DNA of 64,000 nt from Gordius sp. MW1 (Eukaryota; Nematomorpha; Gordioida; Gordea; Gordiidae): assembly GCA_964036665.1 (NCBI GenBank), contig OZ038533.1:8144413-8208412 (forward strand). The letters are read 5' to 3'. The notes below the pieces were generated by a model. That model saw nothing but the letters and a program-made list of their open reading frames with translations. It was not told the DNA's origin and ran no database searches. The position numbers and the translations under genes were made by a program. Below are positions 1-64,000 of this stretch, in pieces. Position 1 is the stretch's first letter, and each line of letters begins with the position of its first letter.

Positions 1-92
1 GCGTTATTATCGTTAAGGGAAAGAGAGCGACGTGAGTTATAGGGGAAGAACAGCCGGCGAGTAGGGAACCTGGCAGAATTTGCCGTTAGTTT

Positions 93-691
93 CTAAACTT
101 CCAGTGATAATTTTTCCACAATCTCTTTTAGACTTGAAATTTCATTGTTAATAGATAAGCTATGTATGGTGTTGCCCTGATTTGCCTCGGCGATGCGATC
201 AGCCGTTTCAGTTAATTTTGACGTACATTGCTCAGCAGTGAAAACTGCGAGAATGTTGATAAAATGACTAGGCAATTTATCAAGCCACATTCGCTTTAAA
301 ATTCATCGTCCATGATATAATTTCCAATCAGCTGTTTCATCTTTCGCAGCAACTGCGATGGTGATCGATCCCCTAATTCCAAATTATATAAATGATTTAA
401 TTGCTGCTGGTCGGAGTTTGAAGTACGACGAATTATTGCTAGCTTGATACGTTCGAAGGCCTCGTCTTTGGTAATGTCCTCGAAAAGATCTTGTACTTCT
501 GTACAAACGTTTTGAGGTATTGCCTCAAGTAGCAGGGCCCTTGAAGGATTGCTTACTTTGCGCAGACGAAATAATGTTTCTATCCTTGCGAACCAAGCTC
601 TGGAATTATCAGTGTCAAAATCGGGAAGTTTGAAAAATTGCTCCATCGCGTCGGGTTCACCACTTTGGGGTTTTTTCCCACCTTTAGTCAT
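93..691 (-). pseudogene. gypsy-type retrotransposon gag fragment
   Basis: Two reading frames on the minus strand (691-296, then 290-93) form one gag-like protein joined by a frameshift near 291-296. It shares the layout of the gag at 24016-24768: an acidic start, an F-x-R-I-E-x-L-F-type segment, a D-R-x-P-S-Q-L-L segment, then M-W-L-D-K-L-P at the start of the second piece. Gag forms the retrotransposon particle. Neither LTR nor pol is visible beside it, so this is a broken remnant cut by the window edge or by later rearrangement. Confidence 0.75.
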
Positions 692-1202
692 TAATTAGGT
701 GTAGCAATGAAGTTTATAATTAATATAATGATTTACGGAATATTCACGATATGGGGGCTATGAGAATAAATTGTGATAATGATTGCGATTGTAATGTTGA
801 AATAATGATGTTGAGATAAAACACGTTATTCAAATAAGTGAGCGAAAAGAAAGTAATGTAATTAATGAGACGGTAAAAACAGCTGGTGATACAACGCGTG
901 GCACAAGGAATATAGAATTTACATCATATCTTGTCAACTCGTATTATATATCCTACAAGTACTTAGGCGTATGCAAGATTTCGTTTGGGGGTGAGGGGGT
1001 TTGAATTTTTTTCTTTGAATTTCTAGTTAATTTTAAATGTAATAAAAATAAAATTTTGCAATTTTAACCCGACAGGCACCAGACCCAGTTCGACCGAAAA
1101 ATTTTTTATGAAGTTTTTTTCTGGGCTTTCTGAAATTCTAAATAAAGCCAACAATTGAAAATTTTGAAAAAATTATTTACTTTGAGAAAAAAAGGGGTGT
1201 CA
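692..1202. other. gene-free AT-rich spacer
   Basis: No reading frame or recognised repeat. It may include the decayed leader or LTR of the gag remnant on its left, but I could not match it to the other gypsy LTRs here. Confidence 0.4.
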
Positions 1203-1657
1203 CCTACAGGTTACACTGGGCAGCACAAATATACTTACGTATAAAGAAAATTTATTTAATTTTACAATTATGTATACAATAATGATGATTTTTTTATAAA
1301 ATACATAAAAATGTATTAACTAACATCAATGAGTATAAAATATGTTAATTATTATGAAATATTGACCAACAATGTATGAGAAGGCCACTTTATAATATGC
1401 ACAAATAATTCTACTAGCTTTATGACAGACGACATCCGCCTCTGAGTACACGATACCTTTTGATGTTATACTATTCTTGAGATTAGTTAATTTAGGGTTT
1501 AAAGTCCGTTTGGCGGTTGTCCGTATTTTTTAAAATAATTTTGCACTATCTCTCTTTTGAACATAATGTAATTTTCCCCTATTGAAGCAATATATATGCC
1601 ATACACCGCTCATAAAACAATTAGACATTTTGATCATATGAGGATATTGAATTACAA

Positions 1658-4600
1658 ACACTACCAACGACGGTCCTAAGTCCGTGTGAAAAAAGTGGAG
1701 AGTTGGCGTCAGGTCGGAAGCCGGCTGTAAAAAAAGCAACTCCAAACAACATGGCAGCTTCAAATACGAACTTATACCAGAATTCTAGGGCGTCCTCCCC
1801 AAACGACGCGCATTGCATCATCCGCCCGTGCAATGTGAAAAGTATACAAGGGTTACCGCCTCACTCACAACGAAGGCGGTTAAGAAAGTTGTCGAACGGA
1901 CAAGAGTGGCCAGCTGGAATGTGGGCACACTGACGGGGAAGAGCATCGAGGTTGCGCAGATGCTAAAAAGGCGAAGGATACACATAGCGTGTCTACAAGA
2001 AACGCGGTGGCATGGAACAAAAGCCAGGGAGCTAGGAGATGGTTACAAGCTATACTACTCGGGTTCCCACGGAAGAATGGGGTCGGTATAGTGCTTAGCG
2101 ATTCTTTTAAGGACAAGGTAGTCGAAGTCAAACGATGCTCGGATAGATTGATGTGCATAAAGCTGGCGGATCAAGGCGGCCTTGTCAATGTTATTTGTGC
2201 GTATTCGCCCCAGGTTGGATGTTCCGAAAATGAGAAGGACGAATTCTATGAGAAGCTCGAAAAAGAAATACGCTACGTGAAGCCTGACGAGAATCTCATC
2301 ATCGGAGCAAACTTTAATGGGCACGTTGGGAAAGAAAGGGGCGTGTACGAACGAAATCACGGCGGGCATGGCTATGGGGTGAAGAATAAAGAGGGAAAGA
2401 AGTTACTACAAATGGCGCAAGCTTACGATATGGCCATTGTGAATACCTTCTTTCAGAAGCGTACCGAACATTTAGCGACGTACAGCAGCGGGGATCACCT
2501 TACACAGGTCGACTACATCCTAATGAAGCGCAAAAATTTGTGGCAAGTTAAAGATTGCAAGGTTATACCGGGGGAAGAAATCGCCAAACAACATCAGCCA
2601 GTTGTCCTCGATATAGCAAGAAAGATTTTTTTCGAAAGGAGAAAAGTCTACACACCAAGGACAAAGTACGAAAAGCTTAAGGATGATCGTGCAAATGAAA
2701 TGTTTCACGCTCGAGCAACTCCGCTCTTGAAGGTTGCAGGCTTGGGGGGCGACATTAACAAAAGGTGGGACACCGTTGCAAATGTTCTAAAGGAAAAGGC
2801 CTTTCAAATCTTGGGACGAACTAAGGGCGGCAGAGCTCACAAGCGTGAACTATGGTGGTGGAATGACTCGGTCAAAGAGGCTATAGAAGAAAAGAAGGCG
2901 TTGTACCTACGATGGTACAAAACGAAGAAAGGACAAGACTACGTGGCATATCGCGAAGCGAAACGCAAAGCTAAGATAGCGATTGCGATAGCGAAGTACG
3001 AGGCTTACACCGAGATGGCAAACAAGCTCGATACCAAGGGCGGCGACATAGTCATGTATAAACTCGCAAAGATTAGGGAGAAAAAAAGTCGTGATGTCGG
3101 GACACTGAAAGTCATTAAAAGTGAAGAGGAACGAACGTTGTGCAAACCGAAGGAAGTCGTCAAAAGATGGAAAGATTATTTCCAAAATATGATGAACAAA
3201 ACGAATGATAGAAGACCGCTAGAGAGGGTGGAACCGAACTCGAACTTGGATTTACCATTGCAGGCTTATGAAGTAGGAGCGCAACTAACGAAGATGAGGA
3301 AAGGGAAAGCGCTAGGTCCCGATGATCTACCGATCGAAGCTTGGCTTGGGTGCAAAGGAGAAGGAATCGACAGACAGGCCTAGCGCTATGCTGTATGAGA
3401 GTCGTATCCCTGACCAATGGAGGGAAAGTACGATCATACCCATATACAAAGGCAAAGGAGACGCGCAGGAATGTGGCAACTTTAGAGGTATCAAGTTGAC
3501 CTGCCACTCACTAAAACTACTAGAAAGGGTGCTAGTGAAAAGGCACAATGGCGAAGTATGTCTCTCGCCTAATCAGTTTGGATTCGTGGCCGGTAAATCA
3601 ACGATGGATCCAATCTTTGCGTTGAAGCAGACGATGGAAAAATATGGCGACATAAGAAAGAATTTACACATGGTCTTCATCGATTTAGAAAAGACCTACG
3701 TTACGGTACCGAGAGACTTAATATGGTGGTCCCTTAGAGCCAGAAATATACCCGAAGGATATGTTCGACTTATCAAGGAAATGTATAATGGCGCGGTTGC
3801 ATCTGTTAGGACTACCGTAAGAGAAACGAAACCCTTCCGAATAATGATTGGACTACATCAAGGGTCAGCGTTAAGCCCATTCTTGTTTAATCTAATTATG
3901 GATACAATAACAAAGGACTTGCACAAGCCAGCCCTTGGACTATGCTATATGCCGATGATATTGTCCTATGCGATGAAACAAGAGAAGGGGTTTTTCATCA
4001 GGCGAAAATATGGTCAGAACGTTTTTCGGAATTTGGGTTAAAGGTCAGCGAGAAGAAAACGGTTTACATGCAAACGATGGGCGGTAGTCCGCAAATGCAC
4101 AAAAATGACGGTCCAATGTACACGGGGTTTAATAAGTTCACATATCTTGGCTCGGTATTACATCAAGAGGGAGGATGTACCGCCGAAGTCCATTCTCGGA
4201 TCAAGAAAGCATGGCTCAAGTGGCGCAGCATCTCCGGTGTCATGTGTGACAAAAAGATACCAATTTGGTTGAAAAGCAAGGCGTACAAAACCATCGTGCG
4301 ACCGGTCTTGCTTTACGGGAGCGAAACATGGGCTGTAACCACCGCGGAGGAGAAACTCTTGCAAGTCACGGAAATGAGAATGGTGCGATGGAGCTTAGGC
4401 TACACCAAGCTAGATCGCAGGACGAACGAATCCTTGATGACAAAGATGGGTATACAAGCGACGAAGGACTTCTTAAGAGAAAATCGACTTCGGTGGTACG
4501 GCCATGTATTACGAAGAGACGAGGACGATGTCACACGACGAACGCTGGAGATGGACGTGCCTGGAAGAAGAGGAAGGGGCAGACCATGTGCCACCTGGAA

Positions 4601-4733
4601 ACGACTGGTCGAAAAGGATATGGACGTCAAACAGATAATTGGCATGGCATTTACGCGACTCAGATGGAAGAGGCTGCTGAAAACTTACCCCACGTCTGTG
4701 GGATTTTCAACACGATAAAGAAGAAGAAGAGAA
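1658..4733 (+). mobile_element. RTE-type non-LTR retrotransposon, essentially full length
   Basis: A 3.08-kb LINE with an 18-bp target duplication, GAGGATATTGAATTACAA, at 1640-1657 and 4734-4751. The 3' end is a short GATAAAGAAGAAGAAG-type tail rather than poly(A), as in RTE/BovB-class elements. It inserted into the piggyBac-type element. The clean duplication and mostly open coding sequence argue for a fairly recent insertion. Confidence 0.85.
1813..4718 (+). pseudogene. RTE-type endonuclease-reverse transcriptase, frameshifted
   Basis: The apurinic-like endonuclease comes first: A-S-W-N-V-G-T near 1910, Q-E-T-R-W near 2000, then N-F-N-G-H-V-G and a Q-V-D-Y-I-L motif (about 2310-2530). A basic linker leads to reverse transcriptase with G-K-A-L-G-P-D-D (about 3310), V-F-I-D-L-E (about 3675), a G-L-H-Q-G-S-A-L-S-P motif (about 3850), Y-A-D-D (about 3948) and a C-terminal R-L-R-W-Y-G-H segment (about 4490) typical of RTE elements. 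Frame changes near 2060, 3360 and 3940 break it, so this copy cannot make the protein. The enzyme nicks target DNA and reverse-transcribes the element RNA at the nick. Confidence 0.88.
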
Positions 4734-4758
4734 GAGGATATTGAATTACAATTTTTTT

Positions 4759-5460
4759 CTATTTTTTCGCTTTAGTGATTCTTCCAATAGAGGTGATAGG
4801 CTTGACCCTATGACAATTTGACAGCATTGTGCCAATATTATCGTTCCATCGGACAGCCATCAAATAAGTGTTTTTTGATAGAAACCCTCGTTCTTTTACA
4901 TCGATGATCAGGCATTTTAAACAATCGACCCGCACCGTTTCTGTGCCCCCAATATTCATCTTTTAAAGACATATCATTAAATTGTGGCTCGTAAAAAAAT
5001 TATCGAAATAAATATTGTATGGACCAAATTCTGGTCGTAGTTGATTTACTAAGTCTAATATGGCCGCTCCTCCTAAACTTATTTCGTTTTGTCAATTTAA
5101 GGAAAATTTAGCCACCTGGTAAGGTTGAAATGTGACAAGGTAGCCATTTTTTGTTGCAGCACACTATATATTATAGCCGAAACGAAAAGGCTTGCCTTTT
5201 ATAAATTGTTTTGCATTGTGGTCCCGAAATAAGGAACCATACACTCATCCATGGATATGTGGGAAGAGCTACGATGTTTAAAGTTGCTTTTAGAACTTTT
5301 CATTTAAAAGATTCATATAATCTCGAAATTTGAAAAAAGTGTCATCCCTTACCAATATGCTGTTGTCGGCCAAATGTAAATATTTAGTTAGTTCTTGAAA
5401 GCGATATTATGCATTCCACTAGATACAATTATGTTAAAACAGTCAGCTCAGAGCTCCCAA
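4759..5460 (-). pseudogene. piggyBac transposase remnant
   Basis: Reading leftward on the minus strand shows piggyBac DDE landmarks in order: S-M-D-E-C-M-V-P-Y-F-G (about 5240-5270), I-Y-F-D-N-F-F-T-S (about 5000), a G-T-x-T-V-R segment (about 4940) and a V-R-W-N-D-N segment (about 4850). In-frame stops occur (for example after the N-F-F-T-S segment and within the first block), so it is dead. The C-terminal portion is interrupted by the RTE insertion immediately to the left. Confidence 0.8.
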
Positions 5461-5796
5461 AACATTTTAATATACTTAGGAAACAAGCAGCCCGTTAAAA
5501 AAAGAATTGAGATGTAGACTTTAAATTCATTAACAGTTTAATTTACTCATATTCACCACATACAAAATAACATCATTTGAAAGAATTTTTTCAAGTAATC
5601 TTTAGGATTTTCCAAGTGGATGGGGTCAGAGGCTAAATTAATCATATAATTTTTACCTCAAAGCGATATTAACTTTGTAATATGGATATTTTCATATGAA
5701 ATTACTTATAAAAATCAAATTAAAGCAAATAAAAAAGTAGCATTACTCATTTAAATAAGCTTATACGTATGGATCTCTGCCCAGTGTAACCTACAG

Positions 5797-6127
5797 GTTA
5801 CACCAAACTTTGGACCAACATTATTCCCAATTTAATTAACCAAAAACAATTAAATTTCATATCCAAATAATTGTGAAAGTGTCAAGATTTTAATGATATA
5901 AATAAAAATAAAATTACATATGGTTGAGGCTCCATTTTTAATGAATATATGAAAAGCAGTCGAAATTTCTAAATTAGCGATATTTGAGACCTCATTATTA
6001 ATGAAAGAAGGAGGGAAATAAAACATATCAGCTGATTGCCTTAGTGTGCTCTTCCATATTCAATTTAAAAATTAATATTTCATCCTATAGTTTAAGAATT
6101 ATAAGCGTTCAAAGTGGTGTCACCTAC
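5797..6127. repeat. short inverted-repeat element abutting the piggyBac end
   Basis: GGTTACACCAAACTTTGGA (5797) and its imperfect complement TTCAAAGTGGTGTCACC (ending 6127) face each other across 0.33 kb of AT-rich, non-coding DNA. The right end again carries CACCTACAGGTTACACTGG, the sequence found at 1201. Confidence 0.45.
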
Positions 6128-6527
6128 AGGTTACACTGGTACCTCTCGGGCATCTAGCACGATTGTGGGTTTGTCCAACCAAAAATATATAGTTTTACAA
6201 TTTATTGACGCTGGTGTAACGGAAGTAATGGATGTGAATCTAAAAGTTAGTGTTTATTTGAAAAAAATTTGTCATCCTTTTATTCTTAAAATGTAGCCAA
6301 AATTAGTAGAAAATGTTAACGTAAAATCTCAATGTTTGTTTTTTTGTTATAGAAATCCTCAAAAGAATATCATATCATTTCCTTAATAATTTACCATTTA
6401 TAAAACTAAATTTCTTCATCAAAATTGTTTTTCAGTTGTTTTTTCTTTACAAAGCACTAATGCTAGCGATATGTTTAGGTTGACATTTGAATATAGGTTG
6501 TAAGATTATTATTAATACACCTGCCAT

Positions 6528-6793
6528 GAATCTGGTGCATTTCGTAATATGTGCATTTAGTAATAAGTAATACATATTATCAAATAAATCACTAAATCTA
6601 ACCCTAACCCTTGCCTATATTACATTTTGCCTAGATTACATGAAATTTACAAAATAAACGATAATAATATTTACAAAATAAAAGATAATAATATTAGAAA
6701 ACTTACCAAACGCGGAGGGTTATAACTGCGCATGCGCATAAGCAATTCTTGCCTGTATTACGAAATGCACATATTACGATTTGCACAGAAGTG
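6528..6793. repeat. 266-bp MITE with 9-bp target duplication
   Basis: Flanked by exact direct repeats ACCTGCCAT (6519-6527 and 6794-6802). The inverted ends share CGTAATATGTGCATTT. A 9-bp duplication points to a Mutator-like family. The interior holds TTAGGG-type repeats (AACCCTAACCC, about 6601) and a TGCGCATGCGCA palindrome (about 6726). A related interior is seen at 61013-61060. Confidence 0.7.
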
Positions 6794-6802
6794 ACCTGCC
6801 AT

Positions 6803-7204
6803 TCCAAATTTAGACCCCTGCTAATTACTTATAATTGGGTTGAGCTCGGTTTGAGCCTGGTGTTTTGTTTTTGTTTAAAAACTAATTGGAAATAAAAGGA
6901 CCAAATATTGAGGAGTTGTTCTATGGCAAATATTGTTGAGTTACTATAGTTGCCTCGTACAAAAACCATGTTTTTGACTTAGGCCGCGTTCGTGATGACG
7001 CGCGAAGCGAAAAAAAGCGAAGTGAATTTTTGTGCTAATTTATAAAACTTTTCATTATTTTTCTTAATATCTTATATTCATCGTGAATTTTATAATATAT
7101 CACGAAAATAACAATTGTAAATATGAGGTGGTCATAGTAAAACCGCAGACGATTATTTTCGCCCGCGGCAAAAAGCAAATGAAAATAATTTTTTAACCAC
7201 TGCG
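6803..7204. other. gene-free spacer
   Basis: AT-rich sequence with no credible coding region or recognised repeat. Confidence 0.4.
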
Positions 7205-7499
7205 CGAAAAGTACAAAATGATTTGTATCTTATACAAATCCATCGTAAGACCGTTGTTACTCTATGAAGGTGAAACATGGGTATTAAACACCACGGAAGA
7301 AAATTTATTACAAGCCCCGGAGATGAGAATAATTAGGTGGAGGTTAGGGTTTACTAAGCCCCACCCTATGTCAAATGACAGTCTCCGGGCAAAACTGGGT
7401 AATTAACCTATGGCGGACTAAATTAGCAAAGATTGGCTAAAGGGGTATGGGCATATAATAAGAAGGGAAACGAGTAATGGAATTTGTTATTAGACTTAG
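7205..7499 (+). pseudogene. RTE reverse transcriptase 3' fragment, part 1
   Basis: Encodes Y-K-S-I-V-R-P-L-L-L-Y and R-I-I-R-W-R-L-G-F, matching the C-terminal part of the RTE at 1658-4733 (K-T-I-V-R-P-V-L-L-Y; R-M-V-R-W-S-L-G-Y). The coding sequence resumes at 8646 after a hAT insertion. It is 5'-truncated, as is common for LINEs. Confidence 0.75.
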
Positions 7500-8645
7500 C
7501 AGGGGTTTGAACCCGCCCCAAAAAAAATCGGGTTCGTGTTCGGGTTCGTGTTCGGTTTAAGGAATTGGGTTCGGGTTCGGGTTCGTGTTCGGTTTAAGGA
7601 ATTGGGTTCGGGTTCGGGTACAGGTTCGGGTTCAAGAAATTTTATTATACTAATAATACATTTTTACCTTCAAAAAATTATTGAATAGTTAACTTAATTT
7701 TTAAATAGCACCTAATTAAATTCACATGCCAATTATTTCAGTGCATATGTATTTCCAATCTTGTTACAGCATCAATCTTTAGAGAAACAAGTCTCCCCTT
7801 TATTTCATTTTTCATACCTTCCCTGATTTTATAAGCAGTCTCCATAACCTTTTTCCGAATTATATTTGTAATAATGCATATTTCTTTATTCATACCCTTG
7901 AGAATAGGGTTAAGAATCTTTCTAAACCCACTATCATCTACACAAGTAAATGGTCTCCCATTTAATGTTACCATCTCAATAAGTCCTTCATATATTTGTT
8001 TCTCTGTAATCTCCACTTTGATTGTCAATTTTTCAAATATATTGTCTAAAGTTGACTCTTGATTGGATTTGAGTTTTTTCGGAGAAGGAGAAATACAAAG
8101 TGCCTTCTTTTCTTCTTTATATTTGTCAAAGAGAGTTGAATGAAATCTTTCTAAATGTTTTTCAAGATTGGTTAAATGTGTCCCTTTCATTTTTTTACCA
8201 CAATCTATGGCAAGGCATTCTGAATAATTTGATAATGGAGATATTTTATAATATTTCTTAATGGGGTTATTTTCCCTCACCATTTTAGACTATATACCAT
8301 AACTAATATATATCAATTATATATATAATACTTACAACTAATTCTTGAGATAATTAGTATTGATTAATGAATGAAAAATGCCGGAAACATAAAAATATTG
8401 AAATTAAAATCATATGGTTTTCTTCGTTTCGTTACATTGTCATGAAAGAGAAAACTGAGATATTCAATTCACAATGTATTTTTGAATTAAAAACCCGAAC
8501 CCGAACCCTTTTTTGTATTTATCGGGTTCGGGTTCGGGTTTTAAGGGTATTTTTAAAAATGGGTTCGGGTTTGGGTTCGGGTTCTGTAAATCATCGGGTT
8601 TTACCCGGTTCGGGTTCACGGGTTCGGGTTCGGGACAAACCCCTG
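7500..8645 (-). mobile_element. hAT-type element with GGGTTCGGGTTC subterminal arrays
   Basis: Termini CAGGGGTTTG (7500) and CAAACCCCTG (ending 8645). Removing the element with one copy of the flanking direct repeat CTTAG rejoins the RTE reading frame of parts 1 and 2. Both ends carry dense runs of GGGTTCGGGTTC (7520-7630 and 8500-8635). The interior encodes a BED finger and the start of a hAT transposase. A 5-bp repeat is short for hAT, where 8 bp is usual. Confidence 0.65.
7738..8283 (-). CDS. hAT transposase N-terminal fragment with BED zinc finger
   Basis: 181 residues. A BED-like finger lies near residues 18-50 (C-x5-C, then H-L-T-N-L-E-K-H-L-E-R-F-H). It is followed by G-R-P-F-T and D-D-S-G-F-R-K-I-L, the conserved pre-catalytic segment of BED-type hAT transposases. 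The frame stops soon after L-K-I-D, so the catalytic and dimerisation domains are absent. A BED finger binds the element ends. This copy could at most make a DNA-binding fragment; whether it is expressed is unknown. Confidence 0.6.
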   Translation of the reverse strand: MVRENNPIKKYYKISPLSNYSECLAIDCGKKMKGTHLTNLEKHLERFHSTLFDKYKEEKKALCISPSPKKLKSNQESTLDNIFEKLTIKVEITEKQIYEGLIEMVTLNGRPFTCVDDSGFRKILNPILKGMNKEICIITNIIRKKVMETAYKIREGMKNEIKGRLVSLKIDAVTRLEIHMH

Positions 8646-8830
8646 CTTAGAGCTAGATGGGAAGGGAGGAACAGGACGACCTCCTGTTACATGGAAAGGG
8701 CAAGTAGACAAAGTGATGAAAACTAAGAAGATAAATCAGGATATGGCCTTTACCCGATCAAGATGGAAGATACTAATCAAAAAAGCCTCACGACTGTGGG
8801 ACCTAATACATGATAAAATTAAAAAGTGGC
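8646..8830 (+). pseudogene. RTE reverse transcriptase 3' fragment, part 2
   Basis: Continues the 7205-7499 fragment. It encodes E-L-D-G-K-G-G-T-G-R-P then T-W-K, and ends near a GATAAAATTAAAAAG tail like the RTE terminus at 4720. This matches the full copy's E-M-D-V-P-G-R-R-G-R-G-R-P segment. Confidence 0.7.
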
Positions 8831-9725
8831 CTTTTTAGCTCGACAAACTAAAACTCATATTGGAACTGTGCTACAAACTCTTCAAATCACAATATTAAAA
8901 TAGCTAATTTTGGCAATAATATAAAAGATGATAGACTAACATGAATATCATAATATAAAAAAGAGCCAAAAATGTGTTGATTATAATTTTATTGAGTTTT
9001 TTAATTGCTAATTGATTATTCATTGCCAGTCGATACGAGCCCTAACGATGAGTGTGTTGCGTCCGACGCTAGTGTAAATAATAGGGAAGGAGGGAGATGA
9101 ATGACATAGAGTCACCTATTAGAGCTTGGGGAATAAAGTGAGAGGGGAGGGGCTAGAAAAAGTAGCATGGGTTAAGGGAGGAGGAAGCCTCGATCCGGGC
9201 AAGAGTAAGGGGTGAAGGAGTGGGGGGGATTCGAGGCATACTCGAAGGGGGGAAGGGGTAGAAGGTCGATTTTTTTTTTTTGGGGGGGGGGGTAGGAATG
9301 CACAAGAAGGTGGAGATTTATACAGTGCTAGATGGAACTATGAGCAAGGGTTAGAAAAATATATTCTTTTTTGGGCAAAAAGTTGCACACCCACATCAAA
9401 ATATTGGACAAGTTGAAAAAAGGTTATAAAAAATTACGAATTATGTGAGAACAAGAACAAAATGGTTGGTCTTTGACCGGGGTCCGCAGTCAGACAAATT
9501 AAATGTGGGGCAAGCTTGAAAAATTTACAAAAAAAAACAGGAAAATAAAAAAATTCATAAAAAGAGATTTTGGCTTTGCGCTAGGTTAGAAGTAAGTAAC
9601 AAGCATCATCAATTTGTACGAAATTAGTTTGCAAGTTTCGCAATTTTACACTATAAAACAACAAGCAAGACAAGTTGCGGGCCCAGAACGAGAAGCGAAC
9701 CCATCAATTAAATAGCCATTAATAG
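8831..9725. other. gene-free region with G-rich tract and dispersed repeat
   Basis: A G-rich stretch (9080-9290, with a T10/G10 junction near 9270-9290) is followed by a sequence (about 9310-9600) resembling 46800-47220: both have GACAAGTT- or GACAAGCTT-type phrases, a TTTGACC...GGGGTC block and TTTTGGC. No coding sequence was recognised. Confidence 0.4.
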
Positions 9726-10110
9726 TAGGGGAGACTAGGGTTAGTTTTGTCAGGTTGTTATCTTGACCCAGTAGTGGGAAAAATATAAGCATATTAATTT
9801 AAATTTATATGTTTATTATATAATATAATCGTTTTATTGAATAGAGTTGGCATCTATTAAATATTAGTAAAAGCTTAAAGTTATTTTATCCCCTAAACAA
9901 GGCTATGACTAGCCCCGGCACTTTAAATTTCTTTTAAACTTTGTTTTTTTAACTTAATTAATTTAAAATCTATAAATAAAATATCTAAAAAATTTCCTAT
10001 AGTAAAAACACATTTAAAAAATATATTCCAACAGAAAATTTGACAAATAATTTTTGGATTATTTTAAACGCGATTTAAATTTTAATGGCTATTCTAGCCC
10101 CAATCTCTAG
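9726..10110. repeat. possible MITE
   Basis: TAGGGGAGACTAGGGTTAG at 9726 faces the imperfect complement CTAGCCCCAATCTCTAG near 10094-10110 across AT-rich DNA. No target duplication is clear. Confidence 0.3.
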
Positions 10111-11588
10111 CCAAATGTAAAATGAAAGATAGACGCAGTGTAGCCATACTATTTTGACTTAGCTTATTCACTCCAGGCAAGCGGACCATTAAGTTAACGT
10201 AATTAACATCTTCGAACCTAAAAATTTAGTGAAGAATTAAGATCGGAATGCGCCCACCGTAGCGCGGCACCGGTCATTATGGTAGGCAGAAACAGAACTC
10301 TAGTAGTAGTAGATCATTTTTCGCTGTATTTAAGTGAATTGTGATTAAATGCTGGCTTTGACGATAAAACTTGCGTTTATTTATTGTAATTCAATAATAT
10401 ACCCTTTCACTAACTTTTTCACATCGATTTTTTGCCATGAATTTTTTAGTCGAGTTTACTATTTATAAAGGGACATGCTTAGCTTTAAGCCAGCCCATTT
10501 GAAATATGAAAATATCTAAATGTACAATTCTAATTTAAAAGTGAAATATTAATTTTGCAAAAGACATCGTGGAATGGTGGTAAAGTGTCAATAAGCTCAA
10601 TATGTCTATATAATTTTTACAACATTTATGTTCTACTGCCAAATTTATGTTTAAAACAACTAGTTTTCTCTAAAAAATGACAAACTAGGCCGCTTTTTAT
10701 ACTACACAATAACATTATTGTTATCTAATTAATGTAAATATTGGAGAATAAACTTCAAATTTCAGGGCCCAAAAATATTACTGAATTAACCCAAGAAAAA
10801 CGTTAATAAATCACAAAACTCTTATAAAAACATAAATTCAAAGATACAATATGCCGTCTTAAATCTTATAAACTTTTATTAAATTAACAAATACATTGAA
10901 TGCACACATTTTTTACTATAAACTAAAGTTTTAAAACTATATTGCAACCAATTGCAGCAACGTATGCCTTAACTCGATGCAAAAAATACAGTTTACCCAA
11001 TTCCATTTTTATCTCGTCTTCACAAAGCAAAAGCGACCCTTATATTATGGAATGGATGAGCTTTTAAAAGCCAATCTTTTCAAACATTTGCGTAACACAA
11101 AATCAAAACTATGGATATCAAAAGTAAACTGTTTTTTTTTATCATCTATTTTCGGCTAAAATTTTAAACATGAATTGTTAAGATAGAGTGTAACATACAT
11201 TGTGTTGGTTTAATAATTTTTCATTTATATTTTTTGTTAGTAAAAAAGGACGTATAAAATTGCTATGGTTTTCGAAAGCTGACATCACCTGTTTTAAGAA
11301 TTCATTGTCTGTATGTATTGCCCCTGAATTTTTATAAAATGTAATTAAAAAATGTTAATAGGATATATGTTTATGCAAATATTGTTGTCTAGTAAATTAA
11401 AAATGATGATCACACCTATTTAAGATATAATACTCATTTAATAAACAGTCAATTTTTTGATTTGGAGATCAAAGAAGGTATTTACAATTTTTCTTTCAGA
11501 AAAAAGATAAACTATGTTATTGGGAGGGTGAAAAAATGAAATGGAATAAAATTTTGCTAAATGGCAGACAGAAGAGTTATATATAATA
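10111..11588. other. gene-free AT-rich region
   Basis: Short random frames only; no repeat or gene recognised. Confidence 0.4.
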
Positions 11589-11590
11589 TA

Positions 11591-13510
11591 GGGACATTCC
11601 ATGTCAAATCGATCATAAAAAGGCGTTTTTCGGCCGACCCCCTCAGAATTTTATAAAATTTGGTGGAAATGTTAAAACTAGTAAAATTATTAATTTTCGA
11701 AAATTTTAGCTCATTTGGGCCACTACTTTTCGAGTTATGGGCGCTCAAAGGTCGAAAATCGGTCATTTAAAAAATCGGGTTGTGACGCTATATTCAATAA
11801 AATTCATAAGTTATTGGCCCCCAAATCATAGAATCTTGTTGTAGTAATAGGTAAGACCTATCTCCATAGGGAAAAAATCCAAAAAAATTTTTTTGTCGAT
11901 TGGTCATCTCATAATGGCCGAAATGGCCAATATGGCATAACTACTGTTGAACCCTCTCAAACCGTTTCAAATTTGAGACAAATGTTTTATACTACCTATT
12001 AATCAAATTAAATAAAAGAGAAAGTTGGGCGGCCATCTTGAAGTGGTCATAAATTGCTAGAAACGGTATTTTATTTATTTGGCGCCAAAATGACCCTCCA
12101 AAATTGGTTTTTTTACTCATTTAGCCATCTTATAATATTATTATATCTATTATACAAATATTTTTGCTATAAATTAACACCCCAACCCCCCCCCCCCCCC
12201 CCCTTTAATCTTAAATCAAAATAGCGAGTAATTTTTTCCCACAAATTATTTTATTGTAATTTGGAAACAGGCTCGTGAAATAGATAATAAAATCGTCAGG
12301 ATTATTGAATATAGGCTTTAAAATTGCCTTATCAACACAGATTGATTTCTTTTTTGGCGCGTATGAATTAATTTGTATGACCTCTAGCGCGAATTTTAAA
12401 TGATGTCGAATTCTTTTAATAAAATTACTTTATCGTTTAATTTTACTATCAACTAATTATCCCCTAGACGTTCGAAATTTTGAATCTAATTTATAATAAA
12501 AATTATGACGATGAAAAAATAATAGTTAGTTTGCTTAACCCATGCGAACCCTTTCGCTTAGATAAATTTCACAAAATATCTCTAAAGAAATGGGATATAT
12601 TAAAAATTGTATCACCTTTAACCTCAACCGGAGAACTTATACCTTATTTAAAACGAAATGCTTGATGCGACACTAAAACATATTGCCTTACCTAAAATAT
12701 ACTTCAGATATGTTAAATTAATTTTTTATATGCGCTTGAAGACATGCCCTCCGTCATACTTTTTTTTAATACTTTTACATATCGAATAACAAACAATGAA
12801 TATATACTTTGAAATAAATTATTATTTAAGGTGATTTTTCAAAGCTGTTTCTATTTCAAAATTCGAAGAAAAACCACTCCCTATTTTGATTGTAATTTAT
12901 AGGAAATATGGGGGGGGGGGGGGGGTTGGGGTGTTAATTTATAGCAAAAATATTTGTATAATAGATATAATAATATTATAAGATGGCTAAATGAGTAATA
13001 AAACCAATTTTAGAGGGTCATTTTGGCACCAAATAAATAAAATACCGTTTCTAGCAATTTATGACCACTTCAAGATGGCCGCCCAACTTTCTCTTTTATT
13101 TAATTTGGTTAATAGGTAGTATAAAACATTTGTCTCAAATTTGAAACGGTTTGAGAGAGTTCAACAGTAGTTATGCCATATTGGCCATTTCGGCCATTAT
13201 GAGATGACCAATCGACAAAAAAAATTTTTTGGATTTTTTCCCTATGGAGATAGGTCTTACCTATTACTACAACAAGATTCTATGATTTGGGGGCCAATAA
13301 TTTATGAATTTTATTGAATATAGCGTCACAACCCGATTTTTTGAATGGCCGATTTTCGACCTTTGAGAGCACACAACTCGAAAAGTAGTGGCCCAAATGA
13401 GCTAAAATTTTCGGAAATTAATAATTTTACTAGTTTTAACATTTCCACCAAATTTTATAAAATTCTGAGGGGGTCGGCCGAAAACGTGGCGATTTGACAT
13501 GGAATGTCCC
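11591..13510. mobile_element. foldback DNA element with ~600-bp inverted arms
   Basis: The left arm (11591-12203) and right arm (12908-13510) are near-perfect inverted copies. They start GGGACATTCCATGTCAAATC and end at homopolymer C and G runs (about 12186-12202 and 12910-12926). TA (or TATA) flanks both ends, suggesting a TA-targeting superfamily such as Tc1/mariner. The ~0.7-kb centre has no recognisable transposase, so this is a non-autonomous element. Confidence 0.8.
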
Positions 13511-13512
13511 TA

Positions 13513-15878
13513 TACGCTTATTAGCAAGTAAGGTTAAGTTTTTAAAATTCACTATTTGAAATAGAAAAAGCCTTATTTAAGCATATAGGTTAAATTGATA
13601 CAGAAATTTTATAAAATCTATGGTGGATCCATTTTTTATAATTTAATAATAATTTATAATAACATAAAATGTTCTTCAATTCAAATGTCAACAATAAATT
13701 TTAAAACTATGGATGGAACCTAATATCCTCAAAGATAAATTCATTTTCATTAATTTTTGCTATTCAAGCAAAGTTCCTTTTAAAAAACCTATAATTACAA
13801 TTTCACCTATAAAAGTTGTTTTTCTAGTTTTTTATTGTTAAAGAGTTTGCATGTTCCAATCCTTTGTACAATGTTATTATTTATATATGAGTATTCTGTG
13901 CAATCATTATATATGATAGATAAATTTTTTGATAGCCACCTTATACCTAACAAAGCACTAATTTATAGTATTATTACTAAATTAACATACACTTATCATA
14001 AGTAAAACCCTGTACTCCTAAACTCAATGTGACTTTAAATTGAGAAAATGGGTTAAAAAATTTAAAAAGCAAGGTTGAAAATTAAAAAATGGCAGTTATG
14101 TTTAATGTTTTGCAATCATTTTAGATAAATTTTATTTTAGAGTTAGGTTAAATTTTTATAACTCAAATTATTATATATAGCCTTAACACCTAAATAAAAA
14201 TAAAACATAATAATGATGATTAAATATTAAGGAATTTATTTATATTCACCATTTGAAGCAAAAAAGGTTGAGGAATAATTCATATTGACTATGTTTTTAG
14301 ACAATAAATCTGTTGGTGCATGTGCAAAAAAAAATAATTAAAAACAGTTACTAAATTCCTTTCAATGCATTTCTTATAAAAAATTGAAACCCTTATAGAT
14401 CATAAATAAATAATAAGATTTAAAATTTACAAAATGTTTAGTCTTCAAATATTCAAATTTAGTTAAACATATAATTAAATCAAAGCAATTTAGTATAACA
14501 CTATTAAAATTAAATGGCTTGAGAATTCAAAAATAGTTGTATAAAACTTAGTGTAAATTTAATTATTTAAAGAAATAAAATGTAGTGATTAAAGTTTTAA
14601 CAATCAATAATAATTAAATAAAAATCAGATTTTTAAGAACAGTCAAAATGTTTAGTAAATCAAAATATTAAAAAAAAATTAAAATTGTTTAAAATAAAAA
14701 ATACTTTTAAAAATTTTATAGATGCACAATGTTACTTGATACATGCATATTAATTATTAATGAACAGATATTTAAATCTAATTTAGTCATTTTTATATTA
14801 CTCTATCTGATAGAAAAAAGCATATAATATGAGAAAACACAAAGCTACGGGTAGGTTTTAAATTGAAACCAAGTACCTCAAAAAATAGTAAAACTATTCT
14901 AAATAATTAAATTTGCACATCAATTGGATTACAGTAAGTTAATAATTTCACATTTTTTATGGCAACACACTAAAGGGATAAAAATGAATAATCTCATAAA
15001 TATATTTTAAACCATTTGTGAAATATTCCGAATATACATATATGGCATAAATTGTACAACAACGATAAATTACATGTCATAAGCTTTTCTCCGCCCAGTT
15101 GTCGCAGGTTAATACTCTTTGGGCGCCCTCGTTTTTTTGGTAAAAGATGGGCTCTATTTGAAGAAGTCTTTACCATCAGGTGATAATCGTGAATGTATGT
15201 ATGTGGGGATATGTTGTCTTAAGGGTATTTTCCCAAAATACAATGGGATAAAATACAAATAGCTTGAAACGGTTTCAATCTTGAAACTTCAAGATCTTAT
15301 AATGCGCATGCGTATGCATTTAACAGACCAATCAGATAGCTGCGCATTTTAATAATGCGCATGCGTATGCATTTAACAATTATTGCTGCAATATAAAACT
15401 TTAAGGGACAGAATTAAAGTTCAGGGTAGTGTTTTAGGTCAGCGTTTTAGGTTAGGGTAAGGATTAGATGCACATCAAATTCCCTCCCCATTTGAGATTT
15501 AATTTTCCGTGATATTGAGTGTGGCATTTTGGACTGTAACCATTATATTTTGTCTCATTGAATTTTGGGCATGAATCGTCTGAAGAAGTCCTTGAGCTTA
15601 TTAGTAAATGCCATCTGAAGTTGAGTATCTTAACCAAATGGATGCCTGTAATAATTTCTGGAACGATAATATTATAATACAATCTTACTGCAGCGAAGTC
15701 TTTCAGGAACTAAGCTTCGTTCCCTCAAGTTGGTATGGGATGTAGTGCTAATGCGCTCTTAGCCATAACTATTATGTAAACCCTGACATCTGATAAACCG
15801 GCAGCGGTACCTCTGGTAAATTACAGAGCTTCTGATACAGCTAGGCATACAGTTTAGGCTCAATTGTACAACCGTATT
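13513..15878. other. gene-free AT-rich region
   Basis: Very AT-rich. Near 15300-15375 there are two copies of AATGCGCATGCGTATGCATT. A small basic frame at 14994-15176 (minus) contains K-K-R-G-R-P-K, an AT-hook-like motif, but has no other support. Confidence 0.4.
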
Positions 15879-16103
15879 CATGGGCGTAGCCAAGTTTTAT
15901 TAGGGGGGGGGGGTTGTGAAAAGGTTTTAAGTTCAATTAAGGGGGGAGGGGGCCTTAAATTTTTTAATTTTTAAGGATTTTTGTATTGAAATTTTTTTTT
16001 GTCATTTAGGGGGGGGGGACATAAATTTTTTAAGGATTTTTGTATTGAAATTTTTTTTGTTATTTAAGGGGCGGGGGGCGGCCGCCCCCTGGCAATGCCC
16101 ATG
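15879..16103. repeat. hAT-like MITE, CATGGGCGTAGCC family
   Basis: Starts CATGGGCGTAGCCAAG and ends with a GGCAATGCCCATG-type complement, with G-runs near each end and AT-rich DNA between. Related ends occur at 33972, 43247, 47945 and 62940. No matching target duplication was seen. Confidence 0.5.
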
Positions 16104-16539
16104 CCCATGTTAATTGCTTAATGTCACGAACAAGGTACCTGTTAGTAAGCGCTTCTCACTTGGTTAGTTGCCTCAATACGGTTATTTTCTATCAAATTAG
16201 GCTCACAAATTACCCCATCTATGCCTCATTCATAGCATATGGGGTAAAAATAATTAGAACCTTACTCGGAAGGCCTTTTAGATAACCCAGGCTTGGGCTA
16301 GATATAAGCTAAGCCCCACTGCACCCTACAATATTATTTAAATAATCTTTTTATTTTTGTATTTAAGTCTAAAATAGGTGTGTTTTTGGAGATGCTTTTT
16401 TAATTGTGTATATGTTTAGCCATATTATTTTAATCATAATTGATAAAATATTCATAAAATTTTAGGATTTAATTGTGACATTTTTTTAATTTATATTATA
16501 TGTACATTAAACATTTTTGAACACTATATAAATGGTCAA

Positions 16540-16928
16540 ACAGAAGAGGGCAGGGCCCAAGAGATGGCCTTGTTGGATTCCTTTGGATGACTCGATTATC
16601 CCGTACCCAAGAAGTAGATAAGTTTGGTTGTCAAACCTATTTAACAAAAGCTGATGGAATTCTGGGAATTGTAGCATGAACGGCTCAACAAAGGTGGCGC
16701 AGTTTACGCTGTTAAAAGCGTTTTTAAAATTCTGACCCGGAGGTCATTTGGTGAGGAAGACTCAAGAAATGTTTGAGCTATATGGGAAGCAGCCTCGCAT
16801 CCTCCTTTCACATTAAAACAGTTGATGAGAAAAGCCGTTAAAGATGACCGGATACGAGAGGGGATTAATTTGGAAACAATGCGTCGGAGGACTGATCGAT
16901 CCAACAACAATGGGTCCAATCGAAACAT
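16540..16928 (-). pseudogene. non-LTR reverse transcriptase remnant
   Basis: On the minus strand it reads R-R-I-V-S-K-L-I then N-V-K-G-G-C-E-A-A-S-H. This matches R-R-I-I-S-K-L-I and G-V-K-G-G-C-E-A-A-S-H in the LINE at 54320-60700. Only the region ahead of the catalytic motifs is legible and frames shift, so this is an old fragment of the same LINE family. Confidence 0.65.
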
Positions 16929-17349
16929 CTGGTTTTTTTAATGAGTTTTTTACCAAAAAGGAGAGGAACTATTTCGTGAGGAAATTGTACCCTCAAAATT
17001 GGGTTAAATTGGTGTAAGGATCCGTAACAACTCCATGCGCTACTTATTATTATAATTACTTTTGATTATATAAAATGTACTTTTACGCATTATGTAACAA
17101 ATAGATATATACAGTTGTATTCATTCATAGATAGATACAGAATAAAAGATCAGTTGTTTTTTAACTCTCCTCCTAAACTACTTAATTCCCGTAAGACTCT
17201 ATCAACGCTAATAGATATCCCGATCATCCCCTACTAGGTAAACATCCATATTCCTTTTCCCCTCCCTTTCATCAACATTTACCTGGACAACGACATATAC
17301 ATCCCCAACGACAACTTATACAATTGGCTAGTAGGGAATGTGACCCGCT
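16929..17349. other. gene-free spacer
   Basis: No feature recognised. Confidence 0.35.
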
Positions 17350-18640
17350 AAGTTGAGGTTTGACTAGGTCCTGAAATTATATTGGTCTTATGCCATCGAG
17401 ACCCTCGGCAGAGTTCTTTTTAAAAGACCTAAGTGGCCACTTCCTGGACATAAATTGTGGATCTAACGCAGGAGTTTAAGGCTTCCCAAATTTATTTCGT
17501 GAAACTTACATATGAGTTTCGTTTTCCCAGGCATCACCTTATTAAATCGCGAGTGACCGTGTCATAAGCTTGCTCCATTTCAATAAAGACCATATATGGG
17601 TAGCTTCACATTTCTATATATTTATCCATCATTTGTCTTAGTGCGAAGATTAGTTTAATTGTGTTGCCGCCCAAAATTCCGAATTGGCTAGCCGATATCT
17701 CCGCCTCGTTTTTCAGCCTTGTTATTAAGATTTTTTTTCATAAGTTTCAACCCGTTGCAAGTTAACGCAATATCTTTGTAATTTCCACACTCCTGAGGGT
17801 AGAGACCGGCACGCGTGACCCGATACCCGAGGTCGGGTTGCAAGTTTTGAAATGTCTTCAGGTTGTGTTCATGTTGAAAATTTTTAAATTCTTTCAGGTC
17901 GGGACGGATAAGAGTCTGGCCAAAGGTTATGACTTATGAATCTTAAATTGCAAAAGACACGGGATATATTTATTAAATTGTTGTCCTTCTTGATTCATTT
18001 TATTAATTCCAGTTTTAGATTGTTTTAATTGGAGCGCAAATTAATATCTACTTATGAATCGTAAAATATATCAAAATAATAATTTATTGTGTTTAAATAG
18101 AATGAATAGCGACCCGACATTTTAAATGCTATCATATTAATACACCACTATAATGAATCATTCAAATAAATTTAGTAGTTCAAATCTATAGGATCCATTA
18201 GTTTCATAAATCCCACTTTAATTTGTGAATTAAGTTTTATACATCGCAATTTCTCTTATGTTTGCGTAGGGTAATAAAATTTAAAAGGCGTTTGGAAGGG
18301 ATTTGGTTAAAATATTTAATTGCTTTAGGGTCGGGCCGAGTCGGTTTAAAATGCTTTTGTGTCGGGTCAGGAAATTTTAAGATGCTTTCGAATAAGGTCG
18401 GGTTTGGGTTTAAAATTTTGAAAATTATCGAGTCGCGTTCGGATTAAAAAAAAGTGACTTTGCAGGTTTCTACCTGAGGTTTTCCTTTTCCTTTCAGATA
18501 TAATAGTGCTTGCTCTCCATAGACTACGAATTCGCTCTTCTGCTAATATCTTGTTAAAGAGGTTCGTCATGGTCCTAATTCCTTCTTATCTGCATGAATA
18601 AGGCTTCCATTATTTTATCTTTGCCATTAGCTTTTGCTTT
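17350..18640 (-). pseudogene. RTE-type reverse transcriptase remnant, split by a MITE
   Basis: Minus-strand pieces read N-L-F-N-K-I-L-A-E-E-R-I and W-R-A-S-T-I-I (about 18500-18570). Beyond the MITE at 17800-18472 they continue E-C-G-N-Y-K-D-I-A-L-T-C and L-K-L-M (about 17730-17795), then V-F-I-E-M-E-Q-A-Y-D-T-V-T-R (about 17545-17590). The order matches the RTE at 1658-4733. Many stops and shifts make it dead. Confidence 0.75.
17800..18472. mobile_element. hAT-type MITE with CCCGA/TCGGG arrays
   Basis: 673 bp. The ends TAGAGACCGGCA and TGCAGGTTTCTA are imperfect inverted repeats. The flanks CCTGAGGG (17792-17799) and CCTGAGGT (18473-18480) form an 8-bp target duplication with one mismatch. 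Removing the insert rejoins the RTE coding sequence, which confirms the boundaries. Subterminal TCGGGT-type repeats link it to the element at 40402-41294. Confidence 0.75.
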
Positions 18641-20670
18641 TGCATCTTGTTCATTTATGTCCTATCTTCACCCTTCTGAGAGTGTTCGACCATACTTATG
18701 TTTGGATCTAAATAGGGAGAGCTTGTTTATTGACAAAATCATTCGTTTTTTTACGCTTCAAATTTGGCGTTACAACACTTTTAACCAATGGTTATTTGAC
18801 CAAAATCACGTAATCTTGTTTACTTTTAGCCAATTGGTGCACTTTTCTACTATGTTGAACTATATTATTGTTGAATTATATAACCCTACAATTTATTCAT
18901 CATTATAAATAGGCGCAATTGATAAGTGTTAATTAAAGAGTATATATTGACGTGATCCACTCCAATCATACCCTTTAAAAATCTTAAAACGTTAGAGTAA
19001 GCTAATTGAATATTTTTATAAGCATTATTTTTTGCATGATTATTATTAACGTCTTTGATATATATATATTGTATACAAGGTTCATTAAAAAACTACAATA
19101 TGAAAAGAAGTAAAATTAAATTTTTTGTATACGATCAAGGAATCGGGCTTTGTGAAAAATTAACGGACTGGGTGTATCATTTATTAATTTATTATATATT
19201 TGTAACGGTCAGGGGTTGATGTAAAGAGGCTTATTGTAGGTTTCTAATTTTGCATGCTCATGTGTAAGTCGAAGGCGAGAGGGAAGATCCAAGATTTGGG
19301 AATACCACTCCCCACTGGAGTGTAATTTAAGTCGGCCCCCCCTCCCGACAAGGGAAAAATGCTAGCTACGCCACTGTGTATTAAGCTCCGATAAATAATG
19401 TTAACTTTTCTAATGTACCCTTACCCGTTAGGTAGTTTAACCCCAAAATTTAGCAAGATCCTCTTGAACTAATTTAACTATCTACACAGCGTAGCCAAGG
19501 GGAAGGGGGGGGGTCCCCTTGGCGGTCAAAATTCGGAAATTTTTTTGATTAAAAAATAAATTAAAGGGTTAAAATATTATAGTTTAGTTGCATAAAAAAC
19601 TTTAAGACCCTTATATAAACCTAGGAAAATAATATATACATTTAATTTTTTTATTTAATTTTCGACAAAATGCATAGTAAAATTTACGAATACGATTGTG
19701 AAAATTGCTAAGAAAAAAAAACTTGGTTAAAGATTTATTTCCAGAGAAAACACCAGACCACCCCAGGAAGTTGCTAACTAAGCAATCATGTTTAAAATAG
19801 TAATTAATTTCTTAGATATCTCAATTGTTATAATTATTAATGTTTATTTTTTAAGTTGTTACTTGAGCATATATAGACAAAACATGTGCATATCCAAACC
19901 TAATTAAGCATTGACTATCAAAATGAATTATGGTTATCTACCTATCCTATGTATCTATAATTTTAATCCACTGATTAACAATCTCGAGATGATACCCTGT
20001 ATTTGTTCAAAGAAATAGATGAACAATGATGCGGATCAGTGGCGGAGCCAAGGCCCCCCCCCCCCCCCTCTTAGCAAAAATTGAAAAAATTGATATAAAT
20101 TAAATATTAGAGGAGTTTAAATATTTAGTCAGATAAAAGACTCACTTATAAATACCTTAAACGATTTTCTTCATTTTTAAACTAAATTTTTGGCAAAAAG
20201 CTTTTACCACATTTTTTTGTCTTCTTAACACCACATTTATCAATGATCGGAGTTTTTCCATACTCAAAAGATTAGAAGCTTATTCAAAAAATAGAATGTC
20301 AAGACATTGATGGAATGAATTGGCAATAAAACGAATCATATGTAAAAATAAATTTTACTAAAATGTTCCTCATTTTAAATAGACTCATATTTGCCTAAAT
20401 TTTCTGCTAAAACTCATCACGCTTTGATAACTAAATTGCCCTCCAAGGCCAGCCCAAACCCATTAATTGCCCAATTCACTAATGCTGTCCGTACTGCCGG
20501 GCCCAAATTGACGATTTTAAAATTTCAAGCATTAATTTTGTCTTATTTTTGAAAATTTTTGATTTGATTTTAAAATTTTTAAAAATAAAAAGGTGACAGA
20601 AAAATATTAAATAAATAAAAAATCGCATTGCTATGCTGCCCGCCCAGGCCTACTTGAAATCCTGATATAA
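18641..20670. other. gene-free AT-rich region with MITE ends
   Basis: Contains isolated C- or G-run termini of hAT-like MITEs: TAGCTACGCCACTG (about 19360-19375), CAGCGTAGCCAAGG (about 19487-19500) and CAGTGGCGGAGCCAAGG (about 20037-20053). Paired ends could not be assigned. No coding region recognised. Confidence 0.4.
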
Positions 20671-20910
20671 TGTATGATGGTTGTCTAGAAGTAAGGGTAG
20701 GTTATAAACTTTTTCACACACACAATATACTTAATAAGAATGAATAGCGAGATTGAATGTGAAAGAAGATATTAAAGTAATGCCGAATGTGTAAAAGGTA
20801 ATGCGGATGTTGATAATTCCAAATGCGATGGATAGAAGAATAATGGTAACTCCAATTCGACGTAAAAATCCAATTCGTTACTTGATGTCGCCAATATCTA
20901 AAACGCCACA
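20671..20910 (-). repeat. 3' LTR of the gypsy element
   Basis: 240-bp copy, very similar to the interrupted LTR at 24790-27218. Confidence 0.8.
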
Positions 20911-21063
20911 ATACTCCCCTTCCAGACATATTAAAGGTTTTAAATATGTCGATAAAAATTGGCTAAAACTTATATGATGTATTCACGAAGATTTTTCGGC
21001 CAATAAACTTTTTTACCCTTTTTAGTTACTTTGGCTGATTCTACCGCCTCTTGGGTCGTTGCT

Positions 21064-23961
21064 TCAGCTTGAGTTTCGTCGGCAATCTGTAAGGATGGCT
21101 CCTCTCAGATAGCAGGGTTTTAATCTGTCTATTGAGACTGAATCTCTTTTACCATTTTTTCCTATGATGAAGTATTTTGGTTCGCGTTTTAACACTTTAA
21201 ACGACCCGTCGTTTGGTGAGGTGAGTGGCCTGCGAACTGTGTCGTTTCTGACAAAAACATGAGAAGTTTCTAACAGATTTTGACTAACTTGTTCTTTTGG
21301 CTTCCTGTGGTGTTGCGGTATATGGTACGGTATTGCCATCATTGCCTTACTTAGTTTGTCTACAAAGTTATGCAATTCCATTTCCGGTTGTTTATTGGCC
21401 TCAGGTTGCTGTAGAAAATAGTCTCCAGACAGTCTTATGTTAATTCGTGTTAGTCCATGTCTTCCTTGATTGTGGCACGGATACCAAGTAACACGAGTGG
21501 AAGAACTTCACTTCTTTTGATTTTTTCGGTGGCTTTTAAAGATGCCTTAATTGTCTGTGGAAGTTCCACAAAGTCCGTTGGCGGATGGGTGATAGGCAGT
21601 GGTTTTTATATGCCTGCTTCCTAATGTGTTGGATAGTTGTTTGAAAAGTCCTGACTGAAACTGCGATTCTCTGTCGGTAGTAATTGTACTTGGGACACCA
21701 TAATTGGCTATCCAAATTTCAATAAGCTTGGAAGCGATTTCTTCGGTAGATGTTTCTTTGAGTGGAACGGCCATGGGCCATCTCGAAAAACGATCGATTG
21801 CTGTAAAAATATATGTAAAACCGTTTGGAGGTGGTAGTGGTCCAATTAAATCGACGTGTATGTGTGAGAATCTTGCGAAAGTCCCGGGCGTCGTTATAGT
21901 GTGTTTATGACCTTTGTTTAGTTGGCATTTTAAACAACACTTAGCCCAATTTCTAACGTCTCGGTTCATCGAAGGCCATACATACACTCTTGAAATCAGT
22001 TTGCTTGTAGCTCGTATGCCAGGGCGAGAAAAAGCATGAAAGTGATCGAAAACCTTCCTTCTGAGTGTTTCAGGTAATACCGGTTGGGGTTTAGTGGTAG
22101 AAAGATCACAAAGAACTTTACACTCTGATCCTGGGATATTAATTAGTTGTAACTTTAGGGATCATGAGATTTTTAGTCCTTCTAAGTATTCATCAGTCAT
22201 CTGGTGCTTGCTAATTTCCTCCAAATCAGGAATTTTTGGTAATTTAATAGAATCTATTTCCATCCGGGAAAGAGCGTCCGCTACTGTGTTGCTTTCGCCC
22301 TTAATGAATCGTATGTCAGTAGTATATTGCGAGATTAGGTCCAACTGTCTTGTTTCTCTTGGAGAATACTGGTCGGGTTTTGCGTTGAATGCGTAGGTGA
22401 GTGGTTTATGGTCGGTATAGATGGTGAAATTACGACCTTCTAAGATGTGGCGGAAATGCTTTATGGCCAAATAGATTGCGAGAAGTTCGCGGCCAAAAGT
22501 GCTGTACCGGATCTGAGTAGGTTGTAATTTCGCTGAGAAGAATGGTAATGGGTATACCTTGTCCGAAATGGTTTGCTCCAAAACTGCTCCGACCGCCGTG
22601 TCATCGGTGGTCAGTGTGATTTTTGTGAGGGGGTCCATATTCAAGAAGGTTAGTGTGGTAAAATTCGCTAATGCTGCTTTTGATTCTTCGAATGCCTTGA
22701 CCTGAACGTCGTTGAAGGTTCCGGACTTCTTAGACTTCTTCAGCAAATCGGGAGGTTGAAGGGTTCAGGAAATTCCGGGTAGATACGGTAGAAATTTATC
22801 ATTCGCCAACTCCGAATTTGCACTTCGAAGGGTAGATTCTAAGATCGTACTCTTGCAATCCATGAAAAACGATTCTCAAGTGCTGTTCGTGTTCCTGCTC
22901 CGATGCGCTAGCTATGAGGATATCATCGATGTACGCTTAAACGCAATCTATTCCTCTTAGGACTTCATCAATGAATCGTTGGAACGTCTGTGCTGCGTTT
23001 TTTAGTCCAAACGGCATTCTTGCGAATTCGTACAGGCTGAAAGGTGTTGTGACGGCTGTTTTGCATACGTCCTTTGGCGCAACGGGGATGTGATGGTAAG
23101 CTCTTACGAGGTCCAATTTGGAGAATATGTTTTTGTTGTGAAGAATGGCAGTAAAGTCGTGTATATGTGGTGTAGGATATCTGTCCGGTATTGTGACTTT
23201 ATTCAGGCCTCTGTAGTCTCCACAAGGTCTCCAATCACCTGTCTTTTTGGCGGCTAAATGCAATGGGGCTGCCCAGTTGCTTTCTGATTTCTGAATGATT
23301 CCTAAGTCTAACATATATTCGAATTCTTTTTTCGCGACGTTCAACTTTTCCGCTGTCAGTCTTCTAGGACGAGCGCACTGGGCTGGTCTTTTCGTTAGAA
23401 TGTGGTGGAGTACATCATAAGGTGGAATCTGTCGGTTGAAGTTTAGAGGGGATATGGGTGATAGAAATTCGTGCAGAATGCATCAAATTTTGTGCTGTGA
23501 TTGCTGAGTGCTACACGGATACCGAATGTCTGGTGTGGTGAGGATGTTCCTCTCGACGTTAATCGTGTGGTGCTGTCTATAAGTCGTTTATTGTTGATGT
23601 CCACAACTAACTTATAGTGGTGCAGTAAGTCAGCTCCAATTATAGGGGTGTGTACGTTTGCGACTAAAAATACCCATTTAAATTCCCGTCGTAAGCCTAG
23701 GTTTAAACATAATACGACTTGTCCGTATGTGTGGATGTTGGTTTGGTTAGCCGCTTGTAGAGCTGGGCCATATGGGATCAATGGATGTTTGGGAGGAGGT
23801 GGAATGATGGTAACTTCAGCGCCTGTGTCGACGAGGTATTTCCGTTGGGTGGACCGGTCGAATAAATAGAATAGGCGGCTGAAAGTACGGCCGTTTCCTA
23901 TAGTCGCCCATATGGGACGGCCCATCAGTTTTTTTGTTGAGGGGTGGTATTGAAGGAGCAA
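21064..23961 (-). pseudogene. gypsy pol: protease, RT, RNase H, integrase
   Basis: Domains from right to left: aspartic protease with V-D-T-G-A-E (about 23830); reverse transcriptase with K-L-D-L-V-R-A-Y (about 23120) and Y-I-D-D near 22925; RNase H with L-T-T-D-D-T (about 22605), F-G-R-E-L-L-A-I and Y-T-D-H-K-P-L-T-Y (about 22405); integrase with C-x2-C (about 21930), H-V-D-L-I-G-P (about 21850) and T-T-D-R-E-S-Q-F (about 21675). A stop just before Y-I-D-D, frame changes near 23400 and 22750-22930, and a shift in the last integrase segment break it. The copy is dead but recognisable over its full length. Confidence 0.85.
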
Positions 23962-24015
23962 GGTTAGGTGCAGTTTCTTGCTTCATTCTTGAACTTCTGA
24001 TGGGACCAACATATG

Positions 24016-24768
24016 TCAGTTGGGCGTTGTCTGGATGATGACCTTGATCTGCTTGACCGTCCATGTCGCCCTACTGCTGTTGGGATTGCCTGTTAATTGA
24101 TTTATTCTGAGTTCTAATTGTGACACAGCTTTGATAAGTTCCTGCATTTCGTTTGTTTGAATATTGGGAATAGGAATATTGGGAATAAGAATATTGGGAG
24201 TAAGGTTATTGGGAGTAGCTACAGATGCTAAGCTGCTGACTCTGAAAGTTTCATGAATCCTATCAGCAACGTCTGCGATACGATCCAGTGATTGATCATC
24301 TCCCTTAGTAGTCAAAATGCTTACCACATGTTGGGGTAGCTTGTCCATCCAGAGGCTTCTAAAAATCTTTTCGTCCATCACATTATTACCTAAACGAGAT
24401 TTTAGATATCTTACCAACTGGGAGGGGGTGCGGTCTCCAAGGAATATCTCAGAGAATAAATTCCTTATTCTCTTCTCATCACTGTCTCCTAATCTTTTCA
24501 CGATTGCCTCCTTCAGTTTGTCGTAAGGGGCAGATTCTGGAACCGTGAATATGAGGTCTGCTACCTCTTCCGCGACTTCTGGGGGTAGCAATTCGACAAG
24601 GTAAGAATACTTAATCTTCTGCGAGGATATGTTGCGTGTATGAAACACGGCTTCTACCTGTGACAACCATATGCGTACATTTTTAGGATGGAATTCAGGA
24701 ATTCTCACATGAACTGCGCTTTCTCTTGGTTCATTGGAGTCTGGAGTTGTTGTGTTTGTTTCCATCAC
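24016..24768 (-). CDS. gypsy gag
   Basis: An open 250-residue frame starting about 20 bases inside the 5' LTR. It has a retrotransposon-gag core (residues about 20-160) with R-I-W-L-S-Q-V-E-A-V-F, L-G-D-R-T-P-S-Q-L and L-W-M-D-K-L-P, then a low-complexity N-I-P/I-P-N-I repeat region (about 195-215). It overlaps the start of the protease frame at 24016-24064 in another frame, so pol may have been reached by frameshifting. No CCHC knuckle was seen. Gag assembles the particle. The rest of this element is broken. Confidence 0.75.
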   Translation of the reverse strand: MMETNTTTPDSNEPRESAVHVRIPEFHPKNVRIWLSQVEAVFHTRNISSQKIKYSYLVELLPPEVAEEVADLIFTVPESAPYDKLKEAIVKRLGDSDEKRIRNLFSEIFLGDRTPSQLVRYLKSRLGNNVMDEKIFRSLWMDKLPQHVVSILTTKGDDQSLDRIADVADRIHETFRVSSLASVATPNNLTPNILIPNIPIPNIQTNEMQELIKAVSQLELRINQLTGNPNSSRATWTVKQIKVIIQTTPN

Positions 24769-25817
24769 GTTTCAGGTCACCAATTATAATGTATGATGGT
24801 TGTCTAGAAGTGAGGGTAGGTTATAAACTTTATTTCACAAACACAATATATTTAATACGAATGAATAGCGAGATTGAATGTGAAAGAAGATATTAAAGTA
24901 ATGCCGAATGTGTAAAAGGCAGAGCTGTTAAAGTTACTTTACCACAGTAACTAGTTAAGTTACAGTTACTTTCACAAAAAATGTAACTAATTACAGTTAC
25001 AGTTACAAATTTTCAAATGTAACTGATTACAGTTCCAGTTACTTAACTGATGGAACTAGTTACATATAAAGTTACTAAAAACAATATTTTTTGATATTAT
25101 TTATTTTAACATTTATATAAAAATCAGAAGGTAATAAATGATGATTCGATTTCAATGATACGTTATTTTCTATATTGTCATCTAATAAGCTAGTTCGCTT
25201 TTTTTTATTATATAAACTACTTCTTCTTTTGCGCTCATTTTAAATAATTTTATACTTTAATACTATTTTATGATATAGGTTATACTGGCAGACAAAGTGA
25301 ACCGGAAGTAAAATTTAAATGATATTGATACAATTTAATTAATGCCAAGGCATTTGAAAAAGTAACTTTATTTATGAAACATCTAGGGCCTTTAAATTTT
25401 GCCATATTTATATAAAGAAAGGATCAAGAAAAATAATACATGGTATGAGGGGTATAGATAGTGTATTCCCAGCGCAAATAATGCCTTAGAATCAGCCAAT
25501 AGGCTAATAAAGATGAATTCTCACTGAGAGAACGCCTACCACTTAGTAGGTTCAAGGTCATGGCTTTAGATAAGGTTAAACTCTGAATATAAATACTCGA
25601 AAAAATTGTCAAAACCTATGAAAGATTTGAAGCTATGGACAGAAGGTTATGAATTTGCAAGAAATAATATTAATAGCCTCCAAAAAACATCTTAATATTA
25701 CTGAGTATTGTATACCATCAAGAAGTATTATGATTAGTGAAAATAACATTAGCAATGTCAAAAATTTTTGCTATGTGAACTTCCAAATGATTGTGAAAAA
25801 TGCTTTAAAGGCAAGTG

Positions 25818-25985
25818 CAATGGTTGCTTTTTATACAATATATTTGCAGGCATGTGTGTGGTTTTGTGGCAATTAAACTTAAATTTTGCCAACCACCTAA
25901 AGAAGCCAAAAGTTTGGGGCAAAAAAGAAAGCGAGGTACACCCAAAGCTAAATCAGCATTTATTGTGTATTAGTAAGTTTAGATA
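25818..25985 (+). pseudogene. SWIM zinc-finger transposase C-terminal fragment
   Basis: In one frame it reads Y-I-C-R-H-V-C-G-F-V-A-I-K-L-K then P-P-K-E-A-K and G-Q-K-R-K-R-G. This matches the better-preserved copy at 50015-50182. The C-x-H end of a SWIM finger followed by a basic K-R-K-R-G-R-P-like tail is typical of Mutator-like transposase relatives. The first cysteine pair is disturbed and the frame breaks upstream, so it is a captured fragment inside the hAT. Confidence 0.55.
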
Positions 25986-26439
25986 ATTTAACACTGATTA
26001 TTTAACAAACTTTAGGGTTTTGAAATGAAAGTTGTATCCAGCAAAATTTGTCTATTTTCCATTTTCTGTTAATAATTATTTTGTAATTATATTTAAATAA
26101 AAATTTGATTTGCTATATAGTTTAAGATTGATAACTCTCAATAAATTTGCAAATAAATACATTATAAACACAAGCATAGTAAAATTTAAAAAGGGAGAGA
26201 CAGAGCATTTTAGAATGGGAAATATAGATCATTACTTTTCATAGCTTTTCTAATTTGCCATATTTATTTGAAGGGTGAGAAGGGAGGAAAAAATTCAAGA
26301 CACTAAGATACCTTTTAATTGATAATTAACAATCAGGTCTCCAATCTGTTTAATGTAGCCAGAATAAAAAACTATTTTAATTTTCACAAACTCAATTTAA
26401 GTTTATTTTTATAAAATATTAACGCTAAATAGATTAATA

Positions 26440-26545
26440 TTGAGTATTATTAATTAAAATTACTGAGCATTTTATATTAATAACTGAGCATTATTAGGTT
26501 TATTACTGAGCATTTTTGAATTTTTTACCGAGCATTTAAATAACA
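26440..26545 (+). repeat. ACTGAGCAT reiteration
   Basis: Four or five degenerate copies of TTACTGAGCATTTT at ~25-35-bp spacing, ending at TAACATCC. The same array and end occur at 50665-50925. Confidence 0.7.
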
Positions 26546-27218
26546 TCCATTAAAATATATTATTATTTCAATAACATTCATTAATATACTAAAGTAATTT
26601 ATCAAATGGCTTTCAATATTTAAATTTAGAGGTTGGGCCAAAATCATTTGATATTTTAAGTTGATAAAAATTTGTTTTGCACATATATAAAAAGAACTGA
26701 ACAGTAGATAAGAGATAACCAATTAAAATTTATTAAATGTTCATTCATTTTTTACCTGTGTGTCACTTCTTTAAATTTTTGGAATACAAATTTGTACTAA
26801 AATATTTTATATAATATTGATAATTTACTGATAAAATAGAATATTTATTAGAAATTCAAATTTTCAAGTTTGATCCGCGAGAAAATTTAAATTAAAGTGA
26901 AGTACACAAACTAGACGTGTAATTTGAATATTTAATTAAAAAAATTTTAATTTATAACTTTAGTTACACAGTTACTGAAATAATGTAACTAACTACAGTT
27001 ACAGTTACCCTGAAGTAAAAGTCACTGGTTACAGTTACTTTACTGAAGAAAAGGAACTAGTTGCAGGAACTGTTATAACTAGTTACTTAACAGCTCTGGT
27101 AAAAGGTAATGCGGATGTTGATAATTCCAAATGCGATGGATAGAAGAAAAATGGTAACTCCAATTCGACGTAAAAATTCAATTCGTTACTTGTTGTCGCC
27201 AATATCTAAAACGGCACA

Positions 27219-27586
27219 CGATTGCCTGCCCAGCCCTTTGGCCGAGTGGGCCCAACAGCGGGTCCGACATTTTGCCTGTTTAATTTGTAATTGCAAATAA
27301 AGTATCAAAAATTTTTGTCAGCTTCCCCCCCTCCTTGGGAAAATCCTGGCTACGCGCCTGTATCCACACCAGCAAAATTGTATGTTAACAGATTTACTTT
27401 TGAGTCTAATCTATATTGGTTTTAGTCTATGGTTTATAACTTATTATAAAAACATATTTTTCACATCTTGCACTATCTGTTGCTCTAAAATTATGCAGGT
27501 ATAATCGAAGGCGATACAACAGCGTAAAGGATACCACTAGAGGAAAAATTATTAAAATTACCTTGGTGCCTGGTACCTTAAAGTCA
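27219..27586. other. candidate original 5' flank of THOC3, plus a MITE end
   Basis: Includes a C-run and TCCTGGCTACGCGCCTG MITE terminus (about 27325-27360), then about 225 bases of unassigned sequence that reach the left copy of the GTCAACATG duplication. If the 27596-33027 insertion is removed, this DNA lies directly upstream of the THOC3 ATG, so it is the best candidate for the ancestral 5' UTR and promoter. Confidence 0.5.
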
Positions 27587-27595
27587 GTCAACATG

Positions 27596-28055
27596 GGCCT
27601 AGGCTATGTATTCTCGATTCAGAGTGATAAATAACAAAACGTAAAATGCATTTCTTAAACGTTCCATTCCCGAGCGCAATCATCGCGTTCGTTAATTTGT
27701 GTGTTATTGTTTACAAATTTTTTTAAATTCGCCATTTTTGCTTGTTCTAATCCATATGGTAAGACAACATTTTGTGGCAATATAAAGGTATGATAAATAG
27801 ATATATTAACTATTTTCCTAGATAAATAATTTTGAATTTTTAATCTCTTCAAACAAGATTTGTTCATTAATTCAACATTTTGTGGCAATAAAAAGGTATG
27901 ATAAATAGATATATTAACTAATTTCCTAGATAAATAATTTTGAATTATTTTCTTAGATCAGTTGCAAAAGAGGTGGGAAAAATACATAAAACCATTCAAA
28001 GGTTCAACATATTTGTCTCATTTACTAAAACATCAATCAATAGTTGATTAACCAT
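27596..28055. repeat. left inverted arm
   Basis: Inverted copy of 32470-33027, diverging in the number of internal ~107-bp repeats. Confidence 0.85.
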
Positions 28056-28493
28056 TGTATTTAAGATTTACAACATGCATCTAATAGGTTTTTTTAATGA
28101 GGTTGAAAACCTTATTTGTTATCCGTGTAATACAATAAACCTTGTGTTGTTGCTCATGTTATTGTTGTTAGCAGTGTTATATTCAACATATTAATACTAT
28201 TTGTGATTCAGGGAGAGTTACAATTATTAATTGCTATGCAATTTATATTAATAAGAATGACCATTTAAGTATTTTATCAAATTTATAATATGATTTTCAT
28301 TAGAAATCATTAGTATAACAATTAAATCTACAATTTTGCATACATATTCTGACAAATCCTTAAATATTAGTTTGTAAAAATCTGAATACATTTATACATA
28401 TATCATTAAGAATATAAGTGCTGTTTTCTTATTTTAAGAGTTAATTGGTAGTATCAGAATCCTGTATGTTCTAAAAGCGAAAAGCTTTGTGCA

Positions 28494-28611
28494 TGTAGTA
28501 TTTATTTACGATATAGAATTATAACAACCGGACAATAGTAATGTATTTAGAACAAGGAAAACATATGTAACATAAAATATATACACAAGGAACGCTTAAC
28601 AATATATTACA
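28494..28611 (-). repeat. 3' LTR
   Basis: 118 bp; differs from 31943-32060 at one A/G position by eye. Confidence 0.88.
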
Positions 28612-28626
28612 ATAGTCCCCCCTAAG

Positions 28627-31600
28627 TTAATAATATTCTTCATAGTATCTTCTTGGAGGTTGGCGTCGTCGCTGCGGTCGTGGACTAATTGCCGTGGTTA
28701 CTTGTTCTCGTACTTCCCTCTCGTCATCACCCCCTATCCAGTTCGTTACATTCCCCAATGCTCTTCTTAACTGGTCTGCATGCTTCCGCTTTACTCGCCC
28801 TTCTGCCCAAACATCGTAGGACCAATCATTCTTTTTGTGATTCACTACTCCAGCGTGCCAACCCTTTTCCATTTCATTTTTTACCCATACTTTATCTCCT
28901 TCCTCAAAGGTACGGTAAAAAGCCTTCCTATCGTGATAATATTTCTGCTTCCACATATTATCTATTGTTATCTCTCTACCTGATCGACGTAGCTGGTGCA
29001 AGGAGGACCTTATTCTTCTTTTGAACATTAGTTCACTAGGAGACACGCTGGTAGTATTATGGGGAGTCAGTCTATAAGTCATCAAGACTTGAGCAATCGA
29101 CTTTTCTATCTCGATTTGTCTTAAAAGTAGAGTAAAACCGCATTTTCAAAGTCTTAATAAATCTTTCACATAAGCCATTAGATTTTGGGTGATATGGGGA
29201 TGTCCGAACGTGTTTAATTCCGTTTGCTCTTGTGAAAATTGCGAATTCTTGTCCCGTAAATTGTCCCCCATTGTCCGTGACTATGACCCTAGGCACTCCT
29301 AACCGTGCAAACCATTCCCGCAACGCCTTGATAATTCCATCTGAATGTAGCGAATTTAAAATCCTTACTTCTGGCCATTTTGAATACGCATCTACTAATA
29401 CTAGCCAATATTTGTGGTTAACTGGACCAGCCAAATCGATATGTACACGGTCCATTGGCTCCTCCGTAGTAGGCCATAAATATAAAGAAGATTCGGCCAT
29501 ATTCGGTCGAGTTTGTTGGCAGCTTTGACACCTGTGAACAAAGTTTCAATATCATCGTTAATATTTGGCCACCAACAATAAAATTTTGCTAGGTCAATCA
29601 TGCCCGATATCCCCGGATGTCCGGTGTGCAGATTCTCGAGCACAGCTTGCTTTAAATTTTCTGGAATCACTAACCGATTTTGCCAGTAAAGTAAATTATT
29701 TTCAACGGATAATTCATTTTTCTTTGGGTAAAATAACTTACGAATAGTTGCATCGTTGGCAGGTTTGCTCCAATTGCAACGGATCATATCAATAACAGAA
29801 TTTAATCTTGCATCCCTCCTTGTTCCTTCCACCAACGTCTTCCTATCAAATTCTAAATCTTCAATCATGTGTATGTGAATGTCTTCACTAACATCTACAA
29901 GGGTAGGTAACCGCGATAATGAATCTGCTATTTGGTTCCTATCACCAGATATATACTCAACTTTAAAATCGTATGCCATTAATTTTGTACTCCATCTTTG
30001 TAATCGCAAGTTGCAATTGTGATGATGTCCCTGGCGACCAAATATATATTGTAAAGGTCGATGATCTGTTCTCAATACGAATGTTCTCCCATATAGGTAT
30101 TGATGGAATTTATTAACAGCATATATGATACCTAAAGCTTCTTTATCAATAGTGGAATATTCTTTTTCTGCCGGGGTTAAAACTCTTGATGCATACGCTA
30201 TGGGCTTTTCTTTCCCATCAGGCTCCACGTGCATAAGTACCGCCCCCAGTCCTGTATCACATGCATCTGTGTATAAAACTATTGGTTTATTTAATGAATA
30301 AGGAACCACACTATCTTCTTTTGATATTAGGGTCTTTAATTTATCAAAACATTTTTCTTCCTCTATTCCCCATTCCCATTTAGAGTCCTTTTTTAGAAGG
30401 TTGTGTAATGTGACGCATTGTGGTTGAAGCATCGGTATAAATCTTCCTACATAATTCAATAACCCTAAAAATCCTTTGAGTTCAGACTTGTTTGTTGGTC
30501 TTTTGCAGTCCCTTAAGGCCAAAATTTTCTCTTCCGTAGGTTGAATGCCTTTAGAACTAATTTTATGACCTAAGTAGACAACGGAATCTTGAAGGAACTT
30601 TATTTTACTCGGGGTTGTAGTTATCCCTACTTCTTCAAAACGTTTTAATACTTCTTTAATATTTGACACATGTTGTTCGTCATTTATTCCCGTTATTATA
30701 ATGTCATCTATAAACACTGCCGTGTTGGGAATTCCATATAAAAGGTTGCTTATATACCTCTGAAATATTAAAGGGGCAACCTTGATTCCAAATGGTAGTC
30801 TGCGATAACGATATAATCCCAAGTGTGTTGCAATTGTAAGTAACCTTGCACTCCGTTCAGACATTTTCAACTGCAAGAATGCGTCTTTTAAATCGATGAC
30901 GGTAAATTTATTGCCTCCAATCAGTTTTGCTGTAACATCTTCAAAAGTAGGCAACGTATCCCCAACATCGTACAAATAATCATTTAATGTGACTTTGAAG
31001 TCTCCACATATCCTGATTGATTTATCTTTCTTATAACGGTTTACGGTAGGTGTGCACCATTGAATTGCAGTGTTTGAATCAACCTTTTCGATTACATCTT
31101 CTTCCAATAATCTTTTAATCTCTTTTTCAATGGCCTCCCTCATTGGAAAAGGTACCCTACGCGGGGGCAAACTTATAGGCCTATAAGGGGTTTTTAAATG
31201 TAAATCTACCAAAAAATTGTTTACTACGCCCAATTTCTCTGAAAATACTTTGGGAAATTGATCAATCAAATTTTCTAACTTAATTTGTCGAATATGAATA
31301 TTTTTTGGCAATTCAAATCCAAATTTTAAAATCTCAGGCAACCCTAACATTAAATCACCTTCATTGACTACTATCACATAGATGTCAAAACATTTATCAT
31401 TAATTTGCCCTTTAACTAAACACCTACCTAAAGTTTTGATATTATAATTTCCATAACCTAATATGCTAGGACATTCTGTTAACCCGGGCTGACCTATCTC
31501 TATCCAAGTCTGCTTATCTATTACAGTAGCCTGAGCAGCTGTATCAAACTCAAAATTATAAGGTTTCCCATTTAATATTGCTCTAACCAAAGCTCTATTG

Positions 31601-31941
31601 ATTTTATAAGTTTTAATACATCTAATGTAATTGTTATCATTTCCTCTATTTAAATAATTCCCATTCATTTCCTTATTGAATTTAGTCTCGAAAAAAAATA
31701 GAATTTTTACTCTTAAATAATAATTATTAATTACTAATTCATCAAAAGTGCAATTATTAATAAGTTTCGGATATACCTTAAGCTTTAACTTTTTCAGGGT
31801 AGGGAGGCCAATGAATGTTATGAGATATTTCTTCTTGTTCTCCGGCGCGACTTCTTTAATTTCCATGGCATTCTCCAACACTAACAGCCAATCTTCTATG
31901 TCTACTTGATCTGTGAATTCTTCTATTTTGACCAGCGCCAT
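28627..31941 (-). pseudogene. gypsy polyprotein with one main frameshift
   Basis: The long frame (31941-29401) starts 2 bases inside the 5' LTR. It holds a short gag-like segment (residues about 1-75), a protease region with F-D-T-A-A, reverse transcriptase with V-I-D-L-K-D-A-F and F-I-D-D-I-I-I, RNase H with L-Y-T-D-A-C-D and T-D-H-R-P-L-Q-Y, and the H-x-G-H of the integrase zinc finger. A frameshift near 29540 moves the rest of integrase (H-I-D-L-A-G; V-T-D-N-G-G-Q-F; C-E-R-F) to 29500-29072. A further shift near 29085 precedes the C-terminal segment (29085-28627). The gag is far shorter than usual, so an internal deletion is likely. Confidence 0.85.
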
Positions 31942-31942
31942 T

Positions 31943-32060
31943 TGTAGTATTTATTTACGATATGGAATTATAACAACCGGACAATAGTAATGTATTTAGA
32001 ACAAGGAAAACATATGTAACATAAAATATATACACAAGGAACGCTTAACAATATATTACA
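31943..32060 (-). repeat. 5' LTR
   Basis: 118-bp partner of 28494-28611. The coding ATG begins 2 bases inside it, so any primer-binding site (TGGCGCTGG-like) must overlap the coding start. Confidence 0.85.
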
Positions 32061-32469
32061 CATATAGTTACCAACAATTTATTAATTCTATTTTCAAAAC
32101 TTATTTTTTAAATGTTAACTCAGATAGTTACCAACAATCTTCTATTTCATTTTTTATAATAGGCACATATAAAAATGTCAAAAGCATTTTCAATGTTTTT
32201 ACCTGATGTTATAATCTAAAAGTTACTCAAGATAGTTACCATTACCAACAATCTTCTATTTCATTTTTTATAAAATGCACGTATAAAAATGTCAAAAGCA
32301 TTTTCAAATCTAATTTTTTATAACATGCTATCTTAAAAAATACAGTTTATTTAAATTGAGCCAAATTCAGCAAACCTTTTAGGAAATTTATTGAATCTCT
32401 AAAAAAACAACACTCAAATATGTCAGCTGCAATTTATTATTTTTAAGCAATAAGAAACAATGGTGAATC

Positions 32470-33027
32470 AACTATTGATTGATGTTTTAGTAAATGAGAA
32501 AAATATGTTGAACATTTGACTGGTTGATGTATTTTTCCCACCTCTTTTGCAACTGATCTAAGAAAATAATTTAAAATTATTTATCTAGGAAAATAGTTAA
32601 TATATCAATTTATCATACCTTTTTATTGCCACAAAATGTTGAATAAATGAACAAATCTTGTTTGAAGAGATTAAAGATTTAAAATTATTTATCTAGGAAA
32701 ATAGTTAATATATCAATTTATCATACCTTTTTATTGGCACAAAATGTTGAATAAATGAACAAATCTTGTTTGAAGAGATTAAAGATTCAAAATTATTTAT
32801 CTAGGAAAATAGTTAATATCTATTTATCATACCTTTATATTGCCACAAAATGTTGTTGTTTCCATATGGATTAGAACAAGCAAAAATGGCGAATTTAAAA
32901 ATTTTTTTGTAAACATTAACACACAAATTAACGAACGCGATGATTGCGCTCGGGAATGGAACGTTTAAGAAATGCGTTTTACGTTTTGTTATTTATCACT
33001 CTGAATCGAGAATACATAGCCTAGGCC
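32470..33027. repeat. right inverted arm, now the 5' flank of THOC3
   Basis: Inverted copy of the left arm. It ends GCCTAGGCC at 33027, seven bases before the THOC3 ATG, so any THOC3 transcript starting locally must start within transposon sequence. Confidence 0.85.
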
Positions 33028-33033
33028 GTCAAC

Positions 33034-36000
33034 ATGCAAGCTGATATTTTGAGGTTAAAAAATTATTTCTTAACTCATAATAAGACACGAGACTTTAATG
33101 CACATTTGTCGAAAGTACATTCTGTGGCCTGGAATTGTAAAGGCGATAAACTGGCGTCAGGGTCATTTGATAAGACCGCATGCATTTTTTCACTTGACAA
33201 AGATAAATTAGTAATTTATTATTCATATATATATTAATGCATATAGATTAAAGAACAAACTCTCAAAGGTCATTCCGACACTGTAGATCAGCTATGCTGG
33301 CATCCATCAAATCCCAATCAGTTAGTTACTGCAAGTGGGGATAAGAGTATTCGCCTTTGGGATATAAGATCTTCAAAATGTGTATCAAACATAATCACAA
33401 AAGGCAAGTTTTTTAATGATAATTATTATTGTTACTACAAATTAATAATATTTTATTCATCTGTGTCACACTATTTTGTTTATGTTTAAATACCACAATT
33501 AACATACAATTATCAATGAAACCATTTTATTAATTGCTTTAAATGTATTTTAAAAGCCCTCAATATTATTAACTAACTAAAAAGATGGCTGTTAAAATTT
33601 TTCTATAAAAGTATTCATTTATTGATTATTAGTTTTTTTTATAAATTTAATTAGAGATTATATTTCTATACTATAATTTTGATTGTCAACCTATGTTAGG
33701 TTATTTATATAAATAGACAAATCTAATTAGCTGAGTACTTGTATATAACAGAGTTGCATGGCTGATAATATTATTATGGCAGTGATATATATCATAAGCT
33801 AGAAAAATAAAACTTTGGGCCATATAATCTTGTATTAGATACCACATGGGCTAAAATGAAGCAGGAAATTTATTGTTATATCTTGAAGCCTAAGTTAAGT
33901 GGTGAGGGAGAATTGGAGGCTAGATAAGGGCTTATCTAAAAACATATGATCTGTCTTCCCTTAAGAACCAACATGGGTGAAGCCAAAAGGGGGCAGGGAG
34001 GGGTGGCTGCCCCCTCTTAATCCAAAAATTTGGCTAAATTTTCAAAAAATGATTGTTTTGCCCCTCCCTAAATCATTATTGTTCCCCTCTAATTCCAAAG
34101 CTGGCTACGCCCATGAGGACCAACAATGGGGATGATGTCCTAAAACATTATGAGATAATGCTATAGGTACTAATTATGTTGCTCAAGTGTTAGCCCACTA
34201 GAAGTGATGCTCAACTGGTCCATTAAAAAGGGAATTTATGTTATTGTAAGGCAAGTAATAAGTTGTGTATGTTTTAACGTTGTGATAGGGATACTGTTAA
34301 ATTTTACAAAACATTAAATATAAAAAATTAAATGCTTAAAGCAATAAACCTTATAAATATAATTAAATGGGTCATTTTAACCATTTTCCATCTTACCCCA
34401 CACTGTAAAAAATATTTTTTTTAATTATATAATTAAATTAATATTATTTACAAAGCTTTTTATTATACAATAATATGTTTACGAATAACTAGGCAAGATC
34501 TAAATTATATATAAGTTCAATCCTAAAATTTTCGCATCCTTTTTACTTAGGCAACAACTAGGGATTATTGTTGTACGTTACAACTTTAAATCCTTTACCT
34601 TGGCCAATTTTACATGTTAATGATTTATATCTTTGTATTTAACCACTGACTTTTTTGTATTACACAAGTATATTTAACTTTGTTTTTGTTAAAATAAACT
34701 TTTTAATCATGAAAAAATGAAAGTTAAGTTATATTGTAAAAAATGTAGTTTAATCATCTAATACCTTAAAGAAAAAGCCTAGTTTGTTTCTTTTTTTAGA
34801 GAAAAACTTTTTTATCAGCCTTTATGTACTGAATTTTATTGTCCTCCGTTAATCTTAGGTGAAAATATAAATGTGTGCTGGTCTCCAAATGGTAAAACTA
34901 TTGCAGTTGGTAGTAAAGAAGATTTGGTTACTTTCATTGATGTTACAAATTGTACTATACTAGCTGAGGAGCAGTTTAAATTTGAGGTCAATGAAATTAC
35001 ATGGAATAACACGAACAACTTATTTTTTTTGACAACTGGTCAGGGAAATATAACCATCCTAAGGTAATACATTAGTAATATTTATTGGGTTAATTTGTTT
35101 TACCTCTATTAACATTTTATCACTTGTTTCAATTTAGTTACCCAGATTTAAAATTACAACATATTTTACCAGCACATCCATCAAATTGTATATGTATCAA
35201 ATTTGACCCAAGTGGAAATTATTTTGCTATAGGTAGTACAGATGCATTAGTCAGCATTTGGGATTCTCATGAATTAGTATGTTTGCAAGTTCTTTCTAGG
35301 TAATTTAAAAGACATTCCAATTATCAAAAATTTTAAAATGTTTAACAATTTGTTTGGCATTTTTCAATGAAAATCGAAAAATTGCTTATTATTGACATAG
35401 CTAAATTATTTAAATTATAATGTACATTGCACCATATTTTAGTCATTAATTTTGTAATAATCATTGTTTAAGGTCATAGTGTAGCTTCAGCTAAATCAAA
35501 ATATATCCAATAGTTACACTAATTTATATTGATTTATTTTTTAATATTTTTTTTTATTATAAATATAGACAAATATAGGTAAAACCAGGGCTAGGATGGC
35601 CATAAAAAATCAAATTGTGTTTTAAAAAAAAAAAATTTCGAATTTTTCTGTTGGAATATAATTTTACAGACTATTTACTATAACATTAAAAAAAAAACAT
35701 TTTTTCCCACATTGACCTCAAAATTCCAGGGGAAGTCGTTAGCTCATACTACTTTTATGCCAACTTAAATTAATAAGGCGATTAGATTCACAGAGAATGC
35801 CATGTAATATGGTTACATTGACATATTAAAGATAAAAGTGGATCAAGAAAATAACCTCACTTATGTACCCATTAGACAGACTTTTGGTGAAAATTTTTTT
35901 TAAGAGTTTATAAATTTATAATCATTGTCTATTTCTCCAACACATAACAATTTAACCAGTTTTTTCATAACTAAATCTACTTATCATTTGTTTTTATGAT

Positions 36001-37195
36001 TTAAAATATGTAAGGAATGTTGAGCACTAAGCCCTCTGCTGCTAGCCCCAACTCTTATATTATACACATACTAATTTAACATATTATTGCCAATTAAAAC
36101 TTTATATTAGATAGAATATATAGAGAAATATCCCTTTTAAGCTAAAACTTAAATCAATTAAAAATATACAGCCAAAAAAGTTTATGTGCGAAATTCGAAT
36201 TTTAGCAAAGCTGCTTTACGCCCAGAAATACGATTTCTTATATTAAATGGTTGATTTCTTTTTTCCAAGCAACAAATATTTTACGTATACCTTATGAAAA
36301 TACACATGTTCAAATTGTTTCATGATTATTACTTTAAAAAATTGTTACAAAGATACAATTGACCCCTATCCCCCGTTTGTGTTTTGTTTAACCAAATATC
36401 TACTGATCTGTAAATTAAAGTTAAGGGTCTAAAATAATTATTAATACATCTTTTTTTTAACTATATGTTAGTTTTATCCTCTAGCATTTTTTAAGTTATC
36501 TCCAAAGTTTTTATATTTTTCACCATTCGTTTTGGTTACATTTTATTAGGCCCTCTTCTACGTTTCATAGATAAGCTAGTTTTTGACATTGTCATTAGGA
36601 GTTACAAATTAATTGTTCCTATAGAAATGTTGTTCTTGGGCAACTTTTATAATGTTGGGAATAGCTATCCTTAGGTTACAAAGGCGTTGGCAAAATAAAG
36701 GAGCATAATTGTCTAATTATATGATTATTTAGTTTTTGCGTTTTATAATACTGCGTTTTATCGTAATTTATGTCAGATTGGAATGGCCAGTTAGAAGTGT
36801 AAGTTTTAGTTATGATGGCAAAGTTTTGGCTAGCGCATCTGAAGACCTCATTATAGATTTAGCGAGGGTTCCTACAGGTTATTTAATTTAAAGATAAATT
36901 ATGTTATTTTAAATCTTTGGTTGATTTTTTGTTGTATAATAAATGTTTATCTTTCAATTTAGGGCAAAAGATTGGGGAAATAAAATGTCAAGCTTCCACT
37001 TTTACTATAGCCTGGCACCCCACTCAGTATCTTCTAGCTTATGCTTGTGATGATAAAGACAAAACAGACAAGGATGCTGGTACCGTGAAACTATATGGTT
37101 TAACGGATGATGAAAACGATGATAGAGCGAACCTTGAATCTAATCATCATTCACTTAATTCAAGCACGAATAAAGAGCATCGCTCAAACGACTAA
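33034..37195 (+). CDS. THOC3: THO complex subunit 3 (WD40 mRNA-export protein)
   Basis: Six exons: 33034-33210, 33247-33403, 34859-35063, 35138-35299, 36777-36877 and 36963-37195. They total 1035 nt, 344 residues, close to the ~350 of vertebrate THOC3. Phases agree at every join. Introns are 36, 1455 (GC-AG), 74, 1477 and 85 bp. WD40 blades are visible as V-H-S-V-A-W, D-Q-L-C-W-H-P with I-R-L-W-D, I-N-V-C-W-S-P, V-N-E-I-T-W-N, C-I-C-I-K-F-D-P, V-R-S-V-S-F and F-T-I-A-W-H-P; T-K-G-E-N-I-N and E-E-Q-F-K-F-E-V-N-E-I are family signatures. A polar tail follows residue ~320. In the family it acts in the nuclear THO/TREX complex, coupling transcription to mRNA export. The start ATG lies in a transposon target duplication. 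Its 3' end converges with the EGR-like gene. Confidence 0.95.
33211..33246 (+). other. 36-bp mini-intron of THOC3
   Basis: GTAATTTATT...GCATATAG. Exact removal joins D-K-L to I-K-E in phase 0 at a position where THOC3 homologues are continuous. Confidence 0.88.
33404..34858 (+). other. GC-AG intron of THOC3
   Basis: The donor is AAAG/GCAAGT, the strong consensus of GC donors; the acceptor is ATCTTAG. Only this donor gives the conserved T-K-G-E-N-I-N across the junction: the nearby GT (33407) would bring in an immediate stop. It contains the MITE at 33972-34115. Confidence 0.85.
33972..34115. repeat. 144-bp hAT-like MITE in a THOC3 intron
   Basis: Ends CATGGGTGAAGCC and GGCTACGCCCATG. The flanks AGAACCAA (33964-33971) and AGGACCAA (34116-34123) form an 8-bp duplication with one mismatch. 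Short G-runs and C-runs lie inside the ends. Confidence 0.75.
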
Positions 37196-37240
37196 AAACG
37201 TTTCATATCAAATATTTTGTACATAATCCATAATTTTAAT

Positions 37241-37246
37241 AATAAA
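37241..37246 (+). terminator. THOC3 polyadenylation signal
   Basis: AATAAA 46 bases after the THOC3 stop; expected cleavage 10-30 bases on falls at or inside the convergent EGR-like 3' end. Confidence 0.65.
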
Positions 37247-37255
37247 GTTATATTT

Positions 37256-37266
37256 TTTATTTTATT
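37256..37266 (-). terminator. EGR-like polyadenylation signals overlapping the stop
   Basis: Two AATAAA hexamers on the minus strand (37266-37261 and 37261-37256). The first overlaps the TAA stop at 37264-37262, implying a very short 3' UTR that overlaps the THOC3 3' UTR in antisense. Confidence 0.6.
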
Positions 37267-38975
37267 TTCGATGGATTTTTGTGTGCCGGCTCCTTTCATC
37301 GCTGCGAGCAAATTTTCTTTGACATTGAAAACAAGAAAAAGGCTTTTCCCCTGTGTGCGTTCTCTTGTGCGTTGTTAAATGGTCTGAACGTGTGAAAGTG
37401 CGCGGGCATACGTTACAACTAAAAGGACGAAAATTATTGTGAATCCGTAGGTGGCGATTTAATTCATCTTTACGGGAAAAGTATTTTCCACATTGTGCGT
37501 AGTAACAGGCAAAAATTTTGAGGATAGCTTGTCTACTTTTCAACTCTTTCGATGTCTTGGGTTGTTTTGTTGCTGAAGACCTTCGTTGTTTTGAGATATT
37601 AATAGTTGTCAGGCTTTTATTAATTTTATGCGAAGATGTTTCTGATTGTGTATCTCCTAACAATCGGCGGTCATTTGTTGCTTTTCGTACCAGCTGAGTG
37701 GCGTACAATTCATCGCTCGACTTTATATCCTCACTATTCGATGTAGTGGTCGTTAACTTGGTGTTTAATATGTGTTGAGTTGGAGTATTTGGAATTAAAT
37801 AATTTTCTGGCAACGAGTTGTTTTTAGATTCTACGGTTTCGATGATGTCAAATTTTTCCACTTTTTTTAGTATCCCTGGTTCGTAATCTTGGTGTACAGG
37901 CGATCTTTTATTATAAGGTTCATTTGTATAATAATTGTTACAAGGGACGATTGGTGCATTAATCATATAATTAGTGTAAGCAGTTCTATCACTTTTAGGG
38001 GAATATTGAGAGTGCTCTTTGTCATGTTCGTTTTTTGCTATTTTTTATATAATATTTATTATTTAGTTACAATTTATATGATTTAAATTAAGTTGTAGCG
38101 CTAATCGTTAACATTATTTTAAAGTTAAAAAATCTTTAAATATACTAATGAGAGCAGAACTTTTTTTCGCCCCTTTATAGCAGATTGCCATTCAATTATA
38201 TTTAGGAGCTAATTATACATGGTTTGCTTATTCTTATTTTAATTACTATAATTTTTATTTAACCTTGATATTTTTATCAAATATTTTATCCGTTGCTTAA
38301 ATACATAAATTTTATAGCAGCTTTGCGTTTTTAAAGGGTGTTTAATTACACATAGTATTTATGCTACCTAGGCTATTTAAATTCCGCTATTTACATGGAA
38401 TAGTTGTTGCCCATAAAAATATTATTACTTAAGGGTGCATTTCATTAATAAAATTTAACCCTTTTTCCATTTTGAAACATTTAATTTTGTAATATAGCCT
38501 ACAATGGACCCAGAGAAAAAAAAATCCCATTAAAATATAAAAATTTTTTGCAAATTTTACCGGAGATTGAATACTTTGGTTCGTAAAAGCCTTGATTATT
38601 GTTGGAATTTGGGTTACAGTTGTTTTGTGCGTTATAATACATATCTAAATTTTGGTCTAAATTATATATGGGGAAACTTTGCATATTAGTATCAAATGAA
38701 GGAGAATACCACCTGTTAGTTCGCTCGTGATATTTGTTGGAAAAATTTGTGATAGCCATATTGTTTAAAGTATTTTGCTTTTCAATATAATTCTCTTTTT
38801 GTGTGTACAAGTTTGAAGATTTCATTATGGTGGATTCTGTTCGAAATGTGGACCTTGAATTCCCTAGTTCATCATCTATAAGAAAACTTAAGTTATTTTC
38901 TGCCGCACCATCATTCTCATTGGCGAGTGAATAGATAAGACAATCTATAATATCATCGTCAAAATATGATAACAT
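37262..38975 (-). CDS. EGR-type C2H2 zinc-finger transcription factor
   Basis: Two exons: 38975-38561 and 38037-37262. They total 1191 nt, 396 residues. Splicing CCG/GTAAAA to TAG/CA joins in phase with a 523-bp intron. The C-terminal 83 residues form three C2H2 fingers with EGR-like recognition helices R-K-D-E-L-N-R, R-S-D-H-L-T-T and R-S-D-E-R-S-R and linkers such as T-G-E-K-P, which predict binding to a GCGTGGGCG-like site. The N-terminal 300 residues are polar, Asn/Ser-rich and otherwise unrecognised, as is usual for this family. EGR proteins are nuclear, often immediate-early, regulators. The start is the first ATG of an open exon, ~150 bp below a TATA box. The finger set also resembles other Krüppel-like factors, but the R-S-D-H-L-T-T/R-S-D-E-R pair favours EGR. 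Confidence 0.9.
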
Positions 38976-39126
38976 TTTGGAATGATCAGAATTTTATTAT
39001 AATGTATTAAATTCCAAATTTTATTCCGTTTTTTGATAAGCTTTGCAAAAATATTTTGTGCTGGGTCTAATTTTATCTCCGAAAAAATTAAAAATCTATT
39101 AAATGGCTATTATAAATGAAGGGATA

Positions 39127-39134
39127 CCTTTATA
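39127..39134 (-). promoter_or_regulatory. TATA box of the EGR-like gene
   Basis: TATAAAGG on the minus strand, ~152 bases upstream of the start codon, placing a start site near 39095-39105. TATA promoters are common for EGR genes. A CCAAATAATA motif ~25 bases further upstream resembles half of a CArG box but lacks the closing GG. Confidence 0.5.
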
Positions 39135-40401
39135 CTCCATTTTAATTTATTATTTGGCAAAACTTGCATTAATGCCCAAATGACGTTAAATTAATGTAAC
39201 CTGCAGTCTTTGATTAATAAATGCAATTATCGAAATGCGTCAGGGGCTTTCTACTGCCGACGTCCATTGAGAAATATATGTGTGTATCAACTCGTTAATT
39301 TTCGGAATTTTCCACCGATAGTTACGTCATCATTCGCCATTTCATTTATGAATCATAGTGTCTTCATGACGTATATATTACTTATTTCCGAATTCAATTA
39401 TATGAACCTTGCTGCTACTTAGTCACCGATCGATAATATCAGGTAATGGATAACGTCGTTATACCTCTCAACTCAAATGATCTAAATTATTCAAATATTT
39501 AAAAATGCTTCTATTCGTTTAAGCCAGTCAGGTAAATTATTAATTGAAACCAAAATTTAAACAATAAAAATAAAATTTAGTTTATTACGAATAAACCTGT
39601 AAGCAATTAATTGTATTTTTATGGAATCTATTTAATTTGGAAATAGGCTTTTATTAGTTTCGAAAAAATAAAGACCTTATAGTTTTGATTAATTTGGAAA
39701 TGTTATGTTCCTTAATAGTTAAAAATGGGTTTAGCAAACATTTAAATTTTGGTATAAACTCAATTCTACACATAAAACTTTAATCTTTTAAAATTACCAG
39801 TAAAATATAGAAGAAAAGAAAAATTAGCTTATATAATTATATTTATTGAAAAATTACAAATCTATTTAATGTGGTGTTAGGGAGATGTTAGATAATAGCA
39901 AAGGAGTGTTTTGCCCTCTTATTTTACGTTCAAAAATATAAGCTATTTGAGCATTAATTAAACAATTTTTATCAGTGTTTTTTTAAATTTGTTCATGCGT
40001 TTTCAAGTTCAAAAAAAGGATTGGCGTTTTTTAATCTTTGTTTTAGCCTTAGCCATAAATCTGACAACTTAAAATTTAATATTTGGAAAAGCATTATTTT
40101 ATTAAGATTTTTAAATGGCATTCAATTCTGTTTTTGGTTAACTAGGAAGAAATGCCTAAATATAATTTAAATAGTTAGGATAGTATTTTAATATATAAAT
40201 TATACCGAATAACGTAGCAGGATTAAAGGCTATAAGTAAATTTATCGATTTTTTATAAAGTTTAATAAGATGTCCTCATGGGTCATAATGAATGATTTCC
40301 TAAGTTCCATAGTTTTATTATTATCACCATATTAAAAAATAATGCTCATAAGATTTGTAGAGGGTATATAATAAAGTATTAAATTAGCACGCATTAAAGT
40401 A
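39135..40401. other. EGR-like upstream region, no gene seen
   Basis: AT-rich, no coding frame supported; upstream regulatory DNA is possible but no specific site was recognised. Confidence 0.4.
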
Positions 40402-41294
40402 TAGCCCTGCAAAGTCACTTTTTCAACCCGAACCCGACCCGAAAGCTTTTTAAAATGTTTAATCCGAACCCGATCCGAAAGCTTTTTAAGCCAAACCCGA
40501 CCCGAAAGTAAAAAAAGTTAATATTGTAAAATTGATTTTAATGGATTTAAATGGCAACAAAATATTATCTCCTAAAAATGGCCCGGTCACATGCTAAAAA
40601 AGATAGGTTGTATATATAAAATCAATTTAGTCTCTAATTAAAATTGCCTATAAATGGCCCATAGAGTATGCTTTTAAGGTAATTGGGGCACTCCTAAATG
40701 TGGTTATTATTATCTTCTTCAAAATATTAACGAACCCGCAATTTTTCATATATAAAATGCTTATTATTCTAATTAAAATGAGTTTGTCTGGATAATCGGG
40801 AATTTTGATTTTAAGGCCAATAACGGTTGTGGCAATATTGTGCGAAAATGAAAGGAGAAAATTTGATTATTATTTCAAAAACTCTTATTTTTTAAATCAT
40901 GTTTTTAAAATATGATAAATAAATCTTATTCTAGTGTATAAGTTAGGCGATAAAACAAGTTGAGACATTAATATTTAAAAAAGAAAAATGGGAATTAAGA
41001 AAATCATAAGTTTTGTGATACCAATTACATGTTCATTATAATTTATTCTGAGTTTAAAAATGCGCAATTCCAAAATTCAGATATAACTTAAAAGAAATTA
41101 ATTTAAATGAATGTATGAGATAAATCAATCATATATTTCGATATTAATTATAAAATATTATATAAAATAGTTTAAAAGATACGTCTATTATTCGATATAA
41201 AATTTAACGTTCAACCCGACCCGGACCCGACCCGAGAAAATTTTTCAACCCGAACCCGACTTGACATCGGGTTTAGGGTCACCAGTGCAGGGCT
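40402..41294. mobile_element. hAT-type MITE with CCCGAACCCGACCC arrays
   Basis: Ends TAGCCCTGCA and TGCAGGGCT. Dense CCCGAACCCGACCCGA-type arrays occur inside both ends (40428-40510 and 41213-41285). The flanks TTAAAGTA and CTAAGGTA agree at 6 of 8 positions. The CTGCAAAGTCACTTTTT segment matches the end of the MITE at 17800-18472. Interior non-coding. Confidence 0.6.
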
Positions 41295-42640
41295 CTAAGG
41301 TAACTAAAATAGGTTTATTGTTAATGATAATAATTTAACTAGGCATTTCTATCCATCAAGCTGCCTAGACATCTCTTTTACTTTATTTTTTGGATTTAAA
41401 TCAAACAAAATTATAATAGGTATAGGAGTGGCATGGAGCGCCAAATCGTCCCGAAACTCAGCGTCCTGGTAAAAAGCTTATTCCAGGTGAAAAAATTTGT
41501 TAAGGAAGTCTACGTTTTGTTTGAACATATACGAGAGTTAAAATGATATAGGTTATTTTATGCGGGTTATAACTATTTGCACTTTTAATGTGTTTTGACT
41601 TGTTAAAGGCTATTGACAAAACCCCCAATTTTTGACGCATCTTCCGGTTTTCCCCTTAAATAAATATAAAAAAATGATGAAAGTGAGCTACAGTATGTGA
41701 AGGAACAATCTTGGGTACAATGTGTATGATTGCATCTGTTAAAAATGTAAAATTAAGCGACGATTGACTTTAAAATTCAATATCTTAGGAAGTGATTTGT
41801 TTAATTTAATGTCTGTGACTGGTGAACCATAAAGGCTATAATTACAAATGAATTTCGCACACTAAGCGAACCTATAGGGCGGTTTGCTACAGGTATCCAC
41901 CTCACGGATGTAGGAATTCCTAGAAGAGATTGAATTAGTGCTGATTGCAACATATGTGCAGGCTGATGATGAAATTCGTTAGCCATTGTGAAAACCAGAA
42001 TCTTGTAATCCTGTCGATAGCCGGTATGCTTAAAGAAACGAGCTTTCCTAAACAGATACCATGTGAATCAATCCTCTTCTGTATTGTTCAATTATAATCG
42101 TAATAATAAACGTCACTTAGGTTTATTTTGTGAATTTGGTATATTCTAAATAACAAAAGTTTTTTCAAATTTGTAGAGTTTTTAATTCGATAGGGCTCGT
42201 AATTAATGCATTTTAAGAGGCAATAATTATAGGTGACACAGGGTTAAATATCAGTGGATACATATAAATCACAGAAGATCAAACGCCTCCTAAACATATA
42301 TAAATTGTGAGGTAAATCGCTATCGACCTCATTCTCATGCCAGTTTTTCATCGCACACCATTTTGCCCTCGACTATTGCTGTGATTCTTAATGGGCCATC
42401 CTTTTCCATGTCCTAGTGAACTTTAGCTTAAAGTTTTAGGTGCTATTACCAATGTGCCGGAAATCCTCTTCCTGGGCTTAAAAATAAAAAGAACGGCTAC
42501 AGGTTCTCTGTTATAATTGGTTTCTTCTCATTTCTTTGACTCCCTGAAACATATGCTCTTAAATCTTGTCTACCACGTCAACGAACGCATTTTCCGGTCT
42601 TCTTCCATAGTTCAGGTATAGTTTTCCTTAACACCTCCAA
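41295..42640. other. gene-free region
   Basis: A 61-residue minus-strand frame at 41801-41986 has ordinary composition but no recognised domain. Nothing else is supported. Confidence 0.35.
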
Positions 42641-42649
42641 TCAGAGGTC

Positions 42650-43180
42650 AGATTTGTTTGGAATTTGCTGCCCGATCCCGACCCGGTTTAATTTTTTAGG
42701 TAAATTGGCCTCTTGGGCCCGCCCGAACCCTTCTAAGTGTCCGTCTAGGCCCGCCCGAGTTAGAGCTGCCCGCCCCGAAATATTAAATCTGTCCGTTAGG
42801 CCCGAATTTATGCGATCCCCAATTCTTTCGACCATACTAAAAAATTAGCATTAAATTAATGGCATATTAGTTAAAACAAAGATAACATTATTTTATTATC
42901 ACGGACAAGATAAAATTTCCTATAAATCAAAAGTTGAGATAAAATTTTTCAAATGAAAAGCGTAGCTAGGGATTTGAAGGAAATACAGGGGTTCGGGCAA
43001 AGATTATAAAAATAACTTAGGGACGGGTGGCAAAATAAAGTTTCTTACCTTTTTTAGCATTTTCCATCTACAATTAAATAAAAAGGTAACAAAATAATAC
43101 ACTATCTAAAATAATCTCATTAAGCCCGAATGTCCTAAATCTTATCATCGTGTTCGCCCGAAAATAGTGCTTTTGTCTGC
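42650..43180. repeat. GCCCG-rich repeat cluster, likely MITE remnant
   Basis: Repeated GCCCGCCCGA and GGCCCGAA phrases at 42670-42810 and 43120-43165 surround an AT-rich core, like the CCCGA-array MITEs elsewhere. A related GCCCGAG block occurs near 63310-63360. Ends were not determined. Confidence 0.4.
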
Positions 43181-43246
43181 CTCCAATTCGGATTACCTGC
43201 ATCTTTTGAACACTTCTTTATATTCTATTTGTCGATGAGTGGTTTG

Positions 43247-43514
43247 CAGGCGCATAGCCAAGGGGGCAGAAAGCGGGAATTTTCTACCCCCTTGACCAAA
43301 ATTTGAAATTTTTTTTGAAGGTCCATGCCCTTTTTAAGGTATAAAATCGATAGTAAATGCTCTGGTTAATGAAGAGAAGAGATTTTTCCAAAGCTGGTTA
43401 TATAGCGCCTTGAAGTTTTGCATATATTGGTTTACTTTTGTTACATTATAAATAAAAGTGTCGAAAATTTTTTGAACTTTTCTCCCCCTTGAGAAAATCC
43501 TGGCTACGCGCCTG
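43247..43514. mobile_element. complete 268-bp hAT MITE
   Basis: Ends CAGGCGCATAGCC and GGCTACGCGCCTG. An exact 8-bp target duplication, GTGGTTTG, lies at 43239-43246 and 43515-43522. A G-run inside the left end and a C-run inside the right end define the family. Other ends of this family occur at 27340 (CTACGCGCCTG). Confidence 0.88.
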
Positions 43515-43522
43515 GTGGTTTG

Positions 43523-44154
43523 TAGCTTTGTGGTTTTCCAAAAATCTACTTGGAGCCCACCTACAATATTTTCGTATAATAGTTTTTTTGATCAGCCAAG
43601 CAACGTACCGTTGGAAAGCCGGTGATTTGAGGCTGCTAATCTATTTGCCAATTTGCATAAAGTTTTGCATTTAAACTGCGACTCATTGTTTGACCTTAAG
43701 AACGGTTTTCAAATTTAGCGAACGTTTCTGCATTCTATATTATGGTCGCAAAAGTGATGCCTATAATCTGCAAAATCCACACATATCTCTTTTGACTTGC
43801 CCCTGATAAGAACTTGAATATCGATATGTTATTGAATTTACAATCTAGAGTCAGGTTACCTTCTCTTGAAGCCGCCATCTTCGCCCTCTTGGCAGTGCAT
43901 TAGCAACAGACACACCTGCTCCACCTAGCAACTACCAGAGTCAGCCATTACGAATCTCTTTGCCACTTGTGCACCGTTTGATACGTACGTATCCCATGTG
44001 CAGCCTCTGGAGGACGGCGTCTTGTAATTAAGCATACATCGTATTATGTATTTTGATTCGTATAAGCTTAGGGAATTGTTCTTAGTAGCCGCGCTTTAGC
44101 CCATAGTTGACCGTTGTTTCTCTTTCATACATTCCTCAACATTTCATCCCCTAT
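43523..44154. other. unassigned, locally GC-richer region
   Basis: 43850-44100 is noticeably less AT-rich than its surroundings but shows no sustained frame. It immediately precedes the gypsy remnant and may be unrelated host DNA. Confidence 0.35.
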
Positions 44155-45121
44155 ACTGCCTTGCCTACTTTTGAAGATGTTACAGCAAAACTGATTGGAG
44201 GCAATAAATTTACCGTCATCGATTTAAAAGAAGCATTCTTGCAGTTGAAAATGTCTGAACGGGGTGCAAAGTTACTTACAATTGCAATAAACTTAGGATT
44301 ATATCGTTATCACAGACTACCATTTGGAATCAAGGTTGCCCCTTTAATATTTCAAAGGTATATAAGCAACCCTTTATATGGAATTCCCAACACGGCAGTG
44401 TTTATAGATGACATTATAATAACGGGAATAAATGACGAACAACACGTGTCAAATATTAAAGAAGTATAAAAACGGTTCGAAGAAGTAGGGATAACTACAA
44501 CCCCTAAAGTAAAGTTCCTTCAAGATTCCGTTGTCTACTTAGGTCATAAAATTAGCTCTAAAGGCATACCTACGGATGAGAAAATTTTGGCCTTAAGAAA
44601 ATGCAAAGGACCAACAAACAAATCTGAACTCAAAGGATTTTTAGGGTTATTGAATTAATTATTTAGGTAGATTTATACCGATGCTTCAACTACAATGCGT
44701 CAGATTACACAATCTTCTAAAAATGGATTCTAAATGGGAATGGGTAAAAGAGGAAGAAAAATGGTTTGATAAATTAAAGACCCTAATATCAAAAGACGAT
44801 AGTGTGGTTCCTTATTTATTAAATAAACCAATAGTTTTATACACAGATGCATGTGAAACAAGACTGGGGGCGGTACTAATGCAAATAATTTACTGTACTG
44901 GCAAAACCGGTTAATGGTTTTAGAAAATTAAAAGCAAGCTGTGCTCGAGAATCTGCACACAGGACATCCGGGGATATCGGGCAAGATCGACCTACCAAAA
45001 TTTTATTGTTGGTGGCCAATTATTAACGATGATATTGAAAACTTGGTTCACAGGTGTCAAAGCTGCCAACAAACTCGACCTAATATGGCCGAATATCCCT
45101 TATATTTATGGCCTACTAGGG
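44155..45121 (+). pseudogene. degraded, internally deleted gypsy pol copy
   Basis: Same family as the element at 28494-32060, opposite orientation. The reverse transcriptase (V-I-D-L-K-E-A-F; F-I-D-D-I-I-I) is nearly identical up to a stop at 44467. After a frame break, RNase H begins (L-Y-T-D-A-C-E) but jumps directly to the end of the RNase H-integrase linker. The integrase zinc finger (H-x-G-H; C-x2-C) then ends at 45121. No LTR flanks it. Confidence 0.85.
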
Positions 45122-45225
45122 AAGGAGCTGTGCTGTTTCATCATTTTGGATGTCTGCAGACATTTTTTCGTTGTGTTAGGCGCATGTTCATTGGGTTTCC
45201 TAAACAAAAAATGCCGCAATGTCTA

Positions 45226-46485
45226 ATTAATTGCTATGCAATTTATGGGCTCAATTTCCATTTTGTTTGTCACGCTGTTCGTGTCACGCACCGAATGTGT
45301 TGTCTTGCACCGAATGTCTTGTCTTGCACCGAATGTCTTGTCACGCTGTTTACTTTTATTAATAATTGCTGTTATTAATTTAACTAGTTTTTGGGTTCGA
45401 ATCCCGGGTTTTTTTGACTCTTATGATTGTTCTTGTTACTACCATTGATAATAAGACTTTTAGCCATCCGTTGGGTGCTGACCAATGAAAAAAATGACCA
45501 TGGGCCAAAATGTGAATTCAAGTTTTTTTCTCGTTTTTTGACTATTATGATTGTTCCTGTTACTACCATTGCTATTATAGCTTTTTGGCCGTCCGCTGGC
45601 TGCTGACCGATGGAAAAAATGACCATTGGCTAAAATGTGAATCGAAATTATTTTTTTCGTTTTTTTGGCTAACATTGACAATTACCCTATGCCCTCCCCT
45701 AGCAGAGCCTATGCCTCTACTGATATGGGTCCCTGTGCCCCCCCCTACAAAAGCCTATGCCTCTCGTGATGTGGGTTCGAATCCCGGAGAGGCCAATTTT
45801 TTTTTTTTAATATATTGTTCTTGTTACCATTGATAATAAGACTTTTAGGCCGTCCGTTGGCTGCTGACCAATGGAATAAAATGACCATTGGACAAAATGT
45901 GAATCGCAATAATTTTTTTCGTTTTTTTGACTATTATGATTGTTCTTGTTAATACCATTGATAATATGGCTTTTTGGCCATCCGTTGGCTGCTGACCAAT
46001 GGAAAAATCACCATTAGCCAAAATATGAATCGAAATTTTTTTTTCGTTTTTTTTGACTCTTATGAATTTATATCCACTTTTACCGTGTCCTGGCTGCTGA
46101 CCAATGGAAAAATATGACCATTGGCCAAAATATAAATCTAAAATTTTTTTTTCTTTTTTTTTGACTCTTATGAATTTATATCCACTTTTACCGTATCCTG
46201 GCTGCTGACCAATGAAAAAAATGACCATTGGCTAATCTGTGAAACCAGGTTTTTTTTCGTTTTTTTTGACTCTTTTTGTATAAATAATTAACTAATCATT
46301 TTGCATTTAATACCCCCCTATAGGCATTCTTGCCCCTTTTCACCTTTCCGCCCATAAATTTTGGGAGCAGATATGCTACTTTTATACAGAGTATAGAAGA
46401 GTTCGCCCTTCCCTTCCTCCTTCCCTTCCCCCTTCCCTTCCCACGAGGGCCGAAGGCCCGAGTTTCCTTTTCTACACTCAAATTT
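45226..46485. mobile_element. minisatellite composite element (copy A)
   Basis: Starts with an AATTGCTATGCAATTTA motif (about 45231), runs through a tandem array (about 45411-46280; units ~60-130 bp containing GCTGCTGACCAATGGAAAAA and TTGGCCAAAATGTGAATC) and ends in a C-rich tract plus the hairpin GAGGGCCGAAGGCCCGAG (about 46444-46461). The same parts recur inverted at 60810-62540. No transposase is visible. Confidence 0.6.
45759..45793 (+). other. tRNA-minihelix-like hairpin with B-box
   Basis: GCCTCTC and GAGAGGC pair as a 7-bp stem around a GTGGGTTCGAATCCCG T-arm-like hairpin, followed by CCA and a T-run. There is no D-arm or A-box, so it is not a complete tRNA gene. A second GGGTTCGAATCCCGG occurs near 45391. 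Confidence 0.4.
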
Positions 46486-48512
46486 AGTCGTGAATGAAAC
46501 TATGTTAATCGCGGTGACCAGTGACTTTTCCCTTCTTGCTTTGGTCAGGAATATATAGTATTAACCTGCGGTACGTGAAACTTCATTCTTCTATTGTATC
46601 TTTTAAACTATATATCACCGCTAGCGCTTTATGCTCAATCGTTAAATACCGACTTAAGCTACCGGTTAAGACTCTTGAGGCGTATACAAATATTTTCCAG
46701 GTTTCTAGTAGTTGCTGCCGTAAAATGCCTTTAAACCAACGCTAGCACAAGGGCCGTAAATTAAACCTTGATGGCGTCACAGGCAGCTTGTTGCTCCTTG
46801 CTTCGTGGTAAGTTAGCAAGCCACACCCACAAATTGGACATTTAAAAAAAAGTCACAAAATATAAGAGTCAAGTGAGGCCCAAAAAAGGACAAAATGATT
46901 AATAACCGAGAAACGGTCATCATTTATTTTCATCCAAAAAATATCTTTTGCCAATTGTATATTTGAAGTTAAGGTACCAAAATGACAGAAGCTGCGGGCA
47001 CAAGGATAAAAATAGATTTTGACCTCTGGCCGGAGTCAAACAAATTAAATTTAAACAGCGATCATAGTTTGGCCTCGAGCCGGGGTCAAAAAAATTAAAG
47101 GTGGGACAAGCTTCAAAAAATAAGAATAACGAAAATAAGCAGCAAAAATAAATAGCAATTAACAAGGATTTTGGCCTCAGGCCAGGGCCACACAAATTAA
47201 AATTACACAACGATCATCGGGATATGGGCTAAATCCCGAAAACGCAGAATCCCGAAACTACGATAATGCTATTGCTAAGATTTTCAAATTTTCATATGTT
47301 TTTTAGTTTTATCACATCCCCGATAATATTATGTACTTTCATTCCATTAATTCAAGAGCTAAATTTGGGTGCAACCTTTAAAATTTACTTATGTATGAAT
47401 CACGCGATGTCCAAACACTATTGCTGACCATCATGCAAGACAGGAAACTTTAAAAAGACTTCTCAAAAAACCATTTATTGCGGCTCTTTCATTAAGGATC
47501 TTCACACGGATTATTCATTTACGACATTATCATTATAGCTTTACATTACTCTCAAGTCAATAGGTATTACATATTTACATGTCATAATTAAATTGCATAT
47601 TAACCATTTTATTACAGCATACTCACACACGTTATCACTAACGTGGCCTGATGCGCCGTTTGGCGTTAGAAGGGGCTCAATCTTAGATTGCACTAACTAA
47701 GCTCTTGGGCGTCTTCGCGGCAAACATACATATATACATACATTTAATTTGTTACATTTATCCAATTTTAATATCTACAAACATATTAATGCATTCTCAT
47801 TGTTCTATGTTAATTTATCTTAATATTTTATAAGACATTTTAATAAACATCGATCGCTAGAAAACAGAATTCAGGGATTTGCAAAGTAAAATGCTATGTT
47901 AATTTGTTAAATCCACTAAAACAAGAAAAATGAATAGAATTTGACCATAGGCGTAACTACGATTTCCTCAAGGGGGGATTTTCAAGGTCAAATTCTTTTT
48001 TGTAACTATTTTTTGGATCAAAATGTTCCTAAAAGCTTAAAGTGACAATCGCGTAAAAATACTAAAAGTAAAATTTCAACAAAATTTTTTTTTATTAAAT
48101 ATACAATATAAAAATTATATAAATTTAAAGTCATGGTAGGGGTTCTAACCCGAAAACCACCCCCTCCATAGGCCAACGATTTTGACAGATTTAAAAATAA
48201 ATTTAAAAAGGTATATACATACATACAGTTTATTTCGTACATTTCAAGCTGAATTCTTTAATATGACTTAAATGATAAGATTTATTTTTGTATATAAATA
48301 TTAATTTGTTTCTTTAAAAAGACACAGTCAACATATAATGTCATATAGCATTTAAAAAATATATATATAATGCATAGCAATTAATACTGTATATAAGGAG
48401 GACATGTTTATAAGATTAAATTATAGCTGAGGTATAAGTAACAAGTAATACATAACATGGCATTTAGGTGTTTACACAGTCACCCTAAATATAATTGATG
48501 TCACTTGTTGAT
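46486..48512. other. no gene recognised; dispersed repeats
   Basis: 46800-47220 resembles 9310-9600 (TTGGACA..., TTTTGACCTC..., GACAAGCTTCAAAAA). A MITE-like end CATAGGCGTAACTACGATTTC (about 47945) has a G-run. Otherwise AT-rich, unassigned. Confidence 0.4.
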
Positions 48513-51500
48513 TTAAATCTTCAAAGTTTTGTTGGTTTCGGCCCATTGTGGGAAAACATTGGTTCCCAACATATAATTAGCGTAGGTATTAATAGAGATA
48601 ACCGATACGATAACACCGATGACATTGACTATAAAACCGGGTTTGACCTATTTTTTGCAAAAATTAAACGTTGAAATAATAACATTTGCTTAATTTATAT
48701 ATTTGAAAATCCAAAAAAATGATCTTAAATATTTTAATCGCCCAAATGACAATAGAACTAGTTTTTAGATATTAAAATTTTATAAATAAATTGAATCTAA
48801 CAATATAAATGCGCATTTCTTTATTAATAATAAGTTCACGTAAATAAATAACGTTATACCATATCCCAAAAAGACATATCCCCAGCAGTATATACAATCG
48901 CATTAGGTCCGGTTGCGATGGGTAACATGAATGAATATGAAGCAGCCATGGTGATGGGGAAAACGAAATAATAAGGATGCACTCTTACACTCACGGCCTA
49001 AGATAAAGGAAAAAAATAAAGGGTTTTAGTAATAAAAAATACATATTTCAGGACAATCATTTTTGTTTTAAGAAAATGTTTCCACGCTTAATCGTTCACT
49101 CACAATTTATTGAATCAAGTTTACGAGACCAGCCCTTATAAAATTTTGTAGGTTAAGAAAGTAACGAATATTTAATTACCATTTCTGCCATCAGGGGGAT
49201 CAAAATGGAGGCAGTGGAAATGTTACTTAAAACCTCGGTCAGTGCGGATGTAATTATCGCAAATATCAAAACGGTCCAAATTGGATTAAAGTTTTGAAAC
49301 ACCTTAAACGATTCCACTAAAGTGGAAGAAAGGCCAGATGTCTGCAAAAAAATTTCATATATATACCTTAAAATTTAAAGAACATTCATATAAAAAAATT
49401 AAAAATTTTATATTTAGAAATTTAAAAATTATTTTTATATAAATATTAGGTTAATTGTGAAGTAAAAACAAAAATCTATAGGAGTTAGAGGACAATTGAT
49501 CCGTTATAGATCATATAAATTAATGAGATTATGTTACATGCTTTATTATTTTACGCAATTAATAATACAAAGAAAAAACTTTCGTTTAAAAAATATATTT
49601 TTTAAATATTTCATCTAATGTATGTTTTAAATGAGAACAAATTATTGTGCTCAGTAATTATTTTATTTTTTGCTCAGTCGAATATTCAAATGCTCAGTAG
49701 AATAAACAAATGCTCAGTAGAATAATTAAATGCTCAGTAAATAATTTAATGTTCAGTAATTTAATTATTTGTTCAGTGTAATATTCATTTGTTCAGTTTT
49801 TTATTCAAATCTTGCTCAGTAATTTTTTTATTTATGCAAAGTAACTAAGAATTAGTTTTTAAAATAAAATCCTAGAGCGAGATTCGAACCCAAGATATCC
49901 AAGTACGAGTCTTGCGTGTTTCCCATGGAGGCAAAGTGCTCGCCTGAAAAATGGTTTATTTTTGTTTATATGTTAATTAAAATAAATTTTATTTCATAAA
50001 CTACCTCCTCCAAGTGCAATTGTCCATCGTTTTGTAAACAATATATTTGCAAACATGTTGTAGGGTTATCAATTAAACTTAAATTTTGCCAACCACCTAA
50101 AGAAGCCAAAAGTGTGCCTATATGGCAAAAAAGAAAACGAGGCAGACCCTCAAAGGCAAAATCAGATTTTATTGTTCAGTAATGGTAAGTTTAGATTATT
50201 TAACATTGATCAATAAATTTTAGGTTTTTGAAATGAAAGTTGTCTCCAGCAAAATTTGTCTATTTTTCATTTTAAATTGTTTATTATTATTATTTATCTG
50301 TATTTGTAAATCTTTGTGATTATATTCATAAAATTTTTTATATTTTCCCTTTGATTGATAAATCTCAACAAAATTTGCAAAAAAATACATTAAAAACATG
50401 TAAATTTAAAAAGGGAAAGGCAGAGCATTTAGAATTGGAATTATAGGTCATTACTTTTTATAGCTTTTTTAACTTGCCATTTATTTATTTGAATTGAGAG
50501 AAGGGAGGACTTAAAGGGAAAAATTCAAGACACTAAGATACCTTATAACCTTTAAAAATTTAACAATCAAAATAAACTATTTCAATTTCCACACATTCAA
50601 TTTAACTTAATTTTTACATAATATTAGTGCTAAATAGATTAAGATTGAGTATTATTTATTAAAACTACTGAGCATTTTTTTGAAAATACTGACCATTTTG
50701 GATTTATAACTGAGCAATATTAAGATTATTTACTGAGCATTTTGGATTTATAACTGAGCAATATTAAGATTATTTACTGAGCATTTTGGATTTATAACTG
50801 AGCAATATTACGATTATTTACTGAGCATTTTTGAATTTTTTACTGAGCACATTAATAAAATACTGAGCATATTTTACTGAGCATTTTTGATTTTTTAACT
50901 GAGCATTTAAATAACATCCGTTTTAAATGTGGATTCAGGTCTCGTGCTAACATTCTGATCACCCCCCCCCCCTCTTAAAACAACATCTTATAAATTTGTA
51001 GTTTTAGGAAATAATAGCCATTTGGTCTAATGATTTTATCACAACCGGGAAGTGCGTTAATAAGGCCTAAAGCCATTTGAGCTGTGTGTATCGCCTTCCT
51101 ATCACCACTGTAACCATTGGCGCAAAAATTATTATCTAAATATGGGTGCTCCTATGCTGTTTAATTTCGTGTTTGTCCAGTTAAGTTCAGAGATAGATTT
51201 TAAAAGTGAGCGAAAACTAGGCAAAATAATCCTTTAAATTATCTTACTGTTCAAATTAAATTTATTTTTTTTGTAACTTAAATGTTTATTAAAGTATACA
51301 AAAAATTACATACACGAATAAAAAAATATTGTCTAAGAATTTTTATAACTAGATTAAATCGTTTGCTAAGGAGGATCGATTCAACTAATTGTCGGTTATG
51401 CTTAATAAAACAAGGTGTGTCACACTTACAATATTAAGTAGTAGAGGGCTACAAAATAAAGTAACAATGTAACAATTAAACAAAAATTGCAATATAAAAA

Positions 51501-53230
51501 TTAACAGCAATCGTTATAAATCCTTATTTCAATATTGCATTATAAAAAGCGGATTCAAATAAAAATAATTTTTCAAGAATCTTGTGGTGTTCACCCATAT
51601 TTTATATATTCATTCACCCCCCCCCCCCTACACACATATATACGCTACGATTTTTATTACTCATCTTTATCGATTTTAATTACCCTGCGTTATTGATTAT
51701 TATTATTGAATCATTCTATAGATCGTTTATTATTACCATTTTTATCTTATCGCTCATCCAGTGATTTGTAATTATTATTTTTTTTCGCGTAATAAATAGA
51801 TTAAGAAAAAATGTAACGCACGGAAATTTAAAGCTAATAAATATTCGCGGAATATTTTATCGCGGACAAATAAAAAATTGAAGTAAAGTGCTTGCAAAAA
51901 AGTAGTACCAATCGATAAAGTATCCGGAATCAGAACAAATTAAATCTATAATTATTTAATTAAATTGCGTCATCACCCAGCAAAACTGTTATTAATTACA
52001 GGCTTGCTAACAATTGGCGTAACTCTATAAAAGATCCAAAAAATTTATTTGTTTTGATTAATTGAGTATGTAAAAATCGCTAGTTTACTATCAAACTATA
52101 ATAGGAGATTTAGTAAAATTATAAATTTAAAAATACTTAAGGCAAAAAAGGTTAAAAAACTCAATAACCTGTTTTTAAAAGGCGCACACATTAGTTTCAA
52201 TAGTTTATAAATTAGCACCTAATACACAACTATATTAATGTAATACTTTAAACCCGGAAGCAATAGCCAAACCGCCACCAAACAGTAAAATAATATCCCA
52301 CATCAATTTTTTTTGAACAACTGGCCATGTGAGAATAGTTTCATAGGGAGAACACACATCAGGACCTATAATTATTTTCACATACATTTTTAATAAATGA
52401 AAAATTTTAATAATCGGATTTCAAATAAGAATTTATAATTTTTCGCGGCCATTTAAGCCAGCATATTTGTATTTAGATTTACCGAATCAACAATAATTTT
52501 TAGTTATGACAATAATCGTAAATTTTTAATTTTGAAACATGTACCTAACATCTCACTACACTGCCAAAAATGGTATTAAATTACAAATTCCATAAATTGG
52601 TTAAATTTTAATAATGACTATGCGAACTATGCTATATTAACAATTAGTTTTTTTAATCGATATCGTTTAATTTTAACTCTTGCACACCATTTATTAAGCT
52701 GGTAGTCAAAAATAAAGATTTGTATGGGCAATTCAGCATAGTTTCTTTATAAAATAAAATATTTAGTTGAAAATAAATAACTAGATATAAGCAGCATTTT
52801 TTATAAACTAAGAATAAAAAGGTCTCAAATAATGTAAAATCTAAATTATCAAATTCTGCGTGGGGAACTAAAAATATTATTATGACAAAATATTATTTAG
52901 TGTTAATACTGATTTACCATCACTGGACCAGGCGTATTTCAAACTTCCAAATTTTTTCGGTAACACAAATAATAATATGGCTACAAATATAGCGGGGGTT
53001 GAGTCATTGACGTAGCTATTAAAATCAACAACGATATGATAAATAAGTTTTAAAATGCATTCTAATAAACAAGGATAATTTAAAAAAATATGAAACTAGC
53101 GGGTAAACCGTAAATAATGCCTTACTCTGATATAAACCAGGATTGCCACCCAGGTATGAATTTAGGATTTTTCAAGATCCAAACTACCAATAAAAGGGTG
53201 AAGCATACAGACACGGTAATCTCTTCTTCC
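48513..53230 (-). CDS. SLC13-family sodium/anion cotransporter, 3' part
   Basis: Six exons on the minus strand: 53230-53126, 53015-52918, 52365-52247, 49341-49180, 48997-48860 and 48647-48513 (757 nt, about 251 residues with stop at 48515-48513). Phases agree at every join and all introns are GT-AG (110, 552, 2905, 182 and 212 bp). Family motifs in order: Y-V-N-D-S-T-P-A-I-F, W-D-I-I-L-L-F-G-G-G-L-A-I-A, L-S-N-I-S-T-A-S-I-L-I-P (second sodium-site S-N motif), P-I-A-T-G-P-N-A-I-V-Y and I-V-N-V-I-G-V. It should be a plasma-membrane Na+-coupled carrier for di/tricarboxylates or sulfate. The N-terminal half was not found up to 64000; transposons at 54.3-60.7 kb would then sit in an upstream intron. 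Confidence 0.92.
49875..49945 (-). other. tRNA-like sequence, degenerate
   Basis: 71 bases. On the minus strand it begins AGGCGAG, has C-A-A-G/C-T-T-G pairing around ACTCGTA where an anticodon arm should be, then a GGGTTCGAATC B-box, and ends CTCGCTC. The acceptor pairs at about six of seven positions, but the D-arm is poor and the T-stem mispairs. It is probably a tRNA pseudogene or tRNA-derived SINE head, not a working tRNA. Confidence 0.3.
50015..50182 (+). pseudogene. SWIM zinc-finger C-terminus of a Mutator-like transposase
   Basis: An open 55-residue stretch ending in TAA. It starts C-N-C, then C-K-H nine residues later (C-x-C-x9-C-x-H, a SWIM finger), followed by L-K-F-C-Q-P-P-K-E-A-K and Q-K-R-K-R-G-R-P. 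Known Mutator-like transposase relatives end in this way. The frame stops upstream, so only the C-terminus survives. It is antisense to SLC13, inside its largest intron. Confidence 0.65.
50926..52246. other. remaining SLC13 intron sequence
   Basis: C-runs near 50962 and 51622 suggest MITE ends. No exon-like segment was seen. Confidence 0.4.
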
Positions 53231-54319
53231 CTGAATTCATTTAATTATAATTAATTCGGCATAATAGTTTAATGCATTTAAATTTTATTAATCAGAATAA
53301 AAAAAATTTACAAAATTATGTTCATTAGACAGACCGAAACAAAAGTTACCATGAAATCTTTAAACGTTAAAAAAATATTTTATAACATTTTGCGAAAATT
53401 AATTATAAATCACAAAAATTAAATCCCACGAGTCAAATCTGAGGAAATGCAAAATTTAACAAAAATTAAGGGATTGTTGTCCTTTGTTTAAAACAAAACA
53501 CAAGCAGGTTCTACTCATTAATAACAAAAATTAAGTTAAATACCCAGTCCCAAAACTTACATTTTAATTTCATTCTTACAACATAAAACTATAACAAATA
53601 TGAACAAAGTTTCATATAAACATCTTTGATCTGAAATTATATATTGCTTGAAAATATCTTTTACATAAAATTTATTGCGCATAACCTTCTCGGTGAACAT
53701 AAATGGTAAAAATAAAAAATTTGGGGTGAAAGTGCAAAAGAATATTTATTAGATTAGATGTATTAGACAGGTTTTGTACGTAAGTAAGAATGAAATAGGC
53801 TTTCCGTTGGCAAATAAAAATCAAATGTTAAATGGCGGAAAAAAGGAAAACAACATAATCATCTTGGAATCTATACAAATTAGTATATATCCCTCAAAGG
53901 ATTTGGAAAAAGTTGCCGTTATCGGAAGTTCTGCACGAAAATTATATTAATTCTTATTATGCACTACAAACGGAATCCTCTACTATTTACCTAGAAATTC
54001 TTCATGTATCACTTATCTATTGACATTGGTACATTACTTATCCCTATTTTATTAACATTCATAGTTATTTTTACAATAAATATTTAGGCCTAAATTTATA
54101 TACATAACAATAAATATTAAACATAAGTCCACATACAATGCAACAATCACCTTTTTCATACACATATTATCCTTAAAATGTTCAGAGGTTTTTTTTATAA
54201 AACTAATATCTATATAATTTATATATATCTTAATAATGGTTCACCAAATGCTTTAATTCCTAAAATAAGTTAAAAATGGTTTCAACTAAATCCTTTTGTT
54301 GTACATGCAAAAAACTTAT
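53231..54319. other. AT-rich, no exon recognised
   Basis: Upstream of the first SLC13 exon seen. I searched it by eye for N-terminal SLC13 motifs and found none. Confidence 0.4.
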
Positions 54320-56561
54320 TAGCCTCAAAAAAATAACTGTTTTATAATACATGGCCACCCTTCTGCTCGTTGTATCTCCTCTGGGAAATTCCCACCTGCT
54401 AGCCCTCTTATTCCACCTCTTGCCTCCATAATAGAGGATGCTCCTCATAATGCCCCTTGCTCGTCCAACTCAGATACTCAATCCTTATACAGCCCCATTA
54501 TTACCACTTCTTTGGACTATTCTTGGAGTGATTCTTTTTTAGCCTTAACCTTCCCCAATACTATTTCAAGAATCCCTAGGGGAGCTCGCCCGGCTTCTCA
54601 ACAGTTTTTAATCAACCTTATAACTTCCATAACAAACTCTCCCTCAAATCTTACTAACAGGGATAAACTTTTCAGGCTAACCTTTCACACCTTATATGTA
54701 AGAGGACCCAACGCTGAAAATCTGTCCAAACATATTAAAGACTCCTTTTTAAATTTCAATATTGATAATATTTTTAAAAATACCCCCCAGCACAAACAAT
54801 CCCCAAACTCCTCCACTGCCAAGCAAACTGCTAAACTAATTTCTAAAAAAATTGATAACTTTAACCCCAAAAGTGCTCTAAGAATATTTTATGACAATGA
54901 CTCAATTGCTCCTTACTCCCTTGATTCATACCAACAACTCAAATCTAAACATCCCCCATCCTCATCGGCAAATCGACTCCCTACCTCAGCCTCTTCCATA
55001 AAACTAGACTCATCCGACATTCGGGAAGCCATCAATTCCTTTCCCATCGACTCTGCAGCAGGCCTTAATGGTTTCCGCCCTGTTTATTTACAAGACCTGA
55101 TTAACCTCCAAAATGTGAGCGCTGCAATTTTACTCAACTCTATAACGTCCCTATGCAATTTAATTGCCAACGGTAATATTCCTACCGAAATAATCCCTAT
55201 ATTGTTCGGCGCTAAACTCATCGCTATCAAAAAACCTGATAATTCGGTGTGACCCATTGCTATCGGGAGTGTTTTTCGACGTATAATATCAAAACTCATT
55301 TGTAAGACAATCAAATCCAGTTTAAGCGACAAGTTAATTCCTCATCAATTAGGATTTGGGGTTAAAGGCGGCTGTGAGGCTGCCAGTCACGCTGCGCGGA
55401 TAAGCCTAAAACAAATTCCCTCCAATCACTGCATGGTTAAACTGGACTTTGCCAATGCTTTTAATAATATTCGCCGAGAAACGATAATAAATACCTTCAT
55501 TGATTAGTTTCCAAAGTTTTCAAATTACATCAGTTTAAGTTACGATTGTATATCAAAACTAAAGTTTGGGGACTTTTTAATTGATTCGGCAGAAGGTATT
55601 CAACAGGGAGACCCCCTAGGTCCACCTCTGTTTTGTCTTGGGATCAAAAATTTAACTGAATCCCTCTCAAACCAATGCTCATTATCATTAAACGTCTGGT
55701 ACCTGGACGATGCTACCTTATGCGGCCCTCCTGAAGAAATTTCCAAGGCCATTCTTTTAATCCAACATTATGAAACCTCCCTAAACTTGAGATTGAATAT
55801 CTCTAAATGCGAGATATATCAGTGCCCGGATACCAACAAATTTCCCATTTTTAAGCCCTTTTTAAAAGTTGAATTGATGAGTTTTACTCATCTAGGCTCT
55901 CCAATAGGTGGGCAAATCGCCTTAAAAGAATTTTTACATAGCCACTTATAAACTCTTACATCGAAGATGGATATTCTTAATACCCTCCCCAAACACCACG
56001 CATTTTATATCATTAAAATCTATTTCAACATCTCAAAAATTCAACACTGCTTCCGGTCCTCTTCAGCCTTTTTATTGCCCGAGTAAAAAGCTACGATAGC
56101 TTCATGAAGAATACTTTAGAAGCAATTCTTAATATCAAATTCAGCACTTCCTCGTGGCTCCAAGCCTCTTTACCTACTAAAGCTGGCGGCTTGGGCATAC
56201 GCCCAGCTACCTCAATTTCGTTAGCTGCGTTTATCTCTTCTTATAAATCTGCCCAAGGATTGATCGACCGTTTAATCACAACAAATGAGGATCCGTCGTT
56301 TGTAGAAGCCCTAGACGTCTGGTCAGCCAACGTCAACCCAGGGACCCCCTTCCCCATAACCTCTAGACAAAAGGATTGGGATGCTGGCCTCGTATCGCGC
56401 TCCGTTGATTACCTCTTATCGAGTTGCGACGCCCGCCAGCACTTCAACCTTAAATCTTTAGTGACGGATCGGGTCACGAGTGGCTTGAAGCTTATCCTAG
56501 CTCACTTTCTGGATTGATGTTGGAGGACCCAGAGCTAGCATACGCCATCGCCCTCAGACTA
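54320..56561 (+). pseudogene. non-LTR retrotransposon, 5' and reverse transcriptase part
   Basis: An open leader domain (54512-55252) ends where a TGA replaces the first residue of P-I-A-I-G-S. The frame continues with R-R-I-I-S-K-L-I, G-V-K-G-G-C-E-A-A, K-L-D-F-A-N-A-F (about 55440), G-I-Q-Q-G-D-P-L-G-P (about 55597) and the catalytic Y-L-D-D (about 55700), then L-N-I-S-K-C-E. Several stops (one replaces W in I-D-x-F-P) and a shift before 56104 kill it. It is interrupted at A-L-R-L by the hAT at 56562. Confidence 0.82.
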
Positions 56562-59500
56562 GTGATGGTGAAACGCTTAGCACCAGCGCATGGGGAGCCT
56601 CCCATCTACATAGCATAGTCGCGTGGAGGCGCTACAGTTATAGGAGATAGTCACGTGGAGGCGCTACAGCTATAGGAGATAGTCACTTGGAGGCGCTAGA
56701 GCTGTAGGAGATAGGAACACGAGGGCGCTAGAGCTGTAGGAGATAGGAACACGAGGGCGCTAAAGCTGTAGGAGATAATCACACGAGGGCGCTAGAGTTG
56801 TAGGAGATTGTCCCATTAGGTGCTAGAGGTATAGCTATAGCGTGGTGCTATTTTTGTTATGATTTTTTATTGTTAAGTAGCATCTGTGCACATTTGCTTT
56901 GAACTATCTTTATATAAGTGACCTAAATTAAGTATGAAAGACGCAGGCATATACATAAACAGAATCTCGTCTGGTCTGACGACCTTTTAATTTATATATC
57001 CAAGAAAGTTAATTTCAATCGATTTAAACAAGATTTTTAAATCTGTTATTTCTAATTAAATAATTTTAATATTTATATTTTCGGCTTTTTTAATAATTTA
57101 AGAGTATTCAATATAAATTTAGTCCCTCGTTTAAACTACTTTTAAAAGAATTTAACAGTATTTCTAAAGATTAAAATTCAATTATAAAACGCTAGAGTTC
57201 TCAAGCAGATGTATTATAAAAAATATATTAAAAAACTTATAAACTACGATTTTTAATTTTTTAATTTATTTATCTCACATCCACAAAATATGTAATTCAT
57301 GTCGTTCCTTTCCAGCTATTCACGCATAGCATTTGATTCAAAGTAGTGGGAGACAATCTTGATCTTTTCTTTGTCAGTATATTTCCGGCCTTACTACATG
57401 TTATTGCTATATATTTACCTACATATACAAAGGTGGGAGGGAGGGATTATCTAATAGACAAAATTTCCCATAAGGGCTACTCCACAAAGGACACACCTGT
57501 GCGATTTCCTTGTATATATAGCTGAAAAGTATTTATTAAAATATAATTATTTTTTAAATGTCCGATTTAACCTTGTCCCCCAAAGCTATAAAAGTGTATA
57601 CTTTAACCCCCCATAAAACAAAAAAAAATGTATTGAGTGTACCCGAACATTTAGCCTTAAAACTTCCGTCACTAACATCAGGACACATTTTAATAACGCC
57701 CATCCGGAAAAATTAATTGCGATCGAAAAGGCACCATCCATTTTTAAAGGTGCCGTGACTGATGAACAAAATGAAACTTTTAATAGTAAATTTTTAGAAT
57801 ATGTCATTAATGACAATATTCCGCTATCGACCTATAATAGCCCAAGTTTGAAAATGATGTTGGAATGTCTTAGCGGCAACATCAATTTGTGGTGCAAACA
57901 AACTGCAAAAACCCACCTGCTCGAAATATATGAAGGCCAGAAAGAAATCCTCTCAAATAAACTTAGGACCATAACAACGCATGTAGCTATAACAACAGAT
58001 TTATGGCAATCCCCGAATAATGTATCATATATAGGAATAACAATACATTTCATCAATGAACAATGGCGGCTGGAAAATCTGTTACTTCAAATTCTAATGA
58101 TGTCAACACCCCATACGGGTAGAGAAATATCTAGTATTTTGCACAAAGTATTAGTCGATTTCAATCTGGAAGATAAGTTTCTCTCTTTCACCACCGACAA
58201 TGCCTCCAATCAAATAAACGCAATTACTTTATTACGTAATAAATTACCCACTACCAAAATTTTCAATTTCAGATGCGGCGCTCATGTTATGAACCTCATT
58301 GCTGGCGAAGGGTTGAAAATTATCCATCCTTATTTAATTAAAATCAATCGCCTGGTCCATTATATTCATTATAAGTCCGCAATGAGGGAGGAATGGTTCA
58401 ACCATTCTAATTCCTTGATTCCTTTAGCGAACAATACTCGGTGGAATTCAACATACTTAATGTTACAAAAGGCAAATAAGGTATATTATATCGAAATTAT
58501 ACAATATTTTTTCAGGAAATGAGCACCTTAAACATCATTGTACAGAAATTTTTCCCAGATGAAACGGAGTTGGCCTTCAATCATGAAGAAATTAGATATT
58601 TGAAAGAAGTGGAGAATTTTTTTCTTCCATTCTACAAAGTATATTAAATATTTTTTTATACATTGACAATAAAAAAGGTAACTTTGGGACTTTGCACAGA
58701 AATAATCCCGACAATGGGTATTGTCGGAAATTTTTTTGAAGAAATTATTTGCGAATTAGAAAGAAATAGTATAACCTATCCCACTCTTACGGAGGCAGCC
58801 ACCAAAATGATTGTTAAAGCCAAACAATATTTTTCCGTAATGTGTACCCAAGAGGTATATACATGCTCTATATTGGACCCACGTGTAAAGAGAAAAGCAA
58901 TGCCTAGTCATTTAAACACCGATGAACATTGGGATAATTTTCGTCGGGACTTTATTGATAATTATAGCGGTCGTTATTTACTAGAGAGACCGATGAGAAG
59001 TGGTTCATTTACCGAATCAATTTTACAGAAAAAACGCAGGTAAAATAATTTTGTGTAAATTTTACAATATTTAGTTCACGAATGTTTCTGGGTGATGATG
59101 AATTAGATAGTTATATTATTGAGACTGAATGTCACGGCGATGTTAATATACTCGAGTGGTGGAAATCATCATCGTTTAGATTTCCGAATCTGGCAGCTAT
59201 GGCCAGAGATTATTTATGCCATCAGAGCACTTCCGTCCCCAGTGAGCGTTTATTTTCCAAGGCCGGAAATATATTGACAAAGAAAAGATCAAGATTGTCT
59301 CCCACTACTTTGAATCAAATGCTATGCGTGAATAGCTGGAAAGGAATGACATGAATTATAATATTTAATCATTTATTATTTTTATAAAGTGAATTACATA
59401 TTTTGTGGATGTGAGATAAATAAATTCAAAAATTAAGAATCGTAGTTTATAAGTTTTTTAATATATTTTTATAATACATCTGCTTGAGAACTCTAGCGTT

Positions 59501-60106
59501 TTATAATTGAATTTTAATCTTTAGAAATACTGTTAAATTCTTTTAAAAGTAGTTTAAACGAGGGACTAAATTTATATTGAATACTCTTAAATTATTAAAA
59601 AAGCCGAAAATATAAATATTAAAATTATTTAATTAGAAATAACAGATTTAAAAATCTTGTTTAGATCGATTGAAATTAACTTTCTTGAATATATAAATTA
59701 AAAGGTCGTCAGACCAGACGAGATTCTGTTTATGTATATGCCTGCGTCTTTCATAATTAATTTAGGTCACTTATATAAAGATAGTTCAAAGCAAATGTGC
59801 ACAGATGCTACTTAACAATAAAAAATCATAACAAAAATAGCACCACGCTATAGCTATACCTCTAGCACCTAATGGGACAATCTCCTACAACTCTAGCGCC
59901 CTCGTGTGATTATCTCCTACAGCTTTAGCGCCCTCGTGTTCCTATCTCCTACAGCTCTAGCGCCCTCGTGTTCCTATCTCCTACAGCTCTAGCGCCTCCA
60001 AGTGACTATCTCCTATAGCTGTAGCGCCTTCACGTGACTATCTCCTATAACTGTAGCGCCTCCACGTGCCCATGTGCTATAGCTTTAGCGCCTATCAAAC
60101 GCTATT
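56562..60106 (+). mobile_element. autonomous-type hAT with long inverted arms
   Basis: 3545 bp, flanked by exact 8-bp duplications TCAGACTA (56554-56561 and 60107-60114). Removal rejoins the LINE as A-L-R-L-G-I-P. Inverted arms of ~0.7 kb (about 56620-57300 and 59370-60075) flank the transposase. Each arm carries about seven ~32-bp tandem units like GGAGGCGCTACAGTTATAGG (56620-56830; 59860-60075). The extreme ends are less well matched than the arms. Confidence 0.88.
57558..59354 (+). CDS. hAT transposase with three mini-introns
   Basis: Exons 57558-58480, 58516-58638, 58678-59039 and 59075-59354 join in phase through GT-AG introns of 35, 39 and 35 bp. A BED finger starts at 57629 (C-I-E-C ... 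H-F-N-N-A-H). The RNase-H-like core shows T-T-D-L-W-Q-S, D-N-A-S-N, R-C-G-A-H-V-M-N-L-I and T-R-W-N-S-T. The C-terminal dimerisation domain has E-W-W-K, F-P-N-L-A-A-M-A-R-D-Y-L and S-V-P-S-E-R-L-F-S-K-A-G. About 598 residues, normal for the family. One blemish: the ATG at 57558 reaches the finger only if the A9 run at 57620-57628 changes length by one base modulo three. The protein would bind the arms and excise/insert the element. Confidence 0.82.
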
Positions 60107-60700
60107 TCAGACTAGGAATTCCCTATTCAAAGGAATATTCCTGCCGCAACTGCTCCCAGAGCATAGACATTTATGCAAGGCATCTCCTACACTGCCTTTA
60201 CAATAAATTTAAATACATAAGGCACGAAAAGGTGAATAACCTTATCCAAGCCGCTTTTAAAAAAGCCAACATTCCCTCCGTTTTAGAGCCGTCAGACCCT
60301 TCGTTGGAGGGGAGAATGCGACTAGACGCTCTACCCTTATCCCTTGGCAAAATGGTCTACCCCTTAAATGGGATTTCACCTGCATAGACATTTTCGCCCC
60401 CTCTAACCAAAACTACAACGCTCTGACTCTCGCCGAACACCGCAAAACGGTTAAATACCAGGCCCTCCTACCATCTAATATCTTTACCCCTATCGTTGCC
60501 TCGTGTTCTGGGACTTTTGGTCCGGCCGCCATTTAGCTTTTTAAAGAAATCAGCCGTCGCTGCCCGCCCTCTAAATCTTCCACTAATTTTTTACTTAAAC
60601 AAAAAATTGGTATTTTTATAGCTAAGTACAATTTTAAATCCCTGGCCGACAGTTGGCCACTTGTACAAGATGACACATGCGACATTTTTGAATCATAATA
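60107..60700 (+). pseudogene. non-LTR retrotransposon, C-terminal part
   Basis: Continues the LINE after the hAT: F-R-L-G-I-P-Y, a C-R-N-C ... H-L-L-H-C knuckle (about 60140-60192), then M-R-L-D-A-L-P-L. After a frame change near 60350 it reads W-D-F-T-C-I-D-I-F-A-P-S and A-E-H-R-K-T-V-K-Y. This layout (CCHC knuckle, then D...D...E/K-type residues after RT) resembles the restriction-like endonuclease tail of R2/NeSL-like LINEs. It ends at ~60695. Confidence 0.65.
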
Positions 60701-60809
60701 TTTTTATTTTGTTTTACATCCGCTATATTTTTCGAATTTTGACACTTCGTTTTTATAATGTTCTTACGTTCAAATAAACAATATATACATTTAAAAAAAA
60801 AAAAAAATT

Positions 60810-62540
60810 ACTCGGGCCTTCGGCCCTCGTGGGAAGGGGGAGGGGAGGGGGGAAGGGAAGGGAAGGGGGGACGACTCATCTGTACTTCGTATAAATGTAT
60901 CATATTTGCTATGCAATTTATAGGCGAGAAAGGTGGGAAGGGGCGAGAATGCCTATAGGGGGGTATTAAATGCCTAATGATTAATTAATTATTTATACAA
61001 ATTTTCCATTTATAGGCAAAATGTAATATAGGCAAGGGTTAGGGTTAGATTTAGTGTTTGCATCTAGTTGCGTATTACATTAGTTTTTATGGCCTTTAGT
61101 GATTATGGGTCTAACAAACATTATATTATAAAACATCACAATGTTAAGAATTTGCAGAATTGTTGGGAGAAATTTTTTGTTGAATTTGAACAATTTTTAA
61201 TTAAAAAAATCAAAAATTTGGCCAATGGTCATTTTTTCTCTATTGGTAAGTACCAACAGAAACTCTATAAGTCAATGATAGCCAAAAAAACGGAAAAAAA
61301 AATTTTGATGCTCACTTTGGCCAATGGTCATTTTTTTTCATTGCTCAGCAGCCAGCACACGGTAAAAGTGGATATAAATTCATAAGAGTAAAAAAAACGA
61401 AAAAAAAATTTTCGAATCACATTTTGGCCAATGGTCATTTTTTCCATTGGTCAGCAGCCAGGACACGGTAAAAGTGGATATAAATTCATAATAGTCAAAA
61501 AAAAACAAAAAAAAGTTTTCGAATCACATTTTGGCCAATGGTCATTTTATTCCATTGGTCAGCAGCCAGCGGACGGCCAAAAAGTCATAATAGCAATGGT
61601 AGGAACAGGAACAATCATAATAGTCAAAAAAAAACGAAAAAAATAATTTCGATTCACATTTTGGCCAATGGTCATTTTTTCCATGGGTCAGGAGCCAGCG
61701 GACGGCCAAAAAGTCATAATAGCAATGGTAGGAACAGGAACAATCATAATAGTAAAAAAAATGAAAAAAAAATTTCGAATCACATTTTGGCCAATGGTCA
61801 TTTTTTCCATCGGTCAGGAGCCAGCGGACGGCCAAAAATTCTTATTATCAATGATAGTAACAAGAACAATCATAAGAGTCAAAAAAACTCCGGGATTCTA
61901 ACCCAAAAACTATTAAATTGTATAGCAATTAAAAGTACAACTTTTATTTATGTTTATTATATAACATTGGTCAGCAGCCAGCGGACGGCCAAAAAGTCAT
62001 AATAGCAATGGTAGGAACAGGAACAATCATAATAGTCAAAAAAAAACGAGAAAAAAAATTCCGAATCACATTTTGGTCAATGGTCATTTTTTCCATCGGT
62101 CAGGAGCCAGCGGACGACCAATGTTACACGATCCAAATTCTTGTACTGTATAAGCGATCTGACATTCCATTTTCTTATTCGATCCAAAAAATAACGAAGC
62201 GCCGATTAGTGTTTTTCGCATTCGGAAAAACACAAATCGTAAGAAATAAACAAAATTTCTTACTCACGTTTTCATATTGTGATTTCGGACTCGCAAGGGC
62301 AGGTTTTGTAGGGTTGGGGTTAGGGTTAAGTCATTATAGGTTCAAGATACAGAATTACTTTTTTTGGATCGAATAAGAAAATGGAATGTCAGATCGCTTA
62401 TACAGTCCAAGAATTTGGATCGTGTAACATTGGCCCCAGCGGACGGCCAAAAATTCTTATTATCAATGTTAGTAACAAGAACAATCATAAGAGTTAAAAA
62501 AAAACTCCGGGATTCTAACTAAAAAACTAGTTAAATTGCA
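60810..62540. mobile_element. minisatellite composite element (copy B, inverted)
   Basis: Mirror of copy A: hairpin CTCGGGCCTTCGGCCCTCG (about 60812), G-rich tract, an ATTTGCTATGCAATTTA motif, then a tandem array from ~61210 with ~125-bp units containing TTGGCCAATGGTCATTTTTT and CAGCCAGCGGACGGCC. A TTAGGGTTAG segment near 61033 matches the interior of the MITE at 6528-6793. The array is split by the MITE at 62120-62431. Confidence 0.6.
62120..62431. mobile_element. MITE with ~70-bp inverted repeats inside the minisatellite
   Basis: AATGTTACACGATCCAAATT and its complement bound ~310 bp, with similarity extending ~70 bp inward. The interior contains GGTTGGGGTTAGGGTTAAG. CCAGCGGACG(A/G)CCA is present on both sides, but that phrase is part of the minisatellite unit, so it may not be a true target duplication. 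Confidence 0.7.
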
Positions 62541-63850
62541 TAGCAATTAAAAGTAAACAACTTTTATTTATGTTTATAATATAACTAATTAAATTGCATA
62601 GCATTAAAAGTAAACAACTTTTATTTATGTTTATTATATAATAGATAATTTAACAAATCTTATATATAACACAGCGAGGGAGATAGAGATGAGGGGTGGG
62701 GCACCTCTTATGCATTAATTTAAAAAATAACACAGCGAAGGAGATAGAGATGAGGGGTGGGGCACCTCTTTCTCATGCATTAATTTAACAAATCGATAAC
62801 CTAATATACCCAATGCAAATAGATAGGGAGGGTAGACAACGGACAACCAAAAAACGAGCCCATAAATTGCATAGCAATTAATACACTATTTTACACATTA
62901 TAGATAATGTTATGACACCCTTTACGTTATTCAATCTATCCATAGGCGTAACCAGGATTGCCTTATAAGGGGGGGGGGGGGGGTCAATAATTTTTGATAT
63001 ATAATACTATTAAACAAAAAAAATTTAAGCTTATATACAGTAGTGGCGGAGGCAGGATCATCGTAAGGGGGGGGGCAGGGTAAATTTTATGTCAAAGAAT
63101 TTAGAGGAAACAAAAACTAACTATATTTATATAAATTCAATATCTAAGATGGATTTTTGGGGAAAAAAGCATTAATAAAATCTTCAGAAACGCAAATTGC
63201 GAAGAGCTCCTTCCAATTTTTCTGTTTACGCAAATTAGGGCCATTGTTGAACTAAACAATTGCATGGACCTTTTAGGCTTAATTTTACCACCAGTACTAT
63301 AAAGTGTCTGGGCCCGGGACTGTTAAAATGAGATTATGAGCCCGAGTTCGCCCCGCTGATTTTTGTAAAGCATAGGCCCAGGCAGCCTAAACCTTCCCAA
63401 AAAATCTTATATATTCTGCGGCAACAATTATTTATTTATATGTTAAAAATGTTCAATATTAATTATGTTAAATACATCAGTCTCAAACAGCCTTTTATTT
63501 CTTCCAACAAGTTAAATTTTTAATTGCTATGCAATTTATGGGCTCGTTTTTTGTTGTCCGTCCGTCCGTCCGTTGTCCGTCCGTCCGTTACCCTCCCTAT
63601 CTATTTGCATTGGGTATATTAGGTTATCGATTTTTTAAATTAATGCATGAGAAAAAGGTGCCCCACCCCTCATCTCTATCTCCCTCGCTGTGTTATTTTT
63701 TAAATTTATGCATAAGAGGTGCCCCACCCCTCATCTCTATCTCCCTCGGTGTGTTATATATAAGATTTGTTAAATTATCTATTATATAATAAACATAAAT
63801 AAAAGTTGTTTACTTTTAATTGCTATGCAATTTAACTAGTTATATAATAA
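62541..63850. repeat. large palindrome with ATTGCTATGCAAT motifs
   Basis: 62541-62880 is repeated inverted at 63525-63850, sharing GATAGAGATGAGGGGTGGGG, CCCAATGCAAATAGATAGGG and AATTGCTATGCAATTTATGG. The right arm has a (CCGT)n run at 63556-63592. The ~640-bp spacer (62885-63520) is AT-rich with G-run MITE ends near 62940 and 63050. Confidence 0.75.
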
Positions 63851-64000
63851 ACATAAATAAAAGTTGTTTACTTTTAATTGCTATGCAATTTAACTAGTTT
63901 TTGTTATATAATAAACAGATAAAAGTTGTTTACTTTTAATGCTATGCAATTTAACTAGTTATATAATAAACATAAATAAATGTTGTTTACTTTTTAATTG
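63780..64000. repeat. ~58-bp tandem repeat at window end
   Basis: About four units containing AGTTGTTTACTTTTAATTGC and TATGCAATTTAACTAG, with AT-rich TATAATAAACATAAATAAA between, running off the window. Confidence 0.8.

Follow-up and report, generated by a model that had tools for sequence, protein, structure and literature searches.

The start codon of a gene for THO complex subunit 3 (THOC3) has very probably been invaded by a DNA transposon that itself carries an LTR retrotransposon. Within the 64-kb stretch of DNA analysed here (the window), the THOC3 coding sequence now lies 5.4 kb from its former upstream DNA, with protein and start context both preserved. Judged from its sequence, the insertion is neat and its kind ordinary, being one more transposon insertion at the 5' end of a gene. 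It nevertheless offers a clean natural test, at a presumably needed gene, of whether the arm of an element can supply a promoter. A search for transposable element insertions at THOC3 recovered no report with these words in its title or abstract. The features on which the analysis draws are as follows:

27361-27586, plus strand: left flank, which once adjoined THOC3 on its 5' side and presumably holds its native promoter (BLAST and motif reading)
27587-27595, plus strand: left target-site duplicate GTCAACATG, with an ATG at 27593
27596-28058 (inner edge approximate), no strand: left inverted arm, starting GGCCTAGGCTATG, with two sub-repeat copies 108 nt apart
28059-28493, no strand: left middle domain, whose stop-free segments of at least 40 aa have no Pfam match above cut-off
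28494-32060, minus strand: LTR retrotransposon of 3,567 nt within the foldback-like element (LTRs, Pfam domains)
32061-32456, no strand: right middle domain, holding a 66-nt repeat pair
32457-33027 (inner edge approximate), no strand: right inverted arm, with 2.7 copies of the 108-nt repeat, ending CATAGCCTAGGCC
33028-33036, plus strand: right target-site duplicate GTCAACATG, including the THOC3 ATG at 33034
33034-37195, plus strand: THOC3, 344 aa, hand-predicted exons 33034-33210, 33247-33403, 34859-35063, 35138-35299, 36777-36877 and 36963-37195

Insertion site and target-site duplicate

The 9-mer GTCAACATG occurs in the window, on both strands taken together, only at the two sites listed above. 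Since two or more copies were also present in 5 of 100 shuffled controls (mean 0.28 copies), it is the position of the 9-mer and not its count that constitutes the evidence. Both copies directly adjoin the inverted ends of the element, which starts GGCCTAGGCTATGTATTC and finishes with the exact reverse complement of that sequence; over their outermost 122 nt, which include these inverted termini (GGCCTAGGC...), the arms are identical at 120 positions and differ at 2. The bases adjoining the two 9-mers are unlike (A and C on the 5' side, G and C on the 3' side), and the duplicate is therefore exactly 9 bp long. At the spacing of 5441 nt a 9-mer match was found at 2 of 58,550 positions, the GTCAACATG pair being one of the two. 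The position of the 9-mers and the inverted ends together confirm an insertion, which would have proceeded through a 9-bp staggered cut at the THOC3 start codon that left GTCAACATG duplicated on both sides. The element that entered would be a foldback-like DNA transposon, non-autonomous and probably related to the Mutator elements (MULEs).

An earlier note on this DNA had described an inverted-armed element at 27596-33027 flanked by exact 9-bp repeats, and these boundaries are borne out by GTCAACATG at both edges and by the inverted outer ends. Its description of a single 5.4-kb transposon holds as regards an insertion with a 9-bp duplicate; the inserted DNA, however, comprises two elements, one nested in the other. 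The note had also stated that everything upstream of the ATG was replaced: the upstream DNA has indeed been displaced by 5.4 kb, but the 6 nt before the ATG are kept, as the duplicate consists of the ATG and these 6 nt, making the start context identical to -6 in both copies. The local context GTCAAC-ATG is accordingly retained at the right copy. From the left ATG a frame of 13 codons runs into the element (MGLGYVFSIQSDK, stop ending at 27634).

The nested LTR retrotransposon

Examination of the interior of the element revealed direct repeats at 28494-28611 and 31943-32060, each 118 nt long, identical at 117 of 118 positions and of the form TG...CA, with a purine tract adjoining the LTR at 28611. 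Between them, on the minus strand, an 849-aa frame contains the Pfam domains RVT_1, RT_RNaseH and Integrase_H2C2. The integrase core (Pfam rve) lies in a different frame, so that the frames of the retrotransposon are broken as they stand; a further frame at 28627-29145 has no Pfam match. LTRs are thus found together with the reverse transcriptase - RNase H - integrase order that marks the Ty3/Gypsy type, which we take to be the class of the nested element. Retrotransposons of this type are expected to raise short target duplicates of 4-6 bp. None was found at the two ends (GTGCA and CATAT), and this mismatch indicates that the nested element may have been rearranged or recombined. It further departs from the Ty3/Gypsy type in its short LTRs (118 nt) and in its location within a DNA transposon. 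Two blocks of the same family, 92% and 94% identical to it, lie at 44161-45128, with a part missing between them. The pol frame and the LTR have no relative in a viral collection, where little was expected.

Arms, middle domains and class placement

As 28494-32060 is a separate LTR retrotransposon, the DNA-transposon part amounts to only 1,865 nt (898 + 967). None of the 10 stop-free segments of at least 40 aa in its arms and middle domains has a Pfam match above cut-off, to a transposase or otherwise; two weaker hits stayed below it, one to DUF402 in the right arm (E 0.0043) and one to Insulin_TMD in the left middle domain (E 0.31). The part thus displays the hallmarks of a foldback element, namely long inverted arms that contain tandem repeats and, the LTR element aside, little or no coding sequence in the middle. 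The ratio of observed to expected CpG is 1.76 and 2.01 in the outer arms (27601-27800 and 32801-33000 respectively), against 0.91 for the window. Searches of the window with the 18-nt arm end, allowing up to 3 mismatches, recovered nothing beyond the element's own two ends. Likewise, BLAST located the arms nowhere else in the window, which we counted against the insertion reading, since a further copy would have been independent evidence that the family is mobile. There were no exact matches to the arm end in viral and prokaryote collections, which were not expected to hold it, and no relative of the arm sub-repeat or of the empty-site join in the viral collection, where again little was expected.

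The arms, the 108-nt sub-repeats and the 9-bp duplicate appear to fit the Foldback/Mutator-like group, and membership of the MULEs is a likely guess. Target duplicates in the Mutator superfamily range from 8 to 11 bp (PMC6446971), and exactly 9 bp was found here. Among the published elements compared here, Tm1 of root-knot nematodes comes closest (PMC3169594). It shares with our element, and with Tetris of Drosophila virilis, long composite inverted arms with internal tandem repeats (PMC3169594, PMC4079207). Both have arms of variable length, groups or copies without transposase, and target duplicates of 8-10 bp, 9 being the commonest in Tm1 (PMC3169594, PMC4079207). In Tm1 the two arms of a copy are similar and rarely identical (mean 93.15%), and a Tm1-like copy with a nested unrelated element is on record (PMC3169594). 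The sub-repeat unit differs, being 108 nt here against about 14 in Tm1 and about 220 in Tetris (PMC3169594, PMC4079207), as do the ends, GGCCTAGGC being unlike the end motifs given for Tm1 (PMC3169594). In contrast to the Tm1 and Tetris copies described, the nested component here is an LTR retrotransposon and the insertion lies at a start codon. Tetris, which likewise comes without a transposase, was placed in the Mutator superfamily by its authors on like grounds (PMC4079207).

With the transposase not found in this copy, placement in a particular MULE group is impossible. Two groups with animal hosts offer comparison: Phantom, with duplicates of 8-10 bp where indicated and arms of 18-613 bp or none, and Rehavkus, with a 9-bp duplicate and arms of 26-400 bp (PMC6446971). 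The absence of a transposase match sets the present copy apart from both groups as described there.

The THOC3 gene and its start codon

Residues 5-317 of the predicted protein match THO complex subunit 3 chains, which we take to be human, with an E-value of 1.3e-144. When the whole protein was compared with solved chains only two sequences reached 1e-80, both of them THO complex subunit 3. The first two exons alone ranked a many-repeat WD40 protein first (2ymu, 13 stretches) and THOC3 second. Among solved chains, the predicted full-length WD-repeat product is hence closest to THOC3, by which we identify the gene as a putative THOC3 orthologue. Four of its introns are GT-AG, and intron 2 (33404-34858) is GC-AG with the donor AAG|GCAAGT; intron 1 (33211-33246) measures only 36 nt. 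A retrocopy is ruled out by these introns. The gene is single within the 64-kb window, in which no second THOC3 was found, and a back-translated peptide pattern recovered no relative of the protein in viral and prokaryote collections, where little was expected. Two claims of the earlier note agree with this: the ATG at 33034 in the right copy opens a THOC3 frame, here a six-exon, 344-aa match to THO complex subunit 3, and the coding sequence was kept whole, its frame unbroken from that ATG. Tail to tail with THOC3, on the minus strand at 37262-38044, is a C2H2 zinc-finger frame (Pfam zf-C2H2), presumably EGR-like by its look.

BLAST of 26001-27595 against the window (E 1e-5) detected repeats as far as 27360, and 27361-27595 gave no match, leaving only 235 nt of left flank clear of repeats from the window. 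Here TCAGTC at 27584-27589 runs into the target duplicate. TCAGTC is an initiator motif of arthropods, and may not be one in this host; within 40 nt TCAGT precedes 40 of the 2,253 ATGs on both strands of the window, in a post hoc count on a motif already noticed. This lends mild support to an old transcription start that may have lain 7 nt before the ATG and now be cut off, in which case the insertion would have split the start codon from the transcription start.

When the empty site is joined in silico, the 51 codons upstream of the ATG are open in frame back to a stop at 27437, and they contain no ATG. The duplicated ATG is therefore probably the native THOC3 start, unless there is an upstream coding exon. 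The same 51 open codons could be read as the trace of such an exon, once continuous with the gene, with the insertion having truncated the N-terminus of the protein; moreover, 34 residues precede the aligned part in the solved chain 7znk_C as against 4 in the window protein. Yet without an ATG these codons would need an intron further up, and their translation bears no THOC3 likeness visible by eye. We accordingly consider a truncated N-terminus quite improbable. A more radical objection would be that unrelated pieces were joined in assembly, the region being repeat-rich. Exact duplicates beside exact inverted ends at both junctions are the signature of transposition and not of a misjoin, making such an artefact very improbable indeed.

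Expression of the inserted allele

If a transposon insertion over a native start codon is accepted, it remains to be asked from where the allele might be transcribed. An RNA from the old left promoter would now meet the left ATG first and be translated for 13 codons before a stop. At the other end, the duplicated GTCAAC would keep the start context of THOC3 at the right copy. The last ATG upstream of this copy in the right arm is at 32972, with an in-frame TAG at 33022, so that a productive message would arise most simply from an RNA start within 32973-33033. The frame of another right-arm ATG, at 32940, overruns the THOC3 start to 33044; an RNA begun at 32940 or further upstream would include this ATG, which we counted against a start in the arm. 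Should the allele make THOC3, we infer that its RNA may start in the outermost right arm, most simply in 32973-33033, a proposal we put somewhat below even chances. No positive promoter signal was found in this interval. The sequence TCACTCT at 32996 was considered as an initiator and dropped, as the loose pattern precedes 1,205 of the 2,253 window ATGs, and a bacterial promoter scan was set aside as uninformative for this genome. That the right arm is the working THOC3 promoter in the species, with the target duplicate giving the start-codon context, is the stronger claim and to our minds an unlikely one.

The arms of plant MULEs bear promoters, and these serve genes inside the element (PMC3310237). 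A mosquito MULE makes duplicates of 8 or 9 bp, and 41 of 60 insertions in yeast fell inside genes or no more than 1 kb away from them (PMC5225508). In yeast, ADE2 with an artificial 500-bp derivative of this element in its 5' UTR showed leaky expression; with a longer natural derivative, expression was blocked (PMC5225508). In an aphid, a heterozygous MULE insertion in the coding sequence of a channel gene silences one allele, and the authors call the homozygote almost certainly lethal (PMC8201860). Both the yeast and the aphid cases favour the alternative that the inserted allele is null or strongly reduced in function and sits in a heterozygote or alternate haplotype, THOC3 being made from an uninserted allele or another copy (PMC5225508, PMC8201860). 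By its ends the insertion also looks young (outer arms 120 of 122, LTRs 117 of 118, duplicate 9 of 9), and an unbroken coding sequence therefore says little about use. We rate this alternative as a possibility to be taken seriously, at rather worse than even chances.

The old promoter might instead still be in use, with the whole element removed as a 5'-UTR intron. In favour of this, atg|GTAAGA at 27759 in the left arm resembles a donor and scores, under a simple matrix, among the best 0.3% of the window's 3,020 GTs. Right-arm acceptors, in contrast, rank low among 3,064 AGs, the best at the 22% level and that closest to the ATG (33025) at 55%; the matrix is generic, and weak in that it places 2 of the 5 genuine THOC3 acceptors only at 18% and 30%. 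Furthermore, the retained first exon would keep the left ATG with its 13-codon frame, and six AATAAA motifs lie in the element on the same strand. Removal by splicing hence appears improbable.

A start in the right arm would have a counterpart in maize Mu1, in which Barkan and Martienssen (1991) reportedly found an outward-reading promoter near the element end that alters the expression of a neighbouring gene. The effect there was experimental, whereas the present case rests on position and sequence. If the right arm does drive THOC3, a part of the mRNA-export complex would now be expressed from a transposon end. This complex, THO, has been linked to transposon RNA in flies.

Other repeats in the window

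Beyond the left flank, 27099-27218 is 96.7% identical to 20791-20910, and the two segments flank a retroelement with reverse-transcriptase frames (21064-24771), of which they are possibly the terminal repeats. The segment 26004-26537 is about 76% identical to a repeat at 50212-50742. The window yielded no tRNA. Further reverse-transcriptase matches lie at 22937-23482 and, below cut-off, at 3891-4718 and 55508-55951, and what resembles the remnant of a hAT transposase, scoring under the curated cut-off, at 58648-59043.
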